From positions 15,567,193 to 15,631,192 of the forward strand of contig JAGTTD010000009.1 in the NCBI GenBank assembly GCA_018398585.1: 64,000 nt of DNA, read 5' to 3'. The stretch is from Simmondsia chinensis. Its lineage: Eukaryota > Streptophyta > Magnoliopsida > Caryophyllales > Simmondsiaceae. The notes beneath the pieces are model-generated. The model worked only from the letters and a program-made list of their open reading frames with translations. It searched no databases and was not told where the DNA came from. This document shows, piece by piece, positions 1 to 64,000 of the stretch (positions are counted from its first letter, which is position 1; each line of letters opens with the position of its first letter). The translations under genes and the position numbers were made by a program.

Positions 1-138
1 AAATCGCATGTGGGAGCACGCAGTTTTGAAGTGCCAACATGTGTAACAAGTAATAGAGATTCATTGCAAACCTGAATAGATTGAAAACCAAAGTAAGAAG
101 AAATATTTTGCAAAATACCTGGGCATGGTGTCATAAGT

Positions 139-1429
139 TTAGAAGCACCAAAGTCGGGGGTACCAAGTAGGATCAGCAGAATCTGTTACGAACATCGAAG
201 ACAGTGAGTGGGAGAGGTCAATATTGACAAAGCGGTGTGGGCAAAGGGAGGCTGCATGACCGGCTTGATGGCAAATCTGACAGACAAGAGGCCCGGGACC
301 AAGGATACCTTCATGAGGCAGATGCGGAGCAGGACCTGTGTTACGGACCCACGGTTGTGGTGCTGGTGATGCTTGACCATAAGGGTGTTGACCCGACCCT
401 GAGTTTGGTTGACCGTATGTACCACCACGACCTCCTTGATGGTTGGAGTTACACCCATGACTCTTGCGCCCACGCCCACCACGACCCCGATTCTGACCCG
501 AGGTGTCAGGCACGTGTCCAGCGGCAGCAAAGGCGTGCGCATGTTCATGGGACCGAGCATGAATGCGAGACAAAGCAGCTTCTTCATCCAAGAGGGCTGT
601 CTTGAGTCGTTCAAACGAGAGATCACGGGAAGACTAACGAGTCAAGGTGTTAAAAGCAGCATACTCCAGCGGGAGACCAAAAAGAGCATAGTGCATCAAT
701 TCTCGATTAGAGACCGGGGAGTCAATGGCAGCTAGGTCATCAGCAATTGTTTTGAGTTCAGTGAGGTAAGAGGTCATAGTTTTGTTATCTTTACGCAAAG
801 TAACAAGTTGGGATCGAAGGTCAAATTCCTTGGCAAGGGAGTGGTCCCTAAAGCATTAGGCCAGGGCATCTCACATAGCTTTGGATGTGGGGTGGAGAAT
901 AACATCATTGAGAACCGACCGAGCAAGAGATGCAGAGAGACAAGCCCTAATGCTTTGGTCATCACAAGACCAAGTTTGAAATTCAGGATTGAAAATAAAA
1001 ATACATGTTGGTATTTGAATTTGAGAGGGAGGGCAAGGAGGAGTACCATCAACAAAACCCATGAGACGATGGGCACGTAGTAACATAGAAACTTATTCTC
1101 TCTAAGTTGTATAATCAGTAGGGTTTTCTAGTTTGACAGTTACGAGGCTCGTAATAGAGGATCTGGGAAGCGGATTTACGGGTGGAGTGAGCGGCAGGTT
1201 AGACGACACAAGAATAACCTAGTTGAAATGGAGGAAGGAAGGTACCAATGTTCGACGTCGAGAAGGGGGGTCCCGACGTGGGGGAAGGCTCGGGCCCAAG
1301 GGTGGGCGGCAGGGGAACAGTGGTGTTGGTGGTTTTGGTGACGTCGGGCATGGGTGACTGGAGGGAGGGTGACCGAGGCCGGGCGAGGGAAGACAGGGGG
1401 TTGGGATTGGCTGCCATAACTTCGATCAA
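139..1429 (-). pseudogene. copia Gag polyprotein, frameshifted
   Basis: Gag packages the element RNA into cytoplasmic virus-like particles. The most likely start is the ATG near 1417 (MAANPNP), after which the N-terminus is low in complexity and rich in Pro, Ser and Thr. A second frame (about 871-1086) has the conserved plant copia gag core, with LRAHRLMGFVDGT and NPEFQTWSCDDQSIRACL. A third frame (139-591) has a Gly/Asn/His-rich linker and the zinc knuckle CQICHQAGHAASLCPHRF. At least two frameshifts separate these parts, so no continuous protein is made. The core motif is what identifies it as copia and not gypsy gag. The region between about 600 and 870 aligns only weakly in any single frame. 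Confidence 0.8.
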
Positions 1430-1621
1430 CCAAGAATATCACACTATGCACATTGTGTAATCACCACAAGAGGGAGAAAACCCATGTACCTGAGAGGAGA
1501 AGGGGAGCAGCGCCGGAGGCGGTGGTGCGGCGCCGTGATAGTGGCGGCGCTGGCCAATCAAGGGTGTGAGAGAGGGGACGGCAGCGATAGGGTTTAGGTT
1601 TCTTTTTTTTTTAGTTAGGTA

Positions 1622-1634
1622 TGCTCTGATACTA
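1622..1634 (-). other. primer-binding site (initiator tRNA-Met type)
   Basis: The minus-strand sequence TAGTATCAGAGCA follows directly after the LTR end. It differs by one base from the usual plant copia site TGGTATCAGAGCA, which is complementary to the 3' end of initiator tRNA-Met. It would prime minus-strand DNA synthesis. Confidence 0.8.
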
Positions 1635-1747
1635 TGTGAGAGAATAGTTTAGGGAAGCATTCCCGATAGGGATGTTCAGCCACATATATATGAATATAGA
1701 ATATACGAATAAATACAGATCAGGGATATTATCCTAATAATCTGACA
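1635..1747 (-). repeat. copia 5' LTR (113 bp)
   Basis: On the minus strand it begins TGTCAGAT and ends CTCTCACA, giving the expected TG...CA termini with a TGT/ACA inverted repeat. It abuts the primer-binding site. It is short for a copia LTR. The matching 3' LTR lies outside the window. Confidence 0.75.
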
Positions 1748-2110
1748 TCTTGAATGTTCCTTATCCATTCCTTTTTTTTTCGTACTCACCTAATTCCTTT
1801 TTGGTACGATTTGTACTTTCCCTTTAAAGGCTACTTGGCTTTTCTTTGAGGTTTGGAGCATAACCTTTCTAAAACAGTTCCCAAGTACCTGTCTGCCATC
1901 TATCCGCCCTCGACTCACTCGTCCTTGGTTCACACATCCAGGTCTGCTTGTCTTGAATTTATTTATCAACAATATTATATCAACTTACTAATATATATAT
2001 AAGTTAAAACCACCCTTTGAATTAAGTCATGGGTGAGAGAATGGGAAGCACACGTGCGCGCGCGCACGCCGCCCACCCACCGTGCTATGCTCGGGCGTGG
2101 GTGGTGTATT
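1748..2110. other. no gene seen
   Basis: AT-rich DNA with a short GC-rich island at about 2048-2100 (alternating CG/CA). A 60-codon minus-strand reading frame (1790-1972) has no recognisable motif and I do not regard it as a gene. Confidence 0.5.
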
Positions 2111-2660
2111 TATTTTACGGGAAAAATTGTCTGCGCCCATATTTACTACAGTATTATATGTTTATAGCTGTTAAAGCTTTGATACCACAAATTTGTCTGT
2201 ATGTTTATGACTGTTAGAGCCTTAATACTGCACATTTACACCATTTCTTGCTGTTGAACCTCAATGCTCAAGCTTCACACATTACTAGCTTTTAGGATGT
2301 TAATTAGTGCAGCATCATACTAATATAAATAAGAGGCTGAGCATGCTTTACAATTCATTCAAAAAAATATATATATACCACCAACAGTTCAGTCCTCTTC
2401 TTCTCTTGCTCTCTTTATCTCTAAAATACTTTGGGCAAAGCTCTTGGGCTCTCCTACCCGATGATTAACGAGTGCACGTTAACAATCAGACTGTGTTAAT
2501 CCTGGAGGACGGCCATCAGTAACATTGTTTGCACCGAAACAGCGGCGAAATCGTCTTTTAGGACAGTGGTATTTCCCACGACGTGATATCTTTGGTATTC
2601 TAATCAACTTTTCCTCTTTCCGGTATTATTTGATTGCTGTATTTAGATATTATTTCGATA
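2111..2660 (+). repeat. LTR-like remnant (probable copia U3-R-U5)
   Basis: There is a TATA-like stretch (ATATAAATAAG, about 2323-2333). It is followed by a CT-rich leader and then a GC-richer block at 2450-2600 containing CACCGAAACAGCGGCGAAAT and GGACAGTGG. That layout resembles the R-U5 end of a plant copia LTR. No second LTR and no coding region accompany it. It could be a solo or truncated LTR. Both boundaries are uncertain. Confidence 0.35.
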
Positions 2661-3156
2661 CTACCTTACTGAAATTTCACTCAACATTCTACTGACATTT
2701 ATAGCAATGTTTTACTGAAATTAACTCAAATATTTCACTGGTTTTATAGATTCAATAATTTGTGATTTTATAGTATTTTCTAGCATTATTTTTCTGTAAT
2801 TTTACAGTATTTTCCAGCTCAATTTTATTGTATTTTTTGCTGAATTTTTTTGCTGTATTTTCACTATATTTTCAATATATTTTTCTTTGTAATTTTTCTA
2901 CGGTTGTACTGTTTGCATTGTTATTTGAACAAACGAGGGGGAAGGGGTGATGTCAGATGGAATAGAGATAATGTCAATAACCAAATGAGTGGTTCAGAAT
3001 CAGTCCTCTAACTCTCATCCTCTCATAACTAGCATGCCTGTTCTCTCTCTCTCTCTATCAATATATGATATTTTTTAACTATTTAAATTACAGTTTCAAA
3101 AATTAACTATTTAGATCAAAAAGTTGTTTGCGTCGTTACTCATTATAATGATCTAA
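2661..3156. other. AT-rich spacer, no gene seen
   Basis: T-rich sequence with irregular repeats of a TTTTACTG/TATTTTC theme (2640-2910) and a short CT microsatellite (about 3041-3056). I see no coding potential. Confidence 0.5.
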
Positions 3157-3229
3157 TGTAACAATTGATTTTTGGCCTTTTGGCTAAGGTCAAGTGTAGT
3201 ATCTACTCTTATCAGTGTAACAATTCATT
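3157..3229 (+). pseudogene. U2 snRNA 5'-end fragment between short direct repeats
   Basis: Bases 3171-3218 read GGCCTTTTGGCTAAGGTCAA and continue with GTGTAGTATCT..TCTTATCAGT. This matches the highly conserved 5' region of U2 snRNA, including the branch-site-recognition region (GTGTAGTATC), with about four substitutions. The match stops after roughly 50 nt, so stem-loops further 3' are absent and this is not a functional U2 gene. A 14-bp direct repeat flanks the fragment (TGTAACAATTGATT at 3157-3170, TGTAACAATTCATT at 3216-3229, one mismatch). It looks like a target-site duplication. I infer insertion of a reverse-transcribed partial U2 RNA. No A-tail is visible. Confidence 0.8.
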
Positions 3230-3475
3230 CTCTTAGCTTTTTAATTGTGTCAATATAAGTCTTATACAATTAAAATTATTCAATCAAGTCTAAAATTAAA
3301 AATTAAAAATTATTATTTAATTAAAATCGTAATATTATTCAGTATTTACAAGATATATTCACCCTACGTAAACATCTACCCACACCCCTTGACATGAAAA
3401 CATTTAGCACTTACGCAAGTACTAATTAGATGTCACAATTTCAATCATAATTCAAAGTTAACTTCAGCCCAAACT

Positions 3476-3673
3476 CGTTAAAAACTCCATATGTGAGTCT
3501 AGTAGAATTCCACATAAGAGTTGTGAGAAAAAAGACATTAATATACAAGATTAGTGAATTATTCCACCTAATGCTAATTAATTTTAGGATAGAACCTCAT
3601 TTAGACTTATATATGGATCTCCTCTATGCCAACTACAATAAGTCAGACCTAACAGCTTGGTGAAATTGAACAT
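3476..3673 (+). repeat. TRIM 5' LTR
   Basis: The left copy of the direct repeat. It starts CGTTAAAAACTCC (TG mutated to CG) and ends near GAAATTGAACA, directly before the primer-binding site at 3674. Confidence 0.65.
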
Positions 3674-3864
3674 GGTATTAGAGCGGGTGAAGGATCTCAG
3701 GCTCTTATTTGACTGACCCATCATGTCCTCGAAAATGAGTAGTGCATTTGAATTTGTAGCATCAAGGGCTTCTCTACTTAATATTGGATCCAATTGGATA
3801 TAATTCCTAATTGGACAGGAGTAAACAAGGGGTGCATTGTTATAGACTCACATGTGAGAGGGAG

Positions 3865-4059
3865 TGTTAAGGACTCAATATGTGAGTCTAATAAAATCCC
3901 ACATAGGAGTAGTAAGAGTAAAGAAATCAATATACAAGGCTAGTGGAGTACTCCACGAAATGCCAATTGATTTTAGAATGAAATTCCACTTAGATTTATA
4001 CGTGGATTTCATATAGGCCAACTCCATAGCTCAGGTCTAACTACCAGATAAAATTTAAT
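3865..4059 (+). repeat. TRIM 3' LTR
   Basis: The right copy of the direct repeat. It starts TGTTAAGGACTCAATATG after a purine-rich tract. The 3' end is blurred by divergence (near ATAAAATTTAATA). Confidence 0.6.
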
Positions 4060-4352
4060 AGAATTTAAGTAAAAAATTTAATTTGTATAGGACATAAATT
4101 TGCGTAGTTAAAAATTTAGGGATTAAATTAAAATACAAGAACCAATAGAACAAATAATCTTTAATTAAAAAGGGATTAACAGCAGTGGAGTGGGGAGAGA
4201 GGGAGAGAGAGCATATTGGTAAGGGAAGTTTTGGTTTCAGCTCACCAGCAGGATTTTGTTCCCCGTCACATGGCCCCTTCCCCCCCTCTCCCTTTTCTCT
4301 CTCTCTCCTCTCCTTCCATGAAGAAGATGTGGAATCACTCCTCCCGCCATAG
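4060..4352 (+). promoter_or_regulatory. upstream/5'-leader region of the LRR receptor kinase gene
   Basis: A GA-rich tract (4193-4215) and a CT-rich tract (about 4277-4318) precede the ATG. They are complementary enough to pair in RNA. CT-rich patches near start sites and GAGA-type motifs are common in plant core promoters. No clear TATA box was found in the last 100 bases, so the transcription start is not placed. Confidence 0.4.
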
Positions 4353-5982
4353 ATGATGACTCTCAAACCTTCTTCTCTCTCTAACTACCCTCTTCTCCTT
4401 CTCTTTTTTTCAATCTTTTCTTCATATTCCTCTGCTCTCTCTTCCGATGGACTTTTTCTTCTCTCTTTCAAATACACCATTCTCAGCGACCCTTTACACA
4501 TTCTGGACACCTGGAACTACGACGACAACACCCCTTGCTCGTGGCGCGGCGTTTCTTGCATCGGAGTTGGAGACTCCACCCCCACTAGCAACCGCGTTGT
4601 CTCCTTGTCCCTCCCTAACTCTCAGCTCATGGGTTCTTTGCCTCCCGATCTGGGTTACATTGAGCACCTCCAGACGCTGAATTTGTCTAACAATTTCCTC
4701 AATGGATCCTTGCCGGACTCTCTCTTCAACTTGTCGGAGCTCCGACAGATGGATCTCTCCATCAACTCGATCTCCGGCTGGTTATCGGGTCGTGTTTGCC
4801 GGATGGTGAGCCTCGAGTATATGAACTTGTCGGAAAATAACTTTACGGGGAATATTCCGGCGAATCTTACGGAACTAGGGAATCTAACCGTGGTTTCTCT
4901 CCGGAAAAATTACTTCACCGGGAGAACCCCCGGCGGGTTTAACCGGGTTCGGGTATTGGATCTTTCATCGAACTTGATAAACGGATCCTTGCCGTTGGAT
5001 TTTGATGGGAGGAGAATCCAGACCCTTAATGTCTCATACAATAGAATCTCAGGCCAGATTCCGCCAGAGTTCCCCCGGAGAATCCCGGAGAATGCAACCC
5101 TAGATTTCTCCTTCAATAATCTCACCGGAGGGATCCCGAGTTTGAACTCCAACGTTTTTCTTAATCAGAAAACAACGTCGTTCACCGGGAATGATCTCTG
5201 CGGGCCGCCGTTGAACAACCCCTGCCCGATTCCGGCGAGTCCTACCTCCCCTCCTGCCATAGCCGCTATACCGAAAACCTTCCATTCCCCAGCAAACGAA
5301 GCGAGCTCGCCGGAGAATGAGAAAAGAAAAAAGAAACAGAGAGGTAGCGCCGGGTTCCAGCCGCATACGATCGTCGCAATAGTTGTCGGGGATATTGCCG
5401 GCGTTGCAATTATCGCGGCAGTCTTCATTTACATATGCCGCAAGAAAACAAAAAACGCCAGGAGCAAAAGAAACGAAGTCAACGACTCGCCAGCGAGTAT
5501 TGACCTGTGGTCAACGTCGTCTTCCTCGCCGGAGAACAAAAGTACTATAGCGAAATGGGCCTGCCTGAGGAAGAAAAACTCCGAAGGAAACAAGGAGTCC
5601 ACCACCGAGGACTCGATCTCCAAGAAGGGTAAACTGGAGGAGGACAGGCAGAGTGCCACGGCGGGGACATTGGTGACGGTTGACGGTGGAGAGAAGGAGT
5701 TGGAGGTGGAGACGCTGTTGAAGGCGGCGGCGTATATACTAGGGGCGAGTGGGAGCGGTATAACGTACAAGGCGGTCTTGGAGGATGGGACGGTGCTGGC
5801 GGTGCGACGGCTGGGCGACAGTGGCGTGGAGCGGTTGAAGGAGTTTGAGGGTCAAGTTCGGTCCATGGCGAAGTTGAACCACCCGAACTTGGTTAGGGTT
5901 CGTGGGTTTTATTGGGGACCTGAGGAAAAGCTAGTGATTTACGAGTTTGTGTCCAACGGCAACCTTGCCAACGCCCGTTACC
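4353..5982 (+). CDS. LRR receptor-like protein kinase, exon 1 (ectodomain, membrane segment, N-lobe)
   Basis: First coding exon of a plasma-membrane receptor resembling the LRR III-type family (Arabidopsis At4g37250/At2g23300-like, from memory). The ATG at 4353 gives a hydrophobic signal peptide (residues 1 to about 28, LLLLFFSIFSSYSSA), then an LRR N-terminal cap (PCSWRGVSC). About six LRRs follow (LQTLNLSNNFLNGSLPDSL type), then a Pro/Ser-rich stalk. One membrane helix lies near residues 338-362 (IVAIVVGDIAGVAIIAAVFIYI), followed by a basic stop-transfer. The kinase begins near residue 453, with glycine loop LGASGSGITY. The usual VAIK lysine is Arg (LAVRRL), which suggests a pseudokinase. 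The exon ends in phase 1 at donor GT 5983-5984; RYR is completed across the junction. It carries no stops or frameshifts. Confidence 0.93.
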
Positions 5983-7345
5983 GTAAGTTCCCCACTCACT
6001 TTTTGCACGTGTTGAGAAACTAACTATTCTAAAAGAATTGACGAAGACTTATAAATAAATTTTTATTAAACATATACTCTTATATGAATGTCTATTAGGG
6101 TGTATATTACATAAGAGAGTTATGCCCATTATGTTAACATTAATAGTAAAACTTATTAGAATTTTAACTCATGATCTATTTTTTAATAAATCTTTGATAT
6201 TATTTACGAAATTAATTTACCCAAAAATTTATACCGATAATTGAAGGGTCAAAAATAATCTCATAGTTTGACAATGTATAATTTATTGGATGAAATCAAA
6301 TGAATTATCTCAAAAAATTAAGTTAATGGGTAAACTTATACTTTAATTCATCCTTTCATGTAAATGTCGACTTGGTTAAATATATTCTACTGCTAACTTC
6401 ACTTCATATTTTGTATTAAATATTAACGATATTTACAGTTAGGAATTTAAATTTGCAATATGTCAATGAACAAGGTTCTCGTGTCACATTAAAAATCAAC
6501 TTTTATAAAGTTATAATTTTCAATAAATAAAGACTTAAAACTTTGTATGTTGTGTTAAAGAAAAAAAAAAAAAAAAAAAAGTAAGTTTCATATATTCCAA
6601 CGGAGGGGATGCAGCGGGAGATGCTAAAGTGCGCTGGTGGATGCGGTGATGGAGCAGGTTAACGTACAAAATTAAGAATCCGTTTATGTAATATATATAA
6701 TAAACGATAAATTTAACCTTAAGTATAATTTTTTGTAATCATATAATTTCGTAGCATTTGGATAAAATTTTGTAATTGGAAGAAGTTTATGGCTAGAGTT
6801 TTAAATCTTATCATTACGTGCAAATAATTTTATACCACCACGAGTCATATTTACAATCCCAATTAAAGTACAAATATGTTTTAAGTTTTAATTGAATAGC
6901 TTAATCTTTTTTTTTAAATATTTGATAGTTTGACATGGTATTAGAGTTTTCAATTTATAATTTTTTTTTGACACTAGTTTTCAATTTATAATTTTGACTA
7001 CTAAAATCCCCGCATTTCATATAGATTAATATAATTTAAGCATAGACTAAAGTTAATATGTTGTATCTATATTTCAAGTTTAATTGATATTTAATATATA
7101 AAATTATTGCTATTAAAATCCCCTCTTTCAACATGAATGAAAATTTTAATTTTGTCATTTTTGGTGTTCCCATTATGTTCTCTAGGATATTGAGACTTTT
7201 ATAATTAAGAAAATAACCTATGCTTTCTACATTAGATATCATATCCCATATCTAACTAATATTATTAATTTTCATTTTACGAATGCAAGAAAAAAGTCTT
7301 ACCAACAGAGAAGCAATCTAAAATATAATATATTGGGGGTGAAAG

Positions 7346-7568
7346 TGATGTATGCAATAATAATACTTAGTAGCATAATACTTGTCATACATATAAATAC
7401 CAATGTAAGAATCAAAAGGGAGTATAACTAAACACATTTCCCTTCTCCTTCTTCTTTCTCTCTGTCTATTTCTTTCCCTAACCCTAATCCCCTTTCTCTT
7501 CTCCTTATTCTCTTCTTCTATTCTTTAATTCTTGATTAATTGATGATGTACCACTAAATTGTACATCA
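7346..7568 (+). repeat. chromovirus 5' LTR
   Basis: Begins TGATGTATGC and ends TTGTACATCA, with inverted termini TGATGTA/TACATCA. Contains CATATAAATACC as a TATA candidate and a CT-rich leader with AACCCTAA motifs. Confidence 0.92.
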
Positions 7569-10500
7569 ATTGGTATCAGATTTGGGTTCTTGCTCCGTTT
7601 GATTCATCAATAGCGGACAATACTCATAGTGTTTCGGAATTTCGAAGTCTCGAGGCACGATTTGAAGAATCGGAGGCTCGAATTCAGGGCCAACTGGATG
7701 AGCGATTTGCGGCGAACGATGACCGACAGAGGCTATTGTCGGACACGGTGGCTAAGGTGCAAACACAGGTCGCCGACGTCAAGGTCGATATCGCCTTGAT
7801 TAAGGATTCACAGTCGCGATTAATGTCGATGTTGCAGGACCTCTATATGAACCAGTCGCGCGCATCTCCTGGAATTCTTCCCCGCCCGGCCAATTTTTCG
7901 GCACCACCACCGGTAACCACCTCGGTTCCGGTCTCTGGTATGAGTTCTTCGAGTCTTTTCTCGTATCAGTTTAATACTCGCCTTTCTAAGATTGATTTTC
8001 CTCGTTATGCGGGGGGTAGCGATATTAAAAATTGGCTTTGGAAGTCCGAACAGTTTTTCACAATAGATCACACTCCGGATGATGCTAGGGTTAAATTAGC
8101 TTCGTTACACTTGGAAAATGATGCCCTAGAATGGCATCGGGCTTATGTTAAAACCTTAACTGTTCCGATTGAGGACATTGCGTGGTCGGATTATTCCGAT
8201 CTTTTACTCCATCGTTTTGGTGCTGTCCATGACAATTCGATGGCCGAGCTTATGCGTTTGCGCCAAACCGGTACTGTTCTAGAATATCAACATCAATTTG
8301 ACCGCTTAGTTCCACGTTTAAGCTTGACTGAGGATTATTTGGTCTCTTGCTTTATTGAGGGCCTTAGTGATAATATTCGTTTTCCGGTACTTATGTTGCA
8401 ACGCAAGACATTGCAACACGCGATGCGCCTGGCACGTTTACATGAACAACATTTACTTACAACTTTACGCTCATCTTCGCCGAGTTCCACTCGCCATTCA
8501 TCACTGCGCCCTACTGCGCAGTCCACACTAAGCTCGGCTGGATTGGTGCCCCAACCTTCGGGTGCGTTGGGTTCGGACTCTTGACTTATACGTCGTGACA
8601 CCCGTACGATTTCTGCCGCTAAAGTGGAAGATCGTCGTGCGAAAGGTCTCTGTGTTTTCTGTAATGATCTGTTTGTACCTGGGCACATGAAATTTTGTAA
8701 TGCAAAAAATCCTCAATTACGACTCATTACTGGTCCGATGGAGGAGTCAGGGGATGAGGATACCGAGCCTCCTTCTCTCGATGTTGATGAGGTTATTGAT
8801 GCCGAGGTTCCTCGCTTATCTTGTCACGCCTTGGATGGGGTTACATCGTATAACACAATGCGCATTACAGGCTTTTATCGCCGACATCCATTGCACATCC
8901 TTATCGATAGTGGCAGTACTCACAACTTTCTGGATGTTGCCACCGCTCGTCGTGTAGGTTGTGTCTCTACACACATTGCTCGTATGTTGGTTACTGTGGC
9001 TGATGGGAGTCGTCTCTATTGTTCCGAGTTCTGCGGCTCTTTCTCTTGGTCGTCCCAGGGACATGATTACTCTTGTGATGTATTGTTGATTGCTCTCGGA
9101 GGTTGCCATATGATGCTTGGGATTTAGTGGTTATCAACATTGGGTCCGATTACGTGGGACTTTGATCGCTTACTTATGGAATTTCGCTATCATGGAGAAA
9201 ACCGCAAGCTCTGTGGGAACCCCACATCACTCCGTCCCGCGGGTAAGAAAAGTTTGCTCAAACTTTCTATTTCGAGTTCTGTTATTCTTTCTGTTCTTAT
9301 TTCGGTTACATCGTTATTTTCTCTTCACGCTCCGAGACCACCGGACCCTTCGCCCTTGGTCGGACTTAAATGATTTATTACTCGAGTTTGGGTCGTTGTT
9401 TGACACACCACGTTCTCTTCCACCCTCTCGGCCGTTACATGATCACGGTATTACGCTTAAACCAGGTGAAACTCCGGTTAATCTTCGGCCATATAGATAT
9501 CCTCTTGTGCAAAAAGATGCCATTGAGTCCATGATTTCTGATATGCTGGAAACGGGTATCATTCGTCCTAGCAATAGCCCTTACGCCTCACCCGTCATTT
9601 TGGTCAAGAAAAAAGATGGTTCTTGGCGCAAGTGTGTCGATTACCGAGAGTTAAACCGTAAGATTGTTAAAGATAAGTTTCTGATTCCTGTGGTCGAAGA
9701 ACTCTTAGATGAGCTATGTGGGTCGGTTGTGTTTTTGAAACTCGGCCTTCGCAGTGGGTACCATTAGGTGCGCATGCGTGATGGGGATATTTACAAGACC
9801 GCTTTTCGCACGCATCAGGGTCATTATGAATTTCTCGTTATGCCTTTCGGTCTAACGAACGCCTCGACTACTTTTCAAGGGCTGATGAATTCGGTTTTTC
9901 AGCCCTACTTGCGCAAATTTATTCTCGTTTTTTTCGATGACATCCTCATTTATAGTCCCGATGTCCGCAGGCATTTATGTCATCTAAGTCTCACTTTTGA
10001 GCTCATGCGTGTCAATTGTTTGTATGCCAAGAACTCGAAGTGCGAATTTTTGTTGCCAGAAATTGACTATTTGGGACATTGTATCTCCGCTCGGGGTGTG
10101 TATATGAATCAGGGTAAAATTTAGGCTGTGCGTGATTGGCTGCGTCCCACCAACTTCAAACAACTTCGGGGTTTTCTTGGTCTGGCCGGCTATTATCGTC
10201 GTTTTATACGCAATTATGGTTCTATAAGCAAACCTTTAACCGAATTACTTAAAGGTGCTTCGTTTTCATGGTCTACCACCGCCCAACATGCTTTCGATGA
10301 GTTAAAGGACGCTTTAACTTGTGCTCCGGTTCTTGCCCTTCCAAATTTTTCGAAGACATTTGTGGTTGAGACGGATGCGTCGGGCAGTGGCTTAGGGGCG
10401 GTTTTGATGCAAGACGAGCATCCCATCGCTTACTTGAGTAAGGCTCTCTCGCCTACGCACCAAGCTTTATCGGTTTATGAACGGGAGTTGATGGCCATTG

Positions 10501-12165
10501 TTTTAGCGGTTCGTAAATGGGAGCACTATTTGTCGCACCGTCATTTCATACTTCGGGTGGATCAACAAAGCCTCAAATTTTTACTTGAGCAAACTATTAA
10601 CACCCCATTGCAATGGGCTTGGCTATCGAAACTCATGGGTTTCACCTATAGCATTGAGTACAAGAAAGGTAGCGAAAATCGGGCCGCTGATGCTCTTTCT
10701 CGCATTCCTGTTTCCGGTGCCACTTTACATGCGTTGATACTCAACTTAGAATCCCCGTTATTGGACGAGGTTGGCGCCTCGTGGTCTACGGATCCGGATT
10801 TGTCTTGCCTCATTGGTAAGCTTCAACAAAACCCGCAGAGCCACCCCACTTTCGTTCGGAACAATAAGGAGTTGCGGCGATTCGGTCGCTTGGTAGTGGG
10901 CTCGAATATGGGCTTACGTCGTCGTATTTTTGATCTCTACCATTCCTCGTTAGTTGGGGGACATTCCGGGGTGGATGCTACCTTTCGGAAACTACATAGT
11001 TTCTTTTATTGGTGTGGGTTACGACGTGATGTTTATAAGTTTGTTTCGGAGTGTACAATTTGCCAACGGTGTAAACCCGATACGGCAGCCTCCCCGGGGC
11101 TCCTCCAACCGTTACCTATCCCGGACACTATGTGGACCTCGATTTCGATGGATTTAATTGAGGGGTTGCCCTTGTCACGTGGGAAGAATACTATTTTTGT
11201 CGTGGTTGACGCTTGAGCAAGTATGCGCATTTTATGCTTTTGACTCATCCCTATTCCGCGGAGACAGTGGCGCGGGTTTTCCTTGATTCGATTTTCCGGT
11301 TACACGGTCTTCCACATAGCATTGGTTAGGATCGCGACTCGGTCTTCTTGAGTCTTTTTTGGCAATAGTTATTCCGGGTTTTGGGTGTCGATCTCCTTAT
11401 GTCCTCTAGTTATCATCCTCAGACGGACGGCCAAACCGAGGTCGTCAACCGCAGTCTAGAGACGTATCTCCGTTGTTTCTTTTGTGACGTACCATCGACT
11501 TGGCTCGATTTTATACACATGGCAGAATGGTGGCATAACACATCTTTTCATTCCGCCATTCGGTCTACCCCGTTCGAGGTCTTGTATGGTCAACCGCCAC
11601 CGTTACATATTCCTTATATTCCCGGTAAGACCGATGTCGCGTCAGTGGATCGTAGTTTGGCCGCTCGGGAGGAGGCGGTTCAGCTCCTTAAACACCATTT
11701 GTCTCGGGCCCAGCTCCGTATGAAACAATTAGCCAATCGGAACCGTTCCGAGCGACAGTTTGGGGTTGGTGATTGGGTTTATCTTAAACTCCAACCGTAT
11801 CGTCAGTCATTCGTGCATTCTCGTTCGAATAAGAAGCTCGCGGCCAAGTACTATGGGCCCTATCGTATTATCGCCAAGATTGGTTCTGTTGCTTACACTC
11901 TTGCTTTTCCACCTGACGTTCGTATTCACTCTACTTTTCATGTGTCACAGCTGCGTCGTTACGTGGGATCGATAGCTCCGAGCCAACCGACCTTTGTTCC
12001 TGATGCTCCCGTGGTTCGTTGGGAGCCATCCGCGATTCTGATCGTCGCCTAGTCAAGCGTCGTAATAAGGCCGCAACATAGTGGTTGATTCATTGGAAGG
12101 ATCATGCTCCAGAAGATTCGACTTGGGAGGACGCCTCCGAGTTTTGTCTTCGTTTTCCTCAATTT
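7559..12165 (+). pseudogene. chromovirus Gag-Pol polyprotein with stops and frameshifts
   Basis: Gag lies at 7559-8580, with the retrotransposon gag core at WLWKSEQFF to SDNIRF. It is followed by a zinc-knuckle remnant (CVFCNDLFVPGHMKFC, 8654-8700) and the protease (LIDSGSTHNFLD, about 8900). RT has MPFGLTNAS and FFDDILIYS, the second replacing the usual FVDD/YVDD. RNase H has ETDASGSGLGAVL. The integrase zinc domain is at about 10930-11070 and its core at SYHPQTDGQTEVVNRSLE. The end is a chromodomain-like stretch (WKDHAPEDSTWEDAS, about 12100). In-frame stops are at 8582, 9125, 9765, 10122 and 12079. Frameshifts fall near 9240-9380, near 11205 (a lost base in an RLSKYAHF motif) and near 12020. 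Two further stops interrupt integrase (11327, 11366). A functional protein is not encoded. Confidence 0.92.
7569..7590 (+). other. primer-binding site of the intronic chromovirus
   Basis: The sequence TTGGTATCAGATTTGGG follows the LTR by one or two bases. It matches the first eleven bases of the tRNA-Met-type site (TGGTATCAGA) and diverges after that. Confidence 0.6.
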
Positions 12166-12210
12166 TTTCCTTGTGGACAAGGAAAATCTTTTTGGGGGGA
12201 GGGGGGGTAT

Positions 12211-12433
12211 TGATGTATGCAATAATAATACTTAGTAGCATAATACTTGTCATACATATAAATACCAATGTAAGAATCAAAAGGGAATATAACTAAACAC
12301 ATTTCCCTTCTCCTTCTTCTTTCTCTCTGTCTATTTCTTTCCCTAACCCTAATTCCCTTTCTCTTCTCCTAATTCTCTTCTTCTATTCTTTAATTCTTGA
12401 TTAATTGATGATGTACCACTAAATTGTACATCA
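12211..12433 (+). repeat. chromovirus 3' LTR
   Basis: The same length and termini as the 5' copy, with three base differences. It is preceded by the purine tract TTGGGGGGAGGGGGGG and followed by target duplication GAAAG. Confidence 0.92.
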
Positions 12434-13393
12434 GAAAGTAATAGGTTTCTAATATAGACTGCAGTCATGTTATTTCTTACTGTATTTAGAAAATAGTTAT
12501 AGCCATGTTAGATTTTATCTTTAAAATATGATAAAAACACAAAATTTGGGTTCGAAGAGTTGGTATTTTGATTTTGTGTTTTCAATTTCCTTTCAAGCTA
12601 GGAAAAAACACAAAAAAAATAAAGAAATCAATACCAAATAGTCCTTTTAAGTACATGAAATAAAAGCATATGAAGTTAGAGACATAATAAGGTCATGTCG
12701 AATCTTATCACAGGGAGATCTATCTTACTTGTTAATGTATAAAATTATTTTCTAAAATGACTTAAGTTTTGGGTATAGTCGGTTCTTTAACATAATATTA
12801 AAGTCTTGTTCATTGAAAAATTACAAGTTTGAATCCTAATAGTCCTCACTATAAATATCAATATATTTAGAGCACAAGGTATATCCATGTATTTGTGCAC
12901 ATTTGCATAAACGATATATTAAAGTATAAAATCATACTTAAACATTTATCTATTAATTATTACCTTTAAGTAACCTTTAGGGCCATTGAGATTTTTTTTT
13001 TCTTTTTTGTGGTCAAAGGGCGTTTGAGATATTGGACATTAAAGTAACGAAGAATCATATTCATGCAAAAAGTTGCAACATACGCGTAGAAGACATATTC
13101 TTATATTTGTATGCAGTGTTTACATAAAATGAATATAAAGTATTTATGAACAAAATTCTCGATATAGATGTGCATGTGGGCCTTAATAATAAATACTAAT
13201 TATTTATTATGGTGATTGGCTCAATGCCATTTATTGCTTGACTGTGATTTTTCACTGTTCCCATTTACTCTGTGGGCCTCACTTCATCGCTAGCATGGAC
13301 TGTTTGACTCTTACTTCCTTTACCCTTTTTTTTTTTTTTACCGAGGTGTTCAAGCCAACTTATCGTAGGAATGTAAACATAGTTAAGTTAAGC

Positions 13394-13663
13394 ACCCCTA
13401 GTTTGAATTAGCAAAGCAACAATATTCTCAGTATCTGAAGGGCTCCTACTTAAGCAAGGTCGGGGGGGTGAATATACGCAGCCTTCCCCCTTTAAGGTGT
13501 CCTGAAGGCAGGCTATTTCCGAGAACCCTAACCGGAGGGATACAACATGAGGATTTCCCAGGAGGTCACCCGTTTTGGTACTACTCTCGCCCAAGCATGT
13601 TTAACTTCAGAGTTCTAATGGGATCCAGTGCTTGCGTGTTGGTACCCCTGGTTCGAATTCAAG
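13394..13663 (-). mobile_element. 5S-rRNA-headed SINE, older copy (copy A)
   Basis: On the minus strand the element starts with a 5S rRNA-derived head (13643 down to about 13535). It contains GGATCCCATTAGAACTCTGA, GCTTGGGCGAGAGTAGTACC and GGGTGACCTCCTGGGAA. The tail (about 13534-13413) reads GGTTAGGGTTCTCGGAAATA, then AAGGCTGCGTATATTC and GAGCCCTTCAGATACTG, then a decayed TTG-type end. The 5S head lacks a recognisable first 8-10 bases. The flanks ACCCCTAGTTTGAATTAGC (13394-13412) and ACCCCTGGTTCGAATTCAAG (13644-13663) look like a diverged target duplication. It sits in the intron, antisense to the host gene. Confidence 0.82.
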
Positions 13664-14239
13664 CCTGATAAAACCTTATTGAACTTGGTTAAATAAGATA
13701 TCAATATGTTGGATACTGGAGTTGATTCGAGCTCGTTATCGAGTCGAATTGAGCTTATGATTGAGTTGAACCTTCTATGGACTCGAGCCCACTATTGAGC
13801 TAAGCTGTTTGACTTCTTATTGGACCATTTTTAAACGATAAGGCATTTTTAAACTACTTGTGAACATTAACTAATTGAGCACCCCTTGTTCGATCTTAGC
13901 TTGGTAAGCTATCGAGCCCCTACAATGAACACAAATAGATTCTAATCAATGTAGAACACAAGTAGTTTATCTGAGGTTTGGTTTGTTTACAAATCTACCT
14001 TATGTGCCTTTTATGAAGTGCTCCAGTTGCAAGCACAGCATATTTAAAAGTCTCTCTACTTGCAATGGGGTAAGATGGGGTCGTAGTTCCAATGGGTGCC
14101 CCAAGAAATTATTTACAACTAATAACAGGATTCGAATGTCAGAGCTAATATGCTTCACGAGCCTTTAAGTCCAAATGTACATCTAACTACTTGAGCTAAC
14201 TTCTTTCTGTACTAACGTTTTCTTTGTTTTTCTTTTCAG

Positions 14240-14928
14240 GAAAAACGGGTTCATCTCCGATGCATGTGCCATGGGAGATCCGAATCCGAATAGCGAAAGG
14301 GGTGGCACGTGGGTTAGCCTACCTCCACGAGAAAAAGCACGTGCACGGTAACCTCAAGCCTAGCAACATCCTCTTGGACATGAATTTCGAGCCCAAGATC
14401 GGTGATTTTGGGCTCGACCGCCTCACCATGGGCAGATCCGGCTACATCATTGGTGGGTCGACTCAGAACTTCGGTAGCAAACGGTCCACAGCCTCGAGAG
14501 ACAGTTTCCAAGATGTATTGGCCGGAGCAACACCGAGCCCAAGCGCTAGCTCGATAGGGTGCGTCTCACCTTACCAATCACCCGAGTCATTACGGAGCCT
14601 CAAGCCAACGCCAAAGTGGGATGTGTACTCATACGGGGTGGTATTGCTTGAACTGCTAACAGGAAAGGTTATGGTCTTAGATGATTTTGGCCCGCCTGTT
14701 ATGGCCGGACTAATGGCTGAGGACAAAATTAGAATACTTCGAATGGCTGATGGGTCGATCCGGGCCGAGCTGGAGGGCAAGGAGGATGTTTTATTAGGGT
14801 TGGTAAAATTGGGGTACAATTGTGTGTCACATGTGCCCCAAAAGAGACCCTCTATGAAAGAAGTACTCCAAGTGCTTGAAAAAATACCCTCTAATGCTAC
14901 TAATCATTACTCATCATCAAATTACTAG
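14240..14928 (+). CDS. LRR receptor-like protein kinase, exon 2 (kinase C-lobe)
   Basis: Second and last coding exon. The acceptor is a pyrimidine tract ending TTTTCAG at 14233-14239. Joining the single base from exon 1 to 14240 restores an Arg codon and runs in frame into KTGSSPMHVPWEIRIRIAKG. The catalytic loop reads HGNLKPSNILLD, so HRD is replaced by HGN, while the metal-binding DFG is kept (IGDFGLDRL). An APE-equivalent region reads SPYQSPESL, followed by WDVYSYGVVLLELLTGK. The spliced protein would be 772 residues, close to what I recall for the Arabidopsis homologue. Loss of both VAIK Lys and HRD Asp implies weak or absent phosphotransfer, so a scaffolding or co-receptor role is inferred. 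The ligand is unknown. The gene looks intact despite its large intron. Confidence 0.93.
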
Positions 14929-16707
14929 AGTTATTTACTCCATTAGTCCTTTATGTCCGTAAGTTTGTTTAAATCAATCACTTACTTTTTTAAGTAATTT
15001 TTTGTATTTTATTTTTGATCAAATTAGTTCCTCATTTATTGAATAAAATTAAGTAAAAATTAGAAGCATGATTGATATCATCTTTAGTTTGTAATTTTTG
15101 ATTTTTTGAGAAAGTGTAGGCCAGATTTTTATGACCATTTTCTTTTTAGGTTCTTCGACTCCATGTTTTCAGTTTTTGCATTAATTAAAAACCTTAAAAA
15201 AAAATCGTTTGCAAATTTATGGATTTTAGTTTCGAACTAGATTTAAAAGATGAGGATTTAATTTTATTATAAAAATAAAATATGAAAAAAATTTTAATTC
15301 AAAACATAAAACTAATTTGAAAACTGCTACAAATATTAAGAATTAATGGAGTAAATAATCTGAAATTATTATGGTAACCAAGGAGCAATTGATAATGGAT
15401 GGCTTACCCCATACAGCATTTGTATGTAATTATTCAGTAGACTGACAGGTTGTGTCCCTTTTTTCTGTTCTTTTTTTTTTTTTTATAACTTTTCACATTT
15501 GATATTTATGATCACGAGAAATCATTTGTGCTGTGATTTTGGAGAATAGCCCTCTAATTTCTTGATGTAATTCACTTTTTTCTTGATCAATGGATGAATT
15601 GATAATTTTGTTGTAGAAACTAGGAATTGTTGTCAACTTTATTGGTTTCAATCCTTCTATTGAATTTTTTTGGTGCTTCTAATATGAATTTACATGATGT
15701 TTTGTTTTTGATTAGGTAGGAATAATATTTTTGTTGTCGCTAAGGATTTAATTTGGTGTAGGAAAAATACATGTATGAAGTTTAGATATATTTTAATTAG
15801 AAAAATTATCACTTAGGTATTTTAAGGTTTGACTATTTATCGATCGGTTACTCTAATATTTCATTGTATACTATGAGGTATCTTGGAATTTGAATTTTTT
15901 TTTCCCCACTTAATTAAGTATCCTATGCTGTAATTCGATACATTTTTTAAGAATCTAAGCAATTTTATATAGAAAATGTTATGTAGTAATGACTATTATA
16001 GTATTTATAAACCATGTAAATTCTTTCAAAAAAATTCAACTATTAATTTTTACGGTTATATACTTAAATATTATCAAAATCATGCATGTGTCGACATTTT
16101 TGGCAAATTAATTATCAGAGTTTAATGAAAATATTTATATATTATCGGAATCATCTTTCATACATTGCAAAAGAAAATCTATTGAATTTCGACAGATACC
16201 TAATTGATTAAATTTTAAAATTTTTAGTGTCTAAATTATAAAACTTGTCATACTTACTAGAATGAAAAATGATCAAATATTAGGATGCATAAATAATAAT
16301 TTTTATTTTAATTATCAGCTTTATTTTTATTTTTTTTTGAACTACTATGTTAAGTTAAATTCTAGAACTTCTGGTAACTTGTTTGGACCAAATGAACACA
16401 AATAACAAAATAGAACTATGAAAAGAGATAGATGTATAAATAACTGGTTTTAACTGCCCACTCGAACTTGAGAGTGGCTCTCTAAGTCACTTTAATAATC
16501 TCTAATGCTTGTAATTTTTACCTTATTTTTGCTTAAAATAGTTGTGTGTGTTTTATTATATGACAAGATTAGGCCATCTTATTTTAGTTTTTACCTAGTA
16601 TAGGTGATGAGTCTCACAGATTATATCTTTTGTACCACATTCTTATGATATTTTCAGCAATTACATGCATGTTATGACATAAACTTTGTATATTCAGGCT
16701 TGGTACA
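14929..16707. other. AT-rich intergenic stretch, no gene seen
   Basis: Apart from the presumed 3' UTR near 14929-15100 there are only AT-rich sequence and short T runs (15472-15484). No reading frame longer than noise and no repeat family is recognisable by eye. Confidence 0.5.
15042..15047 (+). terminator. candidate polyadenylation signal of the receptor kinase gene
   Basis: AATAAA occurs 114 bases after the stop codon, within T-rich sequence. Plant signals are loose, so this is only a candidate. Confidence 0.35.
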
Positions 16708-19113
16708 TGTTGGAGTAAGTTCAACTTGAAAAGTAGTGAAGAATATGCTAAAATGGACAAATTCGAAAATTATGTCAAGAAACCCAATCACATGTGAGAA
16801 AAAGATCAACCAGGTCAAGGTTAGGCCAACAAAAATCTTTCCTTGGGTGTGCAGATCAAACGGCTAAACATTTTGCAATCAGTCAAGCTTAAAATGGAAA
16901 AAAAGGTTAAAAGAAAAGCATTCATGACCCAATAATATCCAATCTCACTTAAGATAACACTGGGATCCTGTCGATCTCTTTGAGAGCTTCGTTTTGATAT
17001 AAAATTTGACATGTAACTTCTTACGAATCAAAAGTCAGTGTGCCCCATATAAAGGGGGAGGGGAGACCTACTTTTACCGCTTTTCATTCTCCATTGACTT
17101 CTCCTCGTTGCACGAGCAGCCAAGAGAGACTCAATTCTCTTGAAAGGCGAAGTATAAGTGGTCGGAGTATGGGGAAATAAAACCAAGAGTCAAGTCAACA
17201 TCAAGCAAGGAAGTCTTAGATCCATAAGTAATCTTTTCCTTTTCTCTTTTCAATTTGTAATTTGTAAAACTTTTATATTTTGGATTGGTTTTTCTTTTAT
17301 ATGTATGTGGCCATGATTTGAGCTACCAATGTATTCGCGTGTTGTCTAATGCTTGTAGCCTAGACTATAGTATAACATGTTCTTCATGAGTGGTTGGGGT
17401 TGAGGCTATTCGTAACCCTGACCACGTTCTTTATAAAAATTAAAACTAAATTACGAGTATCAAAGAAATTTCTCAGTGTCATTGAGATAATTCATGCTAT
17501 ACTTAGGCTCCGTTTGCTTAGGGAGAAAATCATATTCTAGGAAGTGGCTTTTCCCTTTTCCATTGTTTAGCGCATCTGTTACTTACAGAAAAGGTTTTCC
17601 GACGGAAAACCATTTCCCTCAAATGAAGGAAAATGACTTCCCTTTCAAAACCAGGGAAGTCATGATTCTAAATAGTTCAAAAACCTTCGCGGTAATCATC
17701 ATGCAAATATAGGTCGAATCAAAATAAACCAGACTAGACTGTAGACATTTAACATCACAACATCAGATATGAATTAGAACGAAAATTAAAAGCAGCTTGA
17801 ATGTTACTTTGTTATAGTTGCAACATAGCAATTTTAATCAAGTTGAATTACTATATATTATTATACAAGGAAATTATATAGTTGTCATAATATTTTAGCA
17901 TTTATTACAGAGGTACTATAATATTTTAGTAATATACATTGATGTACCCTAAAGTTTAAAAATTTTCTCATAAATTAGGTATATTTTACCAAAATTTAGT
18001 AGATTTTAAATGAAAACAACAATCTATATGTATCCTCTATCATAATACAATAATTTTTTTTGTCCTAAAATACTAACATGACACTTTTTTTTGATAATAT
18101 ATAAGTAATTTTTGTTAGAATGTGAACAACCATTTGATAATATGATCATAGTTTATGCCATATTAGTTTTTTGGTAGAAATTAACCGAATTTTAATAAAA
18201 ATTCACCAAATTTTAACAAAATATATACACAAGTGATAAAATTTCTTATCTCATGGCATTTCATTATATATATTAACATGACAGGGTATTTAGATGATAA
18301 ATGCTCAAATTTTAAAAACCTAAAAAACAGTTTTCCTAATTTTTATAGCTTTGATACTTGACTTTTTTTTTTTTTTTTTTATGTCATATATGTTGTATTG
18401 TTTCTTATTTTGTCCTATAACAAGATATACAATGATTGGTGAAAAATGTTTTTTTTTAAAAAAAATACAAGAAGACATTATAATGGAGAATTAAGTTTTC
18501 CTTTGAAACAAACAACGGAAAACTCTACTCGGAATTTATATTTCTTTGGAAAACCTTTTCCCAAAAAAAAAAAATTAGTTCCTAGATTCTACTTTTTCTT
18601 CAAAACAAACGGAGCCTTAGAGTGATTAGATGGGTTATGCCTATACGCTCCTTCATTACCCTAAGCCCTAGTTTTAGTATTAATCCATGTTTAACATAAA
18701 TTATGTGCAATAAAGGAATTTAATAATGCTATTAAGATAATCAATGTTACATCTAGACTAATATGATGAGTTATGCCTTTAAACTAGTTCATTACTCTAA
18801 ATTCTAATTTAATATTAATCTAGGTTTAGAGCTTGTGGTCTAAACCTTTAAAGTCATTATTGTGATAAAATATGATGAACAAATATGAGTTAGGCTAACC
18901 TGAATTCATACCGTAAATTGATTGACATCTCTGATTTACTGTATAATTCTACTAACTTAGTTAAATACCCAATTCATCAAATCAAACCTAAATTTAAACC
19001 ACTCATTAGATACTGAATTAAACTTTTTACAGATTCCATGAGGATACGACACCCGTATACCTACCATTGCTATGACGAGTACACGGTTTTAACACTTTTC
19101 TAAAACCACATCA
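16708..19113 (+). repeat. possible solo LTR of a gypsy element, split by a DNA transposon
   Basis: Starts TGTTGGAGTAAG and ends near AAACCACATCA. It contains CCCCATATAAAGGGGGAGGG (17043-17062) as a TATA-like start region. The 3' part (about 19030-19100) resembles the conserved region before the end of large plant gypsy LTRs (GATACGACACCCGTATACC). An internal tandem duplication of about 118 bp (around 17465-17505 plus 18619-18695, then 18710-18833) is split by the Harbinger-like element. No target duplication was found, so the solo-LTR reading is tentative. Confidence 0.35.
17506..18616. mobile_element. non-autonomous PIF/Harbinger-like DNA transposon (1.1 kb)
   Basis: The terminal inverted repeats are GGCTCCGTTTG (17506-17516) and CAAACGGAGCC (18606-18616), perfect over 11 bp. 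Weaker complementarity continues for about 25 bp and includes CTAGGAA. The element is flanked by the 3-bp target duplication TTA (17503-17505 and 18617-18619), as expected for PIF/Harbinger elements. Subterminal copies of GGAAAACC.TTTCC occur at both ends. The interior is AT-rich and non-coding, so it would depend on a transposase from elsewhere. Confidence 0.75.
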
Positions 19114-19277
19114 ATAGGTTTCCTATGAGGAGACCAATTGGTTTACAAAATAAAACATGAAGAAATATTTGGAACAAAAGAAAAATAAAAAACTAATCTT
19201 GACATCACAAAATGCAAAATGAAGAAATATTTTAAACAAAAATTAGATGAATAATTGATTTGAATAAGTAAAACGGG

Positions 19278-19385
19278 CCTTTATTGATCAACTGGGCCCA
19301 AGCCCACAATCCACTTGCACTTTGGCCATCAGAGGGGCTGTCCTCTTTCTTTGAGGAATCCCAAACTTACAAAACCCTAGGAGAA
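19278..19385 (+). promoter_or_regulatory. promoter-like module without a downstream gene
   Basis: Contains GGGCC and TGGGCCCAAGCCCA, which are site-II-type TGGGCY motifs on both strands, followed by AAAACCCTAGG, a telo-box. This pairing is typical of promoters of growth and translation genes in plants. No such gene follows; the RTE fragment begins about 160 bases later. It may be a captured or relict promoter. Confidence 0.35.
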
Positions 19386-19738
19386 CAAAAGGGCTTTATC
19401 TCGGTTGACAAATTATTTTGAGGAACCTAGTAAAACTCACCTCTTCTTATTTTATTTATTCCCATTTTCTTTACCTTTAAATTTGGGGTAACAGAGACAA
19501 AATATTTGGATAATTTTAAATTTATTTTAAAATAATTCTCAGGGTAGTGTGTGCCGAGGTCAAGGCACAGAGAAGGGGCAAGAAAAATATGAAACCATCA
19601 TAGCCACACATGCGTTAGAGGGATCTAAAGGGGGAAAATGCTCAAACCTTTAAGGAAAGAGTCGAGCCTGAGCTTGGAAAGGAGTGTGGGGGAGATGTAA
19701 ACATTTTGTAGAACCAAGTAGCCTAAAATATCAGAGAT

Positions 19739-21694
19739 GTGGCACGCAAAGTCCTATGCAAATCACAAGGAGGGCCACCAAACAACAAAGTGACTTGGTG
19801 GTGGTGTAGGGAGGTCCAAGGCAGGATTAAGGAGAAATGTGATTGCTTCAAAGAGTGGGTTCGAAGTGAAGATGAAGAAAAGAGACAACAGTACAAACAA
19901 GCAAAGAAGGAAGGTAAGATAGCAGTAAGAGACACACAATCTAAAGCCTTTGAAGATTTCTATAAAAGGTTGGATACAATTGAGAGAGTTAGGGACCTCT
20001 ATAGAATTGCAAAAGTAAGAGAGAGGAAGACTAAAGACCTGGATCAAGTGAGGTGCATAAAGGGGGGCAGATGGACGAGTGCTCCTGGATGAGCAACAAA
20101 TTAAATCTAGGTAGAAATCCTATTTTCACGATCTATTCAATGAAAAGGGAGATCCAGAGGCATCACCAGGAGAACTACAAGCATCGGCGGAGCAAAGGGC
20201 CGACTGCTACGGCACAAGAATTAGAACCGAGGAAGTTAGGGAAGCATTGAGGAAGATGGGTAGGGGTAAAGTAGTCGGCCCAAACGAAATACCCATTGAG
20301 GCATGGAAATGCACTGGAGAAATGGGTATCAGATGGCTAACCAAATTATTCAACCAAATCTCCAAGGGAAAAAGATGCCTGATGAATGGCAGAAGAGTAC
20401 AATAGTTCCTATGTATAACAACAAAGGCGACATTCAAAGTTGTGCTAACTACAGAGGCATCAAACTAATGAGCCATACCTTGAAGCTGTGGGAGCAGGTC
20501 ATAGAAAGAGGGTTGCGACAAAGAGCAGAGGTCTCAGAGAATCAATTTAGATTTATGCCAAGCAGGTTGACGACAGAAGCCATCCATCTCTTAAGGAGGT
20601 CAATAGGGTACTACATTGGTAGACAAAAGGACCTTCATTTGGTTTTCATTGATTAGAAGAAGGCATATGATAGGGTCAAGAGATAGCGTCTACAGAGGGT
20701 CTTGGAGGGCAAAGGCATCCCTCAGCCCTATATACGAGTCATCAAAAACATGTACAAAGATGCCCAAACTAATGTGCGAACAATAGAAGGGTATACAGAC
20801 GTTTTTACCATTACAATTGGGGTACACCAAGGATCAGTCTTGAGCCACTTCCTGTTCATTTTGATTTTGGACAAGCTCACAAGGCACATCCGAGGGGACA
20901 TGCCTTGGTGCATGCTCTTCACATATGATACAGTCCTAGTGGGAAAATCTAGGGAGGAGGTGAATGAGAAACTTGAACTTTGGAGGATGGCCTTAGAATC
21001 GAATGGTCTGAGACTCAGTAGATCTAAGATTGAGTATATGGAACTCAAGTTCTGCACCTCTACCATGCCAAACACAGAAGTCATCAAGATTAGATCAGAG
21101 TGCATACCACAGAAAGCATGTTTTAAATATTTGTGTTCCATGATCCAACAAAATGACGAAGTGGACACATATGTCAACAATAGGATTAAAGTGGGGTGGC
21201 ATAAATGGAGGATAGCCTCTGCGATAGTCTGCGATAGGAAGTTCCTGTTAAAGTTAAAGGGTAAATATTACAAGACAGTAGTGAGACCGGCTATGTCCTA
21301 TGGGGCAGAGTGCTGGCTAGTTAAGTGTTATCACAAGCAAAAGCTGAAGGTGGCCGAGATGAGGATATTGAGATGGATGTGTGGACACACAAGGAAGGAC
21401 AGGATAACAAATGACGTTATAAGAAGTAAATTAGGCGTCGCATCAATAGAGGATAAGTTGATGGAGCAATGTCTACGGTGGTTTGGGCATGTTAGGTGGA
21501 GACCCACCGCTGCCCCTGTCAGGAGATGCGTACAACTACAGATTACAGATGGAAAAAGAGGGAGAGACCTGCCAAAGAAGAGTTGGGTGGAGACGAATCT
21601 ACAGGACCTCGTCTATCTCAACCTAAATGAAGAGATGGCCTTAGATAGCGCTCAGTGGAGGATTAAGATAGGTGTAACTGATATAGCAGTGTAG
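19739..21694 (+). pseudogene. RTE reverse transcriptase, inactivated
   Basis: RT copies element RNA by target-primed reverse transcription at nuclear DNA nicks. Conserved blocks are visible in three successive frames: the basic connector (19739-20092), fingers (ANYRGIKLMS, about 20442) and thumb/C-terminus with LRWFGHV (about 21470). Palm motif B reads GVHQGSVLSHFLF (about 20817). The catalytic FADD is changed to FTYD (LFTYDTVLV, about 20918-20944), which removes the first aspartate of the pair. In-frame stops also interrupt FID.KKAYDRVK (about 20655) and the next turn (about 20685). Frame changes occur between 20092 and 20303. The original protein started upstream of the truncation, so the ATG at 19739 is not a real start. 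Confidence 0.88.
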
Positions 21695-21821
21695 GTGCAT
21701 CGACCAATCGTAAGCTCATTCTAATACCACAAATATGCTTGTATGCATGGTTGTATAGATGCAGTTCTGGAATCTGTTGGTCGCTTAGGGCTCCTAGGGT
21801 TAGATAAAGACAATTCGACAA

Positions 21822-22058
21822 ATGAGTAGAGAGGAAGAGGCCGGCCATAGAAGAATTCGATGGAGACCCACCACTGCCCGTGTAAGGAGATGTGAACAAC
21901 CCCATATTACAGGCAGAAAGGGAGAAAGAAGCCGGTCAAAGAAGAGTTGGACGAAGACAATTCGACAGGATCTTGCCTATCTCAGCCTAAATGAAGAGAT
22001 GAACTTGGATAGAGCTCAGTCGAGAATAAATATAGAGATAATTGATTTAGCAATATAG
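21822..22058 (+). pseudogene. second copy of the RTE C-terminal segment
   Basis: The 78-codon stretch RIRWRPTTARVRRCEQ...QDLAYLSLNEEMNLDRAQSR repeats, with roughly three-quarters identity at DNA level, the end of the RT gene at about 21494-21694. It lies about 366 bp downstream in the same orientation. It is either a tandem duplication or a separate, severely truncated RTE insertion next to the first. The (GTT)n tail follows this second copy. Confidence 0.7.
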
Positions 22059-22561
22059 GAACATCAAGCAGAAAACAACTTAGAGGGAAATTCGTTGCTA
22101 ATACGCTCTATACTCTCTCTCTCTCCCCCTCTCTACTTTCTCCCTCTCTCCCCCCTCTCCCCATACGCTTGAGACGATCTACTCCCTCTTTATGTTTACA
22201 TCGTGTCATAATTATGATCTTCCCCCTACATGCTTCTTTACTCTTATCTTTTGCTCTGGCTAATACACTTCCATGCATATACGCTTAAATGTTTATTTGC
22301 TTATATGCATAAATATTACATGCCTACATGCATATATGGCTCGCAAGATCTCTATGCTTTACTTACTTCACATGCTCTTCATACAGGCTCCTCATGACTA
22401 TTATAACTGTCACCCATCAAGTTGGGGGTCCTCGGAAACAGTATCTCGTTAGGGTATTACCTTAATGGGTTAAGGCTGCATACATCCTACCCCTCCCAAA
22501 CCCTTGCGCAAGCGGGAACCCTTGAGGCACTGGGACTGTTGTTGTTGTTGTTGTTGTTGTG

Positions 22562-22758
22562 TATTTTAATATAAATCTCGTTATCCTTATTTCTTTATCT
22601 AATTGTTAAAGAAAGATAACTCATATATTATTCTTTACCTTTAACCCAATTTATTAACCATATACAAATAAATTTTCGAGAAGTGTCTCCCCCTTCAAAA
22701 GCTTCCATATTCCTATTTGTAATTCAGAAAAAAAAAAAAAAAAACTAAAAATTAAGCA
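22562..22758. other. AT-rich junction with poly-A run
   Basis: AT-rich sequence between the LINE tail and the 30-bp array, with an A-run at about 22728-22744. The sequence AAAAATTAAGCAA at its right end weakly matches the array edge at 57.64 kb read in reverse. Confidence 0.4.
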
Positions 22759-23722
22759 ATTTGCCTAGTAGGGGTAAAAAACAACATTATTCGCCAAGTA
22801 GGAGAAAAAACAACATTATGCACCCAGTAGAGGTAAAAAAAATAATGGTATTCACCCAGTAGGAGAAAAAATAACATTATTCGCCCAGCAAACGTAAAAA
22901 ACAACATAATTCGCCTAGCAGGGGTAAAAATCAACACTATTCACCCAGCAGGAGTAAAAATCAACACAATTCGCCCAATAGGAGAAAAAACAACATTATT
23001 CACCTAGTAGAGATAAAAAACATCATTATTCGCCAAGTAGGAGAAAAAATAACATAATTCGCCCAGTAGGGATAAAAATCAACACTATTTGCCTAGTAGA
23101 GGTAAAAATCAACACAATTTATCCGGTAGGAGAAAAAACAATATTGTCCTCCCAATAGATGTAAAAAACAACATAATTCGCCCAGTAGGGGTGAAAATCA
23201 ATACTATTCACCCAGTAGAGGTAAAGAACAACACAATTCGCCCAGTAGGGATAAAAATCAACATAATTCGCCCAGTAGGGATAAAAATCAACACAATTCG
23301 CCCAGTAGGGGTAAAAATCAGCACAATTCACCCATTAAGGGAAAAAACAACATTATTCACTCAACAGGGGTAAAAAATAACATAATTTGCCCAAGAGGGT
23401 AAAAAATCAACACTATTCGCCTAGTAGAGGTAAAGAACAACACTATTCGCCTAGTAGAGGTGAAAATCACACAATTTGCCCAGTAGGGGTAAAAATCAAC
23501 ACTATTCGCCCAATAGGGGTAAAAATCAATACTATTCGCCCAATAGGGGTAAAAATCAATACAATTCGCCCAGTAGGAGAAAAAACAACATTATCAGCCT
23601 AGTAGAGGTAAAAATCAACACTATTCGCCCAGTAGGGTTAAAAAATAACATCATTCGCCCAGTAGGGGTAAAAAACAACATTACTCGCTCAGTAGGGATA
23701 AAAATCAATACAATTCGCCCAT
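22759..23722 (+). repeat. 30-bp minisatellite array (about 32 units)
   Basis: The unit is close to TTCGCCCAGTAGGGGTAAAAA followed by TCAACAYAA, repeated about 32 times with point variants and one-base indels. Because the unit is a multiple of three, long but meaningless reading frames run through it. The right flank (ATTCGCCCATATGATGAC to TTCTTTTAAGATACATT, 23712-23774) is homologous to the inverted flank of the related array at 57.2 kb. The whole cassette therefore belongs to one dispersed repeat. Confidence 0.9.
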
Positions 23723-23774
23723 ATGATGACAAAATAGTGTAAACGCATCCCTCTTTACTTCTTTTAAGATACAT

Positions 23775-26700
23775 TGAACAATGGGGGCTTGGTCTTCTTG
23801 CTCAAATGGAAGTAAGGGAGCAAGAAGAGGTGGGGCGGTTACCTTCACCCAAAGTGAAGATACCGCCTGGCTTTCGCCTCATGTGAAGGCTTTGGTATGC
23901 TAGGTCCCTTGAATAATGGGGGCTTGGTTTTCTTGCTCACATGGAAGTAAGAGAGCAAGAAGAGGTGGGGCGGTTACCCTTCACCAAAAATGAAGGAACC
24001 GCCTAGCTTTCACCTAATGTGAAGACTTTGGTATGCTAAGTCTCTTGAACAATGGGGGCTTGCTCTTCTTGCTCAAATGGAAGTAAAGGAGCAAGAAGAG
24101 GTGGGGCAGTTACCTTCACCCAAATTGAAGATACCGCCTGGCTTTTGCCTAATGTGAAGGCTTTGGTATGCTAAGTCCATTGAACAATGGGGGCTTGGTT
24201 TTCTTGCTCACATGGAAGTAAGAGAGCAAGAAGAGGTGGGGCGGTTACCCTTGACCAAAAATGAAGGAACCGCCTGGCTTTCACCTAATGTGAAGGCTTT
24301 GGTGTGCTAAGTCCCTTAAACAATGGGGGCTTGGTCTTCTCGCTCAAATGGAAGTATGGGAGCAAGAAAAGGTGGGGCAGTTACCGTCACCGAAAGTGAA
24401 GGTACCGCCTGGCTTTCACCTAATGTGAAGGCTTTGGTATACTAAGTCCCTTGAACAATGGGGGCTTGGTTTTCTTGCTCACAATGAAGTAAGAGAGCAA
24501 GAAGACGTGGGGCGGTTACCCTTCACCTAAAATGAAGGAACCGCCTGGCTTTCACCTAATGTGAAGGCTTTGGTATGCTAAGTCCCTTGAACAATGGGGG
24601 CTTGGTTTTCTTGCTCAAATGGAAGTAAGAGGGCAAGAAGAGCTGAGGCGGTTACCCTTCACCCAAAGTGAAGATACCGCCTGGCCTTCACCAAATTTGA
24701 AGGCTTTGGTATGCTAAGTCCCTTGAACAATGGGGGCTTGGTTTTCTTGCTCAAATGGAAGTAAGAGAGCAAGAAAAGGTGGGGCGGTTACCCTTCGCCT
24801 AAAATGAAGGAACCGCCTGGCTTTCACCTAATGTGAAGGCTTTGGTATGCCAAGTCTCTTGAACAATAGGGGCTTGGTCTTCTTGCTCAAATGGAAGTAA
24901 GGGAGCAAGAAGAGGTGGGGGGGTTACCCTTCACCCAAAGTGAAGATACCGCCTGGCTTCACCTAATGTGAAGGCTTTGGGATGCTAAGTCCCTAGAACA
25001 ATGGGGGCTTGGTTTTCTTGCTCACATGGAAGTAAGAGAGCAAGAAGAGGTGGGGCGGTTACCCTTCACCTAAAATGAAGGAACCGCCTCGCTTTCACCT
25101 AATGTGAAGGCTTTGGTATGCTAAGTCCCTTAACCAATGGGGGCTTGGTCTTCTTGCTCAAATGGAAGTAAGGGAACAAGAAGAGGTGGTGCCGTTACCT
25201 TCACCCAAAGTGAAGATACCGCCCGGCTTTCACCTAATGTGAAGGCTTTGATATGCTAAGTCCCTTGAACAATTGGGGCTTGGTTTTCTTGCTCACATGG
25301 AAGTAGGAGAGCAAGAAGAGGTGGGGCTGTTACCCTTCACCAAAAATGAAGGAACCGCCTGGCTTTCACCTAATGTGAAGGCTTTCGTATGCTAAGTCCC
25401 TTGAACAATGGGGGCTTGTTTTTCTTGCTCACATGGAAGTAAGGGAGCAAGAAGAGGGGGGGCGGTTACCCTTCACCTAAAGTGAAGGTACCGCTTGGCT
25501 TTCACCTAATGTGAAGGCTTTGGTATACTAAGTCCCTTGAACAATGGGGGCTTGGTTTTCTTGCTCACAATGAAGTAAGAGAGCAAGAAGAGGTGGGGCG
25601 GTTACCCTTCACCTAAAATGAAGGAACCGCCTGGCTTTCACCTAATGTGAAGGCTTTGGTATGCTAAGTCCCTTGAACAATGGGGGCTTGGTTTTCTTGC
25701 TCAAATGGAAGTAAGAGAGCAAGAAGAGCTGAGGCGGTTACCCTTCACCCAAAGTGAAGATACCGCCTGGCCTTCACCAAATTTGAACGCTTTGGTATGC
25801 TAAGTCCCTTGAACAATGGGGGCTTGGTTTTCTTGCTCAAATGGAAGTAAGAGAGCAAGAAAAGGTGGGGCGGTTACCCTTCGCCTAAAATGAAGGAACC
25901 GCCTGGCTTTCACCTAATGTGAAGGCTTTGGTATGCTAAGTCTCTTGAACAATAGGGCCTTGGTCTTCTTGCTCAAATGGAAGTAAGGGAGCAAGAAGAG
26001 GTGGGGGGGTTACCCTTCTCCCAAAGTGAAGATACCGCCTGACTTTCACCTAATATGAAGGCTTTGGGTTGCTAAGTCCCTAGAACAATGGGGGATTGGT
26101 TTTCTTGCTCACATGGAAGTAAGAGAGCAAGAAGAGGTGGGGCGGTTACCCTTCACCTAAAATGAAGGAACCGCCTAGCTTTCACCTAATGTGAAGGCTT
26201 TGGTATGCTAAGTCCCTTAACCAATGGGGGCTTGGTCTTCTTGCTCAAATGGAAGTAAGGGAGCAAGAAGAGGTGGGGCGGTTACCTTCACCCAAAGTGA
26301 AGATACCGCCCGGCTTTCACCTAATGTGAAGGCTTTGGTATGCTAAGTCCCTTGAACAATTGGGGCTTGGTTTTCTTGCTCACATGGAAGTAAGAGAGCA
26401 AGAAGAGGTGGGGCGGTTACCCTTCACCAAAAATGAAGGAACCGCCTGGCTTTCACCTAATGTGAAGGCTTTCGTATGCTAAGTCCCTTGAACAATGGGG
26501 GCTTGTTTTTCTTGCTCACATGGAAGTAAGGGAGCAAGAAGAGGTGGGGCGGTTACCCTTCACCTAAACTGAAGGTACCGCCTGGCTTTCACCTAATGTG
26601 AAGGCTTTGGTATACTATGTCCCTTTAACAATTGGGGCTTGGTTTTCTTGCTCACATGGAAGTAAGAGAGCAAAGAGAGGTGGGGCGGTCATCCTTCACC

Positions 26701-26869
26701 TAAAGCGAAGGAACCGCCCGGCTTTCACCTAATATGAAGGCTTTGGTATGCTAAGTCTCTTAAACAATGGGGGCTCGGTTTTCTTGCTCAAATGGAAGTA
26801 AGAAAGCAAGGAGAGGTGGGGCGGTCGTCCTTCACCTAAAGTGGAGGAACCGCCTGGCTTTCACCTAAT
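23775..26869 (+). repeat. 136-bp tandem array (about 23 units, dimeric higher-order pattern)
   Basis: Unit starts sit at 23776, 23911, 24047, 24182, 24318, 24453 and 24589, a regular alternation of 135 and 136 bp. Two unit types alternate: one with TCTTCTTGCTCAAATGG and CACCCAAAGTGAAGATACC, the other with TTTTCTTGCTCACATGG and an AAATGAAGGAACC variant. Each unit contains short inverted repeats: CTTGCTC/GAGCAAG, CTTTCACC/GTGAAGG and GGCGGTTACC/GGTACCGCC. It occupies the place of the hypervariable 3' untranslated region of Tat-lineage elements. Confidence 0.92.
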
Positions 26870-26883
26870 GCAAAGAAAATGCA

Positions 26884-27312
26884 GGCAATAAACTCTCACC
26901 AGCTTGAGAGCCCGTGGTTTTTTGGCCCCATCTAACACGGGGGCGGTTGTGTGTCCCATCTAACATCAGGGACGGGCGGTAAACTCTCACCAGCTTGAGA
27001 GCCCTCGGTTTTTTGGCCCCATCAAACACGGGGGCGGTTGTGTGTCCCATCTAACATCAGGGACGGGCGGTAAACTCTCACCAGCTTGAGAGCCCGTGGT
27101 TTTTTGGCCCCATCTAACACGGGGGCGGTTGTGTGTCCCATCTAACATCAGGGACGGGGGCTAAACTCTCACCAGCTTGACAGCCCGCAGTTTTTTTGCC
27201 CCATCTAACACGGGGGCAGTCGTGTGTTCCATCTAACATCAGGGATGAGCTGTAAACTCTCACCGTTTTGAGTGCCCGCGGTTTTTGTCCCGTCTAACAC
27301 GAGGACAGCTGT
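26884..27312 (+). repeat. 92-bp tandem array, left copy (about 4.7 units)
   Basis: The unit contains AAACTCTCACCAGCTTGAGA, GGTTTTTTGGCCCCATCTAA and CACGGGGGCGGTTGTG, with a period of 91-92 bp. It is homologous in reverse orientation to the array at 32572-33866. The last unit is diverged. Confidence 0.9.
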
Positions 27313-27533
27313 TTGCATCTCTGCCAGAGAGGGGCCGGTAATAAGCCCACTCAAATATAAGCAAGCACAACAAAGTAGCAAACCTTAATAGGAATACTGA
27401 TTATTATATATAACAAGAGTATCCATACATATTACAACAAAATTTCATTACACCGAGTTTCCGATAATACAACCACATCACCAAAAGTAATGTACACTAA
27501 AGACTTAAAACACCCTCCTACCGTTACCACGAC

Positions 27534-28681
27534 CTACCCAAATGGGGGATGAAGAATCATGGGATCATTCCCACAACGAAACAAAGAGCTCGAATATGGA
27601 AACAGCTGGGTATGGTATTCCCCTTGGTAGTGTCCCAAGAAAACCGGATGGCCACGATGGTCTCCACGAATGGCGCACTGGAACACCTGATTGCGTGCGG
27701 TAAATGTCAGGTGTTCTTTTGACACAGTAAAGCTTGTAATAGCTGGATCCCATCTACCTCCAGACCACGGCAGCCGAACGAATAACCGCTCCGCCTGATC
27801 CAAGAAGAAGGATCTTCCACATTAGTCAGCGTCCAGATGGTAAACACTAGGCTCCGGAGCGTTATCAGGCATAGTGAATGGGGCCCTGTGGTCACCTCCC
27901 ACCACCTCGAAATCTTTGCATCTCGGCTCGAGGACAGGTTATCCCAAACCACGCCCGGATGGGTCATGTTATGAACAGCCCCTATATCGGTATTCCAACG
28001 AACTAATGGGCGGTTATTGCTACCGTCAATATAATGGCCCCAATCAGACAAAAAGAAAAGCTCCCTATGCAAACAAACGTGGTCCATAAGAAAAACATTT
28101 CGGGGACCTACGTCTAGGCTTCCCCAAAAATTCCAATCGCCCTGCCAATAATACACCCGGTATGCGGTAGGCCAAAAGCCGTGGCAGGGGTAGGGCAAGT
28201 CCATTGTTATAAGGAAAAGGTAGAACCCGAACTCAGAAGTAGAGTCGAAACACCCAAACACTAGGTTTAAAGGGGCATCCAGACAGCTCATCAAAATACC
28301 GTTAGGTAACCCCACCAACTGACGTATGCCCAAGGCAGGGTTACACACGAATAACTTGGAGAGGTTATAGTCTCGATACAATATCAAACCACCCTGAACA
28401 CCGAGAACTCTAATATTGTCCGTCAGCACCTCCGTTAACTCTGGCGGCATAACTGGAGAAAAGTCCCCGGCAGAGGAAAAGGCTCCCAGATTATCACAAG
28501 AAAACTCGCTTTCTGGTTGTAACAAGACCCCATCAGCATCACGCTCAAGAGCGCGGAAAGACTGTTTCTTAAGAAAATCACCATCGGTTAGTAAACCATA
28601 AAATTCAGAAGAGGCGCAGCAAAACCTTAAAAGAGATTTGGCAGGAAGCTAAGATAACATTTCACGAGTTACGTCCTCCAT
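27534..28681 (-). pseudogene. element-borne F-box-like protein (antisense ORF 2, left copy)
   Basis: The start codon at 28681-28679 (MEDVTREML) is followed by an F-box-type helix region (LPAKSLLRFCCASSEFYGLL, about residues 12-31). F-box proteins join substrates to SCF ubiquitin ligases through Skp1. The C-terminal part has the F-box-associated motif LFVCNPALGIRQLVGLP, repeated Trp/Tyr-rich strands (YYWQGDWNFWG) and the end FLGHYQGEYHTQLFPY. The gene is broken by a TAG at codon 11 (Trp in the other copy) and by one frameshift near 27790. From 28525 to 27803 it is open. It lies antisense to its host element, its promoter next to the 3' LTR. No intron is evident. Whether it descends from a host F-box gene is inference. 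Confidence 0.75.
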
Positions 28682-28753
28682 AATCAACTCTCAAGATACT
28701 AATTAGATAATGAAAGGGACAAGGAATACCCAAAGGGTGAAAGTATGAAGGGG

Positions 28754-28796
28754 TATTTATACACTTTGAAGTCAAAGAAACTTTGACCTCAAAGTG
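28754..28796 (-). promoter_or_regulatory. promoter of antisense F-box ORF (left copy)
   Basis: On the minus strand an inverted repeat (28796-28762) is followed directly by TATAAATA (28761-28754), 73-80 bases before the ATG. The repeat arms are CACTTTGAGG and CTTCAAAGTG, around TCAAAG/CTTTGA. It contains TTGACC and TTGACT, both W-box-like (WRKY-binding) cores. The same arrangement exists in the right copy. Confidence 0.6.
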
Positions 28797-28806
28797 GGGG
28801 GCTAAC

Positions 28807-29116
28807 TGATAAATACAAAAGTGACCACCAGGCGGTACAGGGCCCAGGAGCCACTACCACCTCCCAGCATAACCGCCACCAGGCGGCACAGGGCCTAGGA
28901 GCCATTGCCGCCTCCTTGAACACCCCACCTAAATAACCTCACCTCTAGAAATCACCAAGGCCCCCACTGGCTGAAGGGGCCAGGCGGTACCCAACCCCCA
29001 TTACTTGCTACCCAAGCATACATTCCCCTATAAATAAGGGAAGGGACCTCACAAGAAAGACAAGGAACTTGAGCCTCGTTCCACCCTCAAGAACCCAACC
29101 AAAAAATCACGAAACA
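28807..29116 (+). repeat. 3' LTR of left Tat-lineage element (310 bp)
   Basis: Starts TGATAAATAC after the purine tract and ends ACGAAACA. Shares CCTATAAATA.GGGAAG, ACAAGGAACTTGAGC and AAGAACCCAAC with the right element's LTRs. It is about 200 bp shorter because it holds roughly two of the 54-bp subrepeats, against six in the right LTRs. Confidence 0.8.
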
Positions 29117-29373
29117 GTGGCATTCTTATAAGAGGATTAGAGCGTGAGAATGATGAATCCTAACCCTACATTACAAGGGACAGCCAAAATTTGTTGAGTA
29201 TTTCAAAAAAGAAAAAATTTCTCTCCCATACCCCTTCTTTCTTTCGACCCCATGTAAGTGTATGGGCTGTAAATTGTTATTTTTTTGAATGTTCAATAAA
29301 TCTTGGCCGTCCATTACAATGGAGGGCCAGGATTCATCCCTCTCACGTTCTCGCCCTCTCATAAGAACACCGC
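29117..29373. mobile_element. MITE-like inverted-repeat element 1
   Basis: About 80 bp at the left (GTGGCATTCTTATAAGAGG... to ACAGCCAAAATTTGTTGAG) is repeated in reverse at the right (CAATAAATCTTGGCCGTCC... to CTCTCATAAGAACACCGC). About 90 bp of T-rich sequence lies between. It starts at the last base of the left LTR. A long inverted repeat without coding capacity fits a MITE or Mutator-type element. The target duplication was not resolved. Confidence 0.6.
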
Positions 29374-29390
29374 TCTATATATATATAGCA

Positions 29391-29636
29391 TGACTCTTAT
29401 GTGAAGATGAGAAATGAGAGGGGGAAAAAAAAAAAAAAAAAAAAAATTATTGGGTCTAAATTAAGGGCAAAAATTTTAAAATTACTTTTACACTTCTTAT
29501 CAATGTCAATGGCTTAGATTTCTTTGATTTAAATCGAATTACTATTATTTTCTCCTCTTATCTCTCACTCAACAAATCTTGGCTATCCATTGTAATAAAG
29601 GGCCATAATTTGTCCCTCTCATTCTCTCATAAGAAC

Positions 29637-29641
<5 letters not shown>
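29391..29641. mobile_element. MITE-like inverted-repeat element 2 (same family)
   Basis: The right arm (CAACAAATCTTGGCTATCC to CTCTCATAAGAACGCC, 29571-29639) is a direct homologue of the right arm of element 1. The left arm (ACTCTTATGTGAAGATGAGA, 29391 onward) is its diverged inverse. The interior begins with an A-run at 29425-29446. A (TA)n tract (29644-29676) follows. Confidence 0.5.

Positions 29642-29643
<2 letters not shown>

Positions 29644-29676
<33 letters not shown>
29644..29676. repeat. (TA)n microsatellite
   Basis: About 33 bases of uninterrupted alternating TA. Confidence 0.95.
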
Positions 29677-29677
<1 letters not shown>

Positions 29678-29894
29678 CATTTTTTTGCCCTTACGTTAAT
29701 ATTGAAATTCTGTCAACCCCCAATGAAACCTTAATGCTTTTTCTCAAATAACATGTAAACATAAAATATATTTATTTTATATACTTAAAAAATATAATAA
29801 AAATTTGTTAATTTAAAAAAAATACTTTTATTTCATATTATTCATTGATCTATGTGTTTTTTTTTTTTTAAATGGTAAAGACATGAAAGAGACT

Positions 29895-30260
29895 TTAACG
29901 TCCGCGCCTCAGCACCGAACATCCTGAAGCCTCAGCACTAGAGATGAGGAGGGGGGCGGATGGCTCCACAAGGTACAGCTGGAACCCTGTACTCCCCAAA
30001 CCTTCGCTAGCCATAAAATCTGCAGATCTATTCGCCTCGCGGAATACATGAGAGAACTTAAGATTTCTAAACTTTCCTACAAGGGCTCTGATTTCATCTC
30101 TGATGGTTCTGATATCATTTGGGCAAGAATACTCTTCCTTGAAAGTTTTAATGACGACCTCATTGTCTCCTTCGATTATTACACTATTGGCTCCAAGGGA
30201 TAGGGCCTCATACATACCAACACGAGCAGCAGACGCCTGAGCCACAATGATTGGAGTTTC
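29895..30260 (-). pseudogene. RNase H-like (RVT_3 type) domain fragment
   Basis: An open stretch of about 120 codons carries ARVGMYEALSLGANSVIIEG, with the GDN of the second catalytic position, and HVFREANRSADFMASEGL at the C-terminal end. This is the pattern of the plant RNase H-like domain found at the C-terminus of L1 LINEs and in many related host fragments. The N-terminal part with the first catalytic Asp (usually a DGS-type motif) is missing, so the piece is incomplete. It stands alone between MITEs and the Tat-lineage element, with no RT nearby. Confidence 0.7.
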
Positions 30261-30375
30261 ATTTCATTAATCTATGTTATCTATTATTATTGTAGACCCC
30301 CCGTTTCCCCGCCAAAACCATCAAACCCCAAATCCAATCATTTCAAAAAGGGTCAATATTGCTTCCAAGTTCAGT

Positions 30376-30548
30376 AATCATGAATGAAATTGAATTAATT
30401 ATTAAAAGCATTATTCAAATTTAATAATCTGTTTTCTTCCGAATTCCATTCTCCTTCTAATGCCAAAATTAGCACTTATTATCAAATTCAATGCTTCGAA
30501 GTCCAATAATGTCAAAATCATGAATTCAATTGAATTAATTATTAAAAG
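30376..30548 (+). repeat. pre-insertion tandem duplication at the right element's target site
   Basis: Two copies of an approximately 140-bp unit (ATCATGAA.. to AATTAATTATTAAAAGCATTA..) begin near 30376 and 30516. The second copy is split by the retrotransposon and resumes at 46432 with AAAAGCATTATTTAAATTGA. The intact first copy therefore serves as an internal record of the empty site. Confidence 0.7.
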
Positions 30549-31061
30549 TGTTTATGGTGTTTTTGGTTGGGTCCTTGGGGGTAGAACCAAGCTCAAGTTC
30601 CTTGTCCTTCTTATGAGGTCTCTTCCCCTATTTATAGGGGAATGTATGCGTGGATAGCAAGTAATGGGGGTAGGGTACCGCCTGATTCCCATAGCCAATA
30701 GGGGTATTGGTGCTTTCTAGAGGTGAGGTTACTTAGGTGGGGGTAACCAAGGAGACGGTAATGGCTCCAAGGACTTGTACCGCCTGGTGGCGGTTATGGG
30801 GGGAGGCGGTAATGGCTCCTGGGACCTGTACCGCCTGGTGGTGGTTATGCAGGGGCGGTAATGGCTTCTGGGACCTGTACCGCCTGGTTGCGGTTATGCA
30901 GGGAGGCGGTAATGGCTCCTGGGCTCGTTACCGTCCTAGGGTAGTCATGTGGGGAGGCGATAGTGGCTCCTGGGCTCGTTACCATCCCCGGGTAGCCTTG
31001 TGGGGAGGTGGTAGTGGCTCCTGGGCTCGTTACCGCCTAGGTGTAACTTTTATATCAACCA
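30549..31061 (-). repeat. 3' LTR of right Tat-lineage element (513 bp)
   Basis: On the minus strand begins TGGTTGATATAAAAG and ends CACCATAAACA. CCCCTATAAATAGGGG (about 30626-30641 on the minus strand) is a clear TATA element. About six 54-bp subrepeats (GGCGGTAATGGCTCCTGGGA.. on the plus strand, 30752-31050) fill the upstream part. The purine tract CAAAGTGGGGGGCTAAC lies just before it. Confidence 0.93.
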
Positions 31062-31071
31062 GTTAGCCCCC

Positions 31072-31114
31072 CACTTTGAGGTCAAAGTTTCTTTGCCCTC
31101 AAAGTGTATAAATA
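31072..31114 (+). promoter_or_regulatory. promoter of antisense F-box ORF (right copy)
   Basis: An inverted repeat (CACTTTGAGG at 31072-31081, CCTCAAAGTG at 31097-31106) is followed at once by TATAAATA (31107-31114), 63 bases before the ATG. It starts only 10 bases from the LTR end and overlaps the purine tract region used by the element on the other strand. The left copy conserves the arrangement. Confidence 0.6.
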
Positions 31115-31176
31115 CCCCTCTACTCCCCTCATTTGGGATACCCCTTTCTTTCGAATCTCTTGTTAATACTCTAACC

Positions 31177-32328
31177 ATGGAAGATGTCACTCGTGAAATG
31201 TTAGCTTGGCTTCCCGCTAAGTCACTTTTGAGGTTTTCGTGTGCGTCCTCATGGTTTCATAATTTGCTTACCGATCATGAGTTTGTTACAAAACAATCCT
31301 TTCATACACTTAACCGTGATGCTGATGGGTTTTGTTGCAACCGGAAGGCGAGTTTTCCCGCGACAGTTTAGGAGCTTTTTCATTTACCGGGGATTTTTCC
31401 CCAGTCGTGCCGCCGGAGATAATGGAAGTGCTGACAGACAACATTAGGGTTCTCGGTGTTCAGGGTGGTTTAGTACTATACCGAGATTACAATCTTTCAA
31501 AGCTATTTGTATGTAATCCTGCCCTAGGCGTGCGTCAGCCGGTACCACTGCCCGAGGGCATCTTGAGGAATTGCTTAGACGTTCCCTTGAACTTATTGTT
31601 TGGGTGTTTTGACTCTACCCAGCAGTTCGGCTTTTATCTTTTCCGTATGATAATGGACTTATCTTACCCGTGCTATGGCTTTTGGCCTAACGAGTACCAA
31701 ATCTATTTTTGGCGGGGTGACTGGAACCTGTTGGGAGGCCTCAACGTGGGTCCTCGGAACGTTGACCTTATGGATCATGTCTGTCTGTGCGGGGAGCTTT
31801 TCTTCTTGTCCGACTAGCGCCACTGTATTGACGGCACTAATAATCATCCTTATATAGTCCGTTGGAATACCGAGACGGGGGGCCTCTCATCATTTGGCCC
31901 TTCCCGACGTAATTTGAGACAACTTGTCCATTTGTGGGGAGGCCAAAATTGCGAAATGGTGGGGAGTGAGAATGGGACCCCCTGTTCTGTGCCTGGTTGT
32001 GATTCGAAGCTCGGTTTTTACCATATGGACGTTAACCAACGTGGGGGATCCTTCCTCTTGGGTAAGGCGGGATCAATTATTCGTCCGACTACTGTGGTCT
32101 GGGGGCAGATGGGACCCGGCTATCAGAAGCGTCGCCGTGTCAAAGGAACATATCACATTTACGGCGCGTAACCAGGTGTTTCAATGTGTGCTCCAAGGCG
32201 AACATCGTGGCCGTGCCGTCTTCTTGGGACATTACCAGGGGGAGTTCCACACCCAGCTGTTCCCCTATGCAGGCTCTTTGTTTCGTTGCGGGAATGACCC
32301 CCTGGTGCTGTATGTACAGTTCGGGTAG
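31177..32328 (+). pseudogene. element-borne F-box-like protein (antisense ORF 2, right copy)
   Basis: The start is ACCATGG at 31177, a strong plant initiation context. The N-terminus MEDVTREMLAWLPAKSLLRF and SCASSWFHNLLTD is a good F-box. A one-base loss near 31325 shifts the frame, which continues at 31332-31814 with LFVCNPALGVRQPVPLP. A TAG at 31815 stands where the left copy has Trp. Further frameshifts occur near 31870-32080. The end FLGHYQGEFHTQLFPY..FRCGND matches the left copy to the last residues (32328). Aligned with the left copy, the ancestor would be about 380 residues, F-box plus F-box-associated-like domain. It runs away from the 3' LTR, opposite to the element. The two copies are broken at different sites, so decay followed separate insertion. 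Confidence 0.78.
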
Positions 32329-32571
32329 CCGTAGTAAGTGCGGGAGGATATTTTGATCTTTTTACTATTTTTTACTCTAGGCGGCGTAGTTGCATTGTTA
32401 TCAACGTGTTGTAATGGAATTCTGCTGTAACATACTTATATGAATATTGTCGTTGTGCATACGTATATATATATATATTAACGCTTTATTTGCCTTTTTG
32501 CTCCCCCTTGTTACTTTGCTATGCTTGTACATGTCTGTATAAGTATGATACTTGCACTATGTTGGTTGAGG
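32329..32571 (+). other. 3' flank of F-box ORF
   Basis: T-rich sequence with a TA run at 32466-32479. It could serve as the 3' UTR of the antisense gene. No other feature seen. Confidence 0.4.
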
Positions 32572-33866
32572 CGGCGCGAACCGCCATGGTGTCAGACGGG
32601 GTACCACCAACCGCCCCTGTGTTAGGTGGGGCACACAACCAAGGCTCTCAAACCGGTGGGAGTTTACCGCCAGTCCCAGATGTTAGACTGGATGCAACCA
32701 ACCGCCCCCATGTTAGGTGGGGCATACAAGCGCGGGCTCTCAAAACGGTGAGAGTTTACCCCCAGTCCTAGATGTTAGACGGGACACAACCGACCGCCCC
32801 TATGTTAGGTGGGACATACAAGCGCGGGCTCTCAAACTGGTGAGAGTTTACCGCCAGTCACAGGTATTAGACGGGACACAACCGACCGCCCCTATGTTAG
32901 ATGGGGCACACAACCGCGGGCTCTCAAACCGGTGAGAGTTTACCGCCAGTCCTCGATGTTAGATGGGACACAACCGACCGCCCCAATGTTAGGTGGGGCA
33001 TACAAGCGCTGGCTCTCAAACTGGTGAGAGTTTACTGCCAGTCCCAGATGTTAGACGGGATACAACCAACCGCCCCTATGTTAGGTGGGGCATACAAGCG
33101 CGGGTTCTCAAAACGGTGAGAGTTTATCCCCAGTCCTAGATGTTAGACGGGACACAACCGACCGCCCCTATGTTAGTTGGGACATACAAGAGCGGGCTCC
33201 CAAACTGGTGAGACTTTACCGCCAGTCCCAGATGTTAGACGGGACACAACCTACCGCCCCTATGTTAGATGGGGCACACAACCGCGGGCTCTCAAACCCG
33301 TGAGAGTTTACCGCCAGTCCTAGATGTTAGATGGGACACAACCGACCGCCCCTATGTTAGGTGGGGCATACAAGCGGGGACTCTCAAACCGGTGAGAGTT
33401 TATGGCTAGTCCCAGATGTTAGACGGGACATAACCGACCGCCCCTATGTTAGATGGGGCACACAACCGTGGGCTCTCAAACCGGTGAGAGTTTACCGCCA
33501 GTCCCAAATGTTAGACGGGACCCAACCGACAGCCCATATGTTAGATGGGGCACACAACCGTGGGCTCTCAAACCGGTGAGAGTTCACCGCCAGTCGTAGA
33601 TGTTAGACGGGACACAACCGACCGCCCTAATGTTAGGTGGGGCATACAAGGGCGGGCTCTCAAACTGGTGAGAGTTTACCGCCAGTCCCAGATGTTGGAC
33701 ATGACACAACCGGCCGCCCCTATGTTAGATAGGGCACACAACCGCGGGCTCTCAAACCGGTGAGAGTTTACCGCTTGCCCCAGATGTCAGACGGGACACA
33801 ACTGACCGCCCCTATGTTTGGTGGGGCGTACAAGTGCGGGCTCTCAAATCGGGGAGAGTTAACAGC
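32572..33866 (-). repeat. 92-bp tandem array, right copy (about 14 units)
   Basis: Strict 92-bp period (reading-frame starts at 32717, 32809, 32901 and so on). The plus-strand unit contains GGTGAGAGTTTACCGCCAGT, GATGTTAGACGGGACACAAC and CGACCGCCCCTATGTTAG. It is homologous in reverse to the short array at 26884-27312. It sits between the F-box ORF and the 144-bp array. Confidence 0.93.
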
Positions 33867-36800
33867 CTACGGGTCCTTCACGGTAGGTGAAGGATGACCG
33901 CCCAACTTTTCCTTGCCCTTTTGTTTTAACTTGGGCAAGAAGGACCAAACCCCCATTGTTTAAGGCACTTAGAAAACCATGGCCTTTTACTTTAGGTGAA
34001 AGCCAACCGCTAGCGGGTCCTTCACGGTAGGTGAAGGATGACCGCCCAACCTCTTCTTGCCCTTTTGTTTTAACTTGGGCAAGAAGGACCAAGCCCCCAT
34101 TGTTTAAGGGACTTAGAAAACCATGGCCTTTCACTTTAGGTGAAAGCGGAGGATGACCGCCCAACCTCTCCTTCCCCTTTTGTTTTAACTTGGGCAAGAA
34201 GGACCAAGCCCCCATTGTTTAAGGGAATTAAAAAACCATGTCCTTTCTCTTTAGGTGAAAGCCAACCGCCTGCGGGTCCTTCACGGTAGTTGAAGGATGA
34301 CCGCCTAACCTCTCCTTGCCCTTTTGTTTTAACTTGGGCAAGAAGGACCAAGCCCCCATTGTTCAAGGGACTTAGACAACCGTGGTCTTTCACTTTAGGT
34401 GAAAGCCAACCGCCTGTGTGTCCTTCACATTAGGTGAAGCACAACCATCTAACCTCCCCTTGCTCCTTTGCTTTAACTTGAGCAAGAAGGACCAAGCCCC
34501 CATTGCTCAAGGGACTTAGACAACCGTGGTCTTTCACTTTAGGTGAAAGCCAACTGCCTGTGTGTCCTTCACATTAGGTGAAGGACAACCGCCAAACCTC
34601 TCCTTGCTCCTTTGCTTTAACTTGAGTAAGAAGGACCAAGCCCCCATTGTTCAAGAGACTTAAACAGCCGTGGTCTTTCACTTTAGGTGAAAGCCAACAG
34701 CCTGCGAGTCCTTCACGGTAGGTGAAGGATGACCGCCTAACCTCTCCTTGCCCTTTTGTTTTAACTTGGGCAAGAAGGACCAAGCCCCCATTGTTCAAGG
34801 GACTTAGAAAACCATGGCCTTTCACTTTAGGTGAAAGCCAACCGCCAGCAGGTCCTTCACGGTAGGTGAAGGATGACCGCCCAAACTTTCCTTGCCCTTT
34901 TGTTTTAACTTGGGCAGGAAGGACCAGGCCCCCATTGTTTAGGGGACTTAGAAAACCATGGCCTTTCTCTTTAGGTGAAAGCCAACTGCCTGCAGGTCCT
35001 TCACGGTGGGTAAAGGATGACCGGCCAACGTCTCTTTGGCCCTTTGTTCTAACTTGGGCAAGAAGGACCAAGCCCCCATTGTTTAAGGGACTAAGAAAAC
35101 CTTGGCCTTTTACTTGAGGTGAAAGCCAACCGCCAGCGGGTCCTTCACGGTAGGTGAAGGATGAAGGCCCAACCTCTCCTTGCCCTTTTGTTTTAACTTG
35201 GGCAAGAAGGACCAAGCCCCCATTGTTTGAGGGACATAGAAAACCATAGCCTTTCACTTTAGGTGAAAGCCAACCGCTTGCGGGTCCTTCACGGTAGGTA
35301 AGGGATGACCGCCCAACCTCTCCTTGCCCTTTTGTTTGAACTTTGGCAAGAAGGACCAAGCCCCCATTGTTCAAGGGACTTAGACAACTGTGGTCTTTCA
35401 CTTTAGGCGAAAGCCAACCGCCTGCGTGTCCTTCACGGTAGGTGAAGGATAACCGCCCAACCTCTCCTTGCCCTTTTATTTTAACTTGGTCAAGAAGGAC
35501 CAAGCCCCCATTATTTAAGGGACTTAGCAAACCATGGCCTTTCACTTTTGGTGAAAGCCAACCGCCGGCGGGTCCTTCACGGCAGGTGAAGGAAGACCGC
35601 CCAACCTCTCCTTGCCCTTTTGTTTTAACTTGGGCAAGAAGGACCAAGCCCGCATTATTTAAGGGACTTAGAAAACCATGGCCTTTCACTTTAGGTGAAA
35701 GCCAACCACCTGCGGGTCCTTCACGGTAGGTGAAGGATGACCGCCCAACCTCTCCTTGCCCGTTTGTTTTAACATGGGCAAGAAGGACCAAGCCCCCATT
35801 GTTCAAGGGACTTAGACAACTGTGGTCTTTCACTTTAGGTGAAAGCCAACCGCCTGCGTATCCTTCACATTAGGTGAAGGACAACCGTCTAACCTCTCCT
35901 TGCTCCTTTGCTTTAACTTGAGTAAGAAGGACCAAGCCCCCATTGTTGAAGGGACTTGGAAAACCGTGGTCTTTCACTTTAGGTGAAAGCCAACCGCTTG
36001 CATGTCCTTCACATTAGGTGAAGGACAACCGTCAAACCTCTCCTTGCTCCTTTTGCTTTAACTTGAGCAAGAAGGACCAAGCCCCCATTGTTCAAGGGAC
36101 TGATACAACCGTGGTCTTTCACTTTAGGTGAAAGCCAGCCGCCTGCGGGTCCTTCACGATAGGTGAAGGATGACCGCCCAACCTCTCCTTTCCTTTTTAT
36201 TTTAACTTGATCAAGAAGGACCAAGCCCCCAAGATTTAAGGGACTTAGAAAACCATGGCCTTTTACTTTAGGTGAAAGCCAACCGCCAGCGGGTCCTTCA
36301 CGGCAGGTGAAGGATGACCGCCCAACCTCTCCTTGCCCTTTTGTTTTAACTTGGGCAAGAAGGACCAAGCCCCCATTGGTTGAGGGACTTAGAAAACCAT
36401 GGCCTTTCACTTTAGGTGAAAGCCAACCGCCTGCGGGTCCTTCACGGTAGGTGAAGGATGACCGCCCAACCTCTCCTTGCCCTTCTGTTTTAACTTGGGC
36501 AAGAAGGACCAAGCCCCCGTTGTTCAAGGGACTTAGACAACCGTGGTCTTTCACTTTAGGTGAAAGCCAACCGCTTGCGGGTCCTTCACTGTAGGTGAAG
36601 GATGACCGCCCAACCTCTCCTTGCCCTTTTGTTTTAACATGAGCGAGAAGGACCAAGCCCCCATTGTCCAAGGGACTTAGACAACCGTGGTCTTCCACTT
36701 TATGTGAAAGGCAACCGCCTGCGGGTCCTTCACGGTAGGTGAAGGATGACCACCCAACCTCTCCTTGCCCTTTTGTTTTAACTTGGGCAAGAAGGGTCAA

Positions 36801-37300
36801 TCCCCCATTGTTTAAGGAACTTAGAAAACCTTGGCCTTTCACTTCAGGTGAAAGCCAACCGCCTGCGTGTCCTTCACATTAGGTGAAGGACAACCGTCTA
36901 ATGTCTCCTTGCTCCTTTACTTTAACTTGAGCAAGAAGAAACCTGGCCCCCATTGTTCAAAGGACTTAGACAACCGTGGTCTTTCACTTTAGGTGAATGC
37001 CAACCGCCTGCGTGTCCTTCACATTAGGTGAAGGACAACCATCTAACCTCTCTTTGGTCCTTTGCTTTAACTTGAGCAAGAAGGACCAAGCCCCTATTGC
37101 TTAAGGGACTTAGACAACCGTGGTCTTTCACTTTTGGTGAAAGCCAACCGCCTGTGGGTCCTTCACGGTAGGTGAAGGATGACCGCCCAACCTCTCCTTG
37201 CCCTTTTGTTTTAACTTGGGCAAGAAGGACCAAGCCCCCATTGTTTAAGAGACATGGAAAACCTTGGCCTTTCACTTCAGGTGAAAGCCAACCGTCTGGC
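33866..37300 (-). repeat. 144-bp tandem array (about 24 units), 3' UTR of right element
   Basis: The unit on the plus strand includes TTCACTTTAGGTGAAAGCCA, GGTCCTTCACGGTAGGTGAA, CAACCTCTCCTTGCCC and AAGGACCAAGCCCCCATTGT. Adjacent full units are 144 bp apart (for example 34790 and 34934). It is homologous in reverse to the 136-bp array at 23.8-26.9 kb. The period is a multiple of three, so a spurious 419-codon frame runs along the minus strand (34574-35833). Some units at the left end are shorter. Confidence 0.92.
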
Positions 37301-37599
37301 ATTCTGTACTTATGATAGGCACGTGACGCTTTCCCTCCTTTTCCAGTTCATTTTCCCCCCCTTTTTCTCTATAAAGCTCTAATACTCGCCTTCTCTATTT
37401 TTACTTTACCAATCCCGACTCTGTTTCTGCATTTCTTCCTCAAATTCTCCTCAGCCTTTCGCTTTAACTCATTTTCGTGACGATTAAAAGGTACTTTGCT
37501 CATTTTTCTTAGTTTTTCGAAAAGCTTTCTGGGTTCTTTCCCTCTCCTTTCTCCTTTTTTTATTTTTACGTTGGTGGGGATTCCTCTGGTCGGGCGTCC

Positions 37600-40326
37600 G
37601 TGGCGGAACCTGGGGCTCCCATGGTGGAACTTGAGGTTCCCCTGGAGGAACCAGACGAGAGCATTGAGCTGGACCCCCAGTTCGTAGCCGACCTTGCCGC
37701 CTTTCTTGCCGGCGTTCTTGCCATTAAACCTGGCGAGGCGGGGGTGTTTGATGATCAGGGCTTTTCCCCTTCGGTGTGCTTGACTGGTTCTCAGACGGTA
37801 TTGTCTCCACCTGACACCAGTGCCCCCGCCTCCCCAACGGAAAATTCTGGTGGGATTTCTTCTCTTTCCCAGGGTAAGACCCCTTCTAATTTTTGTCTCT
37901 TTATTTTGATGAACTAGTTAAATGGCTCCAAAACGCGTGCAGAAGGAAAGCGGGCGTTCAGACCATGTTGGAGAAGCATCTTCTGGTGAGGGGATGATGG
38001 TGGAGCCGTTATCTCAACTGGCTCCGTCATCGCCAACGTCTCCTAAGGAAATGGCCGTGCGTGCTCAGTATCCCGATACAGTCGCGGCTCTTCCCCTAGG
38101 AAACCTTGTATCCTCACTAGCCACGGTAGAGGGGATAAAAAAGTTCCGTGAAAAGTATTTTTTTTCCCAATGATTATGATGTCATTGGCCCTCGGGAGAG
38201 CGACAACATTTTATACCCTCGTTCCTCTCGAATTGTTTGCCGTTTGTGTGGACTCCTTGGAGGCCGGCCTTTGGTTTCCCTTGCCGTCCATCCTGGAATG
38301 GGTTCTTAGGCAATACTCCGTGTGCCCCAGCCAAGTCAGTCCTAACGGCTTCCGCAATTTTTACGGTTACCTCCTTACCTGCTTTGTGGCTGGGTTAACT
38401 CCCTCCACTCATAGTTTTGATTTTTTATTTAGGTCCAAGCAGTTAAAAGGTGTGGTAACCTTTGAGGGGAAGAGCGGGGTTAGGTTCGTGCAGGCTAACC
38501 CTTCCAAAGTAAATTTCTGGCAGAACAAATTCGTTTGGGTAAGGCCTCCACTCCCCCTCGGTTTCCCCTACTACTAGACCCCCCCTGAATAAATGTAGCA
38601 TCCCCTCAGCGGACAAGCTATCCAACTTAGATAGGGAGGTAGTTCACTATTTTGAGAGGGATCCGAGCACGCGGTACCTGGCTACCAAAGAGGTGTTGTG
38701 CCAGGAGAAAGTTTTGATTCGTGCAGGTCTATGCTCTCGGCCAGTCAGCGGTGAGTAAATTCCTGAGGACGATAGAATTCTTCTTTTTTAGTTCTCGTTT
38801 TCTCTTATTAATGCTACCCTGGCTCCTTAATGGTTTTCTTGACAGGACTTGAAGCCGATGTAGATATTGTATCTCTCACGGAAGCATACCATGGAGAGAA
38901 AGGCAGGAGGGAACCAAGGGGTGAAGGAGAGGGCAGAAAAACCGCCCAGAAGGGCAAAGAGGCGGTTACCGAGGGTGCAGGAGGAGATGGTGTTGAGTAG
39001 CCGGCAAGGAGGAGTAAGAGGGCGGCTACTGAAGAGGGCGGGGGTCCTCCCCCCAAGAAGGTTACGCGGTCTAAGAAACCACATGGGGAGGTCCTTTCTT
39101 CTAGCCGTGGGTTGGCAGTATCCTCCCCTCATGAAGGTACCCCCGAGGCTCCCATAGTTCAAGCCTCCCCTGCTGTGGAGAGGCCCTCTTAGGTTGTGAT
39201 TGATCAAGAAGTCTCTATCGCCGCCCCTTGCCCTGAAGTTGTCCCAGGACCTGCCGTGGAGGAAGCAGCCAGTGCTGTGCCAGCTGTTGTAGTTACCTTG
39301 CCAGAGGTGACCGTGGCTGAACTTCCCCCCACCCTAGCTACACTGGCGGGTGGCCCAACCGCCAAGGCTGCTGGGATAGGCCTAGGTATAGGTCCACAGG
39401 CAGAAGGAGAGGGAGAAGGTGGGGAGTTTTTAAGGGTGCCGGTAGAGGTTCCAGAACCATCCTTGACAGAGGCGGCAGGATCAATGCCCATGCCTCAGGA
39501 AGAGGGATCTTCTATCCAAGCCTCCCCTTTACCGCCAGAATCGCCTTACGTGGCCATGACTGCGAATGTGAGGCCTGACGTGCAGGTAGATGATGACATT
39601 CTTCCCATGTTCCATATAAACCTGTCCGCCCCTCATGGTTTTACACACGCCCCTCCCGAATTCCAAAGGGAAGCTCCTAGGGGTGAGGATGCTACTACTA
39701 CTGAAGGCCCTCGGTCTGAGGGTCCTACTGGCCTTTCTCCTAATCAATGCATTGGCGCTATCCAACGTGCCCTGGCGGTCCTTCCACCAGGGGAACCTCA
39801 AGTGGCAACCAGAGACACGGTAGCCGCCTGTTTTGCTAAGGTAAATGTCGCTTACCCTAACTTTGCTTTGTTATCATGTTGACCGCATGTTGTGATACTC
39901 TGTGTTTCAGGTTAGCACTCTATCGGTGGCCATGGCCCTAGGGTGGTTCCGTGAACAAGAAGCCGCTAGCCAAGAGCTGTCCCGGTTACGGGAGGAAAAC
40001 AAGAACAGGCCCGAGCTATGGGGAGAGAGAGAGACATGCTAGCAGCTAAGCTGCAGAGTTTGCAAGACAGGGCTGACAAGTTGCAGTGGGAAAAAGAGGC
40101 GCTGGCCTTTGAAGCTCAAGGACTGAGGGAAGAGTTGTCTTCCCAACGAGCATGGTCAGAGAGTCTTGTTATCGAAGCTCAGCGTGCCCAAACCGAGGCT
40201 GTAGAGGCGGTTTCACGTTTTAAAGAAAGTCCTAAGTTTCATTCGTCCACGAGCACATATTACTGGGAGGGATTTGCCTCGGGTCTGTCCTCCTTTGCAC
40301 TATGTCTAGCCCAGAGCCACCCTTAG
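37600..40326 (+). pseudogene. antisense gene 1: Transposase_28-like/coiled-coil protein, apparently spliced
   Basis: Lies opposite to its host element, downstream of pol. An acidic N-terminus (37600-37873) precedes MAPKRVQKESGRSDHVGEAS (37922). It is followed by LEAGLWFPLPSILEWVLRQY, PSQVSPNGFRNFYGYLLTCF and FWQNKFVWVRPP (about 38255-38545), the plant 'putative gypsy type transposon' pattern (PF04195, from memory). Then come a Pro/Val/Glu-rich middle (39196-39882) and a coiled coil (SQELSRLREEN to SLVIEAQRAQTEA, about 39970-40210). Likely introns are CGGTGAGTAAAT..TTGACAG (about 38750-38846) and AAGGTAAATG..TTTCAG (39840-39910). A frame change near 38165 and stops break it. Function unknown. 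Confidence 0.75.
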
Positions 40327-40799
40327 CTCGCGGCAGATCGGCTCCGCCAGGACATTATCCGCTCTCGAGGGGGTGCTAGCAGCCGTTAGGTGTAGTCCCT
40401 AGGCTTAACTTTTGCTATTATCCCCTCCTCCCCCTTTTGTAGCTGTATAGAGAATATGAGGGGGCGCCTCTTATTGTAGTATCCCCCTATTTTTGCTTTG
40501 TACATACATTTGCGCTCGGTATGTTTAAGGGCACAAGTCCCCCTGCTTCCTTATCTAATGTACATTTTATTGGAGCTAATGATATTTCATCGTATGTTTT
40601 TGTTATTTTTCTACAAATCATGACTTTGATGGCCTCGGCCCTTGTTAAGCTATGCTAACGCAACCTTTGGATGCGTGCCGTTTATTTATGCACATGGGTA
40701 CCGCCCCATTTTTCTTGAGATACAGTTCATACGGCCTCTAGTTAAGTTTAATATTTTGCACAATCTTTTTATAACTGGAAAATCTACGCATAGTACCTT

Positions 40800-42070
40800 T
40801 TCAGATTCATAATGTTCCACACCCGAGGTACCTGGGAACCGTCCATGTGTTCCAGCTTATAGCTTCCTTCTCCTACCTTCTGGGTCACGCGGTAGGGTCC
40901 TTTCCAGTTGGCGGCTACCTTGCCAGCACCTATCCCATGGGCCACGGTAGTTGACCGTCGTAGAGCAAGGTCTCCTACTTCTAAACTCCTCGTCCGTAGG
41001 TGCTTGTTATAATACTGTCACAGGCGTTGCTTTTGAGCTACCATTCGAAGGAGGACTTCCTCCCTAACTTCATCTACTAAGTCCAAAGCATATCTTCGCT
41101 GATCTTCGTTGCGCAGATAATTGTAGTGTAGTATGCGGTAGCTAGGCTCCCCCACTTCTACCGGAATTACCGCCTCGGCCCTGTAAGTTAACATGAATGG
41201 GGTTTCACCTGTAGCCACATGGTAAATCATTCGGTGTGCCCATAGCACACTAGGTAACTCTTCCGTCCATCTCCCCTTAGCCTCGTCTAACCTTTTTCGA
41301 AGTCCATTGAGTATTTGTTTCTTCTCGGCCTCGGCCTATCCGTTGCTTTAAGGGTAGGCGACGGCTGTGAAATGTAGAGCGATGCTCATGTGCTGGCAGT
41401 AGGCCCGAAATCGTGGCGAGGCGAATTGTGTTCCATTGTCAGTAATAACGGCCCTAGGGATCCCGAAGCGGGTAATAATGTTTTTCCATAAGAACTGTCG
41501 TGTTGCGTTGTCCATAATCCGAGCTACCGCCTCAGCCTCCAACCACTTACTGAAGTAATCCACAGCTACTATTAGGAATTTCCTCTGCCCGCAAGCCAAG
41601 GAGAAGGGCCCCAAAATGTCCATTCCCCACTGGTCAAAGGGTATAGGATCCACAATGGGTTGCAATGGCACGGTGGGAGCATGGATGAGCGGTGCGAACC
41701 TCTGGCATTTATCACATTTCTGCACAAGGGTGCCAGCATCCTTTCTCATAGTGGGCCAGAAATATCCGGCCCTTAGCGCCATCCCTACTAGGGCCCGTTT
41801 TCCAATGTGAACTCCGCAGATGCCTTCATGGATTTCCCTGAGAACATAATCTCCTTCTTCTTGCGTCAGGCATTTTAACAAGGGGTGTGTGAACGATCTG
41901 TTATAGAGCTGTTGATCGATCATTGAGAAATGTACCGCACGCCTCCTCAGCCTTCGTGCTTCAACCTTGTTCTTGGGCAGCTTACCGTGCAGGATAAAGT
42001 CCAAGATTGGACGCATCCAATTACTCTCATGTTGGACTTGCATTATGTTCATAGCTACGACCTTATCCAC
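40800..42070 (-). pseudogene. Tat-lineage integrase
   Basis: The zinc domain has HIGKRALVGMALRAGYFWP and CDKCQRF (about 41710-41830). The DDE core has DQWGMDILGPFSL and AVITDNGTQFAS (about 41430-41640). A stop after TAVAYP (41348), a second just after SNG, and a gap lead to ETPFMLTYRAEAVIPVE in the C-terminal part (41018-41248). A final GPYRVTQKVGEGSYKLE-like stretch follows near 40870. It would insert element cDNA into the chromosome. The stops make this copy inactive. Confidence 0.88.
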
Positions 42071-42104
42071 GTATTTACCGTTAGACTCTTGGATGTGGAC
42101 GCGT

Positions 42105-43910
42105 CCATCTGGGTCCTTGCCCTTTGTGCTGGCCAGACGACTTAGTTCGTCAGCGCGGTAATTACTTTCTCAGGAAATGCTCCGTATGCTGAAGCCCTGA
42201 AACTCTGAGACTTTGGTTCGAACCAACTCCAGGTATCGAGACAGATGAGGCTCTTTTACTCCATAACTACCTGTAACTTGGTTTACTACCAACTCTGAGT
42301 CACTGTGGGCTTCCACGTGAACCGCTCCAGCAGCCTTGGCGTGGTCCATACCGAGAAGTAGCGCTTCATATTCTGTTTCATTATGTGTCGCTTAGAAGTG
42401 CAATTTTACCGCGTGCTCAGCTCGTTCCCCTTCAGGGTTGATCAATACTACGCCCGCGCCTCGACCTTCTGAATTTACCGAGCCATCCACGAAGATTTTC
42501 CAAACAAGCATTTCTTTCAGGGCTTCCGTCTGCCCAAGCGCCCATATTTCAAAATCACATTCTACCAGAAAATCGGCCAGAGCCTGAGCCTTGATTGCTT
42601 TCCGAGGTTGGTAATATATGTCGTATTCCGAGAGCTCAACCGCCCACTTGAGCATCTGTCCTGAGCAATCCAACTTGGAAAGCAGCTTCTTGAGCGGTAG
42701 ATTGGTAAGGACAACGACTTCATGGGACTGAAAGTACGGTCTTAACTTGCGTGCTGCAGTGATCAGGGCGAGGGCAGCTTTCTCAATGGCGGGATACCTT
42801 TTCTCCGGATCTTTGAGAGTTTGGCTTACGAAGTACACCGGTAGCTGTCGCCCTTGCTGGTCGGCTATCAGGACCGCACTTGTAGCATTTTCTGAGACGG
42901 CCAAGTAGAGCCCCAGTTTCTCGTTGGGTTCAGGTGAGGTGACTACCGGGAGGTGTGCCAAGTGCTGTTTCAGCTGATCAAAGGCGCCTACGCACTCCTT
43001 GTTCCAAAAGAAGGGTTGCTTACCAAGTAGCACTTTGAAGAACGGCAAAGCCTTTTCGGCGGCCCGACTAATGAAGTGGCTGAGTGAAGCCATGCAACCA
43101 GCCAATTTTTGCACGTCTTTTGGGCAATGAGGAGGCTTTAAATCGAGTATGGCCTGCACCTTTGTAGGGTTGGCTTTGATTCCTCGAGAATTTACGATGA
43201 AGCCCAAGAATTTTCCTTCTGGTACGGCAAACGAGCACTTTTCTGGGTTTAGCTTCATGCGGTATCCTCGAAGTGCTTCCAAAGCTTCTTTTAGGTCTGA
43301 GAAGTGATTGAGCGTACATTTTGACTTGACTATCATATCGTTTACGTAGACCTCCATGTTGCGTCCTATCTGCGGCGCAAAAACTTTATTGACCAGCCGT
43401 TGGTAGGTGGCTCCCGCATTCTTAAGTCCAAACGGCATATGCCTTGTAACCGTATGTTCCTTCGGCCATGATGAAGGCCGTTTTCTCCTCGTCGGCCAGG
43501 TGCATTTGAATCTGATGATACCCTAAGAAGGCATCCATGAAACTGAACAGCTCACAGCCCGCCGTGGAGTCTACCAGCCGGTCAATTTTGGGCAAGGGGT
43601 AAGAGTCCTTGGGGCAGGCTTCATTGAGGTCTGTAAAGTTGACGCACATCCTCCAGTTCCCGTTATACTTTTTTACTAACACTACGTTGGCCAGCCACTC
43701 AGGGTATAACACTTCCTGTATAAACCCGGCTTGGGACAACTTCTCTACCTCAGCCTGGATGGCGTCATTAGGTTCTGTACAGAAGATACGCCTCCATTGT
43801 TTGACCGGGGCCTTATTGTCTCGAACATTAAGTTGGTGCGTGATCACCTCGGGCGGTATTCCAGGCATTTCCTTGGCGGTAAAGGCAAAAACGTCTCGGT
43901 ATTGCCTCAA
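42105..43910 (-). pseudogene. Tat-lineage RT, RNase H and second RNase H
   Basis: RT fingers read ANVVLVKKYNGNWRMCV, followed by GYHQIQMHLADEEKTAFI. After a frame change near 43430 come MPFGLKNAGATYQRLVN and YVNDMIVKSK, where the catalytic pair DD is ND. RNase H follows with LGLYLAVSENATSAVLI. The connection region leads to a second archaeal-type RNase H: WKIFVDGSVNSEGRGAGVVL, then ETEYEALLLG and AHSDSELVVNQVTG (about 42520-42220). Dual RNase H is a hallmark of Tat-lineage elements. A stop after KLHF (42392) breaks the second domain, and the Asp to Asn change in RT would abolish polymerisation. Confidence 0.9.
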
Positions 43911-43925
43911 AAGTCCACCAATTTC

Positions 43926-44573
43926 TTAGCGCAGATGTCGAGGGAGGGAAGTGCCCAGATAAGTGTAACACCCAGGCTCCAGTTCGTACCTTTCCAGATG
44001 CGGTGGAGAAGGATGCTCTTTTGGGGGTGAACTCGATTTAAGGGGTTCAGCGGTCATTACCGCCAAGTTGGAGAAAGTGTGATAGTATTCTGAGAGCGCG
44101 CCATGCATGCCTCGTATTGTCATAACGCTCCCTGTATCCGCTTCAAATTTCATTGCCCGGTGATACGTAGATACTACCGCCCTTAGCCGATTTAGGGAGG
44201 GTCTCCCCAAGATGACGTTATAGGAGGAGGGAGCGCTTATAATGAGGAACTCTATCTTAACCGTTCGTTGATCATTCTCATTCCGAAAGATTGTGGGCAG
44301 CGTTATCTTGCCCTGCGGAAGAACGGGCGCCCCCGTGAAGCCCACAACGGGATACGGAGCTGGTGAGAGCACAGTAAGCGGTATACTCATCTTGTTGTAG
44401 CATTCCAAAAACAAGAAGTCCGTGGAACTTCCTTGATCGATTAAGATTCTGTGTACCGTGTGCTTACAGATATCAGCAGTAACCACAAGGGGATATTCTT
44501 GCCGTGCGTCCACTCCCTGGGCGTCCTCTTTAGTGAAACTGATACAACTGGGCACACTCCTGGCCGCGTCCAT
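43926..44573 (-). pseudogene. Tat-lineage aspartic protease segment
   Basis: Contains RILIDQGSSTDFLF, where DTGSS is usual; Thr to Gln next to the catalytic Asp is unfavourable. It also has YNVILGRPSLNRLRAVVSTY, the typical C-terminal protease motif of this lineage. It would cleave Gag-Pol into mature proteins. A stop (about 43926) separates it from RT. Confidence 0.85.
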
Positions 44574-44699
44574 TGCCCTTTTTGTGACCTTCGCTTCCCT
44601 TCTTGATAAGGGGGAGGCAAACTTTGGGGTGATGGTAGCGATGACCTTAGCCGCCGTGTCCTCAGGGCGTTTTTCACTTTCATTGTCGGTCTAGGCTTG

Positions 44700-45764
44700 A
44701 CCAGCCCTCATCCTTTTCAACGTTGTATATTCCTCCCACTGGCCGATGCGCTCGGTCTCCTTGAGACAAAAGTCCAAGGCTCGACAATTGACAATGTCAT
44801 GAGTTGAGACCTGGTGATACGAACACCAGATTGACTTACTGCCACCCAAGGGGGTGGGTTTCTGATCTTTAGGTAGCCCCTTGGGCTCCTTCGTTTTTAC
44901 CTCTAAGAGCTAACGAGGTGCGAGATGCTGGTTCGAAGTCTTGAAAACAGGTGCAGGTCTTCTAGCATGCCAAACGTTATCCCGGGGTGGCCGGGGGCGG
45001 TCCTTTGATCCTAGTGATGCCTGAACAATTTCAGCCCTGGGCATTACCTGCATGACATCCTCTGCCAGGATGTATTTGTTGGCCTTCCTCCATAGCTCAT
45101 CAATGGTTGAAGGTGGTTCCTTTGCTAATGCAAATTTGAAGTTAGAATTCTGTAATCCATTGGCAAAAGCAGTGATTGCCGTTTCATCGGATAAGGTGGC
45201 GACATCAATCATGGCTCGCGTAAATCGTTTCACATAGCTTCTCAGCGGTTCAGCACCATGCTGTTGTAGTTTGAGAAGGTGCGCTGCTGTCCTCCGCCTC
45301 AGCTTATTACTGACGAAATGCCGAGCGAATCTCTCAGAGAGATCCGTAAAGCTATCCACAGATGAATTTGGAAGAGCGGCGAACCAACTTTGCGCGACTC
45401 CTTTCAAGGTAGCCGGAAAACATTTGCACCAAGCGTCTTCCCCCACATCCTGCAGATACATCCGTGCCATGAAGCTAGCCAAATGATCTTTCGGGTCTTG
45501 AGCTCCGTCGAACAAATCGATGTTTGGGATTTTCACTTTCCCCACTGGTGCTGACAGAATTCGAGGTGGGAATGGCGAGTGGGTTCCCGGTATGATGTGG
45601 GTTGCGGCCAGTTTGGAAATCCTCCGGGAGTCCCTCTTGGGGTGGTTTGGATAGGCGCTTGACGCTGAGGCAGTTGCTCCATTTGAGCTTAGAGTTTGGG
45701 TATGTGGGGATGTGGCTATAGATTGGACGGGCTCCGGGATGTATTCTGTGTTATTGGTGGGCAT
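44700..45764 (-). pseudogene. Tat-lineage Gag
   Basis: The ATG at 45764 (MPTNNTEYIPEP) opens 284 codons. The retrotransposon gag core includes PNIDLFDGAQDPKDHLASFM and WFAALPNSSVDSFTDLSERF, and ends near RKANKYILAEDV. A TAG (about 44910) interrupts it. The continuation carries the zinc-knuckle-like WCSYHQVSTHDIVNCRAL (about 44780-44840). Gag forms the particle that packages element RNA. It precedes the protease frame on the same strand. Confidence 0.88.
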
Positions 45765-45894
45765 GTGTGAGAAAAGTTGATGTATTTATTGTTAAAGTTG
45801 CTCAAACTGACCTTGGGTTACGTAATTGAGGTTGCGGCGCTCCCCATGGGGGGAGGAGCGGCTAGTGCTTGACATGAGAAGAGTTTTTAATGCC

Positions 45895-45916
45895 CTTCCC
45901 ACAGACGGTGCCTATT
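45895..45916 (-). other. primer-binding-site region
   Basis: The minus strand reads AATAGGCACCGTCTGTGGGA immediately after the 5' LTR. It resembles the GGCGCCGTCTGTGGGAA tract that follows the 5' LTR of many plant Tat-lineage elements. The first bases are altered, so the tRNA cannot be named with certainty. Confidence 0.6.
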
Positions 45917-46431
45917 TGTTTATGGTGTTTATTGTTGGGTCCTTGGGGGTAGAACCAAGCTCAAGTTCCTTGTCCTTCTTATGAGGTCTCTTCTCCTATT
46001 TATAGGGGAATGTATGCGTGGGTAGCAAGTAATGGGGGTAGGGTACCGCCTGGTTCCCATAGCCAATAGGGGTATTGGTGCTTTCTAGAGGTGAGGTTAC
46101 TTAGGTGGGGGTATCCAAGGAGACGGTAATGGCTCCTGGGACCTGTACCGCTTGGTGGGGGTTATGCGGGGAGGCAGTAATGGCTCCTGGGACCTGTACC
46201 GCCTGGTGGCGGTTATGCAGGGGGGCGGTAATGGCTTCTAGGACCTGTACCGCCTGGTTGCGGTTATGCAGGGAGGCAGTAATGGCTCCTGGGCTCATTA
46301 CCGTCCCAGGGTAGTCCTGTGGGGAGGCGGTAGTGGCTCCTGGGCCCATTACCATCCCCAGGTAGCCATGTGGGGAGACGGTAGTGGCTCCTGGGCTCGT
46401 TACCGCCTAGGTGTAATTTTTATATCAACCA
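45917..46431 (-). repeat. 5' LTR of right Tat-lineage element (515 bp)
   Basis: The same termini and subrepeat structure as the 3' copy, with about 5% difference. The gag side is marked by the primer-site region at 45899-45916. Confidence 0.93.
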
Positions 46432-46436
46432 AAAAG

Positions 46437-48700
46437 CATTATTTAAATTGAATAATCTCTTTTCTCGCAAATTCCCTTCTCCGTCTAACGTCAAATTCAA
46501 TGCATTGTCAATTATTGTTCCAATAAATTGAAATTGAAGCACCAATGACCTTTTGTAACCGAAATTGCATCAAAATATTAGAAACTGAAATCAAGAAGTA
46601 TTTATAAATACACACTTTTGTGCCATAAACATACATTCTTTGTACCATACACATAAATCTAAGCTCAAAAACGACCACACAAAAACCACTCATACTCACA
46701 ACAATCATCCGCCCCACAGAAAGAACACAATGTCAAGGCCATGCATTCTTTAGAAAGCTCCTTGAGTAACACCAACAACTTTTAAAGATAAGATGTCTAC
46801 CTCTTCACTACTATTAGTTCAAATTGCGACCATGATGTCACCAAATACCGGCCCCATTAAGGGAGGTAGACCATACTGAGGACCTTAGGCGGCGGCTAGG
46901 GTTTCTTTGGGGTTCAGAACATAAAAAATCAAAGTTTTAATTGGCAGGCCGGGGGGGGATTGAAAAGAAAGGGGGTAAAAATGACAAACTCCATAAAATG
47001 ATGTCGTATGAGCAAAACTTCCTAAAAAATACCCCAAAGTTTTAGAAAGAGGAAATGCAATGTATGTAATCCATCTAATCTATTACAAAGAATATATTAT
47101 GATGGAACGCCTCGGAAAACCTCATCCAAACAATTCTAGATATCTGACTTTATTTAATCCAATATAATCAAACCATTATGTAATTGAACAATTTTCCACC
47201 GAATTTGACGCGCCCAGCTATAGAATTTGACTAATCTAATTACACAGAATTTGACTAAATAATTTTTTAAACTGCGTAATGTAATTTGTGATGAGAGATT
47301 ATGTTTTTAATTACAAGCAAAAACTACTAATAAATGTTAAGTAAAAATATAATTACTAAAAATTAAAAAAAAAGAAAATATATTATGGTATATTGAAAAT
47401 TTTTGAAATGTTAAAATAAAGATGCTATATGAAATGATAGGTTTTCAAATTTATCTTAAATATATTTTATATGGTCCATATCTTCAAATATTAATGCTAC
47501 CTAAAATAGTGCGTTTTCAAATCTATGTTTCCCCGTGCCTTAGGTTCAATTCCGATTTCTTTGAGTTCCCGCTATTAAACAATTAATTTTCGCCCTTTTT
47601 TATAATTACACTAATATTTTATGATTTCTGGCATAGTGGATGATAAATTCCCTTACAAATTGAATCATCCTAAGGAATGTATTGAGATGGACAGTCTTCA
47701 ATTCAGTGGATCGAAGCCAAGGATCTTACGGACTCTCTAGCATAGAATGAAGCGTCAATTAAACATCGGCAAGAACAATGGATAATTATGGATTGTACTG
47801 CGAAAAGATGAAATCCTATATTTTATTGTCTTTTGATGTCTTATGATGTCGTATGACAATTTTGATTGATTAATGAAATTCCAATTATCAAAAAAAAAGT
47901 TTATTATTTCTGGCCCCGAAATGCAAATATGACACATGTTCAGGGAACTCATATCGATATTCGAAGGCGTTGACCTCTGCAAAGTCCTACAAAGTACGCG
48001 TACTACAACACATTTAATGGAACAACAATAGGTAAATACAATACTCCAACTATTTAATTTTTCCGCACTCCACTGCAAAAAACAAAAGTTTCTTTCTATT
48101 ACGTTTCAAGTCTAATGCAGACTATAACTAATGTTACACATAAGCATTTTTAGACACATGAGAATTTTTTTACAGTTTCTTTTTACTTTATTTCAAATCT
48201 CTTAATTACATCCCTACAAATTATTAGCTGTTCAACAGAATTTCAATAATACATAAGTATTTTCATTACAAATCAGGGAAGTTTGCCCAAAAGGTTCAGA
48301 TTGACACATGACTACGGTTATTGTTAAGTAGTCTACATAAACATTCGCTGTTTTAATATTAAGCATGAATAATTTGAACTGAGTAGTGGCAGTAAAGAAA
48401 ATAATACATAGATGTCAAATATTCAAAGTTAAAGTCATTTCCTTTTCATTTGACGTTCTTGCTTACTGGTCGTTTTCGGCTGGCTTCAAGCCTCGTTTTT
48501 ACGAGTGAGCCTATCTTGTATAGAACTCCGGTGCCACTTATCGAAAAAAAAGGAATATCGCCCGAATTGCAAAACCATTACTTAATTTAGGGTTATATCT
48601 GATTAAATACTGCTAATAGCTATATATGGCATTAGTATTCTCTCAATATATATTCAAGTGTCATGTTTGTTAAACTTATATTGTTATTCCTATATTATAT
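46437..48700. other. AT-rich spacer, no gene seen
   Basis: The first about 100 bases continue the split target-site duplication. The rest is AT-rich. A G-run lies at 46950-46957. Around 47640-47900 there is non-repetitive sequence ending in a short A-run (47889-47899), which could be the 3' end of a retro-copied transcript; I cannot identify it. Confidence 0.45.
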
Positions 48701-49411
48701 TGTTTGAAGTATTTTAAAAATAGAATACTTAACAAAGTGTTTGAGAAGTGTTTCATACTTGTTTTGATTGTATTTGGCTTGAATAGGTTGTGTGTAGACA
48801 TACAGGTACCATGTGTCGACATGCAATCCTGCAGAATAGATCCCAGGCATCTGTGAGTTGACACACAGGTCTCCAGAACCATGTATATTGAAGTGCGTGT
48901 CGACACACAGCTTCAGCACACAATCTTAAAGTACCCTGTGTGTTGAAGCAAGTGTCGACACTCGCTTCGACACACAACTTTACAGTGAGCTGTGTGTTGA
49001 CGTGTCTGTTGACACACAGGGTCTATGTGTTGTCACGCAGCTTCGACATTGACCACTACTTTGCTCGATTGTAAGAGGTTTTTGGCGGTTTGTTTGCAAG
49101 TGTTTTGGGATGTCTTGTGAGTCCTCTTTCTCTATAAATAATCCCCCATATTTTTAGTTGAAGAACATATTGAAAATACATGTGAAAGATTGCAAAGGCT
49201 TGTTGATAGATTTATGTGAAAAACTTTGAAAGTTCATTCCCAAACACATCTCTCTTTATTCCTTCCCACATATAATCCCACTTCATAGTTTTGGTTGTCG
49301 TTGTATCTCTAAGACTATTTCACTATACTTGAAATAAGTCTTAAGAAAGTGATTACGTGCCTCGACACCTGAGATCATTTGGTTACCTGTTTGTGAAGAA
49401 ATACTCCAACA
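48701..49411 (+). repeat. copia LTR 1 (711 bp)
   Basis: Starts TGTTTGAAGTATTTT and ends AATACTCCAACA. U3 contains many GTGTGTCGACACAC-like palindromes (48790-49045). A TATA candidate, TCTATAAATAATCCCCC, is at about 49130-49147. Confidence 0.85.
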
Positions 49412-49631
49412 ATCTTAAGACTTAATTTTGATCATGAAAATGGCTTTTACTCTTTGTGTGATTTGATGGCGAACCGTGTGAGATTTGAGAAAGTGATAAA
49501 GAGAGGAGTCAGATTTTTCCAATCATTCTCTATTGCATACTCAACGGCCATTAAAGGATTGCATATAGTGGAGTTTACATGTGAAATCAAAACCAAAGTT
49601 AAGAATTTATGATTTATAATTAGGCATTATT

Positions 49632-52462
49632 AAGAAGCAAATCAAGTGCTGGAATTGTGGGGAAAACCTCAAGAAGATTGATTGCCCTAAACCAAGAACT
49701 AAAAAGGGAGATAATTCTTTTATGTTTGTTTTCTTTGAAACAAGTCTTGTTCTTGGTGGTTGGATAGTGGTGCATTTATTCACATTGCCAATAATTTGCA
49801 GGACTTCGTAAGCAAGAGGGAACCAAATCAGGATGAGATCAATGTTTATGTGGGCAATGGAATTAAAGTCAACATTGACTTTGTAGGAGTTGTTAAATTG
49901 TTTTTTAAGAATGGTAATTATGTACTCTTGAAAAATACTGCTTTTGTACCGTCTATGAGACGGAATTTAGTTTCTATAGGACTTTTAGATAAGTGTGGTT
50001 ATCGTTTCGAATTTGAAAGTGGTGGTGTTAAATTAATTTATAATTCTCGTATTATTGGAGATGGTTTTCCAAATGAGGGTTTATATCGTGTAAATCTACG
50101 ACCTTTCGAAAATCTTTCCTCAATGAACATTGAGGGTGTTGCCCACAAAAGGTCCACAATGGATAAGAAATCTTATGTTTTATGGCATAGGCGTCTCGGT
50201 CACATCTCTAAAGAAAGAATTGAAAGATTGATAAGAGATAATATTTTATCACAACTTAGTTTTGAAAGGTTTGAAAATTGCATTGATTGTGTTAAAGGAA
50301 AAATGACAAAGACCAAAAGAAAAGGTTCAAATCGAAGTTCTGATCTTTTAGAAATAATTCACACCGATATAAGTGGCCATATATAACATCCTTGAATGAG
50401 CATATGTATTTTATATCCTTCATTGATGATTTTTCTCGATATGGTTATGTGTACCTCATTAAAGAAAAATCTGAAGCACTTGACTGATTTAAAATATATA
50501 AGACCAAGGTTGAAAAACAACTTGGAAAAATAATTAAAGTTGTGAGGTCTGATTGGGATGGTGAATATTATGGAAAATATGATGAGTCTGGTCAATGTAA
50601 GGGTCCTTTTGCTAAGTATCTGGAGAAATGTGGGATAATTGGTCAATACACCACGCCAAGTACACCTGAGCAGAATGGTGTGGCAGAAAGACCAAATCGC
50701 ACACTCATGGACATGGTGAAGTGCATGATGTCTAGGACAAATCTTCCAAAATTTTTATGGAGTGAAGCTTTAAAAACTGCTACCTATATTCTTAATAGGG
50801 TTCCTTCTAAATCTGTTCCTAAAGCTCCTTTTGAGCTTTGGACAGGTAGAAAACCTAGTTTGAATCATTTTCATATTTGGGGTTATCGAGTGGAAGTCAA
50901 AATTTGCAACCCTATTGAAAAGAAAACTGACTCTGGAACTACAAGTTGTTATTTCATTGGATATCTTGATAATTCCAAAGGCCCTAGATTTTTCTGTCCT
51001 GGGCATGGCACTAGAATTGTTGAGTCCATTAATGCTAAATTTCTTGAATATGATGTGTGTAATTGTGATTGCTCTTGTAAGAATGAAGTAGTATTAGAAG
51101 ATAAAGAAGTCATAATTCCTATGCCTATCATTCATGAAAAGGTCATTGGTTAACCTTTTTAAAGAAAATGGGGGTGAAGCCCCACATCAGCAACGAATAC
51201 GTGAACAAGTTCAAGAGAGTCAACAAAGATCGATAATAGATCAGCCTCAACCCTCGAGTAATCCTATTGAACCTAGTCCACACCGTCCGCATAGAGAACG
51301 TAGGTTTGCTATCCTTGATGATTATGTTGTATACTTGAATGAAAATGGTGATACAGGAGATTTTGCTGATCCAATCTGTTTTAGTGACGCTATTTCCCCA
51401 TTACAAGCTGAAAAGTGGCATGAAGCAATGAAAGATGAAATGCAATCTATGACATTGAATAAAGTATGGGATTTGGTAGAATTACCTAGTGGATGTAGAC
51501 CCATCGGATGTAATTGGGCATTGAAGACTAAAAAAGATCCTAAAGGAAACATAAATCGTTTTAAGGCGAGACTAGTGGCAAAGGGTTATACTCAGAAAAA
51601 AGGAATTGATTATAAGGAAACTTTTTCCCTAGTTTCTTCAAAAGATGCTTTTAGAATTATTATGGGTCTTGTTGCACATTTTGATTTAGAGTGGCATCAA
51701 ATGGATATTAAAACGGCATTTTTGAATGGGAGTTTAGAAGAAGTATACATGATTTAACCTGAGGGTTTCATAGAAAAAGGGAAAGAACACTTAGTGTGCA
51801 AACTTAAGAAATCGATATATGGTTTAAAGCAAGATTCTCGTCAGTGGTATTTAAAATTTGATGAAGTTATAACTAATCTTGGGTTTATGGAAAATAAGGT
51901 TGATGAATGCATATACATTAAAATTAGTGGGAGCTGATTCATCATTTCGGTGCTATATGTTGATGACATTTTACTTGCTAGTAATGATTTGGACATGTTG
52001 CGTGAAATAAAGAAACTCTTGTCTAAACACTTTGATATGAAAGATTTGGGGGTTGCTTCTTTTGTACTTGGAATAGAGATACATAGAGACAGGACGCATA
52101 AATTGTTGGATTTATCTCAAAGTGCTTATATTGTTGGGTTTATCTCAAAGTGCTTATGTTGAACGAGTCTTAAAAGCCTTTAGAATGCAAGATTGTAAAC
52201 CTGGAGAATCACCTGTTGTTAAAGGCGATAAACTTAACAAAGATCAATGCCCAAAGAATGAGATTGAGAGAAATTCCATGAAAAATGTACCTTATTCAAA
52301 TGTTGTGGAATGTTTGATGTATATACAAACTTACACTAGGCCAGATATTGCTTTTGCAGTAAGCATGCTTGGGAGATTTTCTTCAAATCCAGGTTGGGCA
52401 CTGGGTGGCAACAAAAAAGGTTATGAGATATCTCTAAAGAACTAAAGATTTCATGTTGGTTT
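49632..52462 (+). pseudogene. copia Gag end-protease-integrase-RT block
   Basis: The order zinc knuckle (KCWNCGENLKKIDCPK), protease (WLDSGAFIHIANN), GAG-pre-integrase (LWHRRLGHISKERIERL), integrase core ([20 protein letters not shown]) and RT identifies Ty1/copia. RT includes NRFKARLVAKGYTQKKGIDY, QMDIKTAFLNGSLEE and YVDDILLASND. The YVDD catalytic motif is intact. Frames are broken at about 50385, 50487, 51153, 51757 and 51935. A 28-29-bp tandem duplication at about 52105-52162 (repeated TTTATCTCAAAGTGCTTAT) adds another shift. The block ends with KDFMLVYN. It is bounded by 20-bp repeats at 49613-49632 and 52460-52479. Confidence 0.88.
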
Positions 52463-54237
52463 ATAATTTGGCATTATTATGATAATTTGTATCACGTATT
52501 TATGACCAAGTGCCTTGAATCAAATGATGATTAATATCATGTTAATTTAACAAAAGAAAAATCAAAAAAAAAAAGGAGAATGAAAATGAATAACCGCATG
52601 AAAATGAGTTGAAGGAAAAAAAGGAAAGGAGGCAAATTCGAGCAGTGCACTGAGATTCGTACCTACGTGTTAAGGGACGCACTATAGAACACTAAAACAC
52701 TATTCCATGAACAATTTTGTGCACTATGTTAGAAGCATTATTTATGTACTGATAATTTTGGTAAACTCCTCAGCATTATTGTGGTAAAAGCTTTGATATA
52801 TAAATGTTGGTAATTACTTATATTTTATTAAAGTGATGACAATTTTCATGAGTGAGTTATTAAGACATGCTTGTTAAATTGGTAATATAAAAACCTTGTC
52901 TTGGGTGGTTGTTGAAACCAGATGATGTCGAGGTGATGCTAAAAGAGAAATTCTTATTCAGCGTGGTTGTTGAAACTAGACGCCAAGGCGATGTTAAAAC
53001 TAATAATAATAAATATGTGAATTTGAATGTACTTAGTAGTTCATGTAGTATATGATTATTTTACATATCTTGATCCACAATGTGACTGATATAAAGATAT
53101 TGAAATTGAAGTTCATGATTAAGGATGATGAAAGAAGTGGCATAAAAGCACTTGAAAATAATGATTAATGATTTTATAGGTGACCGCTTATCTCCGATGG
53201 GTTTTCAATGTCACTTAATGTAATCTTTCAATGGAAACAAACATGCATGTGAAAAGTTTTATCACATATCATAATTAATGCAGTTGAAGTAATATCTACA
53301 TGCATATTTAAGGGCATATGCATAATTAATCCATAATTAATTAGTGCAATAACTGTGTTTCTTTTCAATTAATCGGTTAAAACGAATGGCATTTATACAA
53401 TGAATGCTAAGATGCTCAAATTGAGTGATAATTTTATGCAATTGTTGCATGATAAATAAGATTATTATGTGATGTTATATTCACATGTTATGATGTTGTC
53501 AGTCATCAAAGTGACAAATTTTAATAGTATATAAATATTGAATTTTGATTACTCATATTTTACCCGTAAAATTTGAAGCTTATAAATGACATGTTAATTC
53601 ATACGATTGAATTGTGGATAAATTGAATTTCTTAAGATGTAAATATAAATGAGTACATAAAAGTGACTTTGAATCTTTCATTGATATTGAATGACGCATT
53701 ATGATAATGCGAAGTAAAGTGTATTAAGATGAAAATCATGGAGTGTGGGAATAAATCGCTAAAGAGCTGTAGAAGTAAAAGAGCAAGGAAAGATGAGTCT
53801 TTCGGTCCACATTTCGATAAACTTCTAATGGAATGAACTAGAGACAATATGACTGTAAAGTTCGATATTGTTATGTGTCATAGATTATAATACTATGACG
53901 AGACTATGAAGTCTAGTGATGTTGCCTTTTGAAAGAGATAATTAATGATTGGGATAAATGCGTATACAGCAAGTTCAATAATAATAAATGAGCCATTGTA
54001 TGTTTGTATGTCGATTACCTACTGATATTTGGTATAGATATTTGATACCAAATGAAGATACTTCTGTAGTAAAAATTGGAGTATGAAAAGGCTTGATATA
54101 CCCTTTGTTGTTATAAAGCTAAGTATATATAACTAGCTATGAAAATAAAGTTTACTGGCATGTGGTATATAAGATACTAAAATAACTATGAATTATAGTA
54201 TTATTTTGAATAAGTATTCTTTTATTAAGAAAAATAC
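52463..54237 (+). other. non-coding segment between RT and RNase H of the copia element
   Basis: AT-rich sequence, present also in the second internal region (about 56095-59180) with good similarity. It is therefore an old part of this copia lineage and not a recent local insertion. No gene seen. Confidence 0.6.
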
Positions 54238-54700
54238 GTGGATGCCAGTTATATCTCGGATAAGGAAGACTACGCCTCTAAAAGCGAGGGGGTGTTACTA
54301 AATGGTGGGGGTGTTGTTCTTTGTGTTTCAAGAAATGACCATGTGTTATTAATTTCACCATGATTGTAGAGTTTATTGCTCTAGTTTCTGCTAGTAAAAA
54401 AGCTGAATGTTTAAAGGATCTTTTGTTTAAGATTCCTTTGTAGCCTAAGCCAATACCGCCTATTTCTATACAATTTGATAGTGAGCTATGCTTTCAAATG
54501 TATAAAAGTGAGGTGTATCACTAAAAGTCAAGACACATTAATGTAAGACATGGCTATGTGAAACAACTCATGAAAGATTGAGTGATCACTATGGACTTTG
54601 AAAACATAAGTTAGAATCTAGCGGATCCCTTATTAAAAAGCATTGCTAGAAATTTGAAAATAAACAAATTAAGGGATGGGGCTGAAACCCATCTATTTGA
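54238..54700 (+). pseudogene. copia RNase H and C-terminus, first internal region
   Basis: The frame resumes about 1.75 kb after the RT block, with DASYISDKEDYASKSEGVLL. It continues through SRHINVRHGYVKQLMKD (about 54525-54580) and NLADPLLKSIARNLKI, the conserved end of copia Pol. Several stops interrupt it. The displaced position shows that about 1.75 kb of non-coding sequence (52463-54237) separates it from RT. Confidence 0.75.
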
Positions 54701-55280
54701 GTCGCCCATGAAGGACCCTAAACTTGACGCCTGGTACAATGTCAAGTCTTAGGTTGAATGAGAGATGCCTGTCACCCATGTGACTGCAAGTACTAAAAGA
54801 GAAATTTCCATCCCGCGTGTGAAGTGCTTGGTAACCTGTGACAGAGGAATAAAAAGGATGAGCTTATGCTCTAATGGATCCAAGTATATATTATTATTAA
54901 ATATCGTGTTGTAGGGACATGATCAATGGGGTCCACCTTAGTGAGTTTGAAGTTTGGCCGCTTCAAAAGAGTGACTTAATGACAAGGGTTTGGCTTTGAA
55001 GCAATCATGAAGGGTACAGGACACAAGGCCACAATTGTGCCGATTTGGGAGATGAGATGTGTGTAGGGACTAAGTCTTGTGTGTGAATATGTATTCAATT
55101 CGTCAAGTGGAATGTATGGTTCAGAGCTTAGTCTACCATTTTCGTTCCGATTAATTATATCGTGTCTTCACTAGTTGGGGGTTCAATCGAAAGACACTCT
55201 CATTGACACATAAGCGCTTCTTATTATATTTAGAGATGTTGTAATATGAGAATGAATGTATTTTGAAAATGGTGGGGGAC

Positions 55281-55932
55281 TGTTGATGTATTTTCAAAGT
55301 AGAGCACTTAACAAAGTGTTTGAGAAGTGTTTCATACTTGTTTTAATTGTATTTGGCTTGAGAAGGGTGTGTGTCGAGACACAGGTATTGTGTGTCGACA
55401 CATAATCCTGTAGAACCGATCCCAGGCATCTGTGTGTCAATACACATGTCTCCAGAACCATGTGTGTTGAAGTGTGTGTTGACACATAGCTTCAACACAC
55501 AATCTTATAGTACTCTGTGTATTGAAGCAAGTGTCGACACTCACTTCGATACATAGCTTTACAGTGAGCTGTGTGTTGATATGTGTGTGGACACACAGCT
55601 TTAACATATACAGAGCAGTTTTGACCGTTACTTTGAGCAGTTGAAAGTGGTTTTTTGCAGTAATCCCCCATATTTTTGGGTGAAGAACATATTGAAAATA
55701 CATGTGAAAAAGCAAAAGCTTGTTGATAGGTTTGTGTGAAAATCTTTGAAAGTTCATTCTCAAACTCATCTCCCTTTCTTCCTTCCTACATATAATCCCA
55801 CTTCATTGTTTTGATTGTCATTGTATCTCTGATATTATTTCATCATAATTGAAATAGGTCTAAAGGAAAGTGGTTACGCGCCTCAACACCTGAGATCGTT
55901 TGGTTACCTATTTGTGAAGAAATACTACAACA
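55281..55932 (+). repeat. copia LTR 2 (652 bp)
   Basis: Starts TGTTGATGTATTTTC after the purine tract and ends AATACTACAACA. Palindromic U3 repeats lie at 55367-55610. The TATA segment seen in the other copies is missing, through a deletion near 55660. Confidence 0.85.
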
Positions 55933-56816
55933 ATCTTAAGACTTAATTTTGATCATGAAAATGGCTTTTACTCTTTGTGTGATTTGATGGCGAACCGTGT
56001 GAGATTTGAGAAAGTGATTAAGAGTGGAGTTAGATTTTTCCAATCATTCTTTTTTACATGTGAAATCAAAACTAAAATTAAGAATTCATGATTTATAATT
56101 AGGCATTATTATGATGATTTTTATCATGTATTTATGATCAGGTGCCTTGAATCAAATGATGATTAATATCATATTAAATTTAACAAAAGAAAAATAAAAA
56201 AAAAAGGGAATGAAGATGAATAAACTAATGAAAATGAATTGAAGGAAAAACAAGAAAGGAAAGTAAGCAAATTCGAGTAGTGCACCGTGATTTGAACTCG
56301 CGTGTTAAGGGAAGCACTATAGAACAATAAACCACTGTTCCATTATCAATTTTGTGCATTATGTTAGAAGCATTAGTTATGGGATGATAATTTTGGTAAA
56401 CTCCGCAGCATTATTGCGGTAAAAGCTTTGATATCTAAATTTTGGTAAGTAATTATATTTTATTAAAGTGATAACAATTTTAATGAGTGAGTTATTAAGA
56501 CATGCTTGTTAAATTGGTAATATGAAAACCTTGTTTTGGGTGGTTGTTGAAACCAGACGTCGAGACGATGCTAAAAGGGAAATCTTTGTTTGGCGTGGTT
56601 ATTGAAACCAGATGCCGAGATGATGCCAAAACTAATAATAATAAATATGTGAATTTGAATTTATTTAGTGGATCATGAAGTATATGATTATTTTACTTAT
56701 TTCGATCCTAATGTAACTAATATAAAGATACTCAAATTGAAGTTCGTGATTAAGAATAATGAAAGAAGTTGTATAAAAGTACTTGGAAATGATGATTTGT
56801 GATTTTATAATTGACT

Positions 56817-57710
56817 GCTATTTGTGATGAATTTGGTTAGTGTGCTTATTCATCATTTTGAAGTTCTGTATGAGGTGGGGTTTGTTAGAATGAGCTGAAC
56901 TCAAGCTCTAGCTGCATGTTTGAGTTGATATTCCCTGGTTGTGGTGTTTAATAGGTGTTTGGGAAGAAGTTGAACTCAAGCTACTTAAAGATTATCGAGA
57001 TCCCCATTATCCGTTCCTTTTTTCTCCCCTTCTTTCATTCCCTCTTTTCTCTATTTATAGTGATAGGATGATGTTTTTAGTGTTTGGATAAGTGTCCTTT
57101 TCCTTTTCTTACAAATTGAGTTTCTTTTATTATTTTTAAAATGTGTCTTAAAAGAAGTGAAGATGGATAAGTTTAAATTATTTGGTCATTATATGGGCGA
57201 ATTATGTGAATTTTTACCCCTACTAGGCGAATAATGTTGGTTTTTTTTATCCCTATTGGGCGAATGGTATTGATTTTGCCTCTACCGGGTGAATAATATT
57301 GTTTTTTTAACCCTACGGGGCACATAGCATTGATTTTACCTCTATTGGGCGAATAGTGTTGATTTTGCTCCCATTGGGAGAATAATGCTGTTTTTTACCT
57401 CTACTAAGCGAATAATGTTATTTTTACCTTTACTGGCTAAATAATGTTGTTTTTTATCCCTATTGGGTGAATAGTGCTGATTTTTCCTCTACTGGGTTAA
57501 TATTATTGTTTTTTACCCCTATTTGGCGAATAGTGTTGATTTTGTCTTTACTGGGTGAATAGTGTTGTTTGGCTCTACTGGGCGAACAGTGTTGATTTTG
57601 CCTCTACTGGGCAAATAGTATTGATTTTGCTTCAATTTTTTTCCTAATAATTATTTGTGTGACCTACTTGTCCCTCTACAGTAGCAAGCTGCTCAATTAT
57701 AGTTTATTAA
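56817..57710. mobile_element. inserted repeat carrying the 30-bp minisatellite
   Basis: Absent from the corresponding point of the first internal region (about 53184). It includes an LTR-like stretch (TGTTAGAATGAGCTGAACTC at 56884 onward, CTCTATTTATAG at 57049) and the minisatellite. Family unknown. Confidence 0.5.
57190..57640 (-). repeat. 30-bp minisatellite array, second locus (about 15 units)
   Basis: The plus strand reads TTTTACCTCTACTGGGCGAA and TAGTGTTGA, the reverse complement of the 22.8-23.7 kb array. The left flank GTCATTATATGGGCGAATTA (57178-57197), with AAAAGAAGTGAAGATGGAT before it, is the inverted homologue of the right flank at 23.7 kb. Confidence 0.88.
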
Positions 57711-58427
57711 CAATCACATATCTCCGGTGGGTTTTCATTGTTACTTAATGCAATACTTCAATGGAAACAAGCATGCATGTGAAAAGTTTTATCACCTATC
57801 ATAATTAATGTGGTTGAAGTAATGTCTACATGCATTTTTAAGGGCATCTGCATATGACGGTTAAGTAATCCGTAATTAGTTAGTGCAATAATTGTGTTTC
57901 TTTTCATGTATTCGGTTAAAATGAAGTGCATTTATACAATGAATGTTAAGATGCTCAAATTAAGTGATAATTATATGCAATTGTTGCATGAAAAATAAAT
58001 TATTATGTGATGTTATATGCATATAGTGTTGATTTTGCTTTAATTTTTGTCCAAATAATTGTATGTGTAACCTACTTGCCCCTCTACAGTAGCAAGCTGC
58101 TTAATTATAGTTTACGAACAACCGCATATCTCCGGTGGGTTTTCAATGTTACTTAATGTAATACTTCAATGGAAACAAGCATGCATGTCAAAAGTTTTAT
58201 CACCTATCATAATTAATGCGGTTGAAGTAATGTCTGCATGCAATTTTAAGAGCATATGCATATGACGGTTAAGTAATCCATAATTACTTGGTGTAATAAT
58301 CGTGTTTCTTTTCATGTAATCGGTTGAAATGAAGTGCATTTTACAATGAATGTTAAGATGCTCGAATTGAGTGATAATTATATGCAATTGTTGCATGAAA
58401 AATAAGATTATTATGTGATGTTATATT
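57617..58427 (+). repeat. 405-bp tandem duplication
   Basis: Two adjacent diverged copies (57617-58021 and 58022-58427). Both run from ATAGTRTTGATTTTGCTT through CCTCTACAGTAGCAAGCTGC to GTGATGTTATAT. The repeat includes the edge of the inserted sequence, so it formed after that insertion. Confidence 0.8.
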
Positions 58428-59181
58428 CAAAAGTTATGATGTTGTCAGTCATCAAAGTGACAAATTTTAAGAGTATATAAATACTAAATTCTGATGACTC
58501 ATATGTTACCCATAAACTTTGATTCTTATAAATGGCATGATAATTCATATGATTGAATTATGGGTAAAATTAAATTTCTTAAGATGTAAATATAAATGAG
58601 TACATAAAAGTGACTTTGAATCTTTCATTGATATTGAATGATACATTATGAAATGTGAAGTAAAGTATATTAAGATAAAAATCATGCAGTGTGGGATGAA
58701 ATCCTTGAGAAGATCTAGAGGTAAAAGAGCAAGGAAAGATGAATCTTTCGGTCTTGATTTTGATAAACTTCTAGTGGAATGAACTAGAGACAATATGACT
58801 GCAAAGTTCGATATTGTTGTGTCATAGATTATGATACTATGAAGAGACTTTGGAATCTTGCAATGTTGCCTTTGGAAAGAGATATTTAATGAATCTGATA
58901 AATGCTTATATAGCAAGTTCAATAATGATAAATGAGTCAGTGTATGTTTGTATGTCAATTATATACTGATATTTGGTATGGATATTTGATACCAAATGAA
59001 AATACTCCTGTAGTACTAACTGAAGTGTGAAAAGGATTGACATAGCCTTTGTTGTTATAAAGCTAAGTATATATAACTAGCTACGTAAGTAAAGTTTACT
59101 GGCATGTGGTATATAAAATACTGAAATAACCATGAATTATAGTATTATTTTGAATGAGTATTCTTTTATTAAGAAGAGTAC

Positions 59182-59640
59182 TTGGATGCCAGTTGTATCT
59201 CCAATAAGGAGGACTACGCTATTAAAAGCTAGTGGATGCTACTAAATGGTTGGGGTCTTGTTCCTTGGGTTTCAAGAAATGAACACGCATTATTAATTCT
59301 ACCATGATTGTAGAGTTTATTGCTCTGGTTTCTACTTATAAAGAAGCAGAACATTTAAAGGATCTTTTGTTTAAGATTCCTTTATGGCGTAAGATAGTAC
59401 AGCCTATTTCTATTCATTGTGATAGTGAGCTATACTAATGTATAAGAGTGAGGTGTATCACTGAAAGTCCGAACACATTAGTATGAGACAATGTTATGTG
59501 AAACAACTCAGGAAAGATTGAGTGATTGATGTGGGCTTTGAAAATATAAGTCAGAATCTAACGGATCCCTTATTAAAAAGCGTTACTAGAGACTTGGTAA
59601 TAAACAAATGAAGGGTTAGGGCTTAAACCTGTCCATTTGA
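59182..59640 (+). pseudogene. copia RNase H/C-terminus relic, second internal region
   Basis: Homologous to 54238-54700 (GGATGCCAGTTGTATCTCC.. to ATCTAACGGATCCCTTATTA). It is full of stops. Its presence shows that this derivative came from an element that once encoded Pol. Confidence 0.65.
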
Positions 59641-60175
59641 GTCACCCATGGTGGACCATCAACTTAACGCTCGGTACAATGCTAAGTCTTGGGTTCAATT
59701 AGAGATTTCTGTCTTCCATGTGACTGTAAGCACTAAAAGAGAAATTTTCATCCTGTGTGTGAAATGCTTGGTAACCTGTGACAGAGGAATAAAGAGGATG
59801 ATCTTATGCTTTTAATGGACCCGAGTACATATTATTATTGAATTTCGTGTTGCAGGGACATGATAAATGGGGTCTACCTTAGTGAGTATGAAGTTGTGCC
59901 ACTTCAAAAGAGTTATTTAGTTACAAGGGTTTGGCTTTGAAATACTCATGAAGGGTACGGGACACTAGGCCACAAATGTCTCGATTTGGGAGATAAGATG
60001 TGTGTAGGAAGTAAGTCTTGTGTGTGAAGATGAATTCAATTAGTCAAATGGAATGTATGGTTCAACTAGTTCGGGGTTCAATCGAAAGACACCCTCATTG
60101 ACTTATAAAGGCTTCTTATTATTTTGAGAGAAGTTGTAATATGAGAATGGATGCATTTTGAAAATGGTGGGGGAC

Positions 60176-60810
60176 TGTTAATATATTTTCAAAATATAGT
60201 ACTTAAGAAAGTGTTTGAGAAGTGTTTCATACTTATTTTGATTGTATTTGTCTTGAATATGGTGTGTGTTGACACACAGGTCTCCAGAACTATATGTGTT
60301 GAAGTATGTGTCAACACAGCTTCAACACACAATCTTATAGTACCCTATGTGTTGAAGGAAGTGTCGACACTCACTTTCACACACAGCTTTACAATGAGCC
60401 ATGTGTTGATGTATGTGTCGACACACAGCTTCGACACACGGAGCAGTTTTGACCGTTACTTCGCGCTGTTGGAAGTTGTTTTTGGCAGTTTGTTTGCAAG
60501 TGTTTTGGACGTCTTTTGAGTCATCTTTCTCTATAAATAATCCCCCATATTTTTTGTTGAAGAACATATTGAAAATACATGTGAAAGATTACAAAGGCCC
60601 GTTGATAGATTTGTGTGAAAAACTTTGAAAGTTCATTCTTAAAAACATCTCTCTTTCTTCCTCCCTACATATAATCCCACTTTATTGTTTTGGTTGTCGT
60701 TGTATCTATGAGACTATTTCACTATACTTGAACTAAGTCTTAAAAAAAGTGATTACGCGCCTCGACACCTGAGTCTTTTGGTTACCCGTTTGTGAAGAAA
60801 TACTCCAACA
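60176..60810 (+). repeat. copia LTR 3 (635 bp)
   Basis: Starts TGTTAATATATTTTC after GGTGGGGGAC and ends AATACTCCAACA. Palindromic U3 repeats lie at 60264-60440, with TCTATAAATAATCCCCC at about 60530-60546. Confidence 0.85.
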
Positions 60811-62330
60811 TATACATTCTTCACCAAATTTTTAAACATTTTATGACTTTGGTATCCCAAAGATTACAAATCTTTATTTTAAATACCCATTTGTTAAAAA
60901 TTCAATAAAATTTTGTTAGAAAATGCAAGAATTTAACATGATTTCAACAAAACATGAGTATCTTCATTAGAATTTGATAAAGTTCGGATGACAAATATTA
61001 TTGGGATCTAATATACATTTCTAATGGGGCCCTTCATATATGACAAGTTAGAAAAATCCTAAAAATAAATTTTTTTAATATTATCGTTTGATAATTTAAA
61101 AATCACAAACCCAAAAACTTGGGGCCCTGAAGCGACTGTTTAAATGGCTTGAGGTTATGTCCAGCCCTGGTATCATGGTATTTAAATATATACAATAAGA
61201 TATGTTCTAATATTTTATCACATAAGTACCTCAGATCTAAATTTGATCAATTTTTGTAAGAATATGACCTATTCTGTGTGAAAATGTTAATATTGTATAT
61301 GATTATGATAGTATATACAAATCATATCAATAATTTCAACAAAAATTTAGGAAATTATAATGCAAACAACCTTATATTGTCGATATCATGCGCACTATTA
61401 GCATTTTTTATAAAATATCAAATTCTAAATATACTTACGTATTGTAGGAATCATATTTTCAATGAAGATATACCGAATTTCAATAAATGGTACCCATTTG
61501 AAAAAAATTTTAAACATTAAGGTACCTAAGTGTCTTAAACCTCAAGGTACTTTATTTTATATTTTGAAATGTCGGATACTTCAATAATGTACTGATGTAT
61601 AGTTAAACCTCAAGGTACCAAAATAATAATTTACCTATTTATTTTAATATAATTTTCAACAGGTATAGCCTAGAAAAATAATATTTAAAAATTGCATTGA
61701 ATGTACTACAAATTTTTATTATATATCTATTTAACACTTATATTGTATACTTCGAAAAAGGGAAGGACTTTGCAGACTTGTAGGTATTATGTTAAAGAAC
61801 AAGTATAGTTAAAGATTTAAGAAATAAGGATTTTTGAAATCCCAAACCCACACAACCCCCCCCCCCCCAAAAAAAAAAAAAAGGTAAGGAATGAAGGGGC
61901 AATTTATCCAATGAAAATTGAAAAAGGAATTTGCCATGTAAGTAGTGTTTTTAGCTTTGACATTATCAAAAGCCTAGAATTATTAAACATAATTATAATG
62001 CAGAAGTAACAAAATTCAGAAGATATATATAATTTTTCCAAATTCTTATATCAAAACCTTAAATATTGTCATTTCTTCTTTCTCTGAATCCCCATACCAT
62101 TTTAAAGAAAATTGCAATGTTCTCTTTGTAGAGCCTATATAGTTTTTTATTACCATGGTATGAGATAACCAAAACCCTCCTCGAATACTTATTACATGGC
62201 TTACATTATAATACAGTAGTAAACTACACATCACATGCACACATAGGTACCTCGGTAGCCATTAATGCAAGATCAATGTTGTTGATCAACCCGGAACATG
62301 CGGAGACAAAATAATTGCAGAGATGGTAAG
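60811..62330. other. AT-rich spacer, no gene seen
   Basis: Contains GGGGCCCTGAAGCGACTGTT to GTCCAGCCCTG (about 61121-61168), which resembles the end of a hAT-type element, without a partner end. There is also a C-run/A-run at 61856-61883. No coding potential beyond chance. Confidence 0.45.
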
Positions 62331-62393
62331 CTTATAGCTCAATTTATGTGAAACAATACGATAACAATCCAAATTGACAAAGTGCAGGTATGC

Positions 62394-63130
62394 TGAAAAT
62401 GAAGAGGCACAGCAAAGAATAAAGTGGTTGTACTATAATGATATTAGTGTCATCCAGTCAAAGATATACTTTCATGCAATGACCTTAACAATAGAGCAAT
62501 ACTCATGGATTCAAAATGTAAGCGTTTTCTTACAACATAACTTCCAAATTATAAAAATATCTCCCTCTAACATCTATATAGCATACATATCACACATTTC
62601 AAACTGTTGGTTACTATTAAAGGGATTGATGCCATAGATGGTTACACATACGAAGCATGCCAAATCTGTAAGAGAAAAGGGACATGGAAAAATGGGACAT
62701 TTCATTGTGACAAATGCAAAAAGATTGTGCAAATGAAACAAAGGTAATACAATGTCAACATATTTATAACTACAAAGATGTCAATATGCTAATTTATAAA
62801 AATATACCTTGCAGGTTCATGCACAAGGTGAAAGTGGAAGATCATCACAAAGGAAAAATGATTGTTATAGTTTTTGGCAAGCAAGGAGAAAGGTTAACAA
62901 AAAGTATTGTTGTACACTTCTACCAAGTCTCATTACAGGTATACCGTCTAATTGGAAGACCAAAACCACAATATTAAGACATACAACTAAACACTTCATA
63001 AATACATAGGTTCGTGGAGAGGACTTGACTGCCGCATTTTTGGTGGAATCAATAGAAACAAAGTGGATATTCGTCATTAAAAGACCTCGACCTCCCAACA
63101 CAAATGGAAACCCAGCTGTTATGAACAAAG
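62394..63130 (+). pseudogene. RPA70-like (replication protein A large subunit, C-terminal part) fragment
   Basis: RPA70 binds single-stranded DNA; its C-terminal OB-fold has a four-Cys zinc ribbon. The exon-like piece GYTYEACQICKRKGTWKNGT, then FHCDKCKK (about 62640-62715) shows CX2C...CX2C. An in-frame splice (AAAG|GTAATAC at about 62743, acceptor TTGCAG at 62814) joins it to RFMHKVKVEDHHKGKMIVIV. That is the RPA pattern of a core strand followed by V.D..G. An upstream exon-like stretch (62394-62518, ending at GTAAGC) and a downstream one (about 63010-63130, EDLTAAFLVESIETKWIFVI) fit the same fold. The N-terminal OB-folds are not seen. It may be a partial gene, a pseudogene or a Helitron-captured fragment. 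Confidence 0.55.
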
Positions 63131-63437
63131 GTATGCTGGGAAGAAAAATGTCACTACAAAACCAACCAACACCAACATGAACGCCATCCATTGAAGAAAT
63201 ATCAGCACACAACATAGATACAAAACAATAAAATATAAGGTAACTCAAACAAAATGCAACGTGTTACCAAATTTAAGAAAGAATGTTAATCAACAATTCC
63301 TTTTATTGCGGGGACCAAAAGCATCACAATTGTAAGAAGGGGGACTTCTACATAAACCATTTCATTAATCTTTACTTTTCATTTTAGTATGTGCGATTCA
63401 TATACGCAAAATAATTTATGTTATAATAAACCAAATC

Positions 63438-63736
63438 AGGAACATGAGTTGAAGCAGCAACAACAACAACAACAACAAACCTAGTGCCTCAAGGGCTCCC
63501 GTATAAGCGGGGTCAGGGAGGGGTAGATGTACGTAGTCTTACCCCTTGAGGATATAACCCTACCGAGAGGTTTTTTTCGAGAACCCCTAACCTTATAGGA
63601 TTGGCAACACAAGGACTTCCCAGGAGTTCGTCCATCCTGATACTACTCTCGCCCAAGCACGCTTAACTTCAGAGTTCTAATGAGATCCCGTTGTATTAGT
63701 GCCTAGTAAATGAATCCTAGGAACATGAGTTGAAGC
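63438..63736 (-). mobile_element. 5S-rRNA-headed SINE, full-length young copy (copy B)
   Basis: On the minus strand the head (63717-63598, 120 bp) aligns end to end with plant 5S rRNA: GGATTCATTTACTAGGCACT, GATCTCATTAGAACTCTGAA, GTTAAGCGTGCTTGGGCGAG and CTCCTGGGAAGTCCTTGTGT. It includes the internal promoter region. The tail (63597-63456) reads GGTTAGGGGTTCTCG, ACTACGTACATCTACCCC and GGGAGCCCTTGAGGCACTAG and ends in (TTG)n. The perfect 18-bp target duplication AGGAACATGAGTTGAAGC is at 63438-63455 and 63719-63736. The long perfect duplication implies recent target-primed insertion. Confidence 0.92.
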
Positions 63737-63809
63737 GATGCCCCAAAAATAGGAAGGACAAATAACGCATCCCATAGGGATAAACCTAGTGTATAACTAG
63801 ATATAAGTT

Positions 63810-63840
<31 letters not shown>

Positions 63841-64000
63841 CCCCGCACCTTCAAAAGGAGTTCTTTTTCACTTTTTTTTAATTATTATTTTTCTTTTTTC
63901 TAATGAAGAAGTCCTATTTACTTAACTACGATAATTTTGTGTTCATTTTTAAAAAACCACATTCAAAAGTCTAAATATTTGAGTTATTTATATTTTAGTA
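63737..64000. other. right edge: AT-rich, poly-T
   Basis: Contains a T-run of about 27 bases (63814-63840). No gene seen. Confidence 0.5.

Follow-up and report, generated by a model that had tools for sequence, protein, structure and literature searches.

In the window analysed here, a 64,000-nucleotide stretch of the genome of Simmondsia chinensis, two LTR retrotransposons in opposite orientation each carry the remains of a reading frame for which an F-box-like product had been proposed, which raises the question whether these remains belong to a gene of the element itself, and what such a gene could do for it. The reading frame, its position and the selection acting on it identify it as a true accessory gene, belonging to a family of Tat/Retand LTR retrotransposons. 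The elements and their parts are as follows.

23774-29116, plus strand: left element, represented by its 3' part alone (arrays of 136 bp and 91 bp, ORF and 3' LTR)
27534-28681, minus strand: relic of the F-box-like ORF in the left element, with a stop at codon 11 and a single frameshift
30549-46431, minus strand: right LTR element, of Retand type and retaining both LTRs, flanked by the 5-bp TSD AAAAG at 30544-30548 and 46432-46436
30549-31061, minus strand: 3' LTR of the right element; it contains a 51-bp internal repeat around 30751-31041
31177-32328, plus strand: relic of the F-box-like ORF in the right element, antisense to gag-pol and interrupted by two stops and two frameshifts
32590-33867, no strand assigned: 92-bp tandem array of the right element
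33870-37298, no strand assigned: 144-bp tandem array of the right element
38170-38577, plus strand: antisense ORF of the right element with Transposase_28 (PF04195, E 5e-6)
39196-39882, plus strand: further antisense ORF of the right element, no Pfam match
41348-45764, minus strand: broken pieces of gag, RT, RNase H, second RNase H (PF13456) and integrase of the right element
45917-46431, minus strand: 5' LTR of the right element, sharing 94.4% identity with its 3' LTR

Ogre and Retand have in common, as a criterion, an additional RNase H that lies between the first one and integrase (PMC6317226), and the right element has one between its RT_RNaseH and integrase pieces (PF13456, E 2e-9). It also has the Transposase_28 antisense ORF between pol and the 3' LTR, at 27.0 bits against a cut-off of 26.2 and in this element only, besides its tandem arrays. 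On these sequence features the earlier assignment to the Tat lineage is supported, and a place in its Retand clade (Ty3/gypsy) is probable. The window holds the two insertions described earlier, but of the left element only a 3' piece is present. When seven of the right element's protein pieces were compared with positions 1-30500 and 46440-64000 at E<=1e-3, they found no relative besides a distant Ty3 element at 9405-11204, and within the window the RT at 20702-21694 showed no relation to that of the right element. A Cas_Csy2 match at 34574-35833 was taken as an artefact, the frame running through the 144-bp array.

Both relics derive from one 383-codon gene antisense to gag-pol, located some 115-125 bp inward of the 3' LTR in either element. 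Their homology is borne out by 864 identical bases among 1179 aligned (the ORF plus some 30 nt past it), an inverted-repeat search of the window recovered the arms that they form, and the two elements agree, as previously described, in having the 3' LTR, the ORF, the 91-92-bp array and the 136-144-bp array in this order. The left relic is interrupted by an in-frame TAG at codon 11 and, close to its 3' end, by a single frameshift, the right one by two in-frame stops and two frameshifts; none of these lesions is common to both, in agreement with the earlier note, which had listed only part of them. The pairwise pN/pS of the relics is 0.197 (bootstrap 0.156-0.247), while neutral simulations gave a mean of 0.709 and, in 500 simulations, a lowest value of 0.521.

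The two relics are not a mere pair but belong to a large family, which I searched for in the window's own assembly (831 Mb). The protein search scored 107 relatives out of 1927 candidates at 71-100% identity, the query's own place included, and the nucleotide searches 40 matches per relic (419 and 468 candidates), again including the window's own. Twenty of the 107 protein matches lack an in-frame stop, and 19 of those 20 measure at least 1125 nt. I read 58 copies, which are the best matches and no random sample. An uninterrupted frame is found in 11 of these; it is exactly 383 codons long in each, free of introns, and comes from both groups of copies. The LTR/PPT block lies just upstream of the ORF in 56 of the 58, ending 56-70 nt before the ATG, and the 92-bp array follows downstream in 45 of the 46 copies having at least 1400 nt of downstream DNA. 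Approached from the LTR side, the ORF adjoins 17 of the 40 best LTR matches (two of them the window's own); a further 13 fit, by distance and strand, the other LTR of an ORF-carrying element, and 10 were assigned to neither. With 30 of 40 best LTR matches linked to the ORF, 13 of them by distance alone, it is not the case, as far as tested, that most LTR copies lack it, and from either side the ORF occupies the same place, as expected of a conserved antisense accessory ORF.

Variants private to one copy were separated from those common to several. Private variants show N:S of 405:126 at an expected ratio of 3.09, with 23 stops where 24.6 are expected, whereas N/S is 0.53 among the shared variants, against about 3.1 expected (Fisher p 6e-33 for the contrast, from rounded counts). 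Likewise, median pN/pS falls from 0.52 between nearest neighbours to 0.196 between groups, where median pS is 0.665. The shared variable sites are distributed over the three codon positions as 82/58/222, while the 3' flank is flat (36/30/30). Codons 1-40, the F-box part, have a shared N:S of 10:17 and are under no tighter constraint than the rest. As private variants are neutral and shared variants purified, selection acted on the gene during transposition of the family, and decay follows once a copy has inserted; the gene is therefore an accessory gene and not a passenger; selection in the variants inherited through transposition, and its absence in the private ones, is what would be expected if the product aids the element's own spread. 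Over the old divergence a ratio near 1 is thus refuted, by the relic pair as by the shared variants, the test with 58 copies rejects a chance pattern between two relics, and the proposal that a coding ORF predates both insertions is strongly supported by the intact copies and by this contrast.

The gene probably has a TATA promoter of its own beside the PPT/3' LTR junction, judging from the following features.

28754-28761, minus strand: TATAAATA, 80 nt before the left ATG, with an inverted repeat at 28762-28796
31062-31071, minus strand: proposed polypurine tract adjoining the 3' LTR of the right element, GTTAGCCCCC on the plus strand, the exact string in 33 of 55 copies
31072-31106, plus strand: 16-bp inverted repeat (3-nt loop) immediately preceding the TATA box of the right element
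31107-31114, plus strand: TATAAATA, 70 nt before the right ATG, where it may serve the antisense gene as core promoter

The motif TATAAATA occurs 70-80 nt before the ATG in 50 of 55 copies and is absent from 66.8 kb of ORF sequence. An 8-nt part of each arm of the inverted repeat is present in 44 of 55 copies; in the right element the arms contain a TTGAC core, which is W-box-like.

Whether the N-terminus is an F-box is a matter of weaker signals. PF00646 matches the N-termini of nine of the 11 intact copies (best E 7e-4) and PF12937 those of eight, and PF00646 is the top Pfam family in both relics of the window; however, neither of two full-length proteins matched any Pfam family at E<=10, nor did the left 324-residue piece match PF00646 at E<=1, an outcome in between a match and none. 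The PF00646 scores listed are 14.7-15.8 bits, under the gathering score of 20.5. All 13 Foldseek rows for one low-confidence model are entries of F-box protein complexes, among them those of the F-box proteins cyclin F and SLY1, with Z of only 2.0-4.0 for the F-box rows. Both AlphaFold models are of low confidence (pLDDT 49 and 36), the first including 14 residues past a frameshift. The model of the protein body, at pLDDT 36, returned beta-propeller-like structures with a best E of 0.2, which are only a lead because of that pLDDT; the remainder after the N-terminus is conserved and may, with low confidence, be predicted as all-beta. Searched against the PDB, one N-terminal profile ranked yvyC first (E 0.073) and FBXO22 next (E 0.5), and another ranked FBXO22 first (E 0.23) before two unrelated chains (0.46, 0.53); the full-length profile found no solved structure by sequence at E<=10, and a further PDB sequence search was also empty. 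Thus the F-box label is likely but weak, and the earlier interpretation stands in part, namely for the Tat lineage and the older coding ORF, with the F-box match in between.

The strongest competing explanation, which I consider unlikely, is that the selected accessory gene encodes some other protein, with a chance likeness at the N-terminus. The subthreshold Pfam scores, the missing full-length match and the low-confidence models would fit this; yet the same Pfam family leads in both relics and matches most intact copies, every Foldseek row comes from an F-box complex, and the N-terminus is the usual place of an F-box in plants. Other Tat antisense ORFs would be its precedent, as most of their proteins are without clear reported similarity (PMC7264820).

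The explanation that I lean towards, on balance, is that the accessory gene has an F-box N-terminus and acts as the element's own SCF adaptor against a host protein that limits transposition. A 383-codon intronless gene, antisense to gag-pol, would be transcribed from its TATA promoter at the PPT/3' LTR junction; the N-terminus, most likely an F-box, would dock on host SKP1/ASK, and the conserved remainder would bind a target. The element would thereby supply its own SCF substrate adaptor, and the limiting host protein would be ubiquitinated and removed. The data suggest that the element uses the gene against the plant cell, or to manage it, and removal of host factors via SCF might include a role against silencing. 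More specifically, I entertain only tentatively that the adaptor has host silencing or chromatin proteins degraded in the manner of polerovirus P0, and was essential enough for selection to keep it in several diverged lineages of one genome.

Alternatively, an F-box adaptor could act on the element's own products, as in GAG turnover, timing or self-limitation of copy number. The same gene evidence applies, and an own antisense promoter would permit separate control, but cheater copies should easily lose a self-limiting gene, and it has been kept across groups separated by the median pS given above; this explanation is unlikely.

F-box genes are numerous in plants, and one of them could have been transduced and carried along as a passenger of no use to the element. 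Plant LTR elements are known to capture host genes (PMC7264820). However, the low shared N/S, the neutral private variants and the identical length of the 11 intact copies from both groups contradict such a passenger role, and make it very improbable. As to a host donor gene, the protein database contained no homologue of the left piece at E<=1e-3 (872 candidates), nor of an 11-row profile at E<=10 (4774 candidates), and the own-genome search scored only the 107 of 1927 candidates already mentioned. Plants are represented in that database, because a gag control found seven proteins there, four of them annotated plant proteins. Viral and prokaryotic contigs gave 10 and 24 pattern-matching stretches, none confirmed.

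Another explanation is that the antisense RNA alone matters, through dsRNA or interference with gag-pol, and that the ORF is incidental. Antisense transcripts of such elements have been proposed to work through RNA in this manner (PMC7264820), but I give the explanation hardly any weight here, as the constraint is tied to one frame, with a shared N/S of 0.53 in the ORF frame against 3.4-5.0 in four others. The fifth alternative frame, an antisense one, has N/S 0.78; it cannot be a coding frame because it has 31 stop-linked variants against 2.9, and its low ratio is taken to come from sharing the silent position. A host F-box family independent of the elements, which adjoins LTRs by coincidence or was repeatedly hit by insertions, is scarcely credible, for although two of the 58 copies lack the LTR block (one having only 147 nt of upstream DNA), the near-universal junctions on both sides contradict it for the copies read.

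The closest known counterparts of the gene are the antisense ORFs of the Retand/Tat elements, such as Grande gene23, RIRE2, Retand ORF4 and the TRP28 ORFs, which share the lineage, the region between pol and 3' LTR, the antisense orientation and the nearby arrays; Grande gene23 has its own promoter (PMC7264820, PMC11963269), similar to the putative promoter here, and a TRP28 ORF is also present in the right element. In the 63 clusters that comprise 10 elements or more, the domains named for antisense ORFs are TRP28, Smc, mitotic checkpoint protein, DNA polymerase III subunits, DNA topoisomerase 2 and Mis12, to which Table 1 adds TolA and a recombination inhibitor (PMC11963269). The words F-box, ubiquitin and SKP1 are absent from the main text of that paper, and F-box from those of PMC6317226, PMC7264820, PMC12786077 and PMC9289625; among the titles and abstract openings examined, mostly of papers outside subscription, none reports an F-box gene in a Tat/Retand element. 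Tat antisense accessory genes have no established function (PMC7264820, PMC11963269); one of them is now shown to be under frame-specific purifying selection during spread and neutral after insertion, and SKP1 binding offers a testable biochemical guess.

In orchids, Tat-family elements with an AlkB-type (2-ODD) m6A demethylase ORF reportedly kept the extra domain over several replication rounds, and it is thought to act on host RNA control, though it is AlkB-type and not F-box-like (PMC9289625). Plant F-box proteins, the adaptors of SCF, resemble the element's protein in that an F-box-like N-terminus precedes a long part, probably rich in beta structure, but the element's protein has no homologue in a protein database that includes plants. 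One of these adaptors, FBW2, is reported to target AGO1 (PMC9035678), and AGO1 is also the target of P0 of some poleroviruses. The silencing suppressors polerovirus P0 and crinivirus p22 are reported to be parasite-encoded proteins whose F-box-like motif meets host SKP1 (PMC6593998, PMC6784205), although they are viral; the likeness drawn here is one of motif. If the proposed role is true, transposons would join viruses in hijacking plant ubiquitin ligases, and the adaptor's target would point to a host factor limiting the Tat/Retand lineage. Traffic between F-box genes and transposable elements is likewise reported in Caenorhabditis, where host F-box genes captured a transposase HTH (PMC12062965); there the host gene took a domain from a transposon, whereas here, in the opposite direction, a transposon carries an F-box-like gene.

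Two related retrotransposons in the window each carry a relic of a homologous F-box-like gene of 383 codons (hereafter the ORF), antisense to gag-pol, with its start about 115-125 bp inward from the 3' LTR. Both copies lie where an earlier note placed them.

23774-29116, plus strand: left element, a 3' fragment of a relative
27534-28681, minus strand: left relic, the ORF copy of the left element
30549-46431, minus strand: right element, bounded by AAAAG duplications
31177-32328, plus strand: right relic, the ORF copy of the right element
38170-38577, strand opposite gag-pol: Transposase_28 ORF (TRP28, PF04195) of the right element
7559-12052: separate Ty3 element, gag to integrase, that seems to split a receptor kinase gene

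The right element, whose LTRs are 94.4% identical to each other, holds broken pieces of gag, RT, RNase H and integrase, with a second RNase H (PF13456) placed between the last two. It also has tandem arrays of 92-bp and 144-bp units. The structural criteria of PMC6317226 and PMC11963269 (second RNase H, Transposase_28 ORF, arrays) class it as a Retand-type Tat element; the earlier note had named the Tat lineage. Near the TRP28 ORF is another antisense ORF of 228 codons (39196-39882) without Pfam match. A 51-bp repeat within the LTRs differs in copy number (30751-31041 and 46104-46405), and it blurs the ends of the unique LTR part, whose BLAST end lies from about 133 to 766 nt 5' of the ATG across copies. 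Elsewhere in the window, a leucine-rich-repeat receptor kinase gene (4353-6023 and 14224-14928) is seemingly split by the separate Ty3 element, and two arrays of 29-30-bp units, built around the core TTCGCCCAGTAG or its complement, are separated by about 34 kb (22759-23721 and 57212-57628), the second adjoining a 408-bp tandem duplication.

In the left relic the frame is broken by a stop at codon 11 and by one frameshift, in the right relic by two stops and two frameshifts, and none of these lesions is common to both. The earlier note had named part of them, among these the codon-11 TAG on the left. Changes between the relics fall at the three codon positions as 67/52/180 (pN/pS 0.197 vs a simulated neutral mean of 0.709), a three-base pattern that neither the LTR nor the 3' flank nor either array shows.

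In searches of the window's own assembly, with counts that include the window's or the query's own places, each relic had 40 scored nucleotide matches (from 419 and 468 candidates). By protein there were 107 scored matches out of 1927 candidates at 71-100% identity; 94 of the 107 reach a length of 1125 nt or more and 20 lack an in-frame stop. I analysed 58 copies, the best matches and not a random draw, in two groups named after the relics (right type, 39 plus the window copy; left type, 17 plus the window copy); 22 further left-type places lie outside this sample. The frame is uninterrupted over all 383 codons in 11 copies (right type 5/40, left type 6/18). A stop at tryptophan codon 11 occurs in 4/58 copies from both groups, as expected from repeated hits at one mutable site. 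Immediately 5' of the ORF, the block of LTR and polypurine tract (PPT) is present in 56/58 copies and unmatched in two, one with 2175 nt upstream and the other with just 147 nt; in ten stretches of 1.4 kb, with only 91-199 nt upstream, the block is visible and the LTR proper hardly so. Where at least 1400 nt downstream were available, the 92-bp array follows the ORF in 45 of 46 copies and the 144-bp units in 40. That most LTR copies lack the ORF is not borne out among the best 40 of 459 LTR candidates: 20 adjoin, or sit at the right distance from, ORFs of the nucleotide searches and 10 more are linked using protein-search ORFs, which makes 30 (17 directly adjoining, 13 by distance and strand alone). 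The other 10, without assigned ORF, may be solo LTRs, elements with an unscored ORF or elements without one.

Between nearest-neighbour copies the median pN/pS is 0.52; the ratio declines as divergence grows and reaches 0.196 between the groups. Of the variants private to one copy, 405 are nonsynonymous, 126 are synonymous and 23 create stops, where trinucleotide-matched random placement gives a neutral N/S of 3.09 (2.56-3.71) and 24.6 stops. Shared two-state variants, with each state in at least five copies, amount to 108.5 nonsynonymous vs 203.6 synonymous (N/S 0.53, about 0.17 of the neutral ratio; private vs shared, Fisher p 6e-33, inexact as the copies are related). For the older divergence, this contradicts a dN/dS near 1. 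By codon position, variable sites in the ORF are 82/58/222 when shared and 193/205/184 when private, whereas the 3' flank is flat (36/30/30 and 38/32/40; 48 copies). Four of the other five frames give N/S 3.4-5.0; the fifth, antisense, gives 0.78, yet with 31 stop-linked variants vs 2.9. The simple reading of these patterns is that the ORF would be a gene needed during the transposition of the element, decaying once inserted.

Between the left and right window copies, a stretch of 63 nt that takes in the LTR edge, PPT, 16-bp inverted repeat and TATAAATA (a proposed TATA core promoter) is 94% identical, against 50% for the TATA-to-ATG leader and 60% for the 3' flank; the block is kept where neutral sites are not. 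TATAAATA lies 70-80 nt 5' of the ATG in 50 of the 55 copies for which 120 nt or more of upstream sequence is available, and was not found in the 66.8 kb of ORF sequence scanned. Both arms of the inverted repeat contain a TTGAC core, known as the WRKY W-box. I infer from sequence that the ORF may have its own promoter at this block; gene23 of Grande is described with a promoter of its own (PMC7264820). Alternatively, the conservation of the block could be caused by LTR exchange between lineages. The LTRs of the two groups (28826-29105 vs 30560-30842) are 86% identical, with silent sites of the ORF near saturation (pS 0.69), so that LTRs were either swapped between lineages or strongly constrained. 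In addition, 26 of the 39 fetched right-type copies match the window's right relic just to position ~1121-1133. Of the 5 intact right-type copies, 4 carry a tail of the left type at this end, a sign that the two lineages may have recombined inside the ORF.

Among the entries listed, a literature search gave no report of an F-box gene in Tat/Retand elements; three papers mention both F-box and Retand. 'F-box' is absent from the main texts of PMC11963269, PMC6317226, PMC7264820, PMC12786077 and PMC9289625. The domains that Vicient lists for antisense ORFs of recent Retand elements (PMC11963269) do not include an F-box. The product could possibly serve self-regulation of the element, or be an accessory protein other than F-box. 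The likeliest use would be to redirect a host ubiquitin ligase onto a protein limiting the element. The analogies behind this are polerovirus P0 and crinivirus p22, which have F-box-like motifs that interact with plant SKP1 (PMC6593998, PMC6784205), and the demethylase retained by orchid Tat-family elements (PMC9289625).
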